NCBI GenBank assembly: GCA_017540175.1 | Contig: JAFYBN010000085.1 | Coordinates: 1 to 51,767 of the forward strand | Length of the DNA: 51,767 bases | Direction: 5' to 3' | Source: Clostridia bacterium | GTDB taxonomy: Bacteria > Bacillota > Clostridia > Oscillospirales > CAG-272 | In this document: piece after piece, positions 1-51,767 of the stretch | How positions within the stretch are numbered: position 1 is the first letter of the stretch | How the letters are laid out: each line of letters starts with the position of its first letter | Made by a program: the position numbers and the translations under genes | Notes under the pieces: generated by a model | What the model was told of the DNA's origin: nothing | The model's input: only the letters and a program-made list of their open reading frames with translations | Database searches by the model: none

Positions 1-2
1 CG

Positions 3-215
3 AAATATTCCAAAATTGCCGCAAGGCGCGGAGGAAAAAGAGCGATAGTCGCCATTGCTCACAGTTTGATTCTTGCGATTTACCATATCCTTTTGAACAA
101 GCAACATTTCATTGATCTTGGCTCCGATTATTTCAATACGTTTTATGCAGAAAAGATAAAACAGAGAAACGTCAAATCCCTTCAAAAACTGGGGTTCTCC
201 GTCTCTCTGTCTTAA
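3..215 (+). CDS. IS110-type transposase, C-terminal fragment (cut by window edge)
   Basis: Frame 3 is open from the window edge to a TAA at 213-215 and gives 70 residues. It reads KYSKIAARRGGKRAIVAIAH, then a hydrophobic stretch, then IDLGSDYFNTFYAEK and a basic end with QRNVKSLQKLGF. This is the usual C-terminus of IS110/IS116/IS902 family transposases, which insert small circular elements through a DEDD-type catalytic domain plus a C-terminal Tnp_20 domain. Only the tail of the second domain is present, so activity cannot be judged. No inverted repeat was seen after the stop, as expected for IS110 elements, which usually lack long terminal repeats. Confidence 0.75.
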   Translation, partial: KYSKIAARRGGKRAIVAIAHSLILAIYHILLNKQHFIDLGSDYFNTFYAEKIKQRNVKSLQKLGFSVSLS

Positions 216-435
216 GTTTCTTTTATACTCTGTTTCCCGCAAGCCTTCTTTTGAAGACCTGCCCTTTTGTTCTGCCTTTTTCCTCCGCTGCTTTGAGGGT
301 TTTCAGAACAGCCCCCTTTTGCTATGTACGATGCTTTCCTGCTTGAGACGCGTCAGTTCTTTACCACATAGCTGATGCCGTCGATCTTCATCAGGGAATC
401 CCGGAGGCTCTCGGCGCTGTGCCGCAGGGTCGTCG

Positions 436-1029
436 TCACGTTGATGCCGACGCTGCTGGGATGCTGCTTTTGGCGGGAATGACCTCGACGATCAGGTCCT
501 TTTCCATAATGGCCTCAACCTCGTCCAGCACCCTCTGCACGTTCTCGATGCTCCGGATCTCCGCGTAAAAGTGGATCGACTGCTTTGTCTTTCTCTCGAG
601 CTTGGTCAGAAGCGTGGTGGTGGAGACGCAGATGACGGTTCCGGCAAGGGCGCCCCCGTAGAAGCCGAATCCCATGGCGATGCCGATGGTGGCGGTGACC
701 CACATGCCGGCCGCCGTGGTCAGTCCCGCGACCGTGCTGTTGTTCCTCACAAGGATGATGCCCGCACCGAGGAAGCCGATGCCGGAGATGACCTGGGCGG
801 AGATCCTGTAAATGTCGCCGGGCAGTCCCAGTACCTTCGAGCAGTACAGGCTGCACAGCGAAGTCATGGCCGCGCCCACGCACACAAGAATGTGCGTTCT
901 GAAACCCGCCGCGCTTCCGTGGCGGCCCCGCTCAAAGCCGATGATGCCGCCGGCAACCACCGAGAGCAGCAGCCGCAGCAGGCTGCTCACCACATTGAAT
1001 TCCTTCAGGTAATCAAAAATCTGTCCCAT
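436..1029 (-). CDS. MgtC/SapB family membrane protein, C-terminus frameshifted
   Basis: The 197-residue product has the MgtC/SapB hydrophobic core: GGIIGFERGRHGSAAGFRTH near the N-terminus, GIGFLGAGIILVRN mid-protein, then GLTTAAGMWVTATIGIA. The start follows a strong AAAGGAGGAG site. MgtC proteins are inner-membrane proteins linked to Mg2+ limitation, acid tolerance or virulence, and the exact role differs between members. The cytoplasmic tail is disrupted. After VIPAKS the frame runs to an early stop at 436-438, while another frame (353 to about 462) encodes the expected continuation PSSVGINVTTTLRHSAESLR through YVVKN. One missing base near 461-470 would explain this. It is last in a leftward group behind the M29 peptidase, with a 75 bp gap. 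Confidence 0.85.
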   Translation of the reverse strand: MGQIFDYLKEFNVVSSLLRLLLSVVAGGIIGFERGRHGSAAGFRTHILVCVGAAMTSLCSLYCSKVLGLPGDIYRISAQVISGIGFLGAGIILVRNNSTVAGLTTAAGMWVTATIGIAMGFGFYGGALAGTVICVSTTTLLTKLERKTKQSIHFYAEIRSIENVQRVLDEVEAIMEKDLIVEVIPAKSSIPAASAST

Positions 1030-1104
1030 GGAACTCCTCCTTTCGGTCCGCGTGAACTGCTGCCCGGTGAGGCAGCTTTTTATGGTTCGGATCGGACAGG
1101 CCGC

Positions 1105-2331
1105 TCAGAAAGCCCATTTGCCATGGCGGAAGACGGGCACGGTCCGGCCGTCGCGGGTGACGGCGTCGATGTCCAGCCCCTCATAGCCGATCATAAAGTC
1201 GACGTGGATCATCGAATCGTTGATGCCGAGCGCGCGGCACTCTTCCAGCGTCTTGTCCTCGTAGCCCCGGATCGTGGCGGCGGAGCCCATGCCGAGCGCC
1301 AGATGACAGGCGGCGTTCTCGTCAAACAGGGTGTTGTAGAACAGCAGGCCGGACTCGGCGATCGGGGAGTTCACGGGTACCAGCGCGCATTCGCCGAGAT
1401 AGGCCGCGCCCTCGTCCATCGAGATCATCTGCTCGAGCAGCGCCTGGTTCTTTTCGGCTTTGACCTCGACGGCTTTGCCGTTTTCAAAGCGGACGGAGAA
1501 GTTTTCGATCAGCTCGCCGTTGTACGACAGAGGCTTGGTCGCGTAGACGATCCCCTCCGCCTTGCCGCGCATCGGGGAGATGAAGCACTCCTCGGTGGGG
1601 ATGTTGGGGTTGAAGAAAACGCCGCTGTTTTTGGTGCGGTCGCCGCCGCCCTTGAACTCCGCCTCGGGGATCATGCCGACACACAGATCGGTGCCGTTGC
1701 CGCCCTTATAGTGAAGCTCCGCGATGCCGAGGCTGTTGAGGTAGGCGCAGCGGTCGATGAGGTCCCGGTCGTGCTCTTGCCAGGTCGCCACGGGGTCCTC
1801 GGTCACGCGGGAGGTGAAGAGGATGGCTTCCCACAGCTTCTCGATCGCCCTGCCCTTCGGCAGCTCGGGGAAGAGCTTCTTCGCCCATGCCGCGCCGGGA
1901 ACCGCCGCGATGCACCACTGATACTTGTTCTTCATTTCGTCCGAGTAGGGTTTGAGGATCGGCCAGCGCTTTCGGTTGGCCTTCGCCATCTTCCCCTGGT
2001 TGATGCCCTTCAGGCCGTCGGGATCGTCGGAGTCCAGAAAGATCCGGACAGGCAGGGTGTCCACGTAGTGCTGCAGGCGCGCCTTCTCCCACTCCTCGAC
2101 CTTCGCCAGCGACGTGACGGTCTGGTGGCGGACATTCAGCTTGTGAAGCGGCTGGTACCGGAATTCGACTCTGACCTTCCCGGCCCCGGCCTTGTAGCAC
2201 TCGTCGACGAGCAGCTCCACAAACTTCGGCTGGTCAAGACCGCAGAAGACCAGAACTTCCTGACCCTTCTGGATATTGGCGCCGACCCGCGCGATCAGCC
2301 TTGCATACTTTCTCAGAACGGTTTGTTTCAT
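1105..2331 (-). CDS. M29 family aminopeptidase (AmpS/PepS-like)
   Basis: 408 residues, the usual length of clan MQ family M29 metallo-aminopeptidases, which remove N-terminal residues from peptides in the cytoplasm. The expected metal ligands are visible in order: Glu in TEECFISP (about 247-248), Glu314 in YLGE, His343 in ENAACHLALG, and His376 and Asp378 in MIHVDFMIGYEG. GAGGAG lies about 8 bases before the ATG. The acetyltransferase gene ends 31 bp upstream and MgtC follows, so the three genes are probably one leftward transcript. Some M29 members bind two zinc or cobalt ions; substrate preference cannot be read from sequence. Confidence 0.92.
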   Translation of the reverse strand: MKQTVLRKYARLIARVGANIQKGQEVLVFCGLDQPKFVELLVDECYKAGAGKVRVEFRYQPLHKLNVRHQTVTSLAKVEEWEKARLQHYVDTLPVRIFLDSDDPDGLKGINQGKMAKANRKRWPILKPYSDEMKNKYQWCIAAVPGAAWAKKLFPELPKGRAIEKLWEAILFTSRVTEDPVATWQEHDRDLIDRCAYLNSLGIAELHYKGGNGTDLCVGMIPEAEFKGGGDRTKNSGVFFNPNIPTEECFISPMRGKAEGIVYATKPLSYNGELIENFSVRFENGKAVEVKAEKNQALLEQMISMDEGAAYLGECALVPVNSPIAESGLLFYNTLFDENAACHLALGMGSAATIRGYEDKTLEECRALGINDSMIHVDFMIGYEGLDIDAVTRDGRTVPVFRHGKWAF

Positions 2332-2362
2332 ATCGTTTTCTCCTCTTCGGATTGTAAATTTG

Positions 2363-3013
2363 TCAAGAGACCAGTTTCCTGATTTCTTCCCTGACCCGAT
2401 CCAGCTCGCCGCAGGTCAGAAGCGGGATCAATTCGTTGATCTCGTCAACACTCCTGTCCCACCATCTGAAACGAAGCAGGAGTCCGATCATCTCGTCGTC
2501 AAAACGTTTTCTCAAAACCTTTGCCGGATTTCCGACAACGATGGTATAAGGATCGACGTCGCTGCCGACGACGCTGTTTGCTCCGATGATCGCCCCGTCT
2601 CCGATGTGTACGCCGGGAAGGATCACCGCATTCTGCCCGATCCACACGTCGCTGCCGATCACGGTATCGCCTTTGAACGGCAGATCGGACGCCTTCGGCG
2701 GTTCCATATCCCAGCCTTCCAGCGTGTAGAACGGGAAAGTCGATACGGCGTTCATCTGGTGATTTGCGCCGTTCATCACAAATTCCACGCCTGCGGCGAT
2801 CTGACAGAACTTGCCGATGATAAGTTTGTCACCGTTCCACTCGTAATGGTGCGTAACGTGGCTTTCAAAATCAGAGTCCGCGATGTAAGTAAAGTCCCCC
2901 ACGATGATACGCGGATTTTTGACCGTCGGCTTGACGTATATTTCCCCGTCGTATCCTGCTATCGGATGGATGACGTTCGGATCCGGCAGTTTTCCGTTTT
3001 TCATTTGATTCAC
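2363..3013 (-). CDS. CatB/Vat-type hexapeptide-repeat O-acetyltransferase
   Basis: 216 residues with the left-handed beta-helix hexapeptide pattern (IIVGDFTYIA, LIIGKFCQIA, TVIGSDVWIGQNAVILPG, IGDGAIIGANSVV) and the catalytic His in MNGANHQMNAVSTFPF (His85). This is the xenobiotic acetyltransferase group, which moves acetyl from acetyl-CoA to streptogramin A (Vat) or chloramphenicol (CatB). Many members in anaerobes are untested and may act on other hydroxyl substrates, so a resistance role is not established. First gene of the leftward group. A possible promoter lies upstream, with a TATACT -10 at 3070-3075 (reverse strand) and a weak -35. Confidence 0.85.
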   Translation of the reverse strand: MNQMKNGKLPDPNVIHPIAGYDGEIYVKPTVKNPRIIVGDFTYIADSDFESHVTHHYEWNGDKLIIGKFCQIAAGVEFVMNGANHQMNAVSTFPFYTLEGWDMEPPKASDLPFKGDTVIGSDVWIGQNAVILPGVHIGDGAIIGANSVVGSDVDPYTIVVGNPAKVLRKRFDDEMIGLLLRFRWWDRSVDEINELIPLLTCGELDRVREEIRKLVS

Positions 3014-3145
3014 CTCGCCGCACCCCGATTTTCCGCTCCGTCCGAATCGCCCGGATCACGGCTGAGTTCAGTATAGCGGATCAAAAGCGAAAAATCTACA
3101 GATTCTTGTTAATAATCCGGGGATTGAGCCGCCGGGGTCAATTTG

Positions 3146-3174
3146 TTGACAAATCCGGCTTTTTCCTGTATAAT
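3146..3174 (+). promoter_or_regulatory. Sigma-A promoter of the chromate-transporter pair
   Basis: TTGACA at 3146-3151 and TATAAT at 3169-3174, separated by 17 bp. Both boxes are perfect consensus. The ATG of the first ChrA gene lies 43 bp after the -10 box. This also shows that an upstream in-frame ATG at 3106 is not the real start. Confidence 0.9.
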
Positions 3175-3216
3175 GAGTTCGACACAACCAAACAGGATCC
3201 GAAAAGGACAGCACAT

Positions 3217-3804
3217 ATGTCTCAAATCCCAATTCTGCTCGATCTGTTCCTGACGTTTGCAAAAATCGGGCTTTTCACTTTCGGCGGCGGTTACGCCATG
3301 ATCTCCCTGATCGAACATGCCTGCGTGGAGCAAAAGCGCTGGATCACACACGACGACATGATGAACATCACGGTGCTCGCCGAATCGACGCCCGGTCCCA
3401 TCGCCGTCAACTGCGCCACCTTTGTGGGCTGTCGCCGCAAGGGGGTTTTGGGCGCGCTGGCGGCGACGCTCGGCGTGATTCTGCCGTCCTTCGTCATCCT
3501 CTACGCGATCTCCGTGTTTCTGGATTCCTTTCTTGAAATCGCGTGGATCGCGAGCGCGTTCCGCGGGATCCGGATCGCGGTCGGGCTCCTGATCCTGGAC
3601 GCGGCGGCAAACATGATCCGCAAGATGAAGAAGGAGCCGCTTTCCTGCGCGATCCTGCTGTGCGCTTTTGCGGCGATGCTCTGCATCAACGTGTTTTCGC
3701 TGAAGTTTTCGTCCATCAGCCTGATGCTCCTTGCCGGAGCGGTCAGTCTTGCCGTTTTTTCGATCCGGAACGCGTCGTCCGGGAAGGGCGGTGAGAAGCC
3801 GTGA
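3217..3804 (+). CDS. Chromate transporter family protein, subunit 1 (ChrA half)
   Basis: 195 residues, the size of the short-chain (single-domain) ChrA family, which works as a pair of homologous halves. The hallmarks are FTFGGGYAM near the N-terminus and ESTPGPIAVNCATFVG around residues 55-70, followed by hydrophobic segments. The start is placed at 3217, after an AAAAGGA site and inside the transcript of the 3146-3174 promoter. CHR proteins export chromate in resistant bacteria. In anaerobes the physiological substrate is often unknown, and sulfate or another oxyanion is possible. It overlaps the next gene by 4 bp, so the two halves are translationally coupled. Confidence 0.9.
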   Translation: MSQIPILLDLFLTFAKIGLFTFGGGYAMISLIEHACVEQKRWITHDDMMNITVLAESTPGPIAVNCATFVGCRRKGVLGALAATLGVILPSFVILYAISVFLDSFLEIAWIASAFRGIRIAVGLLILDAAANMIRKMKKEPLSCAILLCAFAAMLCINVFSLKFSSISLMLLAGAVSLAVFSIRNASSGKGGEKP

Positions 3805-4364
3805 TCCTGATCGATCTCCTGATCGGCTTTCTGAAAGTCGGATTCTTCGCGTTCGGCGGCGCGTACGGGGCGATCCCGCTCATACGGGACGTGGTTCTGT
3901 CCTACGGCTGGCTGAGCGACGAGCGTCTGACGGATATGATCGCGGTGAGCGAAAGCACGCCCGGCCCGATCATGGTCAATCTGGCGACCTATGTGGGAAG
4001 CAGTCAGGCGGGACTCCCCGGCGCGCTCGTCGCGACGCTGGCCGTGGTGCTGCCGTCCTTTTTCATCATTCTGCTCCTGACGGTCCTTTTGAAAACCGCT
4101 CTCAAAAACAAATACGCCGCGGCGGTCCTCGGCGGGCTCACGCCGTGCGTCATCGGGATCGTTCTGGCGACCGGATGCGTCATGGCGGCGCGGCAGGGGC
4201 TCTTCCCCCTGTTCTCCGACCCCGGGGATTTCCGTCCGTTGATTTTGACGGCGGCGCTGGCACTCGTGTATTTCGGATCGAGAAAGGTCATAAAAAAGGG
4301 GATCCCTCCCGTCGCGCTGATCCTGATCTCCGCCGGCGCTGGGGTCATGCTGTACGGCGTGTGA
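3801..4364 (+). CDS. Chromate transporter family protein, subunit 2 (ChrA half)
   Basis: 187 residues starting at a GTG that overlaps the stop of the first half (GTGA). It repeats the family hallmarks: FFAFGGAYGAIPLI near the start and SESTPGPIMVNLATYVG around residues 50-66. The two halves are clearly homologous, as in paired short-chain CHR transporters, whose subunits have opposite membrane topology. No metal-specific regulator is adjacent. Function beyond anion transport is inference from the family. Confidence 0.9.
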   Translation: MILIDLLIGFLKVGFFAFGGAYGAIPLIRDVVLSYGWLSDERLTDMIAVSESTPGPIMVNLATYVGSSQAGLPGALVATLAVVLPSFFIILLLTVLLKTALKNKYAAAVLGGLTPCVIGIVLATGCVMAARQGLFPLFSDPGDFRPLILTAALALVYFGSRKVIKKGIPPVALILISAGAGVMLYGV

Positions 4365-4424
4365 GGCAGTATATCCCGGGCGGATTTCCCGCGGCGAGAT
4401 CGCCGAAGCTCTTGTCGAAATGAA

Positions 4425-4504
4425 AAGAATCTCCCTCTCACCGTGCAGACCGGGTCCTTCATGAGGACATTTCGTACCGGTTTCCGCGGAGGAGGGAGAT
4501 TCTT
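4425..4504. repeat. Small inverted-repeat (MITE-like) intergenic element
   Basis: A perfect 13 bp inverted repeat, AAGAATCTCCCTC at 4425-4437 and GAGGGAGATTCTT at 4492-4504, encloses 54 bp. The right arm continues into CGCTGACGCTCAGAATGACA (4505-4524), a string resembling short intergenic repeats common in gut Clostridia. No ORF lies inside. It fills most of the gap between the ChrA pair and the leftward hypothetical gene. Confidence 0.6.
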
Positions 4505-4571
4505 CGCTGACGCTCAGAATGACAAAGAAGGGGGGATGCTCCGCCGCCGCTGTGCGGAGAGCGCGGAACCG

Positions 4572-5120
4572 TTATACAAATCTCGCCTCTCTCAGCGTAC
4601 AGTACCGGTATTCCCCTTCCGTGTAGGTGTCGAACACGCCGACCACGCTGATCGTCTTGCCCACGTCGGGGTAATCGCGCGGGAAGACAGCGTCACCCGC
4701 GAGAACAAACTCGAGTCCCTGCGAACAGCGTGCCGCCGCGTCGGCGATCAGGCACGCGAAGTAATATCGGTCCGACGCCTCGTCGTGATAATAGGTAAAC
4801 GCACCTTTCATTTTCACGGTCTTGCCGATATAGTCCTCGGGAGACGACATCATGTTATAGACCTCGGAGTAAACCATCGTGGAGGACAGCACGGTCAGAT
4901 CCACGTCGATCCCCTCCGCAGCGGTCCCGTCCGTTCCTACGGCGGCAGCAGCGGCGGGTTCCGCATTTGCCGGGGCCGCGCTCTGCGCGGCTTTTCCGTC
5001 CGCCTCCGCCATGCCCGCCGCGCTTCCCGTTACCCCGAGGTGCACTTTGAGCCGTTCGCTGTTCCAGTCGTATGAAGTTCTTTGCCGGCGATGCGAAGCA
5101 TCGCGAGCTTTCATTGCCAA
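4572..5120 (-). CDS. OB-fold-like hypothetical protein whose 5' end is replaced by a repeat
   Basis: 182 residues as read. The convincing part is the last ~110 residues (VYNMMSSPEDYIGKTVKMKG, then FACLIADAAARCSQGLEFVL, then FPRDYPDVGKTISVVGVFDT), which looks like a small OB-fold-type beta-barrel of the kind often found as a lipoprotein in Clostridia. It follows an Ala/Gly-rich linker. The first ~30 residues (MKARDASHRRQRT...) are translated from the dispersed repeat at 5020-5137, not from a signal peptide. No ribosome binding site precedes the ATG. The natural 5' end, probably a lipoprotein signal, appears lost, so this may be a decaying gene. Function unknown. Confidence 0.5.
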   Translation of the reverse strand: MAMKARDASHRRQRTSYDWNSERLKVHLGVTGSAAGMAEADGKAAQSAAPANAEPAAAAAVGTDGTAAEGIDVDLTVLSSTMVYSEVYNMMSSPEDYIGKTVKMKGAFTYYHDEASDRYYFACLIADAAARCSQGLEFVLAGDAVFPRDYPDVGKTISVVGVFDTYTEGEYRYCTLREARFV

Positions 5121-5137
5121 GAAAGCCGCGTTTCCCC
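5020..5137 (-). repeat. Dispersed hairpin repeat, copy A
   Basis: On the minus strand it runs from GGGGAAACGCGGCTTTC through ATGAAAGCTCGCGATGC, a short loop, GCATCGCCGGCAAAGAAC, then ACGACTGG and GGCTCAAAG, ending near GGGAAGCGC. It closely matches 38715-38833 along its whole length and 36403-36473 in part. The core can fold: GCGATGC pairs with GCATCGC. Copy A forms the apparent start of the 4572-5120 gene. Confidence 0.8.
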
Positions 5138-5205
5138 TTTAAGTTCGGGAAGCGATTCTTCGCGGCGATCCATGCGGCACACCTCACAAAAACGTGCCGA
5201 GCCGC

Positions 5206-5235
5206 TTGACAAGCGCGCCGCGGCGGGGGTATAAT
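5206..5235 (+). promoter_or_regulatory. Sigma-A promoter of the DUF1080 gene
   Basis: TTGACA at 5206-5211, 18 bp spacer, TATAAT at 5230-5235. The gene starts 71 bp after the -10 box, leaving a leader of about 65 nt in which no known riboswitch was recognised. Confidence 0.85.
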
Positions 5236-5306
5236 GGAACGGAACGCCGGGGCGAGGGACCGCCGACGGCGCAAACCCGCCAAACAGAACGGAAAGGAAG
5301 CATATC

Positions 5307-5882
5307 ATGGAAAAAGTCATTCTCTTCGACGGGACCTCCGTCGACGCGTGGAAGAACCGGGACGGCTCGCCGATCGACTGGACCGTCGAGGACGGCGTCA
5401 TGACCGTAAAGCACGGCGACATCATTTCAAAGGAAGTTTACTCCGACGCGCACATCCATGTCGAATGGCGCGAGCCGGACATGCCCTGGGCGAGCGGACA
5501 GGGCAAGGGCAACAGCGGGGTCTACATCCACGGCTGCTACGAGGTTCAGGTGCTCGATTCCTACGGACGGGAGGTGCCGGACGCCTCCGACTGCGGCGCG
5601 ATCTACTCCATGTACGCGCCCCTCGTCAACGCCTGCAAACCCGCGCTCGAATGGCAGACCTATGACATTTATTTCCGCGCTCCCCGCTTCGAAAACGGCG
5701 AAATCGTGAAAAACGGCTTCGTGACCATCCTCCAGAACGGCATCGTCATCCACAACAACGTCGAGCTGCCGCGCAACACCCCCGGCGGCGTCACGGATTA
5801 CCGCGTCGAACAGGGTCCCCTGCTTCTTCAGGACCACGGCAACCCCGTCTCGTTCCGCAACATCTGGTTCGAGCGGCTGTAA
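5307..5882 (+). CDS. DUF1080 / 3-keto-disaccharide hydrolase-domain protein
   Basis: 191 residues, essentially one concanavalin-like jelly-roll of the 3keto-disac_hyd (DUF1080) family. The typical pattern is visible: ILFDGTSVDAWKN at the N-terminus, GNSGVYIHGCYEVQVLDSYG mid-protein, then WQTYDIYFRAPRF and IVIHNNVELP. Some members hydrolyse 3-keto-glycosides and others only bind sugars. There is no signal peptide, so it should be cytoplasmic. GGAAAGGA lies upstream of the ATG. It converges on the next, leftward glycosidase gene, with a shared terminator between them. Its substrate is unknown; the neighbouring glycosidases suggest glycoside use. Confidence 0.85.
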   Translation: MEKVILFDGTSVDAWKNRDGSPIDWTVEDGVMTVKHGDIISKEVYSDAHIHVEWREPDMPWASGQGKGNSGVYIHGCYEVQVLDSYGREVPDASDCGAIYSMYAPLVNACKPALEWQTYDIYFRAPRFENGEIVKNGFVTILQNGIVIHNNVELPRNTPGGVTDYRVEQGPLLLQDHGNPVSFRNIWFERL

Positions 5883-6034
5883 AGCGGATAAGCCCCGTCC
5901 GATGGTTTTTCGGGCAGGAGCGGAATCCGCGGCATCCGGCGGGAGCATCCGAAAATCCGCCCAAGCCAGCAGCCCGGAACGGGGTCCCTGTGAGGAAGCG
6001 GCCGCGCGCTTGAGTTTTACAGCCGAAGCGCCGA

Positions 6035-6092
6035 AAAGGGGGCTGAAGCATGTTCTCCGCGAAAAAGGAGAAACGCTTCAGCCCCTTTGTTA
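6035..6092. terminator. Bidirectional intrinsic terminator
   Basis: GGGGGCTGAAGC (about 6038-6049) pairs with GCTTCAGCCCC (about 6075-6085), with an A-rich left flank and a T-rich right flank and an inner hairpin (TTCTCC/GGAGAA). It sits between the convergent DUF1080 and MGH1-like genes. The rest of the gap (5883-6181) holds nothing recognisable. Confidence 0.8.
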
Positions 6093-6181
6093 TGCGAACC
6101 CATACCCGCATCGTCTCCCGTGCTTCGGGAGCGCTGCGGTTGTTTTATCCGGCATGCGAAGGTCACCCCCGCGCGGCAGGA

Positions 6182-7648
6182 TCACTCCCGGCCATCGAGA
6201 ATGTGCAGACCCGCGCCGAGCCCGTACCGCTCCCCCGTCCGGTCATAAACCACCGCGCCTCCGCGCGGCGGCAGATTCGTCACGCAGAACCAGTCCCATC
6301 CGTCCGGGATCATCGGGTCGGCAGTCAGCTGCCCGTCCCGCGCGTCGATGCCGAGGAGCCCAGAGAGCACGAGATCGCAGAAGGAGGAATGGTTGTAGTC
6401 CTTCCCGCGCTCCACACAGCCCCTGCCGTGATCCCAGCCGTCCGCCCCGAGGATGTTCCGCGCGGTCCACTCTCCCGTGAACGGGTCCATGTCCTCGTCG
6501 ATCCACATCCGCTCGACCCCGCCCTCACCGAGGAGCCGGTGCGACGCGGCGTACTGATGCAGCAGGCGGTAATAGTCCTTTGCTCTGATCCCCGCTTCTC
6601 CGTGCTCTCTGAGGTGTCGGGCAAGCGCGGTCAGGGTCTGCGAGGTCGCGAACGGCCAGACGGGACCGTTCCACAGGCATTCGTGCGGGTGGGCGAACAT
6701 GAAGCGCGGATGCCTTCTCTCCGCCGTGGTGATCCCATAGGGCGCGGCAAACCCCTCTTCGTCCGTCAGGTGCCGGAACGCGATCGATTTGTCCGGCCCC
6801 GGAATGCCGAAGTACCACGGAATGTAGCCGAGCTCTTCCCGCACGTCGTTCTCCGGCGGCACGGGCGGTCTCTCTGCGGGGACCTCCTCGTCCCGTCCGC
6901 AGGGGAGGACCTTGTAGAAATCCCCGTCCCAGAGCAGCCGGTCCATCTTTTCTTTGATCTCCCGCGCGCGGGCGGCGAACCGGCGGGAGATGTCGAACCG
7001 CCCCTGCCGCGCCGCCATGCGGGAGATCGCCATCGCGTCCCCGCACATGTAGGAATTCATCGTCGGTCTCAGCCCCGAGCCGCTGATGGACAGCTCGCCG
7101 CCGTCCCAGCCGTCCTCGGACCAGAACAGCCCGCTCGAATGAAGGCTGATCTGCTCGCGTTCCTCAAAGAGCCCGATCAGCCGCTCGAGGCAGTACCCCT
7201 CGAAGTCCGGATCGGGATGCAGTCTCAGCATATCCTCGATCACGGAAGCATACCACGCGCTGTACGCGAGCGTCTGCCCCTTTTTCTCCATCCAGAACCG
7301 GACGTTTTCTTTGACCCATCCCTCCGGGTCTCTGAGCCAGCGCGATTCCCGGATGTGATGCCCGACCGGGCAGTTGATCGAATTATACGGTCCCGCCCAA
7401 CCGACCGGGGGCAGAAATTCCGTGAGGATATGTCCGTCCGGCGTGTCCTTCCAATGCTTGCGCAGCGTCCACCAGCGGAAATAGTAGGTCTTCTCGATGG
7501 TCTTGTCCGGGCATTCCAGAAGCGGAATGCCCTTGGCGAGCCAGCCGCAGGCCCCGCTGTTCGGAATCAGTTCCGCATACAGCTCATTGTCCGCCGCGTT
7601 GAACGCGTCCGCATACGCGCTGAGTTTCGCTTTGAGATCCGGGAGCAT
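6182..7648 (-). CDS. MGH1-like (alpha/alpha)6-barrel glycoside hydrolase
   Basis: About 488 residues of an (alpha/alpha)6-barrel glycosidase of the mannosylglycerate-hydrolase/GH63/GH37-like type. Indicators are FRWWTLRKHW, PPVGWAGPYNSINC, ISGSGLRPTMNSYMCGDAMA, the WNGPVWPFATSQT motif and KDYNHSSFCDLVLSG near the end. Without a signal peptide it should work in the cytoplasm on an imported oligosaccharide. The start at 7648 is chosen over one 21 bp upstream because GGAGGAA (7656-7661, reverse) is well placed for it. The specific substrate cannot be read from sequence. Confidence 0.82.
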   Translation of the reverse strand: MLPDLKAKLSAYADAFNAADNELYAELIPNSGACGWLAKGIPLLECPDKTIEKTYYFRWWTLRKHWKDTPDGHILTEFLPPVGWAGPYNSINCPVGHHIRESRWLRDPEGWVKENVRFWMEKKGQTLAYSAWYASVIEDMLRLHPDPDFEGYCLERLIGLFEEREQISLHSSGLFWSEDGWDGGELSISGSGLRPTMNSYMCGDAMAISRMAARQGRFDISRRFAARAREIKEKMDRLLWDGDFYKVLPCGRDEEVPAERPPVPPENDVREELGYIPWYFGIPGPDKSIAFRHLTDEEGFAAPYGITTAERRHPRFMFAHPHECLWNGPVWPFATSQTLTALARHLREHGEAGIRAKDYYRLLHQYAASHRLLGEGGVERMWIDEDMDPFTGEWTARNILGADGWDHGRGCVERGKDYNHSSFCDLVLSGLLGIDARDGQLTADPMIPDGWDWFCVTNLPPRGGAVVYDRTGERYGLGAGLHILDGRE

Positions 7649-7776
7649 TTTTCTTTTCCTCCGTTTCATGCCGGGTGGGTCCGGGGGGTATTCGCGCGAT
7701 CCGAAAACCGGGTCACGCGGAACGGTTCCGTCAAGCGGCGCGCCGCCGGTTCCCCGCCTTTTCTTTCATTTATATT

Positions 7777-7805
7777 ATTATATCAAAAACGCACCTGCAG
7801 TTCAA
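7777..7805 (-). promoter_or_regulatory. Promoter of the MGH1-like glycosidase
   Basis: On the minus strand: TTGAAC (7800-7805), 17 bp spacer, TATAAT (7777-7782). The -10 box is perfect and the -35 has four of six matches. It lies about 130 bp upstream of the gene and back-to-back with the GH31 promoter. Confidence 0.7.
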
Positions 7806-7888
7806 GTGCTTTTGCCGAAACGCGCGAAGCGGGGGACGGATTTTCCCGCCGCGGCCGACGAAGGGGGAGGGTGAATCCCTCCGCCCTG

Positions 7889-7917
7889 TTGACAGGGTAA
7901 CGAATTTTCGCTATAAT
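7889..7917 (+). promoter_or_regulatory. Promoter of the GH31 gene
   Basis: TTGACA at 7889-7894, 17 bp spacer, TATAAT at 7912-7917. Both boxes match consensus. The 7649-7989 gap holds this promoter and the divergent glycosidase promoter; nothing else was recognised. Confidence 0.88.
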
Positions 7918-7989
7918 AGGACCGAAAGAACGGTCTCCATGCCATCCGAACACCCGCTCGCATTCATTTGATTCAGGGAGGATTCAGCC

Positions 7990-10185
7990 ATGAAATTCGA
8001 ACTGCGCTCTTTCGGCGGCGGCGTTTTCCGCGTCCGCGCCGGTTTTGAAGGATCTTTTTCCGAAACTCTTCTCTCCCGCTACGGTCTGATCCGCGAGCCC
8101 GAGGCTCTTGCGGTCTCGGGCGCCGCCGTGACCGACGGGGCGCTGCGCCTTGCCGCCGACGGCGATGCACAGACGCTTTCCCTCTCCGGCGGACGGCGGA
8201 CGCTGACGCTCGCGTTTGGGGATTCCGGCTCGGACGGCGCGCGGAGGGGCGGCTATATGCTGGACGTGTCGCTCGTGCCGTCCGAGCGCTTCTACGGTCT
8301 GGGCGACGAGACCCGCGACCGCATCGAAAAGCGCGGGCACACCGCCGACATGTGGATCCGCAACGTCGTCTCCTACGGCCCGATCCCGTTTCTCGTGTCT
8401 TCGGAAGGCTGGGCTCTCTTCGTCAACACGACCTTCCGCCACCGCTTCGACATCGGGGACAGCGACCCGGACCGGCTCCGCGTCACCGTATCGGACGGCA
8501 CGCCGGACATCTACCTCTTCGACTGCGGCTCGATGAAGGCGTGCATCGCCGCCTACACGAAGCTGACCGGGCGGCCGCAGGTGCTGCCGAAATTCGCCTA
8601 CGGTTTTCTCTATGTGCTGAACATGGAATCCGACATCCGCTCGCTCTTGTGGGACTGCCGCACCTTCCGCAAGGAGGGCATCCCCTGCGACACCGTGGGG
8701 CTAGAGCCCTCGTGGATGTCCCAAAACTACGACTACACGGTGAACAAGGCGTGGAACCCGAAAAAGTTCCCCCTGCCCTACTGGAAGCCCGCGAACGTCA
8801 GCGATTCCGGCACCTTCTTCTACCCGCTGCGCGAAATGAGCTTCCGCTTCTCGCTGTGGCTGTGCATGGACTACGACCTGCTCGAGAAGGAGGAGCGCGA
8901 CGTCGGGCGCCGGCTCGAGATGAGCGGCGACCGCCCCGACTTCACCGGAGCCGACGAGATCGACGAGCATCTCGCCGACGACGTTTACATGGATAAAATC
9001 ACAAAGCGGGACGAGGACTGGTTCGAGCACCTTAAGAAATTCGTGGACAACGGCGCGTCCGCCTTCAAGCTCGACGGCTCGAACCAGGTCAGCGCCCACC
9101 CCGACCGCCTGTGGGCGGGCCGCTACCTCGACACCGAGGTGCACAACCTTTATCCCGTTCTCTACGCCCGGCAGATGGCGGAGGGCTTTGAGACCTACAC
9201 CGGCCGCCGGTCGATGATCTACACCGCGGCGATGTACGCGGGCACCCCCGGTTACGCCGCGACCTGGGCGGGCGACACGGGCGGCGGGCCGCGGTCGATG
9301 ACCTCCCTGCTCAATTTCGCGATGACCGGGCATTCCAACTCCACCTGCGATATGATGGTCACCTCCGTCGAAGGCATCCACTGCGGCTTTCTCATGCCTT
9401 GGGCACAGTACAACGACTGGGCGTACTGGCGGTACCCGTGGTTTCTGCGCCCGTCCCTCGAGGAAGCGATCCGCTTCTATTCGAACCTCCGCTCGTCCCT
9501 GTTCCCGACCCTCTACGCCGCCGCCTACACGGCGTGGGAGACCGGTCTGCCCATGGCAAGGCCGCTCTCGCTGATCTACGAGGACACGGACCGCTACGAC
9601 CGCGAGGACGCGCTGACGCTCTACTTCCTCGGCGATTCCCTGCTCGTCGGCGCATTCAACATGCGCTTCCCGCTCCCGGAGGGGCTGTGGATCGACTTCT
9701 GGACCGAGGATGAATACAAGGGCGGGGATGTGCTCGACTACACGCCCCCCGAGGGCCGCGGCGGCGCACTGATGGTCAAAGCGGGCGCGATACTCGGACG
9801 TATGGATCCCCAGCCGGCGATCATGGAGCGCATTCCCGAGACGATTTACCTCGACTGGTACCCCCGCGAAGGGACCTCGGACGAATTCACGCTTTGCGAG
9901 GACGACGGGGAGACCCTTGCCTACCGGAACGGCGCGACGGCGCGCACCCGCGTCACCGGCGAGACGCGGGACGGCGTCGGCACGCTGACGGTCTCCCCGC
10001 GCGCCTGTGGCGGCGTCGCGGACGAATTCCTCTCGAAAAAGCTCGTGCTGCGCGTCCACACGCCGAAGGATCTGACGCTGTGCGACGCGTCGACCGGCTC
10101 CGCGATCCCCGCGGTCCGCTCCGGCGGCGTCCTCACCGCGGAGCTGCCCTTCGGCTTTGCGGGAGGCTCTGTCATCGCGCGGTAA
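7990..10185 (+). CDS. GH31 family alpha-glucosidase/alpha-xylosidase-type hydrolase
   Basis: 731 residues with the GH31 layout: N-terminal beta-sandwich (RFYGLGDETRDRIEKRG, about residues 99-115), a TIM barrel, then distal beta domains. The catalytic nucleophile is Asp362 in FKLDGSNQ and the acid/base is Asp429 in WAGDTGGGPRSM. EGLWIDFWTEDEYKGG matches the segment after the barrel. GGGAGG precedes the ATG. It has no signal peptide and so should be cytoplasmic. GH31 enzymes release alpha-linked glucose, xylose or sulfoquinovose from oligosaccharide or glycoside ends. The nucleophile-region motif differs slightly from the common KxDxGE, so the substrate is uncertain. It diverges from the MGH1-like gene. 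Confidence 0.93.
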   Translation: MKFELRSFGGGVFRVRAGFEGSFSETLLSRYGLIREPEALAVSGAAVTDGALRLAADGDAQTLSLSGGRRTLTLAFGDSGSDGARRGGYMLDVSLVPSERFYGLGDETRDRIEKRGHTADMWIRNVVSYGPIPFLVSSEGWALFVNTTFRHRFDIGDSDPDRLRVTVSDGTPDIYLFDCGSMKACIAAYTKLTGRPQVLPKFAYGFLYVLNMESDIRSLLWDCRTFRKEGIPCDTVGLEPSWMSQNYDYTVNKAWNPKKFPLPYWKPANVSDSGTFFYPLREMSFRFSLWLCMDYDLLEKEERDVGRRLEMSGDRPDFTGADEIDEHLADDVYMDKITKRDEDWFEHLKKFVDNGASAFKLDGSNQVSAHPDRLWAGRYLDTEVHNLYPVLYARQMAEGFETYTGRRSMIYTAAMYAGTPGYAATWAGDTGGGPRSMTSLLNFAMTGHSNSTCDMMVTSVEGIHCGFLMPWAQYNDWAYWRYPWFLRPSLEEAIRFYSNLRSSLFPTLYAAAYTAWETGLPMARPLSLIYEDTDRYDREDALTLYFLGDSLLVGAFNMRFPLPEGLWIDFWTEDEYKGGDVLDYTPPEGRGGALMVKAGAILGRMDPQPAIMERIPETIYLDWYPREGTSDEFTLCEDDGETLAYRNGATARTRVTGETRDGVGTLTVSPRACGGVADEFLSKKLVLRVHTPKDLTLCDASTGSAIPAVRSGGVLTAELPFGFAGGSVIAR

Positions 10186-10261
10186 GCGCGGACGGCGGCC
10201 CGACTTGTTTTCCGCGGCGCGCGGATCGCGCAGGAAAGATCCCGTACCGCGGCAGTCTATG

Positions 10262-10299
10262 AAAATCCCCCGCTTTCCAAATCCGGAGCGGGGGATTTT
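10262..10299. terminator. Intrinsic terminator between GH31 and the ZIP gene
   Basis: A perfect 13 bp stem, AAAATCCCCCGCT (10262-10274) and AGCGGGGGATTTT (10287-10299), with a 12-base loop. The A and T ends make it usable in both directions between convergent genes. Confidence 0.9.
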
Positions 10300-10377
10300 C
10301 CCATTCTATGAATTTTTCTTTCTCAGAGCGTCCTGCGGGCAAAACGGTCCGCGCAACAGTCGGGGGTGGATCCCGCC

Positions 10378-10425
10378 GTTCACCCGTTCACCCGTTCACC
10401 CGTTCACCCGTTCACCCGTTCACCC
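10378..10425. repeat. Six perfect 8 bp tandem repeats at the ZIP gene stop
   Basis: GTTCACCC is repeated six times without error. On the minus strand the unit is GGGTGAAC, so repeat copies supply in-frame TGA stops. The last base pairs of the ZIP gene, including its stop codon, lie in the copy nearest the gene. Slippage of this 8-mer would change the 3' end and downstream leader but probably not the protein, because the first stop is in the first copy. Confidence 0.95.
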
Positions 10426-11199
10426 GAGCGCGACGTCGAGCGCCATCATCACGCTGAACCCCACGGCGAACGCCACCACGCCGATGTTCGAATGCTCGCC
10501 CGCCGACATCTCCGGGATCAGCTCCTCCACGACCACATACAGCATCGCGCCCGCCGCGAAGGAGAGCAGATACGGCATGAACGGAACGACCAGCGCGGCG
10601 GCAAGCGCCGTCAGGCCGCCGAAAACGGGCTCCACCGCGCCCGACAGGACGCCCAGCCCGAAGGATTTCGCCTTGCTCTTTCCCTCCGCGCAGAGCGGCA
10701 TGGAAATGATCGCGCCCTCCGGGAAGTTCTGGATCGCGATCCCCAGCGCGAGCGCCAGCGCTCCGCTCGCCGTGATGTTCGCCGAACCGGACAGGACCCC
10801 CGCATACACGACGCCGACCGCCATCCCCTCCGGGATGTTGTGCAGCGTCACGGCGAGCACCAGCATCGCGGTGCGCGTCAGGCTGCTTTTCGGGCCCTCC
10901 GCCCGCTCCGCGCTCCGGTGCAGATGCGGAATGACGTGATCGAGCAGGAGCAGAAACAGCACGCCGAACCAGAATCCGGCAAAGGCCGGCAGAAACGCCC
11001 ATCTTCCCTTGTCCGCCTCCTGTTCGATGGCGGGGATGATGAGGCTCCAGATCGACGCCGCCACCATAACGCCCGCCGCAAATCCCGTCAGCGCGCGCTG
11101 TACGCCCGTTTTCAGATCCCGGCGCAGAAGAAATACGCACGCCGCGCCCAGCCCCGTTCCGATGAAGGGGATGAGCAGTCCGATGATCACCGTTTTCAT
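10420..11199 (-). CDS. ZIP family divalent metal transporter
   Basis: 259 residues with about eight hydrophobic segments. The two metal-site helices of ZIP proteins are clear: VLAVTLHNIPEGMAVGV in TM4 (HNIPEG) and ALALGIAIQNFPEGAIISMP in TM5 (QNFPEG). The loop LDHVIPHLHRSAERAEG carries His residues typical of the variable metal-binding region. ZIP proteins move Zn2+, and sometimes Fe2+, Mn2+, Co2+ or Cd2+, into the cytoplasm. The gene lies 76 bp after cobC on the same strand, so it may share the cobT transcript, making cobalt a possible cargo. That link is inference. Confidence 0.92.
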   Translation of the reverse strand: MKTVIIGLLIPFIGTGLGAACVFLLRRDLKTGVQRALTGFAAGVMVAASIWSLIIPAIEQEADKGRWAFLPAFAGFWFGVLFLLLLDHVIPHLHRSAERAEGPKSSLTRTAMLVLAVTLHNIPEGMAVGVVYAGVLSGSANITASGALALALGIAIQNFPEGAIISMPLCAEGKSKAKSFGLGVLSGAVEPVFGGLTALAAALVVPFMPYLLSFAAGAMLYVVVEELIPEMSAGEHSNIGVVAFAVGFSVMMALDVALG

Positions 11200-11275
11200 G
11201 TTCGTGATGCCAACCTTTCTTTCGGATTCCGTTCACACGCGGCCCGCGAGCGACCCCGCCGCCCCGGCTGCGGCT

Positions 11276-11848
11276 TTACAGGCTCCGCGCCCGGCGGTCG
11301 TTTTCGCCGAGGTCGATCTCATACCCTCCTCCGGGGCTGGGCTGCCATTCGTACCGGTTTTTCCCTTCCTCGGGGAAAAGCGCCGCCATGATCGCCGCGA
11401 TCACCCCGCCGTGCGTCACGAGCAGGGTGTCCCGTCCGTCGGAAATCAGCCGCTCCAGCCCTGCGAGCACCCGCGCCGTCATGATCCGGCCGCTTTCCCC
11501 GCCGGGGCAAATATTCGCCTCGTTGTCCCCGGTGATCCACGCGATATAATCCGGGTCGTCCTTCATTTCCTCGTAAGAACGCATTTCGAACGCGCCGCAG
11601 TCCATTTCGCGAAACGCCGGGTCCGTCTCGTGCGGGATCTCCCCGTACAGCAGGGAGAGCGTCTCTTCGCACCGCTTCATGCCGCTCGTCACAACGCGCA
11701 GTCCCTCAGCGGAAGGATACGGCGACGCTTCCTTCCGCTCGAGCAGCGCGGCCCTCCCCGCCTCCGAAAGAGGCAGATCGGTGCTCCCGCAGTAGAGGTG
11801 CTTTTCGCTCGCCTCGGTGTTCCCGTGTCGGATCAGAATCAGCTTCAT
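11276..11848 (-). CDS. cobC: Alpha-ribazole-5'-phosphate phosphatase (histidine phosphatase family)
   Basis: 190 residues with the phosphoglycerate-mutase-like catalytic core: LIRHGNTEASEKHLYCGSTD at the N-terminus (phospho-accepting His8) and LLVTHGGVIAA near the C-terminus, plus the EMDCGAFEMRSYEEM pattern typical of CobC-like members. CobC dephosphorylates alpha-ribazole phosphate or adenosylcobalamin phosphate at the end of loop assembly. The start is placed at the ATG that overlaps the upstream stop by 4 bp (ATGA); a longer in-frame ORF only covers the neighbouring gene. Position after cobT, cobU and cobS supports the role over a general phosphatase. Confidence 0.88.
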   Translation of the reverse strand: MKLILIRHGNTEASEKHLYCGSTDLPLSEAGRAALLERKEASPYPSAEGLRVVTSGMKRCEETLSLLYGEIPHETDPAFREMDCGAFEMRSYEEMKDDPDYIAWITGDNEANICPGGESGRIMTARVLAGLERLISDGRDTLLVTHGGVIAAIMAALFPEEGKNRYEWQPSPGGGYEIDLGENDRRARSL

Positions 11849-12222
11849 TTCAGTCTTTCCTCCAGTCCGCAGAAAACCCGCGTCACCGTGTCCGCCTCCG
11901 CCGCGAGATAGGCGGCGAGCCTGCCGGTCTCCTCCCGCCACGCCCGCATGTCCGCGCCGAGGGGCACCACGCCGCAGAAGATATCTTCGCAGATCAGAAC
12001 GGAGTCCGCCCACGCCGCGCGGTTTTCCCGCATGATTTCGACCGCGTCCCGCCCGTTTTTCACGCACCACAGCGCGAATTCTTCGAGCCGGTCGATGCAG
12101 CGCGCGCCGAACGCGATCCCGTCCGCTTCGGTGCAGGCAAAGACGTCGCTGTCCGTGAGCCCGAACCGTTTTTTGGCGCAGTCCAGCTTTCCCTGATACG
12201 CGCCGCCGATGATGAAATCCAT
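11845..12222 (-). CDS. Short CobU-like P-loop protein
   Basis: 125 residues beginning MDFIIGGAYQGKLDCAKKRF. The GGAYQGK stretch is a CobU-type P-loop, but the Ser/Thr normally after GK is Leu. The rest (ARCIDRLEEFALWCVKNGRD, ADSVLICEDIFCGVVPLGAD, WREETGRLAAYLAAEADTVT) matches the C-terminal half of CobU-like nucleotidyltransferases. Similar short proteins occur in cobalamin operons of Clostridia and are usually annotated as cobinamide kinase/guanylyltransferase. A full CobU lies two genes upstream, so this one may be an accessory subunit, a regulator or a second kinase. 12 bp after cobS; overlaps cobC by 4 bp. Confidence 0.75.
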   Translation of the reverse strand: MDFIIGGAYQGKLDCAKKRFGLTDSDVFACTEADGIAFGARCIDRLEEFALWCVKNGRDAVEIMRENRAAWADSVLICEDIFCGVVPLGADMRAWREETGRLAAYLAAEADTVTRVFCGLEERLK

Positions 12223-12234
12223 ATTCCGCCTCCT

Positions 12235-12987
12235 TCAGACCAGTGCGAACACCGCGATCCCGCAAAGCTCGCCGAACGTCAGCGCGTACCCCGAAATATC
12301 CCCGCTCATGCCGCCGAGGGATTTCACGCCGCGCCTCAAATGGATGAGATACCCGAGCAGCACGACGGCCGATGCAAAGCCGACCCAGCCGAGAAAGCAA
12401 AAGCCGAGCGCGGCGGCGCACGCGAGCACGAGCGACAAAAAGACGACGTGGGATTTTTTCACCCCCTGCCGATAGGTCCCCGCGTACTCGCTCACGCCGA
12501 GCGGGCGCAGGACCGTGACGCACAGGGCGGCGGCTGTCCGCGACACGACGGGGATCAGGATCAGCGCGAAAAGATTCGCGTCCTCCTTCGCCGAGGCGAA
12601 CAGCGCGAACTGCGTCATGACGAGCAGAATCCCCGCGATCACGGCGAACGAGCCGACGTTCGGGTCCTTCAAAATCCGCCGCCGCTCCTCCTCATCCCGC
12701 CACGATTTCACCGCGTCCGTCACGTCGAGGTATCCGTCCATGTGCATCCCGCCCGTGATGAGGAAGGGATACGCCGTAAGCAGCGCCGCGGAGAGGATCG
12801 CCGGGGCGGAAAGATACCGCAGCAGAAAGGCGAGCCCCGTCCAGAGGAGGCCGATCCACGCGCCGACGAAGGGCAGAAACAGGGTCATGAGCGGCCGCGC
12901 CTCCTCGTCCCAGACGTGAAAGGGGGACGGGATCGCGCAGAACATCGAAAAGCACATCGCGCACGCGCGGCAGAGTTTTTTCATCAC
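12235..12987 (-). CDS. cobS: Adenosylcobinamide-GDP ribazoletransferase (cobalamin synthase)
   Basis: 250 residues, a polytopic membrane protein of usual CobS length. The conserved acidic signature is GGMHMDGYLDVTDAVKSWRD (about residues 79-98), followed by RILKDPNVGSFAV, and SLGGMSGDISGYALTFGELC near the C-terminus. CobS joins adenosylcobinamide-GDP and alpha-ribazole (or its phosphate) to make cobalamin (phosphate) at the membrane. The start overlaps the CobU stop (ATGATGA). Confidence 0.95.
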   Translation of the reverse strand: MMKKLCRACAMCFSMFCAIPSPFHVWDEEARPLMTLFLPFVGAWIGLLWTGLAFLLRYLSAPAILSAALLTAYPFLITGGMHMDGYLDVTDAVKSWRDEEERRRILKDPNVGSFAVIAGILLVMTQFALFASAKEDANLFALILIPVVSRTAAALCVTVLRPLGVSEYAGTYRQGVKKSHVVFLSLVLACAAALGFCFLGWVGFASAVVLLGYLIHLRRGVKSLGGMSGDISGYALTFGELCGIAVFALV

Positions 12988-13526
12988 GGCATCCTCCCTT
13001 TGCGCACGACGGGGATCCCCGCCGTCATCTCGATCACGGTATCCGAAAGCTCGGCCAACAGCCGGTCGAGGGACGCGAGGTCCTTTCGGTAGTTTTCGGT
13101 GAACGCGTCGTAGCGGACGGCGTCCGAATAGAGCCAGTCCGAGACGAAAACCGCGTGCTTCGCCTCCCGTGTGAGCCGCGCGAGGCCCGCCCGGCAGCGC
13201 TCGGCCGCCGAGGGGTCGGCTTCGGCGTCGAAGGAGCCGGGGTACATTTCATTGAGCAAAAGCGCCGTCACGCTGTCGACGAGATAGGTCCCGTCCGCGC
13301 CGCCGAGCGCCGCCGCCGAGCCGATGTCCCGCGCAAGCTCCAGCGTTTCAAAGCCCTTTTCCGCCCGCTCTTCGATATGCCGCGCGATCCGCGCCCGGTC
13401 CTCGGCGTCGTAGGGGATCATGGTGGCGACGTAGAACCGTTTCCCGCCGCCACAGAGCCGAACGGCGATATCCTCGGCGAAGGCGGTCTTGCCGTTCTTC
13501 GCGCCGCCGGAAACAAATACGATCAT
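12984..13526 (-). CDS. cobU: Adenosylcobinamide kinase / guanylyltransferase
   Basis: 180 residues with an intact P-loop (VFVSGGAKNGKTAFAED, residues 3-19), the RIARHIEERAEKGFETLE stretch that carries the guanylylated His, and the YLVDSVTALLLNEMY and AVFVSDWLYSD segments. It phosphorylates adenosylcobinamide and then transfers GMP to it. The start at 13526 is set by the ATGA overlap with the end of cobT and by the family N-terminus; the longer open frame upstream is antisense-like coding of cobT in another frame. Confidence 0.93.
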   Translation of the reverse strand: MIVFVSGGAKNGKTAFAEDIAVRLCGGGKRFYVATMIPYDAEDRARIARHIEERAEKGFETLELARDIGSAAALGGADGTYLVDSVTALLLNEMYPGSFDAEADPSAAERCRAGLARLTREAKHAVFVSDWLYSDAVRYDAFTENYRKDLASLDRLLAELSDTVIEMTAGIPVVRKGRMP

Positions 13527-14641
13527 GACACGCCTCCCGGAACCGTAAAGCTGTCCGCCGCGCGGATCGGATCGAGATACCCGTCGTCGATGCGCGCCTC
13601 GGAAAACGTCGCCATGCCGTTCATCGCGGCGCACGCGGCGTCCAGCACCGCCATGGCGATGGGACAGCCGCTGCCCTCTCCGAGCCGCATGCCGAGATCG
13701 AAGAGGGGCGCGAGTCCGAGCGCGTCCATCGCGGTTTTGTATCCGATCTCCGCCGACGCGTGGGACGGAATGAGGAACGCGCCCGCCGCGGGACACAACC
13801 GCGCGGCGCAGAGCGCGGCGACGACGGAAATGAACCCGTCGATCACAGCCGGAACACGCGCTTTCGCCGCGCCGAGGAACGCCCCGGTCATCGCCGCGAG
13901 GTCAAAGCCCCCGACCTTCGAAAGCACGTCGATCGGATCGAGCGGATCGGGCCGGTTCAGCGCGATCGCTTTCTCGATCACGGAAATCTTCTTCCGATAC
14001 GCGTCTTCGGTGATGCCGCCGCCGCGTCCGGTCACGTCCCGCGCGGGCTTCCCGCACAGAACGGAAAGCACGGCGGCGGAGGTCGTCGTGTTGCCGATGC
14101 CCATTTCCCCCACGCCGAGCACGTCCGCACCTTCCCGCACCGCGTCAAGCGCGAGCTGTACCCCCGTGAGGAGCGCCTCCACGGCCTCCTCCCGCGTCAT
14201 GGCGGGGCCTTTCGCGATGTTCTTCGTGCCATAGGCGATTTTGCGGTCGATCACCGCCGGGTATGTGCCGAGATCGGCGGCCACCCCGACGTCGCAGACC
14301 CTCACCCGGCAGCCGAGCTTCGCGGCGATGGAGGACGCGCCCGTTTTGCCCCGCGTGAGCTGGACCGTCTGAGCCGCGGTCACGGACTGCGGCGCGGAGG
14401 ACACGCCTTCCTCGACGACGCCGTTGTCCGCGCAGAAGACGAGCAGGACCTTATCGTCGAGTGTATTGCAGACTCGGCCCGTGATCCCGGCGAGCCGCAC
14501 GGCCAGCTCTTCGAGCCGCCCGAGACTTCCCGGGGGCTTCGCGAGCTCTCCCTGCCTTTTCCGCGCGCTCTCCGCGGCCCGCTCATCCGCCGGCAGAATG
14601 CCGTCGATCAGCGTTTTCAGTTCCTCAAAAGCGTCCTTCAT
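13523..14641 (-). CDS. cobT: Nicotinate-nucleotide:dimethylbenzimidazole phosphoribosyltransferase
   Basis: About 372 residues. Family motifs include KPPGSLGRLEELAVRLAGI, VFCADNGVVEEGVSSAPQSV, VLGVGEMGIGNTTTSAAVLS, and RLGEGSGCPIAM with the catalytic Glu. CobT activates the lower-ligand base as alpha-ribazole phosphate. Two starts are possible. An ATG at 14680 lies inside a likely -10 box and has no Shine-Dalgarno, whereas the ATG at 14641 follows GGAGG by 5 bases. The latter is used. First gene of the leftward loop-assembly arm. Confidence 0.94.
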   Translation of the reverse strand: MKDAFEELKTLIDGILPADERAAESARKRQGELAKPPGSLGRLEELAVRLAGITGRVCNTLDDKVLLVFCADNGVVEEGVSSAPQSVTAAQTVQLTRGKTGASSIAAKLGCRVRVCDVGVAADLGTYPAVIDRKIAYGTKNIAKGPAMTREEAVEALLTGVQLALDAVREGADVLGVGEMGIGNTTTSAAVLSVLCGKPARDVTGRGGGITEDAYRKKISVIEKAIALNRPDPLDPIDVLSKVGGFDLAAMTGAFLGAAKARVPAVIDGFISVVAALCAARLCPAAGAFLIPSHASAEIGYKTAMDALGLAPLFDLGMRLGEGSGCPIAMAVLDAACAAMNGMATFSEARIDDGYLDPIRAADSFTVPGGVS

Positions 14642-14678
14642 GCCCGCCTCCGCGCCGCGCGCTCGTTTTGTCTGCTTC

Positions 14679-14707
14679 ATTGTACATCAACCCCGCGAAA
14701 AAAGCAA
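14679..14707 (-). promoter_or_regulatory. Probable promoter of the leftward cobT operon
   Basis: Minus strand: TTGCTT (14702-14707), 17 bp spacer, TACAAT (14679-14684). The -10 box overlaps the more distal candidate ATG of cobT, which argues for the start at 14641 and a leader near 30 nt. That leaves no room for a riboswitch on this arm. Confidence 0.6.
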
Positions 14708-14738
14708 TCCCCGTTTTCCCGTTTTTTCGGGGAACCAC

Positions 14739-14767
14739 TTGACACCCCCCGGCTTTTTCGCTATAAT
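14739..14767 (+). promoter_or_regulatory. Promoter of the rightward cobalamin superoperon
   Basis: TTGACA at 14739-14744, 17 bp spacer, TATAAT at 14762-14767. It is followed about 40 bp later by the cobalamin riboswitch. The nearest gene begins about 710 bp downstream. Confidence 0.92.
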
Positions 14768-14807
14768 AACCGTGAATCGATCCGCTCTTTCAAAAACCGA
14801 TAAGAGA

Positions 14808-15017
14808 CAACAGGTGTCGGATGTCCCGGTCATGTGCCGGGATGATCCGGTGAAAAGGGAAACAGGTGAAAGTCCTGTACGATCTCGTCACCGTAAGCGG
14901 GGAATGCCCTGATATGATGTCACTGTCCTCACCGCAATTCATGCGCCCCCGCGTGAACTGCGCGGATGGGAAGGCTTCAGGGTGTGGCGATCCGCAAGCC
15001 GGGAGACCTGCCTGCGC
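14808..15017 (+). promoter_or_regulatory. Cobalamin (adenosylcobalamin) riboswitch
   Basis: The conserved cobalamin-riboswitch elements occur in order. AAAAGGGAAACAGGTGAAAG lies at about 14852-14871, then TCACCGTAAGCGGGGA, GTCACTG, GGGAAGG, and the B12 box AGCCGGGAGACCTGCC at 14997-15012. The 5' CAGGTG at 14811 can pair with the 3' CCTG to close the outer stem. Ligand binding normally turns expression off. An intrinsic terminator follows at 15139-15182, so control is probably by premature termination, acting on the uptake and cbi genes downstream. Confidence 0.95.
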
Positions 15018-15138
15018 GTCTGTACGGGGCGGCCGCGTCCATGCGCCCCCGCCCGATGCCGCGAGGAATCGGCAGTACGTTTCTTTAAGGGATAGTTCCC
15101 GCGTTTTCCGACGCCGGGTTTATGCCTTTGTTTGTTAT

Positions 15139-15182
15139 GCGCTCCCGATTCCGCCCACCCGCGGAACGGAGCGCTTTTTTTC
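15139..15182 (+). terminator. Riboswitch-linked intrinsic terminator
   Basis: GCGCTCC (15139-15145) pairs with GGAGCGC (15168-15174), and inner TTCCGC pairs with GCGGAA; seven T residues follow at 15175-15181. It lies about 125 bp after the B12 box and about 300 bp before the first gene, the expected place for the expression platform. The alternative anti-terminator pairing was not worked out. Confidence 0.88.
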
Positions 15183-15302
15183 GCCGCGAGTCGTCATAGG
15201 CGCAAGGCAAAAGCGGTTCAAGCGAATCAAGAAGTAAAGAAAATCGGAGATATAAAACGGGGGTCCGCGAGCGGATTCAAGCGGCTCCCGTCCCCGTCAT
15301 CA

Positions 15303-15395
15303 ACTCCCTCTCCCCGAGGGAACCAAAACATACAGTTCCCTTTGCCTCCCTCTCCGAGGGAGGGGGACCGCCGCAGGCGGTGGAAGGAGTCGTCT
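15303..15395. repeat. Composite hairpin repeat upstream of the first riboswitch-controlled gene
   Basis: Three hairpins in a row: TCCCTC/GAGGGA (15305-15310/15316-15321), CCTCCCTC/GAGGGAGG (15345-15352/15356-15363), and ACCGCC/GGCGGT (15367-15372/15376-15381), ending in GGAAGGAGTCG. ACTCC at the left and GGAGT at the right form short terminal repeats. This arrangement resembles abundant intergenic elements of gut Clostridia. It lies directly before the 15479 gene, where a signal-peptide coding region would be expected. The rest of 15183-15478 shows nothing else. Confidence 0.65.
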
Positions 15396-15478
15396 CCTCC
15401 TCCCCGCGCACCGGCGCAGTCCGGCCGCGCGCAGTTTCAACCCCGTGATTTCCACATATCTTCCGAAAGGACCTTCCC

Positions 15479-15922
15479 ATGAACGACGGCAGTTATGAAA
15501 TCGGCGTCTCCCTCTCCGGCGGGACCGGGCGCGCTTCGGTCGCCTCCCCGGCAGAGCTCACCGTATCGGGCGGGGAAATGACCGCGAAGATCGAATGGAG
15601 CAGTCCCTATTACGATCTCATGGTCGTCGGCGGCGAGCGGTATCTGCCCGTCAACACCGACGGCAATTCCGTTTTTCTCATCCCGGTCGACGACCTCTCC
15701 GTCCCCCTCGGCTTTGAGGCGGAAACCCTCGCCATGAGCGACCCCCACCTCATCGGGTACGAGCTGCGCTTCGACGCGGATTCGCTCCGACCGCTCCGGC
15801 CGACCAATAACGCGCTCCCGTGGATCATCGGGGCCGCCTTCGCCGTCCTCTGCGCCGCGGCCGCCGCGCTGACCCTTCTGAAGCTGAAGCGGAAGCGCCG
15901 CGGGGCGAAAACAGCGTCATGA
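15479..15922 (+). CDS. NEAT-like surface-domain protein with C-terminal anchor, signal peptide missing
   Basis: 147 residues. Residues 3-100 form a beta-rich domain (DGSYEIGVSLSGGTGRASV, WSSPYYDLMVVGGERYLPVN, TLAMSDPHLIGYELRFD), followed by one membrane segment (PWIIGAAFAVLCAAAAALTL) and a basic tail. The pattern recalls the NEAT-type beta-sandwich domains that bind heme at Gram-positive surfaces. Riboswitch control and the BtuFCD genes next door suggest a corrinoid instead. No in-frame signal peptide exists: a TGA lies 33 bp before the ATG, and AAAGGA gives a plausible start. The N-terminus therefore looks lost, perhaps by insertion of the 15303-15395 repeat. The stop overlaps btuF (ATGA). 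It is related to the 19749 protein. Confidence 0.7.
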   Translation: MNDGSYEIGVSLSGGTGRASVASPAELTVSGGEMTAKIEWSSPYYDLMVVGGERYLPVNTDGNSVFLIPVDDLSVPLGFEAETLAMSDPHLIGYELRFDADSLRPLRPTNNALPWIIGAAFAVLCAAAAALTLLKLKRKRRGAKTAS

Positions 15923-17070
15923 CCAAGAAATCCTTTCCCTTCGCCGCTCTCCTTCCCCTGCTCGCGGCGGCGATCCTCTTCTCCGCCCTCCTTGCCTCGT
16001 GCGCAGCGGGCGGGAAGAAAGCTGCGCCCGAGCCCCCCGAGATCCCGGGATACGGCGAGCCGGTCCGCGTCCCGAACGCCGCCGCGGAATGCTTTTCGAT
16101 CTGGCGGTACGAGAGCGGCGATTCCCTGATCCTCACGGACGACGGGCAGACGTATCTGATTTATGAGGGCGCCGCGCCCGCGGATCTGCCGCCGTCGGTC
16201 ACCGCGATCCCGCGCGATCCGGAGCGCGTCTATATGGCGGCGAGCGCGGTGATGTCCTTCTGGGACGCGCTCGGCAAGCTCCCTTCCGTTTCGTTCTCCG
16301 CCCTCGAGGCGGACGACTGGGACATCGAAAACGCCCGCGCCGCCATGGAGCGCGGCGAGATCGTCTACGCGGGGCGCTACCGGGAGCCGGATTACGAGCT
16401 GCTCCTCTCCGGCAAATGCGTGCTGAGCGTCCAGTCCACCATGTCGGAGCACGTGCCGAAGGTGCGCGAAAAGCTGACCGAGCTCGGCATCCCCGTTTTC
16501 GTGGACCGCTCGAGCTATGAACCCGCCCCCCTCGGGCGATGCGAATGGGTGCGGGTCTACGCCGAGCTCACGGGCGTCCCCGAGCTGGGCGACACCCTCT
16601 TCGCGGAGCAGAAGGCGCATTTCGACGCGCTTGATGCGTCCGCGGACAGCGGCAAAACCGTCGCCTTCTTCTACATCTCCGCGTCCGGCAAGATCGTCAC
16701 CCGGCGGTCCGGGGACTACATCACGAAAATGATCTCTCTGGCGGGCGGGCACAACGTCTTCGACTTTGAAGGAGAGGACAACGCCCTCTCGTCCGTCACC
16801 CTCAATCCGGAGGAATTCTATCTCCGTGCGAAGGACGCGGACGTCATCATCTACAACGCGAACATCGGCGGCGAGATCTCCTCGATCGACGAGCTGATTT
16901 ACAAAAACGACCTGCTTGCCGGTTTCCGGGCGGTGAAGAACGGCGACGTTTGGCTCATGGGCAGCTCCGCCTATCAGGACACCATGAAAATGGGGCAGAT
17001 CCTCACCGATTTTCACACGGTCTTTTTTGGCTCCGCCGACGAGCCCGTGTATCTCAGAAAGCTGAAATGA
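15919..17070 (+). CDS. btuF: Corrinoid ABC transporter substrate-binding lipoprotein (BtuF-like)
   Basis: 383 residues. The start is the ATG overlapping the previous stop. A hydrophobic signal ends in the lipobox LLASC (Cys28). Then comes a type III periplasmic-binding fold (Peripla_BP_2), including TAIPRDPERVYMAASAVMSF, REPDYELLLSGKCVLSVQST, IPVFVDRSSYEPAPLG and AVKNGDVWLMGSSAYQD. This family serves iron-siderophore, heme and cobalamin importers. The cobalamin riboswitch and surrounding cbi genes point to a corrinoid. A roughly 60-residue segment between the Cys and the canonical domain start is longer than in simple BtuF and may be an extra strand region. Confidence 0.85.
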   Translation: MTKKSFPFAALLPLLAAAILFSALLASCAAGGKKAAPEPPEIPGYGEPVRVPNAAAECFSIWRYESGDSLILTDDGQTYLIYEGAAPADLPPSVTAIPRDPERVYMAASAVMSFWDALGKLPSVSFSALEADDWDIENARAAMERGEIVYAGRYREPDYELLLSGKCVLSVQSTMSEHVPKVREKLTELGIPVFVDRSSYEPAPLGRCEWVRVYAELTGVPELGDTLFAEQKAHFDALDASADSGKTVAFFYISASGKIVTRRSGDYITKMISLAGGHNVFDFEGEDNALSSVTLNPEEFYLRAKDADVIIYNANIGGEISSIDELIYKNDLLAGFRAVKNGDVWLMGSSAYQDTMKMGQILTDFHTVFFGSADEPVYLRKLK

Positions 17071-17077
17071 GCGTTCC

Positions 17078-18091
17078 ATGAAACAGAAAAACCGGATCAT
17101 TTTGTCCTTTGCCCTGCTCATCCTGCTCGCTCTCGTCTTCGTCTTCCTCGGCATCTCCGCCGGAAGCGCGTCCATCTCCCCCGGCGAAATGCTCCGGGTC
17201 TTTCTCGGCAGGAGCAAGGACGCGACGGCGGCCGCGATCCTTTTCGGGCTGAGGGTGCCGCGCACGCTGGCCGCCCTCGTGCTCGGCGGCGCGCTCGCGC
17301 TCGCGGGCTATATGCTGCAGACCTATTTCCACAATCCCATTGCGGGTCCCTTCGTTCTCGGCATCTCGTCCGGGGCGCGGCTGACGGTCGCTCTCTCCCT
17401 GATCGCGGCGGAGCACGGAGCGATTCTGCTCAATTCCGCCATGCTCACAGGTGCCGCGTTCATCGGAGCGCTGATTTCCATGTCGGCGGTCCTGCTTCTT
17501 TCGTCGCGGGTGAAAAACATGTCCATGCTCGTCGTCGCGGGCGTCATGATCGGATACATCTGCACGGCGATCACGGACATTCTCGTGAGTTTCGCCGACG
17601 ACAGCGACATCGTGAACCTGCGCGGCTGGTCCATCGGCTCCTTCTCCGGCATGAAGGGGGAGGCGCTTTCGGCCGCCGCCCTGGTGGTCGGCGTCTCCGT
17701 GTTCGCCGTCTTTCTGCTCTCGAAGCCCATCGGCGCGTATCAGCTCGGCGAGAGCTACGCGGCGGACGCCGGGGTCAACGTGCGGGCGGTGCGCGTCGCG
17801 ATGATCCTTCTCTCGAGTCTTCTCTCCGGGTGCGTGGCGGCGTTCGCGGGTCCCGTGTCCTTTGTGGGGATTGCAGTGCCCTTCCTCGTAAAAACGCTCT
17901 TCGGGACGGCGAAGCCCCTCGTGATGGTTCCGGCGTGCTTTCTCGGCGGCGGGGTCTTCTGCATCCTCGCGGACATCATCGCCCGGACGGTAGTTTCTCC
18001 CGCCGAGCTCGGCATCAGCACGGTGACGGCGGTCCTCGGCGCGCCCGTGGTGCTCGTCATCATGATGAAAAGGAGGAGGGGCGATGCTTGA
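17078..18091 (+). CDS. btuC: Corrinoid ABC transporter permease (BtuC/FecCD family)
   Basis: 337 residues, polytopic, FecCD family. It carries GLRVPRTLAALVLGGALALA, then YFHNPIAGPFVLGISSGARL, the LRGWSIGSFSG turn, and GPVSFVGIAVPFLVK with the cytoplasmic coupling region. BtuC dimers form the channel for cobalamin in the membrane. It lies 7 bp after btuF and overlaps btuD by 8 bp, so the three form one importer. Confidence 0.9.
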   Translation: MKQKNRIILSFALLILLALVFVFLGISAGSASISPGEMLRVFLGRSKDATAAAILFGLRVPRTLAALVLGGALALAGYMLQTYFHNPIAGPFVLGISSGARLTVALSLIAAEHGAILLNSAMLTGAAFIGALISMSAVLLLSSRVKNMSMLVVAGVMIGYICTAITDILVSFADDSDIVNLRGWSIGSFSGMKGEALSAAALVVGVSVFAVFLLSKPIGAYQLGESYAADAGVNVRAVRVAMILLSSLLSGCVAAFAGPVSFVGIAVPFLVKTLFGTAKPLVMVPACFLGGGVFCILADIIARTVVSPAELGISTVTAVLGAPVVLVIMMKRRRGDA

Positions 18092-18827
18092 GGTCAAAGA
18101 ACTCTCCGCGGGATACGGCAGCCGGGTGATCGCCCGCGGCATCACGTTCACGGTCCGGGAGGGAGAGATCCTCTCCATGATCGGTCAGAACGGCTCCGGC
18201 AAATCCACGATCTTAAAAACCCTCGCCGGTCAGCTCCCGCCCCTTTCGGGGGAGATCCGAATCGGCGGCGTCCCCGTGTCGTCCATGAAGCGGAACGAAT
18301 TCGCCCGGCAGGTTTCCGGGCTCTTCACCGAACGCCCGAAAACCGAGCTCATGACCTGCCGGGACGTGGTGGAGACCGGACGCTATCCCTATACGGGCGC
18401 GTTCGGACTGCTCGGAGAAGCGGATAAGCGCGCCGTCTCCGAGGCGATGCGCCTGACGGAAACCGAGGAACTCTCCTCCGTCTCCTTCGGCGAGATCAGC
18501 GACGGACAGAAACAGCGGGTCATGCTCGCGCGGGCGGTCTGCCGGGAGCCGAAGCTCCTTCTGCTCGACGAGCCGACCTCGTTCCTCGACATCCATTATA
18601 AACTCACCTTTCTCGAAATGCTCGACCGCCTGCGGCGCGAACGAAAGCTCGCCGTCGTCATGTCCCTTCACGAGACGGAGCTCGCGGCGAAGATTTCGGA
18701 CACGGTGCTCCTCCTCAAAAACGGGGAATGCGCGGGGCTCGGTCCGCCGCGCTCCCTGCTCGGCACACAGGCCCTCACCGCGCATTTCGATCTCAGCCCG
18801 GAGCTCTGGGAAAAATACTACGGCTGA
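18084..18827 (+). CDS. btuD: Corrinoid ABC transporter ATPase (BtuD-like)
   Basis: 247 residues with Walker A GQNGSGKSTILKTLAGQL, signature FGEISDGQKQRVMLARAVC (a variant with ISDGQ in place of LSGGQ), Walker B LLLLDEPTSFLDIHY and switch His in VVMSLHETELA. Iron/cobalamin-type ABC ATPases share this layout. It drives import by the btuFC partners. The ISDGQ signature is common in the iron-chelate importer ATPases of Clostridia. Confidence 0.9.
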   Translation: MLEVKELSAGYGSRVIARGITFTVREGEILSMIGQNGSGKSTILKTLAGQLPPLSGEIRIGGVPVSSMKRNEFARQVSGLFTERPKTELMTCRDVVETGRYPYTGAFGLLGEADKRAVSEAMRLTETEELSSVSFGEISDGQKQRVMLARAVCREPKLLLLDEPTSFLDIHYKLTFLEMLDRLRRERKLAVVMSLHETELAAKISDTVLLLKNGECAGLGPPRSLLGTQALTAHFDLSPELWEKYYG

Positions 18828-18884
18828 TACGGGCCCGTCCCGTTCAGATATATCACTACTCACCATCAAGGGAGGAAAGACATC

Positions 18885-19742
18885 ATGAAACTCTTAAGAA
18901 TCGGCGCGTTCGCGCTCGCCGCCGTCCTCTGCGTCCTCGCGCTCGCTTCCTGCGGCTCGGGATCGAAGAAGCCCGTGATCCTCGTGGTCAGCTTCGGCAC
19001 GAGCTACAACGACAGCCGCGAAGTCACCATCGGCGGGATCGAAAAGGCCATTCAGGCAGCGAACCCGGACAAGGAAGTGCGCCGCGCGTTCACGAGCCAG
19101 ATCATCATCGACAAGCTGAAGAGCCGCGACAACATTGAAATCGACAACGTCGAAGAAGCGTTTGCGAGACTCAAGAAGGACGGCGTGAAGGAGCTGATCG
19201 TTCAGCCGACGCACGTCATGAGCGGTTACGAATACGACGATCTCATGAAGGTCGTCAACGCCGAAAAGAGCAATTTCACAAGCGTCAAGGTCGGCGCGCC
19301 CCTTCTCACCTCCGACGCGGACTATGACGCCGTGATCGCGGCGATCACCGCCGCCACCGCGGAATACGACGACGGCAAGACCCTCATCACCTTCATGGGT
19401 CACGGCACGGAGCATGCCTCCAACGCCACCTACGCGAAGCTGCAGGAAAAGCTCACCGCCGCCGGCAAGAGCAATTACTGCGTCGGCACCGTCGAGGCGG
19501 AACCCTCTCTTGAAGACGTGATCGCCGCCGCGAAGGCGGGCGGCTACACCAGAGTGGTGCTCGAGCCCCTGATGGTCGTCGCGGGCGACCACGCAAACAA
19601 CGACATGGCGGGCGACGAGGAAGACAGCTGGAAGACCGTCCTTCAGGGCGAGGGCTTCGAGGTCGTTCCGGTCCTGAAGGGCCTCGGCCAGATCGAAGCG
19701 GTGCAGGCGGTCTACGTCGCGCACGTCGCGGCCGCGAAATAA
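18885..19742 (+). CDS. cbiK: Sirohydrochlorin cobaltochelatase, lipoprotein form (CbiK)
   Basis: 285 residues. A signal peptide with lipobox LASC (Cys23) precedes a CbiK domain: KKPVILVVSFGTSYNDSREV, QPTHVMSGYEYDDL, TFMGHGTEHASNATY, GTVEAEPS and EPLMVVAGDHANNDMAG. His173, Glu204 and His236 match the order and spacing of the metal-binding His-Glu-His set of CbiK. CbiK inserts Co2+ into sirohydrochlorin, the committing step of the anaerobic route. The lipobox would place it outside the membrane. An exported CbiK is known in Desulfovibrio, but its substrate would have to be outside. It may therefore deliver or store metal-tetrapyrrole rather than serve only synthesis. Strong GGGAGG site; the next gene starts 6 bp later. 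Confidence 0.9.
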   Translation: MKLLRIGAFALAAVLCVLALASCGSGSKKPVILVVSFGTSYNDSREVTIGGIEKAIQAANPDKEVRRAFTSQIIIDKLKSRDNIEIDNVEEAFARLKKDGVKELIVQPTHVMSGYEYDDLMKVVNAEKSNFTSVKVGAPLLTSDADYDAVIAAITAATAEYDDGKTLITFMGHGTEHASNATYAKLQEKLTAAGKSNYCVGTVEAEPSLEDVIAAAKAGGYTRVVLEPLMVVAGDHANNDMAGDEEDSWKTVLQGEGFEVVPVLKGLGQIEAVQAVYVAHVAAAK

Positions 19743-19748
19743 AGAACG

Positions 19749-20312
19749 ATGGACATACGGAAAATTTCCCTGCTTGTCCTTTGCGCACTCCTCGCGGCGC
19801 TCTCCTCCGTCCCCGCTTTCGCGGCGGACAAGGAGGGGACGCCCCTGTACGCCGCCGATATCCAAAACGGCGTGTATGAAAACGTAGCGGTCGATTCGAC
19901 CTCGTCCATGTTCCGCGTCATCGCCTGCACGCTCACCGTGACGGACGAGGGCATGACGGCGCACATGACCCTGAGCGGTCAGGGCTTCGGCAAGCTCTAT
20001 CTCGGACGGGGCGAGGCCGCCCGCGGCGAAGACGAGAGCGCGTTCTATCCCTTCGGCGACGACGGCGAGGGTCATCACACCTTTGACATCCCCGTCGAAG
20101 CGCTGGACAAGCCCCTCCCCTGCGCCGGATGGAGCATCAAGAGGGAGGAGTGGTTCGACCGGGACATCACCTTCCGCTCGGACTCCCTGCCCGAGGGCGC
20201 GGTGATTCGAAAAGCAGGGGCGTCGTGGCTCCCTGTCGCGGCGGCCTCGGCGGCCGTGATCGCCCTCGGCGCGGCCTTCGCCTTCTTCGCCATCCGCAAA
20301 AAGAAATCATAA
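19749..20312 (+). CDS. NEAT-like surface protein with signal peptide and C-terminal membrane anchor
   Basis: 187 residues. The signal peptide (MDIRKISLLVLCALLAALSS, cleavage after AFA) is followed by a beta-rich domain (about 35-150) and a single membrane helix (WLPVAAASAAVIALGAAFAF) with a KKK tail, giving an outside-facing type I protein. The domain aligns by eye with the 15479 protein: GVY..S.S..F at its start, LTV.(D)EGMTAHMTLSG, a glycine-aromatic strand GKLYLGRGEAA, TFDIPVEALDKPL, and ITFRSDSLPEG before the anchor. Function is not established. Position between cbiK and cbiA, under the cobalamin riboswitch, suggests capture or hand-off of a corrinoid or cobalt-tetrapyrrole. Confidence 0.72.
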   Translation: MDIRKISLLVLCALLAALSSVPAFAADKEGTPLYAADIQNGVYENVAVDSTSSMFRVIACTLTVTDEGMTAHMTLSGQGFGKLYLGRGEAARGEDESAFYPFGDDGEGHHTFDIPVEALDKPLPCAGWSIKREEWFDRDITFRSDSLPEGAVIRKAGASWLPVAAASAAVIALGAAFAFFAIRKKKS

Positions 20313-20317
20313 GAAAC

Positions 20318-20397
20318 AAACCGCCGCCGCATGACGGCAGGGTTCTGCCGCAGTCCGTTCCGCTCTGCGGCAAAACCTGTTTCAGGCGGCGGCTTTT
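20318..20397 (+). terminator. Intra-operon hairpin, possible partial terminator
   Basis: CCGCCGCC (20321-20328) pairs with GGCGGCGG (20385-20392), followed by CTTTT; an inner CCGCAG/CTGCGG pair extends the fold. It sits between the uptake half and the cbi half of the superoperon. The short T run suggests attenuation rather than a full stop, or an RNA processing point. Confidence 0.5.
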
Positions 20398-20411
20398 GTG
20401 GAGGTGTTCCC

Positions 20412-21773
20412 ATGACGAAAGCTCTTCCGCGCGTTCTCATCGCCGGCACGTCGAGCGGATGCGGCAAGACCACGGCGGTCTGCGCGCTCCTCACCCTGAT
20501 GAGGCGCCGGGGCGTCCGCGTGACGGCGGCGAAATGCGGCCCCGATTACATCGACCCGATGTTCCACGAGACCGCGCTCGGCGTCCCCTCCGCAAACCTC
20601 GATCCCTTTTTTTGCGACGGGAACCTGCTCCGCGCCCTGCTCGCCGAACAGCAAGGGACGCTTTCCGTCATAGAGGGCGTCATGGGCTACTACGACGGCA
20701 CGGGCGCGGACGGAACGGAAAACAGCACATACACGGTCGCGCGGGAGACGGATACGCCCGCCGTGCTCGTCGTGAACGGAAGAGGCGCGTCCGCCTCCCT
20801 GCTCGCCGTGCTCGAAGGCTTTCTCAACTTCACGCCCGCAAGCGGCATCCGCGGCGTGCTCTTCTCCGGCATGACGGCGATGACCTATTCCCTCGTAAAG
20901 CGGCTCGCCAAGGAACGCTTCGGAGAGCGGATCACCCTGCTCGGCTTCATCCCCCGTCTGCCGGAGGACTGCGTACTCCCCTCCCGCCACCTCGGACTCG
21001 TGACCGCCGGGGAGCTCGAAAATCTGCGGGCGATCCTTGAGAGGATCGCCGATCTGTGCGAACGCGAACACTCGGTCGATCTCGACGCGCTGCTCGCGCT
21101 CGCCGCCTCCGCCCCCGCCCTCGAGTTCGAGCCGCGGGAAATCCCCCGCGTCGACGGGGTCAGGCTTGCGCTCGCCCGCGACGCGGCGTTCTGCTTCATC
21201 TACCCCGACACACTGCGCCTCTTTGAGAAAATGGGCGCTGAGATCCTCCCGTTCTCCCCCCTGAACGACGAGGCGGTGCCCTCTTCGGCGGACGGACTGC
21301 TCCTTCCGGGAGGCTACCCGGAGCTCTACGCCGAGCGGCTCGAAAAGAACGAAACCTTCCGCTTAAGCGTGAAACGGGCTGTGCTCGCCGGTATGCCGAC
21401 GATCGCCGAATGCGGGGGCTTTCAGGTCCTCGGCAGCTCGCTCGACGGGCATGAAATGTGCGGCCTGCTTCCCCACGAAAGCCGCAATACGGGCAAACTC
21501 GTCCGCTTCGGCTACTGTACGCTCACGTCCGGCACGGACGGTCTGCTCGGGCCCGCGGGCACGACCCTGAGGGCGCACGAATTCCACTACTACGACAGCA
21601 CGGACAACGGCCGCGGCATGACCGCCGCAAAGCCGAACGGGAAGAGCTGGGAATGCGCGGTGCATACGGAAACGCTGTACGCCGGGTATCCCCATCTGTT
21701 CCTGCCCTCCGCCCTGCCCTCGGCGGAGGCATTCTGCAGAAAATGTCTTGCGTTTAAGGAGAAAAGAACATGA
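20412..21773 (+). CDS. cbiA: Cobyrinate a,c-diamide synthase
   Basis: 453 residues. The N-terminal DTBS/MinD-like P-loop (VLIAGTSSGCGKTTAVCALL) and KCGPDYIDPMFHE precede a C-terminal class I glutamine amidotransferase domain with the nucleophile in TIAECGGFQVLGSS and SNT-like RAHEFHYYDST. CbiA amidates the a and c carboxylates of cob(II)yrinate using glutamine and ATP. The start at 20412 follows GGAGG by 7 bases; an in-frame ATG 81 bp upstream lies in the hairpin and is rejected. Overlaps cbiC by 4 bp. Confidence 0.95.
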   Translation: MTKALPRVLIAGTSSGCGKTTAVCALLTLMRRRGVRVTAAKCGPDYIDPMFHETALGVPSANLDPFFCDGNLLRALLAEQQGTLSVIEGVMGYYDGTGADGTENSTYTVARETDTPAVLVVNGRGASASLLAVLEGFLNFTPASGIRGVLFSGMTAMTYSLVKRLAKERFGERITLLGFIPRLPEDCVLPSRHLGLVTAGELENLRAILERIADLCEREHSVDLDALLALAASAPALEFEPREIPRVDGVRLALARDAAFCFIYPDTLRLFEKMGAEILPFSPLNDEAVPSSADGLLLPGGYPELYAERLEKNETFRLSVKRAVLAGMPTIAECGGFQVLGSSLDGHEMCGLLPHESRNTGKLVRFGYCTLTSGTDGLLGPAGTTLRAHEFHYYDSTDNGRGMTAAKPNGKSWECAVHTETLYAGYPHLFLPSALPSAEAFCRKCLAFKEKRT

Positions 21774-22387
21774 TCATCACCGATCCCGCCGCCATCGAAG
21801 CGCGGAGCATGCAGATCATCGAGAGTGAACTGAAAACCGAAATCCCCGAAGAAAACCGCGCCGTCGTGAAGCGCGTCATCCATGCGACGGCGGATTTCGA
21901 CTACGCCGAAAACCTCGCGTTCTCCCCCGGAGCGGTCGAAAAGGCGCTCGCCGCCCTCGGGCGCGGCTGCCGCATCGTCACGGACACCCAGATGGCGAAG
22001 TCCGGCATCAACAAAACGGCGGCGGGCAAGCTCGGATGCGAGATCGTCTGCTTCATGAGCGACCCGGACGTCGCCGAGGAAGCAAAGGCCCGGGGCTGCA
22101 CCCGCGCGCAGGTCTCGATGGAAAAGGCGGCTCAGCTCGGCGGGGAGACGATCTTCGCCATCGGCAACGCGCCGACCGCCCTGCTCGCCCTCAGGGAGCT
22201 GATGGACGAAGGAAAGGTCTCCCCCGCCCTCGTCATCGGGGTCCCTGTCGGCTTTGTCAACATTCTCGAATCAAAGGACGCGATCCTCTCCTCCTCCGTG
22301 CCCCACATCGTGGCGAGGGGCAGAAAAGGCGGCTCCACCGTAGCTGCCGCGATCGTCAACGCCCTCATGTATCAGCTCGCGCGTTAA
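21770..22387 (+). CDS. cbiC: Cobalt-precorrin-8 methylmutase
   Basis: 205 residues, usual CbiC length. Motifs include IEARSMQIIESEL near the start, RVIHATADFDYAENLAFSPG with the catalytic His, IVTDTQMAKSGINKT, AIGNAPTALLALREL, and GVPVGFVNILESKDAILS. It moves the C11 methyl group to C12, giving cobyrinate. The ATG overlaps the cbiA stop. Confidence 0.96.
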   Translation: MIITDPAAIEARSMQIIESELKTEIPEENRAVVKRVIHATADFDYAENLAFSPGAVEKALAALGRGCRIVTDTQMAKSGINKTAAGKLGCEIVCFMSDPDVAEEAKARGCTRAQVSMEKAAQLGGETIFAIGNAPTALLALRELMDEGKVSPALVIGVPVGFVNILESKDAILSSSVPHIVARGRKGGSTVAAAIVNALMYQLAR

Positions 22388-22590
22388 GCAAAGAAAACAA
22401 ATCCGTCAAAACGGATCCGTAATAAAAACAAAAACCGCCCCTTCCCCTTTTCTGAAATGTTTTCGCCCGGCGTCGCCCGGCGAAAACCGCCGCAAGAAAC
22501 CCGCGACGCCTTCGGCTGGGCGGCTCAGCGAACCGCTGACGGGCGGCTCTATCATCCTTCATCAGCCCTTTCAGGGCGCATATCTGCTAT
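22388..22590 (+). other. Intra-operon gap with two hairpins before cbiD
   Basis: A 203 bp spacer breaks the otherwise tight cbi run. ATCCGT/ACGGAT hairpin near 22407-22422, then TTTTCGCC/GGCGAAAA flanking a GC-rich loop near 22461-22487. No AGGAGG-like site lies before the cbiD ATG. This may be an inserted repeat or an RNA processing/attenuation site. No gene was seen in it. Confidence 0.55.
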
Positions 22591-23730
22591 ATGGACAGCT
22601 TTATCACAAAAGACGGCAAAAAGCTCCGCCGCGGCTACACGACCGGCTCGTGCGCGGCGGCGGCTTCCAAGGCGGCCGCGCTCATGCTGCTCGGCGGCGC
22701 GGAGCTTCAAACGGTTTATCTCATGACCCCGCGCAGCATCGGGCTCACCCTCGCCGTGAAGGACACCATCCGAAGAGAGGACTTCGTCTCCTGCGGCATC
22801 ATCAAGGACGGCGGGGACGACCCCGACGTCACAAGCGGCATCACCGTTTACGCGAAGGTCGAAAAAACGCCCGTCCCCGGCGAGGTCCTGATCGACGGCG
22901 GGGAGGGCGTCGGGCGGGTGACCAAGCCCGGCCTCGATCAGCCCGTCGGACAGGCCGCCATCAATTCCACCCCGCGCCGCATGATCACCGCGGAGCTGCG
23001 TCAGGTCATGGAGGACTGCGGATACACGGGCGGGCTGAAAGTCACGATCTCCGCGCCCGAAGGGGTCGAGATCGCGAAGAAGACCTTCAATCCCCGGCTC
23101 GGCATCGTCGGAGGGCTCTCCATCCTCGGCACCACCGGGATCGTCGAGCCCATGAGCGACGAGGCCGTCGTCGAAACCATCCGGACGGAGCTTTCCATGC
23201 GGGCAGCGGCGGGGGCGAAAACGGTCCTCTTCGTCCCCGGCAATTACGGCGCGGACTTTCTGAAAAGCGAGCTCGGCATCGACCCGGAGAACGCCGTCAC
23301 GACCTCCAACTTCATCGGCGACGCCTTTTCCCTCGCCGCGGAGGCGGGATTCGAAGGCGCGCTGCTCGTCGGACACATCGGCAAGCTCGTCAAACTCGCG
23401 GGCGGGATGTTCAATACCCATTCCCGCTATGGGGACTGCCGCGCGGAGATCTTCGCGGCGCACGCCGGACTCTGCGGCGCGTCCGCCGAGGTGATCCGGC
23501 AGATCATGGACAGCGCCATGACCGACTCCATGCTCGCGATCCTCGAAGATGCGGGACTTCGGGAGGCGGTCATGGAAAGCGTCACCGACAAAATCGGAGA
23601 AATGCTCGCGCATCACCGCGCGTCCGCAGGCATGAGAACGGGGGCCGTCATCTTCTCGAACGTGTACGGCTTTCTCGGGCGGACGGACGCGGCGGGAGAA
23701 CTGCTCGAAGCAATCAGAAAGGAATTTTGA
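22591..23730 (+). CDS. cbiD: Cobalt-precorrin-5B C1-methyltransferase
   Basis: 379 residues. The family start KDGKKLRRGYTTGSCAAAAS is present, followed by IIKDGGDDPDVTSGI, GVGRVTKPGLDQPVGQAAIN, GIVGGLSILGTTGIVEPMSD and GALLVGHIGKLVKLAGGMFN. CbiD methylates C1 using S-adenosylmethionine after ring contraction. The ATG at 22591 fits the family N-terminus but lacks a recognisable ribosome binding site. 1 bp before cbiF. Confidence 0.95.
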   Translation: MDSFITKDGKKLRRGYTTGSCAAAASKAAALMLLGGAELQTVYLMTPRSIGLTLAVKDTIRREDFVSCGIIKDGGDDPDVTSGITVYAKVEKTPVPGEVLIDGGEGVGRVTKPGLDQPVGQAAINSTPRRMITAELRQVMEDCGYTGGLKVTISAPEGVEIAKKTFNPRLGIVGGLSILGTTGIVEPMSDEAVVETIRTELSMRAAAGAKTVLFVPGNYGADFLKSELGIDPENAVTTSNFIGDAFSLAAEAGFEGALLVGHIGKLVKLAGGMFNTHSRYGDCRAEIFAAHAGLCGASAEVIRQIMDSAMTDSMLAILEDAGLREAVMESVTDKIGEMLAHHRASAGMRTGAVIFSNVYGFLGRTDAAGELLEAIRKEF

Positions 23731-23731
23731 C

Positions 23732-24487
23732 ATGGTACACATCGTCGGAGCGGGGTGCGGCGCGGCGGACCTCATCACCCTGCGCGGAAAACGCCTCATC
23801 GGGGAGGCCGACGTGATCGTCTACGCCGGCTCCCTCATCAATAAGGAACTGCTCGGCTTCGCGAAGCCGGACTGCCTCCTGTACGACAGCGCGAAAATGA
23901 CCCTCGAGGAAACCACCGCGACCATCGCGGAGGCGGAGCGAGACGGCAAAACCACCGTCCGGCTCCATTCCGGGGACCCCTCCCTCTACGGCGCGATCGC
24001 GGAGCAAATGCGGGAATTCGACCGGCTGGGCATCGCGTACGACATCACACCCGGCGTCAGCGCCTTTTCGGGCGCGGCGGCGGCGCTGAAGACCGAATAC
24101 ACCCTGCCGGACGTAACGCAGACCGTCATCATTACCCGCGCGGCGGGCAGAACGCCAGTCCCGGAGGCGGAGAGTCTTCGCTCGCTCGCCTCCCACGGCG
24201 CGACGATGACCCTGTTCCTCAGCGCCGGTCTGCTCGAGCAGGTGACGGAGGAGCTCACGGCGGGGGGCATGTCCCCCTCCACACCCGCCGCCATCGTCTA
24301 TAAGGCCTCGTGGCCGGACGAGAAAATCTGCCGCTGCACCGTCGGCACACTCGCCGAGGCCGCGCGGGAAAACGGCATTTCAAAAACCGCCCTCATCGTC
24401 GTCGGGCGCGCGCTCGGCGAGAGCTTTTCCCGCTCGAAGCTGTACGACCCGTCCTTCTCGACGGAATACCGGGAGAAGAGCGTATGA
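23732..24487 (+). CDS. cbiF: Cobalt-precorrin-4 C11-methyltransferase
   Basis: 251 residues of the tetrapyrrole methylase fold. [20 protein letters not shown] opens the SAM site, [12 protein letters not shown] and [18 protein letters not shown] are CbiF/CobM signatures, [15 protein letters not shown] follows, and [14 protein letters not shown] ends the second domain. It methylates C11 of cobalt-precorrin-4. Overlaps cbiG by 4 bp (ATGA). Confidence 0.95.
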
Positions 24488-25593
24488 AAACCGCTCTCAT
24501 CTGCTTTTCGGACGCGGGCGCGGCGCTCTCGTGCCGGCTGTGCTCCCTGCTCGGGCTCGAGCCGTCGTCCGTGCATTCCGTGCGCAAGTTTGCCGAAAAA
24601 TACGGCTTCACGCCCCATGAAAAAATCAGCGCGGATATGGGGGAGCTGTTTTCGGCGCACGAAGCCCTTCTTTTCGTCGGCGCGTGCGGGATCGCGGTGC
24701 GCAGCATCGCCCCCCACCTCAAAAGCAAGACGGAGGACCCCGCCGTGCTCGTGCTCGACGACCGGGGGCGCTTTGTCATTCCAATCCTGTCCGGGCACAT
24801 CGGCGGGGCGAACGAGCTCGCGCGCTCTCTGGCGGATCAGCTCGGCGCCGAGGCCGTGATCACCACGGCGACCGACGGCGCGGGGCGCTTCTCCTGCGAC
24901 GCATGGGCGAAGACCCACGACTGCGCGATCTCCTCCATGGACGCGGCGAAGGCGGTGTCCGCGGCGATCCTCACGCGGGACGTGCCGATCACGTCGGAGC
25001 CGGAGTTCCCCCTGCCGGGCGATCTGCCAGGCGGTCTGCCGGGCGATCTGCCAGGCGGTCTGCCGGGCAGTCTGCCGGGCGGTCTGCCGGGCGGTCTGCC
25101 GGGCGGTCTGACAAGGGGCGGCTCGGGGGACATCGGGATCTATATCGGTGTGCGCACGCACGAGCCGTTTGAGACGACCCTGCGGCTCATTCCGCGCGCC
25201 GTCACGCTCGGCATCGGGTGCCGCAGGGGGATTTCGGCGGACGCGGTCAAAGCGGCGATCGAAAAAACGCTCGGAGAGAACGGAATCGACCTGAGGTCGG
25301 TGACGAAAATCGCGTCCGTCGATCTCAAAAAGGACGAGGCGGGGCTCTGCGCCTCAGCGCGCGATCTCGGAGCGGAGCTTGTGTTTTATTCCGCCGAAGA
25401 GCTCGCCGCCGTGCCGGGGAGCTTTACGGAATCGGAATTCGTGAAAAAGACGGTCGGCGTCGGAAACGTCTGCGAACGCGCCGCCGTGCTCGGGTGCGGG
25501 GCAAAGGACGCCTCTGCCCTGCTCATGAAAAAAACGGCGGAAAACGGCGTAACAGTCGCCGCCGCCGTACGGGATCGGAGGATCGTATTTTGA
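24484..25593 (+). CDS. cbiG: Cobalt-precorrin-5A hydrolase with an expanded repeat linker
   Basis: 369 residues. The N-terminal domain begins [19 protein letters not shown]. The conserved [40 protein letters not shown] and [20 protein letters not shown] follow, and the CbiG_C domain begins at [19 protein letters not shown]. CbiG opens the delta-lactone and releases the C2 unit as acetaldehyde. Between middle and C-terminal domains, residues 177-208 are eight PG-rich tetrapeptides ([12 protein letters not shown]) encoded by 12 bp tandem repeats, which is unusual for CbiG. Start set by the ATGA overlap with cbiF. Confidence 0.95.
25012..25107 (+). repeat. Eight 12 bp tandem repeats inside cbiG
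   Basis: Units of CTGCCGGGCGGT with variants GAT, AGT and CCAGGC run in frame from 25012 to 25107. Because the period is 12, copy changes add or remove four residues without a frameshift. They lie in the linker between the CbiG middle and C-terminal domains. Confidence 0.95.
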
Positions 25594-26318
25594 AAAAACT
25601 GACAGTGATCGGCATCGGCGCGGGGAATTACGACGGGCTGACCGTCGCCGCCGCCCGCGCGCTCGAAGCGGCGGACGTGATCGTGGGCTACACGGTCTAC
25701 TGCGACCTCATGAAGCCGTATTTCCCCGATAAAGAATGGATCTCAACTCCCATGATGCGGGAGATCGAGCGCTGCCGCCTCGCCCTGGAGACCGCGGACG
25801 ACGAAAAGAAGACCGTCATGATCTGCTCCGGCGACGCGGGCGTCTACGGTATGGCGTCCCCCGTTCTCGAGCTCGCCCCGGAATATAGAGCCGAGATCGA
25901 GATCATCCCCGGCGTGACGGCGGCGTGCTCCGGCGCGGCTCTGCTCGGCTCGCCCCTGACCGCGGATTTCGCGGCGATCAGCCTCTCCGACCTGCTCACG
26001 CCGTGGGAGGTCATCGAAAAGCGGCTCCGCGCCGCGGCCGAGGGCGATTTCTGCACCGTGCTCTACAACCCCTCAAGCAAAAAGCGCGCGGACTATCTGA
26101 GGGCCGCCTGCGAGATCTTCCTCGCCGTCAGAGCCCCCGAAACCGTCTGCGGCATCGCACGCAGCATCGGACGGGAGGGGGAAGAAACAAAGCTCATGAC
26201 GCTCTCCGAGCTGAAGGAATACGAAGCGGACATGTTCACGACGGTCTTCATCGGGAACTCTTCGACCGTCGTCATCGACGGAAAAATGGTGACGCCGCGG
26301 GGGTACCGAAATGTGTAA
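25590..26318 (+). CDS. cbiH: Cobalt-precorrin-3B C17-methyltransferase
   Basis: 242 residues, tetrapyrrole methylase. [88 protein letters not shown] and [13 protein letters not shown] are CbiH/CobJ signatures. It methylates C17 and drives ring contraction. The start is a TTG overlapping the cbiG stop (TTGA), with GGAGGA at 25577-25582, 7 bases upstream. Confidence 0.95.
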
Positions 26319-28371
26319 GCGCCTCTGCCTCTTTGCCGGAACGACCGAGGGACGGGAGCTTGCCGTCCTTCTCGCCGCCTCTCCCTCAGCCGACGTGACC
26401 GCGTGCGTCGCGACAGAATACGGGGAGGTCCTGCTCGAGGGGATCGAAGGACTGACCGTCCGCGCCGGACGCATGGACGAGCCGGAAATGGAGGCGTTCT
26501 TTTCCGAAAACCGCTTCGATTCGGTGATCGACGCGACCCATCCCTACGCCGCGCTCGTCTCCGAGAACATCCGAGTGGCGGCTGCGAAGGCGGGCATTCC
26601 CGTGCTCCGCATCCTGAGAGAGGACGACCGGGAGATCCCACACGCCGTGTACGTTTCCTCCGTTGCCGAGGCGCGGGATTACCTCGCCGGGCGGGAGGGG
26701 AATATCTTTCTCACGACCGGGGCGAAGGAGCTTTCGTCGTACAGCGGGCTCGACATGAACCGCGTGTGGGCGCGCGTGCTTCCGACCGCGTCCTCCCTCG
26801 AGTCCTGCGCCGCCGCGGGGATCCCCGCCGCGCACATCATCGCCGCGCAGGGGCCGTTTTCGGAAGAGATCAACCGCGCGCAGATGAACGCCATCGGCGC
26901 GAAATACATGGTGACGAAGGCCTCCGGCAAAAGCGGCGGATTTGAGGAAAAAATCCGCGCCGCCAAATCCGCTGGAGCCTTCCCCGTGATCATCGGCAGA
27001 CCGCCCGAGACGGAGGGTCTCTTCCTCGCCGACGCGCTCAGAGAGCTCGGCAAAGAGATCCCGCTCGGAAAGGCGAAGGTGACGGTCGTCGGCATCGGAC
27101 CCGGCTCGGAGGACGAGCTGACGGGAGCCGCGAAACGGGCGATCGCCGACGCGGACGCGATTTTCGGCGCGCGCTCCGCGGCAGAGCCGTTTACGAAGAG
27201 CAAAGCGGCGTTTTACGAATTCATGCCCGAAAAGATCCTCGCCGCCCTTGACGGGGACCCGACGATCCGCCGCGCCGCCGTGCTCATGCGCGGGGACACC
27301 GGTTTTTACAGCGGCGCGAAAAAGCTCGCCGCCGCGCTCGGGCAGGGAGGATACGAAATCGAGATTTTGCCCGGCGTCTCGTCCGTTTCCGCGTTCGCGG
27401 CGAAGCTCGGCAAAAGCTGGGACGACGCCGCCCTCGTCAGCCTGCACGGCAGGGACGGGGAAATCGCCCTGACCGTTTCCGAGAACCGCAGGACCTTCGC
27501 GCTCACGGGCGGGAAAAACACGGTCGGCACGATCTGCGAACGACTCTCAGCGTTCGGCCTCGGCAGCGCGCGGGTCTGGGTCGGCGAGCGGCTGAGCTAT
27601 CCCGACGAGCGCGTCACCGAAGGGCTCGCCTCCGAGCTCGCCGGCCGGGAGGATTTCGACGCGCTTTCCCTCTGCTGCATCGAAAACGAAGGTGCGGCGC
27701 GACCGTTCCGCTTCGGCATCCCGGACGAGGAATTCATCCGGGGAGACGTGCCCATGACGAAATCCGAGGTCCGCGCCGTCACCCTCTCAAAACTCGCGCC
27801 CCCGCACGACGCCGTGATCTGGGACGTCGGCGCGGGGACCGGCTCGGTGTCCGTCGAATGCGCGCTCGCCGCGCGGGGCGGACGGGTGTACGCCGTCGAA
27901 AAGGAGGCGGACGCCGCAGAGCTCATCCGGCAGAATCGCCTTCGCTTCCAAACGGAAAATCTCACCGTCGTCGAGGGGATTGCCCCCGACGCGCTGCGCG
28001 AGTTGCCCGCGCCGACCCACGTCTTCATCGGCGGCTCGTCGGGCAGTCTTGCGGACATCATTGCGGCGGTCCTCGAAAAGAACCCCGCCGCGCGGATCGT
28101 CATAAACGCCGTGACGCTCGACACGCAGGCGGAAGCGGTCCTCTGTGCGAAGAGATTCGGCTTTGAGACCTTTGACGCCGTCTCCCTCAGCGCCGCCCGC
28201 TCGCGCAAGGTCGGGCGGTTGCGCATGATGACGGCGCAGAACCCCGTCATGATCTATACCTTTGAGAACAGCGCCGCGAGCGGGACCGCACCAGGAACCG
28301 CGAACGAAACCGTGACCGGGATCGCATCCGGAGCCGCACCCGGAGCCGAAGGAGGCGCGTCCCATGCCTGA
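26311..28371 (+). CDS. cbiJET: CbiJ-CbiE-CbiT trifunctional fusion
   Basis: 686 residues with three enzymes in line. Residues 1-248 are cobalt-precorrin-6A reductase (LCLFAGTTEGRELAVLLA, VIDATHPYAALVSENIR, NIFLTTGAKELSSY, AQGPFSEEINRAQM). Residues about 252-470 are the C5-methyltransferase CbiE (VTVVGIGPGSEDELTGAAKR, VLMRGDTGFYSGAKKL, ILPGVSSVSAFAAKLG). Residues about 475-652 are the C15-methyltransferase/decarboxylase CbiT (MTKSEVRAVTLSKLAP, VIWDVGAGTGSVSVECALAA, VFIGGSSGSLADII, VINAVTLDTQAEAV). CbiE-CbiT fusions are common, the CbiJ addition less so. The last ~33 residues are a low-complexity Ala/Gly/Thr tail. Overlaps cbiH by 8 bp and cbiB by 8 bp. Confidence 0.93.
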   Translation: MCKRLCLFAGTTEGRELAVLLAASPSADVTACVATEYGEVLLEGIEGLTVRAGRMDEPEMEAFFSENRFDSVIDATHPYAALVSENIRVAAAKAGIPVLRILREDDREIPHAVYVSSVAEARDYLAGREGNIFLTTGAKELSSYSGLDMNRVWARVLPTASSLESCAAAGIPAAHIIAAQGPFSEEINRAQMNAIGAKYMVTKASGKSGGFEEKIRAAKSAGAFPVIIGRPPETEGLFLADALRELGKEIPLGKAKVTVVGIGPGSEDELTGAAKRAIADADAIFGARSAAEPFTKSKAAFYEFMPEKILAALDGDPTIRRAAVLMRGDTGFYSGAKKLAAALGQGGYEIEILPGVSSVSAFAAKLGKSWDDAALVSLHGRDGEIALTVSENRRTFALTGGKNTVGTICERLSAFGLGSARVWVGERLSYPDERVTEGLASELAGREDFDALSLCCIENEGAARPFRFGIPDEEFIRGDVPMTKSEVRAVTLSKLAPPHDAVIWDVGAGTGSVSVECALAARGGRVYAVEKEADAAELIRQNRLRFQTENLTVVEGIAPDALRELPAPTHVFIGGSSGSLADIIAAVLEKNPAARIVINAVTLDTQAEAVLCAKRFGFETFDAVSLSAARSRKVGRLRMMTAQNPVMIYTFENSAASGTAPGTANETVTGIASGAAPGAEGGASHA

Positions 28372-29359
28372 GATTCCCGGCCCGCTTCTGTGGCTCCTGC
28401 TCCAGACAGCCGCCGTCGCCGCGGGCTTCGTCCTCGATTTCTTCATCGGAGACCCGTATTCGATTCCCCATCCGGTCGTCGGCATGGGCAAGCTGATCTC
28501 CTTTTTCGACCGAAAACTCCGGCGCGGCAATTCGAACCCGAAGGACGTGGGGCGCGGAGTCCTCACGGTCATTTTGGTCGTCCTTATCTCAACGGGCGTC
28601 CCGGTCCTCGTTCTGCGGCTCGCGTGGTTCCTTCACCCCGCCGCGTATTTCGCCGTGAGCGCGGTGATGTGCTGTCAGGCGCTCGCCGCCCGTCAGCTCG
28701 TCCGCGAGGCAAACAAGGTGCGGCGCGCGCTGGACGCGGGAGATACGGAAGGGGCGCGCCATGCCGTCTCGATGATCGTCGGGCGGGACACGGACGTGCT
28801 GGACGAGCGGGGCATCTGCCGCGCGGCGGTGGAGACCGTGGCGGAAAACGCCTCCGACGGCGTGATCGCGCCGCTTTTCTGGATGCTCCTTTTCGGCGCG
28901 GCGGGCGGGTTCTTCTATAAATCGATCAACACGATGGACTCGATGCTCGGCTATAAAAACGAAAAGTACCTCTATTTCGGGCGCGCCGCCGCGAAGACGG
29001 ACGACGCCGCAAACTATATCCCGGCGCGGCTGTCGGCGCTGTTCATGATCGCCGTCTGCCCCCTCTGCCGTCTTGACGGAAAGAACGCGTGGAAAATCTT
29101 CCGGCGCGACCGGTATAAGCACGCGAGCCCCAATTCCGCGCAGACCGAATCGACCTGTGCCGGAGCTCTGTGCATCCGGCTCGCCGGGGACGCGGTGTAC
29201 GGCGGCGTGCTCCACAAAAAGGACTTCCTCGGCGACCCGATCCGCGAGATCGAGCCCGCCGACATCGGGCGGGCGAACCGGCTGATGTACGTCTCGTCCG
29301 TGCTTGTTCTGCTCGTCGGAGCGCTTCTCAAAACAGGGGTGATCCTTTTATGCTTCTGA
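28364..29359 (+). CDS. cbiB: Adenosylcobinamide-phosphate synthase
   Basis: 331 residues, polytopic membrane protein. Family motifs: AGFVLDFFIGDPYSIPHPVV, GMGKLISFFD, DTDVLDERGICRAAVETVAE, NASDGVIAPLFWMLLFGAAG, KSINTMDSMLGYKNEKYLYF and HASPNSAQTESTCAGALCIR. CbiB attaches the aminopropanol (phosphate) arm made via CobD to adenosylcobyric acid. It overlaps cobD by 10 bp. Confidence 0.95.
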   Translation: MPEIPGPLLWLLLQTAAVAAGFVLDFFIGDPYSIPHPVVGMGKLISFFDRKLRRGNSNPKDVGRGVLTVILVVLISTGVPVLVLRLAWFLHPAAYFAVSAVMCCQALAARQLVREANKVRRALDAGDTEGARHAVSMIVGRDTDVLDERGICRAAVETVAENASDGVIAPLFWMLLFGAAGGFFYKSINTMDSMLGYKNEKYLYFGRAAAKTDDAANYIPARLSALFMIAVCPLCRLDGKNAWKIFRRDRYKHASPNSAQTESTCAGALCIRLAGDAVYGGVLHKKDFLGDPIREIEPADIGRANRLMYVSSVLVLLVGALLKTGVILLCF

Positions 29360-30402
29360 AGAAAAAAAGCCCCCACGGGGGCGACGTCTATTCGCGGCCG
29401 GTCCGGCTGGATTTCTCGGCGAATATCAACCCCGCGGGCACGCCGGAGCCGGTGCTGTGCGCAGTGAGGAACGCCGCGGCGGACTGCGCCGCCTACCCCG
29501 ATCCGTACTGCGCCGCGCTCCGCGCCGGGATCGCGGAGGCGGAGGACGTACCCGCCGATTTCATCCTCTGCGGCAGCGGCGCGGCGGAGCTGATCTATTC
29601 CTTCGCCTATGCCCTCCCGCAAAAAAAGCCCTCTCTCGTCGTCTCCCCGACCTTTTCGGAATACGCGCAGGCGACGGCCGCGGCAGGCGGCAGGGTCGAA
29701 TTCTACCGCCTGCGACGGGAGGACGGCTTCCGGCTGACGGAAGATTTTCCGAAAACCGATTTTTCGCGGTACGAGGCGGTCTTCCTCTGCTCGCCGAACA
29801 ACCCGACCGGGCTGACCGTCGACGCCCCGCTGCTCGAGGAGACCGCGCGGCGGACAGCGGAGGCGGGCGCGCGCCTGTTCTGCGATCTCACCTTCCTCGA
29901 TCTGACGGAGGAGCCGGGAAAATACCCCATCCCCGCCCTGCTCGGCGCGTACCGGAATCTGCTCGTACTCCGCGCGTTTACGAAAAGCTATGCGATGGCG
30001 GGGCTGCGGCTCGGGTACGCGCTCTCCTCCGACGCAGATTTTCTTGAGACAATGTCGGAAAAGACTCCCTGCTGGAACGTCTCCTCCGTCGCGCAGAGGG
30101 CGGGGCTCGCCGCGCTCGGATGCCGGGCATGGCTCGCCGACTCGGTAAAGCGGATCGCCGCGGAGCGGCAGCGGATGGCCGAGGCGTTTTCCTCCCTCGG
30201 GCTGACCGTTCTGCCGGGGGAGGCGAATTTCCTTCTCGCATACGCCGAAAAAGACGTTCCCACGCTCCTTGCAAAGCACGGGATCGCCGTGCGGGACTGT
30301 TCGAATTTCGACGGACTCAAAAAAGGCTGGTTCCGCGCCGCCGTGCGGACGGAAGCGGAAAACGATGAACTGATCGAAACCCTCAGAGAGGTGCTCTTAT
30401 GA
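29350..30402 (+). CDS. cobD: Threonine-phosphate decarboxylase-like PLP aminotransferase-fold enzyme
   Basis: 350 residues, class I/II aminotransferase fold. [17 protein letters not shown] at the N-terminus is typical of CobD, followed by [31 protein letters not shown], and [18 protein letters not shown] with the PLP-binding Lys. CobD decarboxylates L-threonine O-3-phosphate to aminopropanol phosphate for CbiB. It starts within the end of cbiB and overlaps cbiP by 4 bp, which supports CobD over the related HisC. Confidence 0.93.
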
Positions 30403-31865
30403 ACAAAGCCAAACCGATCATGATCCAGGGGACCATGTCAAACGCGGGCAAAAGCCTGCTCTGCGCCGCGCTGTGCCGCATTTTCAAGCAGGACGGATAC
30501 AAGGTCGCCCCGTTCAAATCCCAGAACATGGCGCTCAATTCCTTCATCACGGACGAAGGGCTCGAGATGGGGCGCGCGCAGGTCGTACAGGCGGAGGCGG
30601 CGGGCGTGAAGCCTTCCGTGCGGATGAACCCCATCCTGCTCAAGCCCACGACGGACGTCGGCTCGCAGGTCATCGTGAACGGCGAGGTGCGCGGAAACAT
30701 GCGCGCCGTCGATTATTTCAAATACAAGACCTCGCTCATCCCCGACATCATGCGCGCGTACGACTCCCTCGCCGCGGAAAACGACATCCTCGTCATCGAA
30801 GGCGCGGGCAGCCCCGCCGAAATCAATCTGAAATCCGCCGACATCGTGAACATGGGCATGGCGAAGATGGCGCACGCTCCCGTCCTGCTCGTCGGTGACA
30901 TCGACCGGGGCGGCGTCTTCGCCCAGCTCTACGGCACGGTCGCCCTGCTCGAGCCGGACGAACGCGCCATGGTCAAGGCGACGGTCATCAACAAATTCCG
31001 CGGCGACGTCTCGATCCTCGCGCCCGGGCTGGATATGCTCTTTGACCTCGTGAAGGTCCCCTGCGCCGGAGTGGTTCCCTATGTCCGGGTCGAGATCGAC
31101 GACGAGGACAGCCTGAGCGAACGGCTGACGGCGGGAGAGCGCAAGGAAATCGACATCGCGGTCATTTCCCTGCCCCGCCTCTCGAATTTCACGGATTTCA
31201 CGCCGCTTTCCCGCTTCTCCACGGTGTCCCTCCGGTATGTGAAAAACCTCTTCGAGCTCGGCTCGCCCGATCTCATCGTCATCCCCGGCACGAAGTCCAC
31301 GGTCGCCGACCTCAAATGGATGCGGCAGAACGGACTCGAGGCGGGCATCCTGAAGGCGGCGTCCCGGGGGACCCCGGTCTTCGGGATCTGCGGGGGACTC
31401 CAGATGCTCGGGACAAAAATCTCCGATCCCTTCGGCGCGGAGGGCGGCGGCGAGATCGCCGGGATGGGGCTTCTCCCCCTCGAAACCGTCTTCGCGAAGG
31501 AAAAGACCCGCACCCAGACCGAGGGCGTATTCGAAAACGTCGGCGGGATGTTCGCTTCCCTGAACGGCCTCTCTTACCGCGGGTACGAGATCCACATGGG
31601 GCAGAGCGGAGAAAGCGGAGCAGCCGGTGCGGTCGTCGAAAACGGGAATGTCTACGGCAGCTACATCCACGGGCTCTTCGACGGGGACGGGATCGCGCAG
31701 GCCGTCGTCCGCGCCCTGTTCGAAAAGCGGGGTCTGACCTTCGACGAGGACGCCGTGTTCAACGTGCGGGCGTACCGGGAATCGCAGTACGATCTTTTGG
31801 CGGACACGGTCCGGGCGGCGCTCGATATGGACCTTGTGTACCGCATTCTCGAGGAGGGCGTATGA
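30399..31865 (+). CDS. cbiP: Cobyric acid synthase
   Basis: 488 residues. P-loop domain [20 protein letters not shown], then [59 protein letters not shown], and a C-terminal amidotransferase with Cys in [19 protein letters not shown] and [10 protein letters not shown]. CbiP amidates the b, d, e and g side chains of adenosylcobyrinate diamide. ATGA overlaps on both sides. Confidence 0.97.
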
Positions 31866-32371
31866 TCCATCTCTATCACGGCGACGGCAAGGGCAAGACC
31901 ACGGCGGCGGTCGGGCTTGCTGCCCGGGCGGCGGGCGCGGGGATGCGCGTGCTGTTCGCGCAGTTCTTCAAGGACGGCTCGTCCTCGGAAATCGCCTCGC
32001 TGAACCTGCTGCCCGGCGTCACGACAGCTCATCCCGGCCTGCACTACGGACGCTTCAAAACCATGACCGACAAGCAGCGCTCCGAGATCCATCAAAGCTA
32101 CTGTGCCATGCTGAGCGACGTCATCCGCCGCGCCGCGGACTTCGATCTGATCGTGCTCGACGAGGCAGTGTCCGCCTTCGGCTACGGCATGCTCGAAAAG
32201 GATGAGCTGCTCGGATTTCTCCGGGACGAGGGCGGCAGACGGGAGATCGTTCTCACCGGCCGCAATCCCGCGCCCGAGCTCAAAAAACTCGCCGATTACG
32301 TCACGGAAATGAAAAAAGAAAAGCACCCCTTCGACGTCGGCGTCACCGCGCGGCGAGGGGTGGAGTATTGA
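31862..32371 (+). CDS. cobA: Corrinoid adenosyltransferase (CobA/CobO type)
   Basis: 169 residues, P-loop [20 protein letters not shown], then [38 protein letters not shown] and [20 protein letters not shown]. CobA/CobO transfers the 5'-deoxyadenosyl group from ATP to cob(I)yrinate or cobinamide. It is last in the rightward superoperon. The 32372-32502 gap holds a GC-rich palindrome (GTCCCGCGGGAC) but no T-run terminator. Confidence 0.94.
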
Positions 32372-32502
32372 GCGGCACGATCCCGCTGGACGGTCCCGCG
32401 GGACGGCCTGTGCGGCGCAGTCCCGCGCGGCGCAGCACGGTTTGCCGCGCCTTGTCACACGCGGCCCGTGCAAAAGCCCAGCTGACTGCCACCGGATCCG
32501 GT

Positions 32503-32919
32503 TCATTCCGTCCCTTCCGCCCCCGAGCCTTCCCCGATCCCGAGAATCTCGCGGACGGGGATTTTTTCTCCGCTCTCAAAGACGATGATCCCCTCGATCG
32601 GATCGAGACGCCGGACCGATCCAGTGACGGTGACGACTCGTCCGCCGTCCTTTTTTCCGTCCGGAATGAAATACGTAAACGAGGCGGGCTCCCCGCTTTG
32701 CAAGAGCTCGTTCAGCCTGCGGTCGATCTCGTCCTTCTGTTCGTCGGTCAGCTCGATCCGACTGTCCGTCAGGCGTCCGGTTTCCGCGATCACCGCGCCG
32801 TAGCCCGTCAGCGCGGCAAAGGGAGAAAACTGCGCCGCCCGCTCGGTCATCGTCATGCGGGGATGCTTCACGGACTGATGATGGGGAAGATGGATGATGT
32901 CGTCGTACCGCCCGCTCAT
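32503..32919 (-). CDS. YolD-like family protein
   Basis: 138 residues. MSGRYDDIIHLPHHQSVKHP, then MTMTERAAQFSPFAALTGYG and VIAETGRLTDSRIELTDEQK are typical of the YolD-like family found next to Y-family polymerases. Its biochemical role is unknown and it may bind or regulate the polymerase. The start at 32919 is chosen because it overlaps the upstream stop (ATGA) and follows GGGGGAG. Last gene of the three-gene leftward cassette. Confidence 0.88.
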   Translation of the reverse strand: MSGRYDDIIHLPHHQSVKHPRMTMTERAAQFSPFAALTGYGAVIAETGRLTDSRIELTDEQKDEIDRRLNELLQSGEPASFTYFIPDGKKDGGRVVTVTGSVRRLDPIEGIIVFESGEKIPVREILGIGEGSGAEGTE

Positions 32920-33395
32920 GCTCTCCCCCATTTCTCAATCAGCCGCTCCGTTTCCCGGCGGATCGCCTCGTCCTCTGTGGCGTCAAGAAGCTCGGTGAGC
33001 GCGCCGACGGTCTCCCATCTCGCGGGGAACGCGCGCCCGGACGCCGGATCAAAAAAGTGATCCAGACAGCGGAGCATGCGGAGAACATGCTCCGCTTCCT
33101 CGCAGAACAGGATTTCACAAATCCCGTCGATCCCGTCCTCCGCGCTCATCTCCTCCAGCGTTCCCCAGGGACCGGAGAACTTGCCCCAGGGGCCGGTGTG
33201 ATCCTCGAGGCTTTCCACGGATGCGATGTCGCTGTCGAAAAACAGGAAGAACGGAAGCTGCAGAGCCTCCTCGGCCCGTCCGAATTCGTGTTCGTTGTAT
33301 TCCTCGCCGTTGTGCGAGCAGACCCCTTCAAATACGTTCCCCATCGTATCGGTGATGCGAACGCATTTGCCGTCGAATCGCTTCAAGTCAAGCAT
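32916..33395 (-). CDS. Sm-like/unknown protein of the UmuC-YolD cassette
   Basis: 159 residues. The N-terminal ~60 (KRFDGKCVRITDTMGNVFEG, VCSHNGEEYNEHEFGRAEEA, LPFFLFFDSDIASVES) look like a small Sm-fold-type beta-barrel. The C-terminal half is helical and acidic, with the repeated pair PWGKFSG/PWGTLEE in between. No function is known. It sits 40 bp after umuC-like and overlaps yolD-like by 4 bp, so it is probably a third member of a damage-response cassette. Confidence 0.75.
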   Translation of the reverse strand: MLDLKRFDGKCVRITDTMGNVFEGVCSHNGEEYNEHEFGRAEEALQLPFFLFFDSDIASVESLEDHTGPWGKFSGPWGTLEEMSAEDGIDGICEILFCEEAEHVLRMLRCLDHFFDPASGRAFPARWETVGALTELLDATEDEAIRRETERLIEKWGRA

Positions 33396-33435
33396 CGCGC
33401 TCCTCCTTTTGAAACCGTCATCTTCCCCCGGCTCC

Positions 33436-34920
33436 TCACGCTCTGTGCCCGCCGACCTGTTCGTTGCGCTCGCGGGCCGTCGCGCCTTCTTCGAGGTTCA
33501 TCCCCTTCAAGATGGCGTTCTTGCCGTATTTCTTCTTGATGTCGAGCAGAGTCCGCTGAAGCTGTTTTTCTTCGGCGTCCGCCTGCTTTTCTTCTTCTCT
33601 CCGTTTTTCGAGCGCGGCGGGGTCCGTGAACAGATCGAGCTGTTCTCCCTCCGCGTCGACGGGGATCTCGCTCTCCGGGATCACGCGGTTCGCGACGACG
33701 TACATCCGGCGCACGAGCAGGTCCGGGTTCACGATCCGGTCGTACAGCACGCCGACCGCGTCCATGATCTTCCGCGTCGAGGAGGTGTACCCGCCGAGGT
33801 TCGCCGAGCCGTGCGCGGATTTCGGAACGACCCTTCCGTACCAGTCCGTCTCCGTCTCTCCCCGATAGTCCTTGTTTTTCCCCTCGTAGCAGACGGTCAG
33901 CACCATCTGATCGCAGACGAGCCCCTTGTCCACGAGGTCGAGCACGAGCAGATCGGTCATCTCGAGCGCGATCAGCCTCCCCTTTGCGGCGGGGTACGGC
34001 TCGGGGAGCACCTGCCCGGAGCTGACGGAGGAGGACTCCGGCCGATATGCCTTGATCGCGGCGAGGGTGCAGGGTTCCCACCCCCACGCGTGGTCGATGA
34101 GCAGCTCCGCGTTCACGCCGAAAAGCCGGTACAGCTTGTCTTCGCCGTAAAGGGACAGCCGCGCGACGTCGCCCATCGTATAAAGTCCGTTTGATTCGAG
34201 CTTCGACGCGATCCCGCGGCCGACCCGCCAGAAATCGGTGAGGGGTCGGTGCTCCCACAGCTCCCTCCGATAGGTCATTTCGTCCAGCTGCGCGATCCGC
34301 GCGCCGTTTTCGTCGGCGGGCATCTTTTTCGCCATGATGTCCATGGCGATCTTCGCGAGGTAGAGATTTGTCCCGATCCCGCAGGTCGCGGTGATCCCGG
34401 TCTCGCCGAGCACCTCCCGCATGAGCTTTTCGGCGAACCCCCGCGCGTCGAGCCCGTAAAAATCAAGATAGGTCGTCGCGTCGATGAAGACCTCGTCCAC
34501 GGAATAGACGTGAATGTCCTCCGGCGCGACGGAGCGGAGGTAGATCGCGTAGATCTTCGCGCTGACGTTCATGTAATGCGACATCTGCGGCCGCGCGATC
34601 ACGAAGTCCGCTTCGAGGGACGGGTCGGCGAGCTCTTTCGCGTCCGCGGATTTTCCGCGGAACGGACGGTTCCCGTTTTTCCGCCGCCGCTCGGCGTTGA
34701 CCTGCCGCATCCGCTGATTGACCTCGAAGAGTCTGGCGCGTCCCGGAATGCCGTACGCCTTCAGGGCGGGAGAGACGGCAAGGCAGATCGTTTTCTCCGT
34801 CCGGCTCTCGTCCGCGACGACCAGATTGGTCCGCAGCGGATCGAGCCCGCGCTCCACACACTCCACGGAGGCGTAGAAGGATTTCAGATCGATGGCGAGA
34901 TAAGTCCTCTCCGCTCCCAT
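33436..34920 (-). CDS. Y-family translesion DNA polymerase (UmuC/DinB type)
   Basis: 494 residues. The palm is visible from YLAIDLKSFYASVECVERGL (Asp11), with catalytic acids in HVYSVDEVFIDATTYL (Asp142, Glu143), ITATCGIGTNLYLAKIAMDI, and the helix-hairpin region LTDFWRVGRGIASKLESNGL. A beta-clamp-binding motif QLDLF lies near the C-terminus. It belongs to the YqjW/UvrX-like group that accompanies YolD proteins. It bypasses lesions at stalled forks with low fidelity. The start at 34920 follows GGAGG; the longer frame upstream covers the promoter. Confidence 0.94.
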   Translation of the reverse strand: MGAERTYLAIDLKSFYASVECVERGLDPLRTNLVVADESRTEKTICLAVSPALKAYGIPGRARLFEVNQRMRQVNAERRRKNGNRPFRGKSADAKELADPSLEADFVIARPQMSHYMNVSAKIYAIYLRSVAPEDIHVYSVDEVFIDATTYLDFYGLDARGFAEKLMREVLGETGITATCGIGTNLYLAKIAMDIMAKKMPADENGARIAQLDEMTYRRELWEHRPLTDFWRVGRGIASKLESNGLYTMGDVARLSLYGEDKLYRLFGVNAELLIDHAWGWEPCTLAAIKAYRPESSSVSSGQVLPEPYPAAKGRLIALEMTDLLVLDLVDKGLVCDQMVLTVCYEGKNKDYRGETETDWYGRVVPKSAHGSANLGGYTSSTRKIMDAVGVLYDRIVNPDLLVRRMYVVANRVIPESEIPVDAEGEQLDLFTDPAALEKRREEEKQADAEEKQLQRTLLDIKKKYGKNAILKGMNLEEGATARERNEQVGGHRA

Positions 34921-35034
34921 GTTTTTCACCTCCGCCCGGGATTCTTCCGTCGTCCTGTCCGGACATATCCCGTCCGCCCTCCCCGCCAGCCGACGGTCGG
35001 ATGAGCGCGGAGGATATCTCCGTTCTCTTCCTTC

Positions 35035-35063
35035 ATTATAGCACACGGAAGCCGCGTCCGCAA
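35035..35063 (-). promoter_or_regulatory. Promoter of the translesion polymerase cassette
   Basis: Minus strand: TTGCGG (35058-35063), 17 bp spacer, TATAAT (35035-35040), about 115 bp before the start codon. No clear GAAC-N4-GTTC LexA-type operator was found next to it. Confidence 0.65.
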
Positions 35064-35118
35064 GTGCCTCTCTGAGAGGATTTGCGCCGCGATCCCGGCG
35101 GGGATCGCGTCCCCCCTC

Positions 35119-35147
35119 TTGACTTGACGAGCGTTTTCGGATATACT
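35119..35147 (+). promoter_or_regulatory. Promoter of the serine hydrolase/NamZ group
   Basis: TTGACT at 35119-35124, 17 bp spacer, TATACT at 35142-35147. It points rightward, back-to-back with the polymerase promoter. Confidence 0.75.
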
Positions 35148-35200
35148 GTTCTCAGTACGCGGGGGCTGCCGCACATTCCCGCAGAAAGGGAGGCGCCGTT

Positions 35201-36394
35201 ATGATTTTGATCGAAGAAAAAACGCCGTATTCCGTATTTTTCAAAAACACCGTGCGCCGGGTCACGGAGCGGATCGGGTCCCAGTATTCCTGCGCCGCCG
35301 TCGCCGTGGTCCGGGGAGACGAGCTGCTGCTCAAATTCTCCGCCGGGAACCGTCAGGATTTCAGCGGTACCGAGCTGCGCCATCCCGACCCGAAGCCCGT
35401 CACAAAGCGCACCCTTTTCGACATGGCTTCCGTCACGAAGCTCATGTCCACCACCATGATCGCCTTGCGGCTCATGGAAGAGGGGGCATACTCGCCCTAT
35501 GATCCCGTCTCGCGCTTTCTCGGGGACGCCGGGAATTACGGCTCCGTGCAGCTGCGCCATCTGATGAACCACACCTCCGGGCTCTCCCCGCACATCCCGC
35601 TGTATTCGGTCTGCGCCGACCCGTCGGAGGCGATCGGGACGATCCTTTGCTCCGAGCCCCTCGGCAAGCCGGGAGAAGAGGTCCGCTACTCCTGCATGGG
35701 ATACATCCTGCTCGGGCACGTTCTCGAGACGATCGCGGGCGCGCCGCTCGACAGACTGGCGGACGAGCTGGTCTTTTCCCCGCTCGGCATGAAGACCGCC
35801 TGCTTCAACCCGCTTTCCCGCCCGGACCGGATCGACCCCGCCGAAGCGGACATCGCCGCGACGGAGCTGTCCCGTCACACCGGGTATTACATCGTCGGGC
35901 ACGTCCACGACGAAAACGCCCATTTTCTCGGCGGAACTGCGGGAAACGCGGGCGTCTTCGCCTCCCTCGACGACATGACCGCCTTCGCGAAAATGCTCTC
36001 GAACCGCGGTTCCCTCACGGGAAAGCGCTTTCTGAACCGCCGCACCTTCGAGCTGGCGATCCGCGACTATACCATAGGGCTTGCAGAGGACCGCGGGTAC
36101 GGCTTCTCCCTCCGGCGGCACGATCTGTCCGCGTCGGGCGAATTCACGACGCCCGGGTCCTACGGACACAACGGCTACACCGGCACCTCCGTCTACTGCG
36201 ACGCGAAAACGGGCGTTGCAGTGGTGCTTCTCACCAACTCCGTCCATTACGGCCGCGAGGACCGCGCGCCCTTCTTCCGCGACCGGAGGATCTTCCACAA
36301 CGTCGCGCTGACGGAAGCGGACCGCGCGCTCGGGTGTGACCGCCTGTTCCCCGGCGAAACGGAACCTTGGGGCGCACCGTCCGTGTTTGAGTGA
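35201..36394 (+). CDS. Serine hydrolase, beta-lactamase class C / penicillin-binding type
   Basis: 397 residues of the beta-lactamase-related (PF00144) fold. Catalytic S-x-x-K in FDMASVTKLMSTT (Ser77, Lys80), HLMNHTSGLSPHI, the tyrosine motif in VRYSCMGYILLGH, SPLGMKTACFNPL, and the HNGYTGTS motif near the C-terminus. No signal peptide, so it is probably cytoplasmic: an esterase, peptidase or muropeptide-processing enzyme rather than an antibiotic-resistance lactamase. GGGAGG precedes the ATG. It is followed by a NamZ-like gene, a pairing seen in peptidoglycan-recycling clusters. Confidence 0.85.
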   Translation: MILIEEKTPYSVFFKNTVRRVTERIGSQYSCAAVAVVRGDELLLKFSAGNRQDFSGTELRHPDPKPVTKRTLFDMASVTKLMSTTMIALRLMEEGAYSPYDPVSRFLGDAGNYGSVQLRHLMNHTSGLSPHIPLYSVCADPSEAIGTILCSEPLGKPGEEVRYSCMGYILLGHVLETIAGAPLDRLADELVFSPLGMKTACFNPLSRPDRIDPAEADIAATELSRHTGYYIVGHVHDENAHFLGGTAGNAGVFASLDDMTAFAKMLSNRGSLTGKRFLNRRTFELAIRDYTIGLAEDRGYGFSLRRHDLSASGEFTTPGSYGHNGYTGTSVYCDAKTGVAVVLLTNSVHYGREDRAPFFRDRRIFHNVALTEADRALGCDRLFPGETEPWGAPSVFE

Positions 36395-36402
36395 GACGAA
36401 TA

Positions 36403-36473
36403 GGGGAAACGCGGCTTTCTTAGAAAGAAAGCCTGGCAAAGAACTTTCACACGACTGGTGCGGCGTACAGCCG
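36403..36473 (+). repeat. Dispersed hairpin repeat, copy B (internally deleted)
   Basis: Shares GGGGAAACGCGGCTTTCTT, GGCAAAGAACTTTCA and ACGACTGGTGCGGCG with copies A and C, but lacks the central CGCGATGC...GCATCGCC hairpin. It lies directly between the serine hydrolase stop and the NamZ ribosome binding site. Confidence 0.8.
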
Positions 36474-36498
36474 AAAACCCTTCGAAAGGAGGACCCCC

Positions 36499-37674
36499 TT
36501 GACGAAACTGACCGTTCTCTCCGGCGCGGACGTTCTTTTGTCCTCGCCGGGACTCTTGAATCAGCTGGCTTGCTTCGGGACCGTCGGGCTCGTCACGAAC
36601 CCCACCGGGATCACGAAAACCGCGGTTCCCGTTTACGAAGAACTGATAAAGTCCGTCCCTCTTTCCGCGCTGTTTTCCCCGGAGCACGGGGTGCGCGGCG
36701 ACCGGCAGGCGGGCGCGGAGGTCGACGAATACCGGGACGATAAGACGGGGCTGCCCGTATATTCCTGCTACGGTCCCGGAAAGGGACGCGCCGAAGAGGC
36801 CCTCGCTTCCCTCGGATGTTTGCTGTTCGACATTCAGGACATCGGTTCCCGCTACTACACCTACCAATACACCATGACGGACTGCATGAGGACCGCGGCG
36901 GCGAGCGGCATCCCGGTCTGGGTACTCGACCGTCCTCCCATGATCGGCTGCTCGGCGGAGGGCAATCTGCTCGACCGGCGGTTCGCGTCCGGCGTGGGTC
37001 GCTTTCCGCTCGCGGCGCGGACCGGCATGACGCTCGGCGAGCTCGCGCTGTATCTGAACGATTCCGAAGGGATCGGGTGCGAGCTCAGGGTGATCCCCTG
37101 CCGGGGCGTTTTCCGCGGGATGTTTTTCGACGAGGGCGATCTCCCCTTCGTGTGCCCCTCTCCGAATCTCCCCTCCGTCGACTGCGCGCTGATTTACGTC
37201 GGAACCTGCCTCTTTGAGGGGACGAATCTCTCGGAGGGACGCGGGACCACGAAGCCCTTCGAGCTCTTCGGCGCGCCATGGCTGGATTCCTCCGCCCTGT
37301 GCCGGGAACTGAGGGCGCTCGAGGATGCCGGGGTCCTGCCGGGATGCCTGTTCCGCGAGGCCGCGTTCACGCCCACGTTCTCGAAATACGCGGGGGAGAG
37401 CTGCCGCGGCATCCAGATCCACGTCACGGACCGCCGGGCATTTCGGCCGTTCGACACGGGGGTATATGCCGTCTCGCTCGCCCGCCGTCTCCACCCCGAC
37501 CGCACGGTCTGCCGCCCCTTCCTCGCGAATCTGTTCGGCTCAGACGAAATCCTGAAGGAGGATTTCGACCCCGCGGCGTATCTTGCCGCGCTTGCCGCCC
37601 CGCTCACCGCGTACCGGGAAAGGATCAGGCGCTTCCGGCTCTACCCCGAAGGACCCGAAGCCGCGCCGGAATAA
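36499..37674 (+). CDS. NamZ-type exo-beta-N-acetylmuramidase (DUF1343, GH171)
   Basis: 391 residues. LACFGTVGLVTNPTGIT, then LFSPEHGVRGDRQAGAEVDE, LPVYSCYGPGKGRAEEAL, LLFDIQDIGSRYYTYQYTM, WVLDRPPMIG and GTCLFEGTNLSEGRGTTKPF are the DUF1343 signature blocks. The founding member, NamZ of Bacillus, removes terminal MurNAc from peptidoglycan fragments. No signal peptide is present, so it may act on imported or internal muropeptides. The start is TTG at 36499, 6 bases after AAAGGAGG. It follows a serine hydrolase across repeat copy B. Confidence 0.88.
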   Translation: MTKLTVLSGADVLLSSPGLLNQLACFGTVGLVTNPTGITKTAVPVYEELIKSVPLSALFSPEHGVRGDRQAGAEVDEYRDDKTGLPVYSCYGPGKGRAEEALASLGCLLFDIQDIGSRYYTYQYTMTDCMRTAAASGIPVWVLDRPPMIGCSAEGNLLDRRFASGVGRFPLAARTGMTLGELALYLNDSEGIGCELRVIPCRGVFRGMFFDEGDLPFVCPSPNLPSVDCALIYVGTCLFEGTNLSEGRGTTKPFELFGAPWLDSSALCRELRALEDAGVLPGCLFREAAFTPTFSKYAGESCRGIQIHVTDRRAFRPFDTGVYAVSLARRLHPDRTVCRPFLANLFGSDEILKEDFDPAAYLAALAAPLTAYRERIRRFRLYPEGPEAAPE

Positions 37675-37759
37675 ACTGCTCGCTCAAAAATAAGGAAAAC
37701 ACACGGCGCCCCGATCCGTCGATGCCGACGGGCTGCCCGCCGCCGAATGAGGAGATCAT

Positions 37760-38605
37760 ATGAAAACAGGAATTTCCGTCAATTTCGCGCTCTCCGCGGA
37801 CGCCGCCCGCGAGGTCTTTTCGCGTCTGCGTCTTCTCGGCTACGACTGCGCCGATCTGCAGAGCTTTGTCGACACCGAAACCGAATGGTTTTCCTCTCCG
37901 GACCGCGATCTCCTCTGGCGTCAGATCGGCGAGGCCGCCCGGGACTCTGGGATCGAGATCTCCCAGACGCACGGCCCGTGGCGCTTCCCTCCCCGGGATT
38001 TCACCGAAGAGGACCGCGCGGAGCGGTTTGAGAAGATGTGCGCCGCGCTCGAGGGCACGGCGGCGGTCGGCGCGCCCTGCATGGCGATCCACAACATCAT
38101 GCCCTTCGGCGCGGACAAAAACCCGGAGCCACAGCGCTTTCTCGACATGAACCGGGAGTTCTTTTCGCGGCTTCTCGAAAAGGCGAAGGCATGCGGCACG
38201 GTGATCGCGCTCGAAAACATGCCGTTTCCGAATCTCACCCTTTCCACGCCGAGCGAGGTGCTCGCCTTCGTGCGGGAATTCGATTCCCCTTATTTCCGCG
38301 TCTGTCTCGACACCGGACACGCGGCGGTCTTCGGGCTCTCGCCCGGCGAATCCGTGCGTCTGATCGGGAGGGACGCCCTCGCCTGCCTGCACGTCCACGA
38401 CAACGACGGCGTGCACGATTACCACTGGCTCCCGTACCGCGGCGTGATCGACTGGGCGGACTTTTCCCGCGCGCTGCACGAGATCGGCTTCGACGGCGCG
38501 CTCTCCCTCGAGACGAACGTCAGCGGAAAGCTCCCGCCGTCCGTCCGGCCGGAATGGGAAAAGGCGCTTGCCGCCACCGCGCGTGCCCTCACCATGAAGC
38601 CGTAA
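37760..38605 (+). CDS. Sugar phosphate isomerase/epimerase-type TIM-barrel protein
   Basis: 281 residues of the xylose-isomerase-like AP endonuclease 2 superfamily. Visible features are ISQTHGPWRFPPRDFTEEDR, PCMAIHNIMPFG, VIALENMPFPNLTLSTPSEV (metal-binding Glu), FRVCLDTGHAAVFG (Asp and His), LHVHDNDGVHDYHWLPYRGV (His, Asp) and GALSLETNVSG (Glu). These are the divalent-metal ligands of this fold. Substrates in the family range from inosose to tagatose and are not predictable. GAGGAG precedes the ATG, and a terminator follows. Confidence 0.87.
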   Translation: MKTGISVNFALSADAAREVFSRLRLLGYDCADLQSFVDTETEWFSSPDRDLLWRQIGEAARDSGIEISQTHGPWRFPPRDFTEEDRAERFEKMCAALEGTAAVGAPCMAIHNIMPFGADKNPEPQRFLDMNREFFSRLLEKAKACGTVIALENMPFPNLTLSTPSEVLAFVREFDSPYFRVCLDTGHAAVFGLSPGESVRLIGRDALACLHVHDNDGVHDYHWLPYRGVIDWADFSRALHEIGFDGALSLETNVSGKLPPSVRPEWEKALAATARALTMKP

Positions 38606-38640
38606 GAGCCGCCCCCGCGCGCGGCATACCTCAAAACGAG

Positions 38641-38686
38641 AAATCGCGCCCGCTCCTTTGCACAAGGATCGCGGACGCGGTTTTTT
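38641..38686 (+). terminator. Intrinsic terminator after the sugar isomerase gene
   Basis: A GC-rich stem (CGCG, CCGC and CCTT paired with AAGG, GCGG and CGCG, one bulge) is followed by TTTTTT at 38681-38686. It ends the rightward serine hydrolase/NamZ/isomerase group. Confidence 0.82.
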
Positions 38687-38714
38687 GATGTTCATACGGA
38701 TCACAATCGAAAAA

Positions 38715-38833
38715 GGGGGAACGCGGCTTTCCCCGAAATGAAAGCTCGCGATGCTCCGCATCGCCGGCAAAGAACTTTCATTCGACCGGTGCGGCGAACC
38801 GCTCAAAGAGCATTTCGGGGCAACGTGAAGCGC
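38715..38833 (+). repeat. Dispersed hairpin repeat, copy C
   Basis: Near-complete match to copy A (5020-5137) on the opposite strand: GGGGGAACGCGGCTTTCC, ATGAAAGCTCGCGATGC, GCATCGCCGGCAAAGAAC, CGGTGCGGCG, CGCTCAAAGAGCATTTCGGG and GTGAAGCGC. ATGAAAG and CTTTCAT form an outer arm around the GCGATGC/GCATCGC stem. Confidence 0.85.
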
Positions 38834-38852
38834 CGTCCCCGTCCATCCGATC

Positions 38853-39266
38853 TCACTGCGCGCCCGCGCGGCATTCCGCCCGGCATTCCGCACGGCATTC
38901 TGCCCGGCATTCTGCCCGGCAGGTCGAACGGCTGATGAGGTATGCAAGGCGGGAGACGAAGTCTCCGTCCGGGTGCCGTCCCTCGCTCAGCATCCGGCAG
39001 AAGAACAGAAAGCAGTAAATCGCCTCGTGATCGTCGCCGATCTCCACCGTGAGCGCCCTTCCCGTGCCGGGGTGGGTAAAGCCGCAGGCCTCCCGGTTCA
39101 GCCAGCGCCGGAAGTTTCCCTCCCCGTCCCGCATGGCGCGCTCCACCGCGCGTCGAAAAGCCCTGGCCCCGCGCGTCCCCGCGCCGCGCGCACGGCGCAG
39201 AGCTTCCTTGTGCCGAAACAGCCCGGCGTCGAATTCCCGATACGTCATGCTCTTCGTCTCCCTCAT
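38853..39266 (-). CDS. Small unrecognised protein with a repeated Cys-Arg-Ala-Glu tail
   Basis: 137 residues with no family I recognise. The body is basic and helical at first (YREFDAGLFRHKEALRRARG), then NFRRWLNREACGFTHPGTGR and VEIGDDHEAIYCFLFFCRML. The last ~20 residues are repeats of CRAE encoded by 12 bp units (38869-38916), which look like a replication-slippage extension rather than part of a fold. The start at 39266 follows GGAG-rich sequence; an in-frame ATG at 39248 is the alternative. The repeat carries the frame into its stop at 38853. Confidence 0.5.
   Translation of the reverse strand: MRETKSMTYREFDAGLFRHKEALRRARGAGTRGARAFRRAVERAMRDGEGNFRRWLNREACGFTHPGTGRALTVEIGDDHEAIYCFLFFCRMLSEGRHPDGDFVSRLAYLISRSTCRAECRAECRAECRAECRAGAQ
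38869..38916. repeat. Four 12 bp tandem repeats in the 38853 gene tail
   Basis: CGGCATTCCGCC and variants (CGCA, CTGCC) repeat four times from 38869 to 38916, then decay into CGGCAGGTCGAA. They encode the CRAE tail. The style is the same as the 12 bp array in cbiG. Confidence 0.9.
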
Positions 39267-39504
39267 CTTCTCCGCTCCTCCGCCCTCCGGGGATCGCCCG
39301 CGGTCCTTCTCCATGATAGAATATGCCGTCTTTGCCGCGGAATATGCGGGTCCGAGAGAAAAAGCGAGCCGCTGCATTTCTCCGTTTCCGGATCCATGCA
39401 GCAGCTCCGTTTATCTTCTTTTCAGAGGCTCTTTTCAGGTGGCCCGAGCGGCCCTTGTCCTTCCCCCGCGCACTTGCGCCGCGCGTTCCCGCGCGCGGGT
39501 TCGG

Positions 39505-42500
39505 TCAGCGCTTCTCGAGAAGGGGACGCAGGGCGGACGCGATCTCGGCTCTCGACGCGGGCTGGCCCGGGCGGAAATCGCCGTTTTCATCCGCCGTCAG
39601 GATACCGTCTGCCGCGGCCCACGCGACCGCTTCCGCCGCCCAATCGGACGCGCCGGCGACGGCGGCGGGTGCGTATTCCGCGTTCGGGACAAGTCCCCTC
39701 CCCTCGCCCTTCGCCCAGCGGAACAGGATCAGCGCGAGCTGTTCGCGCGTCACGGGATCGTTGGGACCGTACTCGCCGTTGCCGTATCCGAGTACAATGC
39801 CCTGCAACGCCGCCCATTCCACGCCGTCCGCGTACCATTCCCCGGCGGGCACGTCCGTAAACGTTCCGGTGCCTGCGACGTCGGGTTTGCCCTCCATCCG
39901 CCACAGGATCGTCACGATCATGCCGCGCGTGAGCGTTCCGCTCGGATCGAACAGCACCTCGGACACGCCGTTCATGATTTCGTTCTTGTAGACGAATTTC
40001 ACGTCGTCGTAGAAGGAGTCCGTTTTGCAGACGTCCCGGAAGGGAAGCTCGTCCTCTGTGGGCGGAATCTCACCCTGCCTCTCGAGCGCCTGCCGTCTCC
40101 GGAGCGCTTCGGCAGCCCTGCGGATCGATTCGATCATGGCGCGCAGCTTCGCCTCAGCTCTCTCCCGCTCTTGTTCTTCGCGCTCTTCCTTATTTCGCTG
40201 CGCTTCGAGGTATTCTTCAAGCTGTTCGAGGATTTCGTCGATCGACGCCTGATTTTCCTCCGGGGTCTTCGTATCGTCGTATCCGAGGTTTTCGACAGCG
40301 CTCTTCGCTTCCTCGATCAGCCCTTCGACTTCTTCGCTGTCGCCGGGCTGTGCGAGCGCGTCGGCGCTCTGCTGCGCCTCGTCCTTCGCATCTTCGAAAT
40401 CGTTCTCCCGCTGTTCTTTGAGGTCCTTTTCAAGCTGAGTGAGGATTTCGTCGATCGCTGCCTGATGATCCGCCGGGGTCTTGTCCCCGTCGTACGAGAG
40501 GTTTTCGACGGCGCTCTTCGCTTCCTCGATCAGCCCTTCGACTTCTTCGCTGTCGCCGGGCTGTGCGAGCGCGTCGGCGCTCTGCTGTGCCTCGTCCTTC
40601 GCGTCTTCGAAATCGTTCTCCCGCTGTTCTTTGAGGTCCTTTTCAAGCTGGGTGAGGATTTCGTCGATCGCCGCCTGATTTTCCTCCGGGGTCTTCGTAT
40701 CGTCGTATCCGAGGTTTTCGACGGCGCTCTTCGCCTCTTCGATCAGCTTTTCGGCCTCTTCGCTGTCGCCGGGCTGTGCGAGCGCGTCGGCGCTCTGCTG
40801 CGCCTCGTCCTTCGCGTCTTCGAAATCGTTCTCCCGCTGTTCTTTGAGGTCCTTTTCAAGCTGAGTGAGGATTTCGTCGATCGCCGCCTGATTTTCCTCC
40901 GGGGTCTTCGTGCCGTCGTACCCGAGGTCTTCGATAGCCTTCTTCGCCTCCTCGATCAGCTCTTCCGCATCCTCGCTGTCGCCGGGCTTGGAGAGCTCGT
41001 CCGCGTCGTCCTTCGCTTCGTCCTTGGCTTCCCTGAAGTCGTTTCTGTTCTCCGCGTCCTCGCGGGCCTTTTCAACGGCTTCCTTGTTTTTTTCGACAAC
41101 ATCCGCCGGAGTGTTTTGGTCAACGGTCTGCTCCGCCTGTTCGATGGCGTCTTCAAGCTCCTTGATGACGTCTTCAAGCTCCTCGGGGATTTCGTCGCCG
41201 TACTTGTCCTTGATCTCGTCCAAGAGCGTTTTCGCATCGTCGAGGGCTTTGTTCAGATCCTCCTTGTCCGCCTCCTTGACCGTGAGGGTACCGGGCTCAA
41301 AGGTCACCGTATAGTTGCCCTGCTCCTTGTCGCCGGTCGGGGTGATGGCGTATGTTTTCACGGTCTCGGCGGTCAGCTCTTCGAAGCCGTACTTGATCAG
41401 ATTTTCGTTCTCATTGTTCACCATGCCCGTGACTGTGGCGGTGAAGGCGGGATTGGTCTCTCCGACCGTCTTTTCCTTGTCGTCGGCTTTGACGGTGACG
41501 GAGGCGGGCAGAACGGTCACCTGAAAGCTGCCGGATGCGTCGTTGTGATCCGCGGCGGAAGCCTTATAGTACACCGTATGCTCCCCGGCGTCTGTGAAGG
41601 CGGGAACCGTTGTCATATAGGCTTCGCTCTGTGCGGCGGAGTAGGTAAAGGTCACGCTCCTGCCGCCCTCTGCCGCGGCGCTCGCCGTGACGGCAGCCGT
41701 CTGTTCCCTGCCGTTGTAGGTCAGCGTTCCGGTCTGGCGCACGCTGACGTCTGTCAGTTCGTATGCTTCCGCGAACACAGCCTTCAAAACATGGTCCTTC
41801 TCGACCTCCGCAAACGTATAGCTTTCGGGATAGTCGCTGACGGACAATGCCTGCCCGTCCAGCTCGAGGGACTCGAGCCGATAGCCTGCCTTCGGAGCAT
41901 ACGTGATCGTCTGTTCGCCCTCGACGCCCAAGAGAGGCGCGGTGATGGTTCCGCCCTCCGCCGGCTCGGCGGAGGTGAGGATGCTGTACAGATATTTCAG
42001 CGTATTGGTTTCCTGTGCGCTCTCTGTCATCCCGTTACACCGCGCTGTTGCCTTGATGACGATGTCGGTGCCGGGTACGAACAGATCCGTTACCCGAAAA
42101 TGATATGTCACGGCAACAGGTTCGCCCGATTTCACCAATGGGAATTTGTGTTGCAAATCACCTGATAGGAACGTAAACTGATCGCCCCAAGGCGACACTT
42201 CAATGTTCATAACGACGTTTTTCGCATCATCTTCGCCCGTTGACGTGATCGTTACCGTATACGTTATTATATCTCCCGTGGTAGGAAAGATCTGAGTCTG
42301 GCCGGGACTGCCGGATTCAAGCCTATAGGAAGGCAGACCGCCGTAACGTTTCTCATAATCCGACGTGATCGCAACGGAGACACTTGAATCAAGCTCCCCC
42401 GCCGCCGGCGTCACGTCGACCAAAGCGCTGGCGCAGTCCGTCAGCATTCCGTCATTTTTTTGTTCGCTGAACACACAGAGCACGTCGTCCTCGCCGAATT

Positions 42501-44127
42501 TCCCGTTCAGATCCAGCGTGAATTCGCCGCTCTCCTCCGCCGGAGACGTGATCGTGCCATAGTATTTGATCTCGCCGTGATTCAGGATGACCGCCGAGAC
42601 GTATTCCCCGACGACCGCGCCGGAGTAGGAGATCACGGCTTTCCCCCCCGAATAGCTGACGAGGGAGGCGTCGAAGCCGGCGCGCGTCTCGTCGAGCACG
42701 GTCAGCTTCCATTCCGTACCGGTATAAGCGGCGACCTCGCTCAGTGTGCCGGAGGCTTTCTTGCCGTTCGCGGAGGAGGCGAAGAGCACCTTCGAGAGAT
42801 CGATCCGCATCGCGGGTCGGACCCCGCCGGGATTGAAGCTCATTTGACCGTACGTGGAAAGAGAGCTGCTCGGTCGATACACCGAGGAGCTCTTCTGATA
42901 ATAGCCCGGTGTCCTCAGGAACACACATCCATCCTGTTTCCAATTAACGATGCTGTAGTTAAATACTCTGTAGAACCACCATGTCCCCTCCGGCACCCGG
43001 CTATCGTCGTTCGTAAAGCCGTAGGCCGCGTTCTTCATCTCGTCAAGGGAGAGCAAAAACAGCCGGTCGTCGGTGGGATCGCCGCCCTCGGTGTTGTAAT
43101 CCGGGTTGTCCGCCGTCACCACATGGGACACGGCGAGGGCGTCAAATTCCCTCCCGGTGAAAGCCGCGTTCCTGAAACTGTCGCCGTCGCCGCTATAGTC
43201 GATCCCCGCGTTCACGGAAAGGTCGCCGCCCTCATCGCCGATGTTATGGGATGCGTCGTAGCCATTGAGCCAGGAGCGCATCGTGCTCCCCTCCCAGGTG
43301 ACGGCCTCGTCCTCATCCGTGTGATACTGCCTTTGTTCCAGGACGAGGTCCGACAGCACGAACAGCCGCCCATCCGCGTTTTCGAGCACGCGCCACTTGA
43401 TCGGGTCGGTGTTGTAGCCGCCCGCCCCGTCGCTTGACTGCGGGTATTTGCCATACCAGACGAAACTGTGCTGCGCGCCCTCGAGGATCAGACGTGCGGC
43501 GTCTCCCGTGATGATCGCGCGGGATTCGTAGGGCGTCACGGTGATCTTGACGTCGTCGATCCACAGTCCCTTCGTACAGTCCGTATACAGGAAATAGACC
43601 GCAAACTCGTCGTCAGCGCGGCCGGAAAGCTCGGGGACGAAGGAGGTCAGATCAAGGACGTGCCGCTGTTCGGCGTCACCCTCGACGGAAACAGTCCGTA
43701 CGGGCGAATACACCGTGGACTTGTCCGGCGCCAGATAAACGACGCCGACCTTCATCTCCTCGTTGCTGTCGGGGTCCGTGCCGCTCGTCCAGAACGTCAG
43801 CGTCAGATTGCCGGTGTTTGTGAACTTCACCATCGGGGAATTGAGCCTGCAGTCGCCTTCTTCGGCATAGACGCTTCCCCTCGCCGCATGAAAGCCGACG
43901 GGCGTATCCGTTGAGCTGCTGTCGTCCCACTTCCATCCGCCGCCGTTCAGGACGTCGTTGTTTGCCCAGGAACCGGAGCATCCGGAGAACGGATCGGACG
44001 TGAAGTCCTCGTTCAGCAGGTCGGAAGCTCCCGCGGCGTCGGTCTTCAGAACCGTGCCGGGAATCACGCCGAAGATCATAACAAAGGAGAGGATCACGGC
44101 GGCGCAGCGTTTGAACATGTCGGTCAT
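39505..44127 (-). CDS. Large SLH-domain surface protein with four 71-residue helical repeats
   Basis: 1540 residues. Signal peptide (about 1-32, MFKRCAAVILSFVMIFGVIP); a jelly-roll-like domain to about 205; a DUF6273-type domain around 218-450 (HSFVWYGKYPQSS, ENADGRLFVLSDLVLEQRQY, RLFLLSLDEMKNAAYGF); Ig-like regions; an InlB B-repeat-like segment (about 722-790, APKAGYRLESLELDG); an MBG-type Ig domain (about 870-945, VKADDKEKTVGETNPAF); four near-identical helical repeats (1029-1312); then two to three S-layer-homology domains to the end (FTDVPAGEWYADGVEWA, DWAAEAVAWAAADGILTADE). SLH domains bind pyruvylated cell-wall polymer, so the protein coats or bridges the surface. Binding partner unknown. 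GGAAAGG precedes the ATG. Confidence 0.9.
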   Translation of the reverse strand: MTDMFKRCAAVILSFVMIFGVIPGTVLKTDAAGASDLLNEDFTSDPFSGCSGSWANNDVLNGGGWKWDDSSSTDTPVGFHAARGSVYAEEGDCRLNSPMVKFTNTGNLTLTFWTSGTDPDSNEEMKVGVVYLAPDKSTVYSPVRTVSVEGDAEQRHVLDLTSFVPELSGRADDEFAVYFLYTDCTKGLWIDDVKITVTPYESRAIITGDAARLILEGAQHSFVWYGKYPQSSDGAGGYNTDPIKWRVLENADGRLFVLSDLVLEQRQYHTDEDEAVTWEGSTMRSWLNGYDASHNIGDEGGDLSVNAGIDYSGDGDSFRNAAFTGREFDALAVSHVVTADNPDYNTEGGDPTDDRLFLLSLDEMKNAAYGFTNDDSRVPEGTWWFYRVFNYSIVNWKQDGCVFLRTPGYYQKSSSVYRPSSSLSTYGQMSFNPGGVRPAMRIDLSKVLFASSANGKKASGTLSEVAAYTGTEWKLTVLDETRAGFDASLVSYSGGKAVISYSGAVVGEYVSAVILNHGEIKYYGTITSPAEESGEFTLDLNGKFGEDDVLCVFSEQKNDGMLTDCASALVDVTPAAGELDSSVSVAITSDYEKRYGGLPSYRLESGSPGQTQIFPTTGDIITYTVTITSTGEDDAKNVVMNIEVSPWGDQFTFLSGDLQHKFPLVKSGEPVAVTYHFRVTDLFVPGTDIVIKATARCNGMTESAQETNTLKYLYSILTSAEPAEGGTITAPLLGVEGEQTITYAPKAGYRLESLELDGQALSVSDYPESYTFAEVEKDHVLKAVFAEAYELTDVSVRQTGTLTYNGREQTAAVTASAAAEGGRSVTFTYSAAQSEAYMTTVPAFTDAGEHTVYYKASAADHNDASGSFQVTVLPASVTVKADDKEKTVGETNPAFTATVTGMVNNENENLIKYGFEELTAETVKTYAITPTGDKEQGNYTVTFEPGTLTVKEADKEDLNKALDDAKTLLDEIKDKYGDEIPEELEDVIKELEDAIEQAEQTVDQNTPADVVEKNKEAVEKAREDAENRNDFREAKDEAKDDADELSKPGDSEDAEELIEEAKKAIEDLGYDGTKTPEENQAAIDEILTQLEKDLKEQRENDFEDAKDEAQQSADALAQPGDSEEAEKLIEEAKSAVENLGYDDTKTPEENQAAIDEILTQLEKDLKEQRENDFEDAKDEAQQSADALAQPGDSEEVEGLIEEAKSAVENLSYDGDKTPADHQAAIDEILTQLEKDLKEQRENDFEDAKDEAQQSADALAQPGDSEEVEGLIEEAKSAVENLGYDDTKTPEENQASIDEILEQLEEYLEAQRNKEEREEQERERAEAKLRAMIESIRRAAEALRRRQALERQGEIPPTEDELPFRDVCKTDSFYDDVKFVYKNEIMNGVSEVLFDPSGTLTRGMIVTILWRMEGKPDVAGTGTFTDVPAGEWYADGVEWAALQGIVLGYGNGEYGPNDPVTREQLALILFRWAKGEGRGLVPNAEYAPAAVAGASDWAAEAVAWAAADGILTADENGDFRPGQPASRAEIASALRPLLEKR
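40192..41043 (-). repeat. Four 213 bp direct repeats in the SLH protein
   Basis: Boundaries at 41043, 40830, 40617 and 40404 (213 bp each). Each codes for NDFEDAKDEAQQSADALAQP, then GDSEEAEKLIEEAKSAVENL, then GYDDTKTPEENQAAIDEIL and a QLEKDLKEQRE end. Copies 2-4 are nearly identical in DNA; copy 1 has diverged. Such arrays expand and contract by recombination and would change stalk length. Confidence 0.92.
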
Positions 44128-44172
44128 AGTTTTTTCCTTTCCGTTTTGGGTGGTTTCAGAAGAACACGGGGC

Positions 44173-44910
44173 TTATCGTTTGGTTCCACGGGCTCCCCGG
44201 GGGGAGCGTGCGGAGCGGGGGGAGCGTGCGGAGCGCTCGCCCTTCGGCGGCTTTTCAGCCCGCCGGTGAAGTACTTCGGAGAGGAGGCAGACCCCCGCGA
44301 CGACGGCGATCAGACTCCAGAGGAGCGCGAGGCGGAACGAGCGCGGCATCGGCTCGTACCGCAGGAATTCGAGGCCAAACCGGAACAGGCCGTAAGAAAT
44401 GAGGAAGAGCGGGCAGCAGAGCCCGGGGGTCTTTCCCCGTCTCCTGCGGAGCGCGAACCACACGAAGACCGCCGCGTAAAAGAAAAGCTCAAGCTCCCGC
44501 GTCGGCCAGCGCAGGGCCGTGCCGGGGATCAGCTTCCCGTAGCAGCAGCCGGTGTGAAAGCAATAAACGCGGCCGAGCGCCAGATGGATGATCTGGAGCA
44601 GCGTAAAGCAGTCGGTGAATTCCGCAGGCTCCTGTTTCGTCAGCTTCGCCTCGGCGAAAAGCACGAGCGGCATGAAGAGCATCGAGCCGTAGATTCTCCT
44701 CCCCTGATTCACGCCCCATTTCCCTTTCTCAAGGGAAGCGAACAGCCTCACGAACAGGAGATTGAGCGCGACGTTGAGGAGCGCCAGTCCGACGAGTGCC
44801 GGGAGCTTCAGCCCGAGCCTTTTCCGGACCGCGAACGCCCAGCATACCGAAAAAACTGCCGCGGCCGCGAGAAGCAGGATCAGCACGACGTGATTTCGGG
44901 TCAAGGCCAT
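44173..44910 (-). CDS. Lgt-like (prolipoprotein diacylglyceryl transferase family) membrane protein
   Basis: 245 residues, about six membrane segments. NQGRRIYGSMLFMPLVLF, LALGRVYCFHTGCCYGKLIP, LRWPTRELELFFYAAVFV and SYGLFRFGLEFLRYEPMPRS match the Lgt-like family. In classical Lgt the GRxGNFxNxE loop is conserved; here it is CFHTGCCYG, a Cys-rich variant common in Clostridia, so it may act on another lipid or partner. The start at 44910 is chosen because the more distal ATG (44952) overlaps a TATAAT box. The tail RSARSPRSARSPRGARG comes from an 18 bp duplication. Confidence 0.72.
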   Translation of the reverse strand: MALTRNHVVLILLLAAAAVFSVCWAFAVRKRLGLKLPALVGLALLNVALNLLFVRLFASLEKGKWGVNQGRRIYGSMLFMPLVLFAEAKLTKQEPAEFTDCFTLLQIIHLALGRVYCFHTGCCYGKLIPGTALRWPTRELELFFYAAVFVWFALRRRRGKTPGLCCPLFLISYGLFRFGLEFLRYEPMPRSFRLALLWSLIAVVAGVCLLSEVLHRRAEKPPKGERSARSPRSARSPRGARGTKR

Positions 44911-45125
44911 CGGCGCACCAACTCCTTCCGGGACGAAATAACAACTCTCCATTATAATTCATTGTAGCATATCGCGCGGACAAATGCAACGGATCCGGAC
45001 AAAAAACACGGAAACGGCGATAAAAAAACCGGAATTTCCCCGCTTCATCCCTGCCGATCCCCGTTTGTCACAGCGTTCCCCGCGTCCGGAGCGCGGAGGA
45101 TACGCCTTTCGTCGGGGCATGAGAA

Positions 45126-45161
45126 AACGGGGGAGCCGCAGAACATGCGCGATCCCCCGTT
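45126..45161. terminator. Intrinsic terminator downstream of the ABC exporter gene
   Basis: AACGGGGGA (45126-45134) pairs with TCCCCCGTT (45153-45161), with A-rich and T-rich flanks. The 44911-45279 gap also holds GC-rich short repeats (GGGCGTCCC twice and GCCGGGC twice, 45200-45280) and no gene. Confidence 0.8.
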
Positions 45162-45279
45162 ATATTGTGTTCTCTTTGCCGCCGTTTCCCCGGCCGCGGC
45201 AAATCCCGCCGGGCGTCCCGTAGGGCGTCCCCCGCCAAATGCCGGCCAAAATTCCGGGCAATGCCGGGCAGCGCCGGGC

Positions 45280-47022
45280 TTACGCGCCGATGCGCGTCTG
45301 GTTGACGCTCGTCATCGCGCTGTAAAGCCCGTTCTGCCGAAGCAGCTCGTCGTGGGTGCCGCGCTCGGCGATCTTGCCGTCCTTCATGACGAGGATTTCG
45401 TCCGCCTTCATGATCGTGGTCAGCCGGTGGGCGATCACGATGACCGTCTGCCGGTTCTCCGTCCGCGCGCGCAGGTTTTCGATCGCCTGCTGAATCTGCG
45501 CCTCCGTTTCGTTGTCCACCGCCGAGGTCGCCTCGTCGAGGATCAGCACCGGCGTGTTTCTCAGCACCGCGCGGGCGATGGCGAGCCTCTGCTTCTGCCC
45601 GCCCGAGAGGCGCACGCCCCTCTCGCCGATCATGGTGGCGTACCCGTCCGGCATGTCCCGGATGAACCCGTCCGCGCACGCGATCCGCGCCGCCTCGTAC
45701 ACCGCCTCCGGCGTCGGGTCGTCCGTGCCGTAGGCGATGTTGTCGTAAACCGAGCCGTTGAAGAGGAAGACGTCCTGCAGCACGATCGAGAGATTGCTTC
45801 GGAGGGACTTCAGCGTCGCGTGCCGGGTGTCGTGCCCGCCGAGCAGGATCCGTCCGGAATCGGGCTGATAGAACCGCTCGAGCAGGGACACGACCGTGGT
45901 CTTGCCCACACCCGTCGCGCCGACGAGCGCGATCATCTCCCCGGGCTTCGCCTCAAAGCTCACATCGTCGAGCACCTTAACCCCCTCGCTGTAGCCGAAG
46001 GTCACGTGCTCGAAGCGGACCTCGCCGCATCCCGCAGGGATCTCTTCCGCGTCCGGGTCCTGTGTGACCTCGCTCTCGGTGTCGAGCAGCTCGAGCACCC
46101 GCTCCGCGCACGCCCCGGAGATATGGATATCCTCCGCCAGCCGCGCGAGCATGGAAAGCGGGGAGTAGAACAGGGACAGATACATGAAGAAGCCCACGAT
46201 GTCCGCCGTGGACATGGAGCCGCGCATGGCGAGCACGCCGCCCGCCCCCATGACGATCACGGTCCCGATGGAGGTCATGAACTCCACCGAGGGGTGGTAC
46301 ATGGCGGCGTAGAAATTCGCCCGGATGTTCACGAAGGCGTAGTGCTTGCAGTAATCCCGGAATTTCAGCGATTCCGACTCCTCCCTGCCGAACGCCTGGA
46401 TCTCCTTCATGCCGGACAGATTGTCCTGCGTGTGCCCGTTCAGGTCGGCAAGGACCTCCTGATTGATTTTGAACAGCGGCGCGACCTTCGTGACGAAGAT
46501 GCGCGACAGCCAGACGATGACCGGCACCGGCAGCATGGTGAACAGCGCGAGTCTCCAGTTGATGCGGAAGATCATGACCGCGACCCCGACGATCACGAGC
46601 ACATTGGACGACAGATCGGGGATGGAGTGGGCGATCAGAAGCTCGAGCTGGCGCGTGTCGTTGATCATGCGCGACATGATCTGCCCGGTCTGCTTGTCCG
46701 CGTAATAGCGCATGGACAGGCTCTGGAGCTTGTCGTAGCACATCCGCGTGAGCTTCGCGACGAAATTCCACGCCGCGATGTGCGCCTGCCACATGGCGAG
46801 GAAGCGGAACACGGCGCGGGCGAGGTACGCCCCGAGCAGGATCCCCGCGAAGGTGAGGAGCGTTTTCACGCTCAGCGTGTCCGGCTCGCCCAGCGCCGCG
46901 GTCAGCCTGCGGACGGCCTCCGGCGTCACCAGATTGAGCAAGGACGCCATGAGCAGTGCGGCGACCGTCAGCGCGAGATTTTTGTGCCACGGGCGCGCGA
47001 TTTTCAGCATTCGACGAAACAT
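45280..47022 (-). CDS. ABC exporter, fused membrane and ATPase domains
   Basis: 580 residues. N-terminal six-helix ABC transmembrane domain (about 1-310, RYYADKQTGQIMSRMINDTR), then a nucleotide-binding domain with Walker A ALVGATGVGKTTVVSLLERF, Q-loop NLSIVLQDVFLFNG, signature GVRLSGGQKQRLAIARAVLR, Walker B VLILDEATSAVDNET and IVIAHRLTTI. It works as a homodimer or, as no second half is adjacent, with a partner encoded elsewhere. Family members export lipids, peptides or drugs. Start at 47022 after GGAGGAC rather than an in-frame ATG 75 bp upstream, which lies in the leader. Confidence 0.93.
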   Translation of the reverse strand: MFRRMLKIARPWHKNLALTVAALLMASLLNLVTPEAVRRLTAALGEPDTLSVKTLLTFAGILLGAYLARAVFRFLAMWQAHIAAWNFVAKLTRMCYDKLQSLSMRYYADKQTGQIMSRMINDTRQLELLIAHSIPDLSSNVLVIVGVAVMIFRINWRLALFTMLPVPVIVWLSRIFVTKVAPLFKINQEVLADLNGHTQDNLSGMKEIQAFGREESESLKFRDYCKHYAFVNIRANFYAAMYHPSVEFMTSIGTVIVMGAGGVLAMRGSMSTADIVGFFMYLSLFYSPLSMLARLAEDIHISGACAERVLELLDTESEVTQDPDAEEIPAGCGEVRFEHVTFGYSEGVKVLDDVSFEAKPGEMIALVGATGVGKTTVVSLLERFYQPDSGRILLGGHDTRHATLKSLRSNLSIVLQDVFLFNGSVYDNIAYGTDDPTPEAVYEAARIACADGFIRDMPDGYATMIGERGVRLSGGQKQRLAIARAVLRNTPVLILDEATSAVDNETEAQIQQAIENLRARTENRQTVIVIAHRLTTIMKADEILVMKDGKIAERGTHDELLRQNGLYSAMTSVNQTRIGA

Positions 47023-47068
47023 GATGTCCTCCGATCCCGGATTCCTCCGCGGAATCTCAGTTGTCCCC

Positions 47069-47097
47069 ATTTTACCACACGGACGCGCGATCCGCAA
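47069..47097 (-). promoter_or_regulatory. Promoter of the ABC exporter
   Basis: Minus strand: TTGCGG (47092-47097), 17 bp spacer, TAAAAT (47069-47074). The -35 box is the same hexamer as at the translesion polymerase promoter. Confidence 0.6.
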
Positions 47098-47163
47098 GGG
47101 ATTTTTTCAGAAAACCGGGGAGTGGACGGGCGGAAAGGACGACGGCGGCGCGTGCGGAAACGC

Positions 47164-48645
47164 TCACCAGCCGTTCTTCTCTCTGAATTGCTGAAATTTC
47201 TTTTCGATCAGCTTCTCCGCGAGTCTTCCCTGCGAGGCAAGCGTGGACGCGACGTTTCCGCCGTCCCGCAGGCAGAGCTTCATCGCGCCGTACACCCCGA
47301 TCCCGTATATGTCTCCGATTTCCATGCGGCAGGAATCGAAAATCACGTCAAGCATCTTCGAGGATTCCTCATCGCGGGAATACTTCGATTTCAGGCAGAT
47401 ATCGTAATAGGCGGGCGTGATGTCAAAATGGCTCGCGTACGCGATCACTTCGAGGAGATAGGCGGCGGAGGAAGGATCGGCATGAGTGACGGGAAGCGCA
47501 TAGAACACGGTGCAGAAGCTGTCGAGGAAGTGCGCGTATCCCTCCTGGGCGTCGTCCAGCTTCGGCGTCGGGATGATGCCGAAGTCCACTTCATAGCCGC
47601 GCATGGTTTCGATGTGCAGCATGACCTCCGTATAGAACAGTGCCTGGTTGTTCTCGAACATTTTCAGCATGGACTGCCAGTCGTCGGTCAGATAGATCTC
47701 GTTTTCGGAGGACTTCATCAGCTCCGACACCTTCAAAAGCGCGCCGACGGACCGCTCGTCCCCCGCCGTCACCCGCCACAGGCCCTCTTCGTCCTCCGAA
47801 ATCATGGATTCGCCGGAACCGTAATACAGCACGATGCCGGTGATATTCTGTCCCTGCAGGCCCCAGCGGTCTTCCCTGCCCATTTTGCCGTCTCCGTTCA
47901 GATCCTGCGCGGCCGTATGCATCATCGAAAACATTTTGTCACAAGTCCACGCGCCCGCGTCAACCAGCTCATAGGGACTTTCGAGCCGATAATCGCCGAG
48001 AAGTCCTTTGTTGAAATAAAACGCCCGCACGCCTTCCTTGATGACGACGGTTATGTCCCCCGACGCCATGTAGCGATGCCCGGCGACGGACAGCGGTTCG
48101 CACAGGGCGGGATTCCACCACGTCTTGTCCAGCGAGAGTTCCGGCAAAGCGGCCAGATCGAGGAGATTGCCGTCCAGGGAGAGAGGCGCGATCGTGTAGG
48201 AACGAAGACCGAAAGTATCGTAGGTCGTATCCGCCGAAGCGACGAGCGCTTCCACTTCGCTGACGGGCGACTGCTCCGGGCTGATTTCCACCTCGATCGT
48301 GAAATCATAAGTATCCGTGAGGAACGCGTTGCGGGTAAAGACGGCGTCGTTCAAAACGGATCCCGTCATTTCCTCCGCGGTCATGTCGTGAACATACCAG
48401 CCGTTGCCCTCGTTCGGCGCGCAGCTGAAAATGCGGAAGGTCTTTCCGTCAAAATCCCGGATTTCAAGATCGGGATGAATCCGGACTTCGGCGGCAGCCT
48501 CCCCCGCATTTTCGGAGGGACCCTGCGGCTGCTGTGCGGAAACGGCTTCGGTCTCCTCGTTTTTTTCGGAACCGGAACACGCGGACAGCGGACCGCAGAG
48601 CGTAAACGCCAGCACAAGCCCGAGAAAACGGGTAAAGGATTTCAT
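47164..48645 (-). CDS. Extracellular solute-binding-like lipoprotein
   Basis: 493 residues. Signal peptide with lipobox PLSAC (Cys23), an Ala/Glu-rich linker, then a solute-binding-like fold (NDAVFTRNAFLTDTYDFTI, TYDTFGLRSYTIAPLSLDG, WWNPALCEPLSVAGHRYMAS, DITVVIKEGVRAFYFNKGLL, AQDLNGDGKMGREDRWGLQG with an EF-hand-like DLNGDGKMGRED loop). It is most like family 1 (sugar) binding proteins, but no ABC permease genes adjoin it. It may serve a distant importer or sense an extracellular glycan. GGGAGG precedes the ATG. It lies 88 bp downstream of the GH127 gene on the same strand. Confidence 0.8.
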   Translation of the reverse strand: MKSFTRFLGLVLAFTLCGPLSACSGSEKNEETEAVSAQQPQGPSENAGEAAAEVRIHPDLEIRDFDGKTFRIFSCAPNEGNGWYVHDMTAEEMTGSVLNDAVFTRNAFLTDTYDFTIEVEISPEQSPVSEVEALVASADTTYDTFGLRSYTIAPLSLDGNLLDLAALPELSLDKTWWNPALCEPLSVAGHRYMASGDITVVIKEGVRAFYFNKGLLGDYRLESPYELVDAGAWTCDKMFSMMHTAAQDLNGDGKMGREDRWGLQGQNITGIVLYYGSGESMISEDEEGLWRVTAGDERSVGALLKVSELMKSSENEIYLTDDWQSMLKMFENNQALFYTEVMLHIETMRGYEVDFGIIPTPKLDDAQEGYAHFLDSFCTVFYALPVTHADPSSAAYLLEVIAYASHFDITPAYYDICLKSKYSRDEESSKMLDVIFDSCRMEIGDIYGIGVYGAMKLCLRDGGNVASTLASQGRLAEKLIEKKFQQFREKNGW

Positions 48646-48733
48646 CTTGTCAGCCTCCCTTTCGGTATGAATGGCGGTTTTCTTTCGCGCGGATAGCGTG
48701 TGCGGATGGCGCGAGCGGACGGTGCAAACTCCG

Positions 48734-50605
48734 TCAGCGCTCCTCCCCAAGGCTCCACGGAGCGCGCCGCACCGGGAAATAGACGGTATAGCGCTCGTCG
48801 CCGATCGCCCAGAGAGGCTTGAAACGGAAATTGACCGGCTGATTCCGGGTCGTCCAGTTCGGCAGCCACTCCTGCCACCGCCTTTCCTCCGCCGGTTTCA
48901 AAATCGTTTCCGGGTTTTCGATATCGCCCCAGAGCGTCCGCTCCTCGCCGCATATACCGGCGAGCGTGACGGGCCCGTCGAGGAACGCCACCGTTCCCGG
49001 CTCGTCCGCGAGGGGATGGACCGTCAGCCGTTTCGGGAATACGATCCGCAGCACGTCGTCCTTCCATACGCCCTCGATCCTGATCGACGACGCCTCGCGC
49101 TTCCACGCGCACGCGCCGCCGCCCAGAAATACCGTCGGCTCGGTCGTCCACCACGGGATCCTCACGCGCACGGTCCCGTTTACGGCTTCTTCGGCTTTGA
49201 TCCGGATTTCGACCGTCCAGTTATCCGGGCGCTTTGTGATTTCACGCTGGATCGGATGGTATCGGACACTCTCTCCCGTCTGCCGAAGAACGTCGACGCT
49301 GAGCTGTACCACGACGCCCGCCCATTTTGTTTCGGCACGCACGCCGTGGAACTGCGCGACGGTGAGTTCGCTGTCTTTTGCGTAGAAGGAGAAATCCTGA
49401 AAGATCGTATTGGCCTGCATCATCGTGTCGACGCAGCACCAAAAGCTCTCGGTGCGGGACGCCCAACGCTTGACGGAGCCTGCGGCAAGGGGCAGATAGT
49501 ACGCGACAAGGCCTCTTTTCCATTCTCTCTCAGGAATGTCGCAGTCGATGATGCGGTTCTTCTCCTCCTGCCAATGCGCCTGCGCAAGCAGCCCGTTCCA
49601 GAGATTGCGTTCGATGTAATCCGCATACCGCATGTCTCCCGTCCACCGGAAGAGGTAATCCGCAAGCCGGATCATGTTGTAGACCACGCAGTGCTCCTGA
49701 TTCATGTTTCCGAGACGCGCGGCCTGCATGCCCATCGGCGTCCAGATCTCGCCGCAGGTCTGCCCGCCCGTCGCGTACATGCCGCGTTCGGTCACGGCAA
49801 GCTCCCAGTACCGCTCGACGATCCTGCGATACCGTTCCTCTCCGGTCACCTCGTATGCCCGGGCCGCGCCGTGGATTTCCGGAATCGTCGTATTGGCGTG
49901 CATATTGGTCAGCATGTCTTCTCCTCTGAGGAGGGGCTCGAACAGCCTGCGCCGCTCGTAAAGACGCATGAGGCGGAGGTGTTTCTCTTCCCGCGTGACG
50001 TCGTAGAGATCCGCCCAGAGCTCCATCATCCCGCCGGTTTCTTCCCAGTCCATCATGTCGTCCATGAGTCCGGGCGTGATATCCGCCGTGAAGCGGTCGA
50101 ACCAGTCCGCCGCGCCGAGAAGGATCTCCCACGCTTCGGCGTTTCCCGCGATCCGCGCCATTTCAAAGAGACCGAGCATGATCTTGTGACAGACGTACTG
50201 CGGCGCCCATGTGTGCTTACCGCGTTTCAGCCAGTGTAGATTTTTCTCCGGAATGGAGAAGCACCAGCCGTTTCCGTGCTCGCGCTGACAGCGGCCGATC
50301 TCCGACACGATGAAATCCGCCTTGCGTTTCAGGTCGGCGTTCTTCGTCATGCGGATGACGCGCGCCGCCGCGCTGAGCCAGTGCCCGGTCGCCTGTCCCC
50401 TGAGATCGGACAGCGGTCCGTCCCAGCCCCAGTGGCAGTTTTCAAGCTTTGCGACGCTGCTCGTCAGCCCGGCCTCCCTGCGAAAATGGAGGAGCAGATT
50501 GTCCGAGGTCAGCTCCATGAGGTATTCGGTGTTCCGTTCTCTGTGCTCTTTGAAGACTCCGGGCAGAAGATCGCTCTCACTGCCGAGTGAACGCAAAAAA
50601 TCCAT
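48734..50605 (-). CDS. GH127 beta-L-arabinofuranosidase-type glycosidase (DUF1680)
   Basis: 623 residues, GH127/DUF1680. An (alpha/alpha)6 barrel carries the zinc-thiolate site: Glu304 and Cys306 in NMNQEHCVVYNMIRLADYLF and Cys390-Cys391 in RTESFWCCVDTMMQ. In Bifidobacterium HypBA1 the equivalent residues hold the metal, and a Cys acts as nucleophile. RNLWNGLLAQAH and the C-terminal beta-sandwiches (LTVAQFHGVR, VRVRIPWWTTEPTVFLGG) follow. It should release beta-L-arabinofuranose from plant hydroxyproline-rich glycans; some relatives have other targets. No signal peptide. AAAAGGAGAA lies 6 bases before the ATG. Confidence 0.93.
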   Translation of the reverse strand: MDFLRSLGSESDLLPGVFKEHRERNTEYLMELTSDNLLLHFRREAGLTSSVAKLENCHWGWDGPLSDLRGQATGHWLSAAARVIRMTKNADLKRKADFIVSEIGRCQREHGNGWCFSIPEKNLHWLKRGKHTWAPQYVCHKIMLGLFEMARIAGNAEAWEILLGAADWFDRFTADITPGLMDDMMDWEETGGMMELWADLYDVTREEKHLRLMRLYERRRLFEPLLRGEDMLTNMHANTTIPEIHGAARAYEVTGEERYRRIVERYWELAVTERGMYATGGQTCGEIWTPMGMQAARLGNMNQEHCVVYNMIRLADYLFRWTGDMRYADYIERNLWNGLLAQAHWQEEKNRIIDCDIPEREWKRGLVAYYLPLAAGSVKRWASRTESFWCCVDTMMQANTIFQDFSFYAKDSELTVAQFHGVRAETKWAGVVVQLSVDVLRQTGESVRYHPIQREITKRPDNWTVEIRIKAEEAVNGTVRVRIPWWTTEPTVFLGGGACAWKREASSIRIEGVWKDDVLRIVFPKRLTVHPLADEPGTVAFLDGPVTLAGICGEERTLWGDIENPETILKPAEERRWQEWLPNWTTRNQPVNFRFKPLWAIGDERYTVYFPVRRAPWSLGEER

Positions 50606-50751
50606 AGTAATTCTCCTTTTGCCGGCTTTTGCCGTCTCCGCCGCGGTCCGCCGGCCGATCTGCGGAGGCACCGTTTTGTTCGGTTCATCGCCGCTCGGCG
50701 GACGAGGCGGAAGAGGCTGTCCCAAAATAGAAACGGGCGGCTTCTGATTGA

Positions 50752-50781
50752 ATTATACCATATTCCGGGATGGGTTTGCAA
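50752..50781 (-). promoter_or_regulatory. Promoter of the GH127 gene
   Basis: Minus strand: TTGCAA (50776-50781), 18 bp spacer, TATAAT (50752-50757), about 145 bp before the GH127 start codon. Confidence 0.65.
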
Positions 50782-50882
50782 GAAGCCTGCCTGAAAAAAA
50801 TGCTTTGGCAGCGGTTTCACGGTGTAACGCATTCATCTTTCTTCAAAAACGGCATAAAGGTCGCTCCCGCGGCCGCCGGTTT

Positions 50883-50951
50883 TCAGCAGCCGCGGGGCGT
50901 GACGGCACACCAACGGGGATGACCCGCAGGGTTATCGGTGCCGAGCGGCAT
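50883..50951 (-). CDS. Possible 22-residue peptide with a perfect Shine-Dalgarno
   Basis: ATG at 50951 follows AAAGGAGGAGAG (50957-50967 region, reverse). The reading frame gives MPLGTDNPAGHPRW and a Cys-containing end (CAVTPRGC), stopping at 50883. No family is recognised. A ribosome site this good is unlikely by chance, but the gene may be a remnant of a longer one. No promoter was found upstream. Confidence 0.25.
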   Translation of the reverse strand: MPLGTDNPAGHPRWCAVTPRGC

Positions 50952-51079
50952 GATGCTCTCCTCCTTTGACGCAGCTTTTGACGGAAAATGATCGTTTTTT
51001 GGTGATTGAGATGAAGAGCGTCCAAAGAATCACGGGTAAAATTGAGGTAAACTTGACATCACATTCCATGGGTTTTCCC

Positions 51080-51109
51080 TTGACAACAAGGCGCTTCGTG
51101 TGATATAAT
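51080..51109 (+). promoter_or_regulatory. Strong promoter in the right-end gap
   Basis: TTGACA at 51080-51085, 18 bp spacer, TATAAT at 51104-51109. Both boxes match consensus. It points toward the acyltransferase-like gene at 51642, over 500 bp away. Confidence 0.85.
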
Positions 51110-51641
51110 CTTGAATGAAAGTCTAAATGTGGATTTCTTGCGTTTCTTCACGACAATGAAAGCAAAAAACTTCATGACGACGCCCGGAAATCCGGAATTG
51201 ACGAAACGATGCGGCCCGGCCGCGCGATATTCCGCGGGGCGGAGGGCGGCGTGAAGCGCCTTGTTCAATGGGATCGGCGGCACACGGGAAGAAGGGGCGC
51301 GGACGGCATATGCCTGCTCCGACGATCCGATGACCGGCAATGCGTTTGCCGTTTCCAAGACGGACGGAAGCGGACATCTCAACCCGCTCCATACTTTCAA
51401 AGATGGGTTCCGCCCGGGCGGATGGATCGCCGCCCCGTCGAAGGGGACGGGATCATCGGCTGCATCCGGGCGTATTTTCCTCTTTTCGTGAAGAAACCGG
51501 GATGTATATCAGCGCATCGGAGTCGGAGAAGAATACCGCAGGCCCGGAGATTATCCGGCTCTGTGAATCCCTCGGCTGTCGATCAGGAACGGATTCCGTT
51601 CAGGAAAGAAATCGCGCAAGACCTAAAATGAGGTAGCAGGT
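51110..51641 (+). other. Transcribed tract with only broken reading frames
   Basis: Downstream of the 51080-51109 promoter no frame stays open as a recognisable gene. Short pieces with protein-like composition occur in different frames (for example NAFAVSKTDGSGHLNPLHTF near 51340 and MYISASESEKNTAGPEIIRL near 51505). This fits a decayed, frameshifted gene or a long leader. No known RNA motif was identified. The 50606-51079 stretch holds the GH127 promoter and the possible small peptide only. Confidence 0.45.
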
Positions 51642-51767
51642 GTGCTTGAAGTCTATACGCTCGAACAGGCGGAGCGGTGGGACGCCATTGTTTGTACTTT
51701 TCGGGACTATGATGTCTACTGGCTGAGCGGGTACGCAAAAGCATTTCAGGTCCACGGAGACGGAGAA
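51642..51767 (+). CDS. Start of a GNAT/FemAB-like acyltransferase gene (cut by window edge)
   Basis: A GTG at 51642 after GAGG opens a frame that runs to the window end (42 codons): LEVYTLEQAERWDAIV, then FRDYDVYWLSGYAKAFQVHG. The YDVYWLSGY.KAF.. pattern opens GNAT-fold proteins that are similar to FemAB-type aminoacyl- or acyltransferases. Too little is present to assign a substrate. Confidence 0.6.
   Translation, partial: MLEVYTLEQAERWDAIVCTFRDYDVYWLSGYAKAFQVHGDGE

Follow-up and report, generated by a model that had tools for sequence, protein, structure and literature searches.

What does a surface module take up when it combines NEAT-like domains, a chelatase and a BtuFCD-type importer, and stands under the control of a cobalamin riboswitch? 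NEAT domains are familiar as carriers of heme, and cobalt insertion is normally a cytosolic biosynthetic step. The question is raised by a locus within the window, by which we mean the whole 51,767-nucleotide stretch of Clostridia DNA analysed here. The module proves to be a gene set of gut and rumen Clostridia under B12 control, comprising NEAT-like surface domains, an apparently exported CbiK and an importer (Table 1). In the window, all operon parts between 15479 and 20312 match their annotated coordinates.

Table 1. Features of the module and neighbouring cobalamin genes in the window
Feature	Coordinates	Strand	Evidence or content
Nucleotide-loop genes cobT, cobU, cobS and cobC-like phosphatase (divergent)	11276..14680	-	PF02277, PF02283, PF02654, PF00300
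Cobalamin riboswitch RF00174, operon head	14797..15028	+	90.4 bits (gathering cut-off 31.5); full model, 1-189
NT1 protein, 147 aa	15479..15922	+	NEAT-fold domain, C-terminal hydrophobic anchor
NT1 domain, residues 1-106	15479..15796
BtuF-like substrate-binding protein	15919..17070	+	PF01497, 105.5 bits; lipobox (read from sequence)
BtuC-like permease	17078..18091	+	PF01032, 240.9 bits
BtuD-like ATPase	18084..18827	+	PF00005, 109 bits
CbiK with lipoprotein signal	18885..19742	+	PF06180, 284.1 bits (cut-off 26.2)
NT2 protein, 187 aa	19749..20312	+	Signal peptide, NEAT-fold domain, C-terminal hydrophobic anchor
NT2 domain	19848..20219
Corrin and late cobalamin genes, downstream of the module	20331..32371	+	cbiA, cbiC, cbiD, cbiF, cbiG, cbiH, cbiJ-ET, cbiB, cobD-like aminotransferase, cbiP, btuR

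The initial annotation had placed the module under a cobalamin riboswitch, and this holds: RF00174 is matched over its full length on the same strand as the operon. That annotation had also called for a survey of co-occurrence with such riboswitches. We examined 34 related loci, chosen by short peptide patterns of NT1 rather than at random, in genomes that are mostly draft MAGs. RF00174 lies upstream on the same strand in 30 of them; of the other four, two are cut by the contig start (L038, L048) and two have less than 2 kb of upstream sequence (L025, L026). Between the riboswitch and NT1 of the window, a repeat element was considered and discarded: no inverted repeat was found there, and the single CCCTCTCC-GAGGGAGG stretch, at 15348, is of a kind no more frequent in the window than expected by chance.

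Two anchored domains bracketing the importer and CbiK had been proposed as the plan of the module. This describes the window, where the BtuF start codon (ATG) overlaps the stop codon of the NT1 gene, but is a minority layout among the 34 loci. It is seen in the window, L023, L024 and L110, and also in L025 and L026, where NT2 is fused to CbiK. The commonest form, found at 20 of the 34 loci, has both NT domains in one separate protein beside CbiK and BtuFCD. Fusions occur as well, joining NT2 to CbiK at eight loci and NT domains to BtuF at four; in L107 and L108, BtuD and CbiD share one open frame.

NT1 and NT2 are homologous domains for which structural models indicate the NEAT beta-sandwich fold. 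That the two proteins share a domain, first noticed by eye, is borne out by profile-profile comparison (probability 97.8%, E 9.8e-13), and NEAT structures rank first among the structural matches of both AlphaFold models, the comparison that the initial annotation had recommended. That annotation named two outcomes that would refute its proposal, structurally unlike domains and homologues tied mainly to heme or iron genes outside cobalamin control; with the riboswitch survey above, both were checked and neither came out so, which supports the proposal. By sequence the relationship is distant. NT1 scores 11.8 bits against the PF05031 gathering cut-off of 32.8, and NT2 has no PF05031 match. A PDB sequence search with the two profiles gave no NEAT match for NT1 and only one at E 0.02 for NT2, and a PHROGs search gave no matches. 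In relatives of the two domains, NEAT is the top family at E ≤ 1 in 25 of 35 cases, with a best E of 4.7e-7, and in 22 of 32, with a best E of 8.7e-6, respectively. The fold search settles the assignment. In heme-binding NEAT domains, the last strand carries a YxxxY motif that ligates the heme iron; by sequence motif, neither window domain has it. At this position NT1 has HxxxY in 33 of 35 cases and YxxxY in two (a count of motifs, not of superposed side chains), and NT2 has a WYDH/WYDR-type sequence at the aligned strand end.

C-terminal anchors had been claimed for both proteins. The 15479 protein does end in a hydrophobic anchor followed by a K/R-rich tail, as read directly from its sequence, but the window protein has no signal peptide. 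A start in a missed frame was rejected, as no signal peptide is encoded ahead of 15479 in any of the three forward frames. L023-L026 likewise show no convincing one, which makes a sequencing error in the window unlikely. In other relatives (L010, L038, L045), a signal-like start precedes NT1.

CbiK was described at the outset as carrying a lipobox, and we agree: the window protein has LASC with Cys23, and a lipobox is present in 30 of 33 loci besides. Module CbiK thus appears to be an exported lipoprotein. It also appears to be an intact class II cobaltochelatase, judging from its residues. The catalytic residues of this class are His145 and His207 in Salmonella numbering (PMC7689651). His173 and His236 of the window protein align with these residues in 1qgo, and both are kept in 37 of 38 aligned CbiK domains (one has a gap), a set that includes two signal-less second copies. 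Of the module proteins, CbiK is conserved best, with 86% identity, dN 0.10 and dS 0.67 between the window and L024. It falls well within PF06180 (Table 1) and scores 242.2 bits against the cut-off of 400 for NF047852, the sirohydrochlorin cobaltochelatase equivalog.

Further clues come from the corrin pathway. cbiL is absent from the cobalamin genes downstream of the module, among which cbiF, cbiH and cbiE were told apart by position and length. HemC has no match in the window genome (the profile detects HemC in 11 of 14 known genomes), and the best CbiL match, at 31.6 bits, stays below the cut-off of 163. Of four TP-methylase matches in this genome, three lie in the cbi genes of the window and one is RsmI-like by length. 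A second, cytosolic chelatase was sought and rejected: the PF06180 and PF01903 profiles find only the module cbiK, which is the single PF06180 match and is the exported form. Lack of HemC, lack of a CbiL-level match and a sole CbiK that is exported together weigh against a finished corrinoid as the likeliest ligand and favour an early cobalt tetrapyrrole instead.

Among 35 genomes with the module, 18 lack HemC and 17 keep it; hence, the module is not restricted to precursor-less cells. A second, signal-less CbiK accompanies the module in 7 of the 17 HemC-positive genomes and in none of the 18 HemC-negative ones (p 0.0029; six of these copies were read and one was judged by frame length), while the module copy is the only CbiK in 10 of the 17. 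CbiL is found in 11 of the 18 HemC-negative genomes, among them that of the isolate Hespellia stercorisuis DSM 15480; ten of the 11 exceed the cut-off, and G300 reaches 160.4 bits. The idea that CbiL belongs to a second uptake locus was dropped, as in eight HemC-negative genomes (L088-L095) it lies mostly apart from cobalamin genes. One of these eight, G295, is alone in having a second NT2-NT1 gene near CbiL, unrecognised by Pfam at E 0.001. In L096, L097 and L099 (G317, G310 and G300), other cbi genes lie near CbiL.

Across the order of the host, we compared 63 genomes with a TIGR01467-type (corrin-type methylase) match. NT1 is present in 16 of 24 genomes without HemC versus 4 of 39 with it (Fisher p 4.7e-6). 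The association persists among genomes with at least two such matches (16 of 23 versus 4 of 35, p 9.1e-6) and at the level of genus states (11 of 18 versus 4 of 22, p 0.0086), and 11 genera of the order include NT1 carriers that lack HemC. Because the module is commoner where an early B12 step is missing, cobalt may be loaded onto a scavenged precursor before uptake. CbiL is also missing from 14 of the 24 HemC-negative genomes, the window's included, and 10 of these 14 carry NT1; in those 14 genomes, even cobalt-sirohydrochlorin would be insufficient. An NT1 match is absent from 8 of the 24, in seven of which (all but G036) stretches of the genome were inspected. These genomes, among them G293 and G218 with a signal-less CbiK near cbi genes, indicate that HemC loss also happens without the module.

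How might these parts work together? Our preferred reading, held tentatively, is that the module mediates cobalamin-controlled surface uptake of an early cobalt tetrapyrrole that feeds B12 synthesis. What the analysis shows is the operon and its riboswitch, the NEAT fold, a CbiK that has an export signal and keeps its active site, the domain fusions and the missing HemC; the ligand, the direction of the chelatase (metal insertion versus stripping) and the transport are inferred. A fuller version, put forward with less assurance, amounts to a new route to B12, in which sirohydrochlorin-type rings are salvaged, cobalt is inserted outside the membrane by lipoprotein CbiK, a NEAT-derived relay leads to the BtuFCD-type importer, and the corrin is finished inside. 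The rings would come from neighbouring bacteria. Membrane-anchored, divergent NEAT-fold domains would hold the ring at the cell surface, CbiK would load Co(II) into it or swap its metal, and BtuF would hand the product to BtuCD. Once imported, the ring would join the corrin pathway of a cell unable to make uroporphyrinogen III and, thus, its own precorrin-2. The ligand is likely sirohydrochlorin or cobalt-sirohydrochlorin in cells that retain CbiL; in those without it, such as the host of the window, it is possibly C20-methylated cobalt-factor III.

The main rival, which we find possible but doubtful, is uptake of finished corrinoids: the NEAT-like domains would catch cobamides or cobinamide for import by BtuFCD, with the exported CbiK serving as a corrinoid or cobalt holder or a ligand trimmer and having no precursor role. 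The riboswitch fits this, as does the retention of the module in the 17 HemC-positive genomes. So does its retention in four of the 35 genomes (G319, G320, G321, G327) with only two TP-methylase matches, which are too few for the proposed pathway. The importer also fits, being of the BtuFCD type, with all three components recognised by Pfam. The best NCBIfam matches are BtuC for the permease and a corrinoid ATPase for BtuD, though both fall below cut-off (NF003001, 192 versus 334 bits; NF007082, 191.5 versus 537), so B12 specificity of the importer rests on context. However, the near-universal catalytic histidines and top conservation of CbiK are hard to square with a mere holder, and cobalamin needs no metal insertion. 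Moreover, in the window and L024 genomes, which both lack HemC and CbiL-level matches, CbiC, CbiD and CbiF are under purifying selection (dN/dS 0.12-0.17).

Those dN/dS values bear equally on pathway decay, according to which the early genes disappeared once B12 uptake had arisen, the cbi genes still present are being lost in turn, and the link between module and HemC is a by-product of uptake. Loss does look graded, with HemC going first, CbiL next, and then nearly all TP methylases; yet purifying selection on the corrin genes, together with the recurrence of NT1 without HemC in so many genera, makes decay improbable.

We rate acquisition of iron from heme or siroheme similarly low. Here, the NEAT domains would bind heme and the exported CbiK would strip its iron. 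The NEAT structures matched by the models come from heme proteins, the closest PDB relative of window CbiK is FetB, named as heme-binding, the only NCBIfam match of BtuF is a weak one to the heme protein IsdE (19.7 versus 298.65 bits), and BtuD has a heme ATPase model as its second match (175.7 versus 261 bits). Three observations lead us to this low rating. The first is the riboswitch survey. The second is the NT1 motif, which also in the order sample is HxxxY in 16 of 19 readable cases (YxxxY in two, RxxxY in one). The third concerns Desulfovibrio vulgaris CbiKP (2xvx), an exported, periplasmic protein whose heme ligands we take to be His96 and His103: the corresponding window residues are Asp118 and Asn125, and none of the 38 aligned domains (37 discounting a gap) has His there. 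The Porphyromonas gingivalis homologue IhtB is, for its part, thought to take iron out of heme (PMC10913741, in the part cited).

Cobalt scavenging, with exported CbiK and NEAT-like domains gathering Co(II) and the importer carrying a small cobalt chelate, seems very unlikely, for although B12 requires cobalt and cobalt transporters also stand under B12 riboswitches, importers of the FecCD/BtuCD type transport large chelates, the ligands of NEAT folds are planar tetrapyrroles, and the missing HemC would go unexplained.

If uptake of an early cobalt tetrapyrrole is correct, cobalt insertion becomes part of nutrient capture, and cobalt-tetrapyrrole exchange a hidden currency of gut and rumen communities. 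Among the literature matches listed, none ties NEAT domains to cobalamin or reports an exported CbiK with NEAT domains. The nearest parallel at the cell surface is the Isd-type heme relay (IsdX1/IsdX2, IsdA/B/C/H, Hbp2), which shares with the module the NEAT beta-sandwich, surface anchoring and an ABC importer adjoining the NEAT proteins. In contrast to that relay, the window proteins score below the Pfam cut-off, most NT1 domains have HxxxY in place of YxxxY, anchoring is by a hydrophobic C-terminus or lipobox, and the module has a B12 riboswitch and a chelatase partner. Here, domains with the NEAT fold, their ligand motif altered, belong to a system under B12 control.

Other known systems share the chelatase. 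The Iht system of P. gingivalis (IhtABCDE, with IhtB also known as FetB) likewise combines a lipoprotein CbiK homologue with a binding protein, permease and ATPase, but has a TonB-dependent receptor where the module has NEAT domains, and is interpreted, in the part of PMC10913741 cited, as taking iron from heme; P. gingivalis is described as lacking the steps leading to precorrin-2 (PMC6461909, in part). In Desulfovibrio, cbiK-cbiL-btuCDF lie under one B12-element, so that CbiK and BtuCDF share one riboswitch as in the module; the cited portion of PMC545781 names no NEAT domains there, and the de novo pathway is nearly complete. Should the proposed role be right, exported CbiK homologues such as IhtB/FetB and CbiKP may need re-reading.

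Closest in physiology are the tetrapyrrole precursor salvagers of Shelton et al. (PMC6461909), mostly Firmicutes, which are described as keeping the corrin pathway while missing its early steps, much like many module genomes. They are predicted to need an imported precursor, and dependence on ALA was verified; in the cited portion of that study, neither an importer nor a surface protein nor an exported chelatase is named. The module offers a concrete candidate answer to where bacteria that have the corrin pathway without its first steps obtain their precursor.

The module of NT1, NT2, BtuF, BtuC, BtuD and a CbiK with a lipoprotein signal lies in a single operon under a cobalamin riboswitch, and the coordinates and gene calls of the initial annotation are correct.

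Features of the window and of related loci (L-numbers)
Feature	Position	Strand	Remark
Cobalamin riboswitch	14797-15028		Heads the operon
Riboswitch to NT1 (~450 nt)	15029-15478		Contains a CCCTCTCC-GAGGGAGG stretch; largest riboswitch-to-first-gene gap among 31 loci compared, L045 nearly as long
NT1, BtuF, BtuC, BtuD, CbiK with lipoprotein signal, NT2	NT1 from 15479; NT2 from 19749		Operon order after the riboswitch
Start of NT1	15479-15595		Begins directly at the NEAT domain, without signal peptide; AGGA-type ribosome-binding site; similar start in L023-L026
cbiA, C, D, F, G, H, J-ET, B, cobD-like aminotransferase, cbiP, btuR			Rest of operon, after NT2
GxLPG-type tandem repeat in cbiG	24980-25120		Separates CbiG N and C domains
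1540-aa surface-type protein	39505-44127	-	Several near-identical DAKDEAQQSADALAQPGDSEE repeats
cobT, cobU, cobS, cobC-like phosphatase		opposite to operon	
Second NT2-NT1 protein, G295 C46 (genome of L023)	L117:4571-5665		Lipobox and C-terminal anchor; NT1 part without the HxxxY histidine; BtuC-like fragment follows; cbiL and ABC ATPase gene upstream
BtuD and CbiD in one open frame	L107:8134-; L108:7175-		Frames of 1054 and 674 aa between stops
Flavodoxin gene (PF00258)	L025:1246-1788		Overlaps NT1 start
Tandem CbiK domains fused to NT2	L025:5157-7286		Single 709-aa protein

One NT1 scan of 84,980 species genomes yielded 34 loci, a non-random sample because the scan uses short peptide patterns. 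Thirty of them carry the riboswitch upstream, in the same orientation; the remaining four are truncated by the contig start (L038, L048) or have less than 2 kb upstream (L025, L026). With the window counted, the module begins, downstream of the riboswitch, with CbiK (on its own or as a fusion) in 27 of 31 cases, with NT1 in three and with BtuF in one. NT2 and NT1 form a single protein in 20 of the 34 loci and are separate in two, and NT1 stands alone, at a contig start, in one. CbiK-NT2 or CbiK-NT2-NT1 fusions occur in eight loci and NT-BtuF fusions in four, L034 being counted in both classes; all joins were read from stop-to-stop frames, and a few may be read-through. Three other loci (L023, L024, L110) share the window's bracket layout, and L025 and L026 have a form of it in which NT2 is fused to CbiK. 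The overlap of the flavodoxin gene with NT1 at L025 would fit an operon that includes a reductase at this locus. An independent set of 295 genomes, drawn evenly from the order, includes 21 with NT1. Leaving aside the window genome, 17 of the other 20 have CbiK no more than 1.5 kb from NT1 and 19 have BtuF at that distance; in one more (L110), a longer stretch also reveals CbiK and NT2.

Of the module proteins, CbiK is the best conserved when the window is compared with L024 (86% identity). By motif reading, the window copy and those of 30 of 33 loci have a hydrophobic start that ends at a lipobox cysteine; of the other three, L051 and L054 carry a signal-like start but no lipobox, and L048 is cut. 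No CbiK is within reach in the 34th locus, L038, whose genome (G310) is the only one without CbiK among 35, namely the window genome and those of the 34 loci. Second, signal-less copies were found in 7 of 17 HemC-positive versus 0 of 18 HemC-negative genomes of this set (six read, one judged from frame length), and in G297 a second copy likewise appears to carry an export signal. Both catalytic histidines, numbered as for Salmonella CbiK in the accessible part of PMC7689651, are present in 37 of 38 aligned CbiK domains, two of them signal-less second copies (L027, L036), with a gap in the other. The nearest PDB relatives are FetB (184 bits), Salmonella CbiK (181) and D. vulgaris CbiKP (156), and the NCBIfam cobaltochelatase equivalog is matched at 242.2 of 400 bits, below cut-off. 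At the alignment positions of the CbiKP heme histidines, the aligned CbiK domains have no histidine.

In the window genome (93.5% complete), the exported CbiK is the one PF06180 match, and PF01903 matches that gene alone. Searches of this genome gave no HemC match (a control search was positive in 11 of 14 known genomes) and no true CbiL match (best 31.6 bits against a cut-off of 163). Four TP-methylases are among the matches listed: the window's CbiF, CbiH and CbiE, and a fourth that, by length, looks like RsmI; CobA seems to be missing too. HemC is present in 17 of the 35 genomes; among the matches listed, each of these has a TP-methylase positioned like CobA no more than 3 kb from HemC. CbiL occurs in 11 of the 18 HemC-negative genomes, ten above cut-off and G300 at 160.4 bits. 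Among HemC-negative isolates, H. stercorisuis DSM 15480 has CbiL and Agathobacter ruminis JK623 does not. Between the window and L024, CbiC (dN 0.11, dS 0.86), CbiD (0.15, 0.88) and CbiF (0.12, 0.83) are under purifying selection; since this holds in genomes that lack both CbiL and HemC, the corrin genes are unlikely to be relics.

Across the order draw, 63 of the 295 genomes have a TIGR01467-type match, and NT1 is commoner without HemC (16/24) than with it (4/39; Fisher p 4.7e-6), NT1 having been sought with one sequence, which may miss cases, and G107, with NT1 but no TIGR01467 match, being left out. The difference persists with at least two such matches (16/23 versus 4/35, p 9.1e-6), in CbiL-bearing genomes (43 above cut-off plus G051, with a partial CbiL of 134 bits; 6/10 versus 3/34, p 0.0019), and by genus and state, a count that removes relatedness only in part (11/18 versus 4/22, p 0.0086). 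NT1 is missing from eight HemC-negative genomes, and stretches of seven (all except G036) were read: CbiK lacks a signal in G293 and G218, G069 has BtuFCD, its stretch containing neither NT nor CbiK, and cbi genes are present in G019, G023, G092 and G114, the module being absent from the stretches read. CbiL is missing in 14 of the 24 HemC-negative genomes, all having other TIGR01467-type matches; ten of the 14 are 95-100% complete.

Without HemC, ALA and porphobilinogen are unusable, and without CobA so is uroporphyrinogen III. HemC-negative, CbiL-positive genomes retain as earliest enzymes CbiK, predicted outside, and CbiL, predicted inside; the simplest supply would therefore be an imported sirohydrochlorin-type ring carrying cobalt, and the module looks built for this import. 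NEAT domains would hold the flat ring, CbiK would load cobalt into it, and BtuFCD would import it. The predicted NT-CbiK and NT-BtuF fusions, and the L107 and L108 frames, which apparently fuse the importer ATPase to a corrin ring enzyme, would tie together surface, importer and corrin synthesis. The main rival is import of finished corrinoids alone. Cobalt-ring uptake has three weak points: the class without CbiL, to which the window belongs, would depend on a ring further along the pathway, cobalt-factor III for example; HemC is kept in 17 of 35 genomes; and the module is kept in four genomes nearly free of TP-methylases, among the matches listed. A mixed substrate range, early rings together with finished corrinoids, would fit all three.

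As far as the accessible parts of the cited papers go, salvagers of tetrapyrrole precursors have been defined, mostly in Firmicutes, with ALA dependence verified in three species, and P. gingivalis is recounted as lacking the steps to precorrin-2 (PMC6461909); a single B12-element covers cbiK-cbiL and btuCDF in Desulfovibrio (PMC545781); the P. gingivalis Iht system, without Fur control, includes IhtB, a lipoprotein resembling CbiK and proposed to take iron out of heme (PMC10913741); and BtuFCD and CbrT are given as importers of B12 vitamers in incomplete-pathway genomes (PMC6593275). Our literature search found no link of NEAT domains to B12 among the matches listed. The module combines known kinds of part, a NEAT relay and an exported CbiK, in what is possibly a new job.
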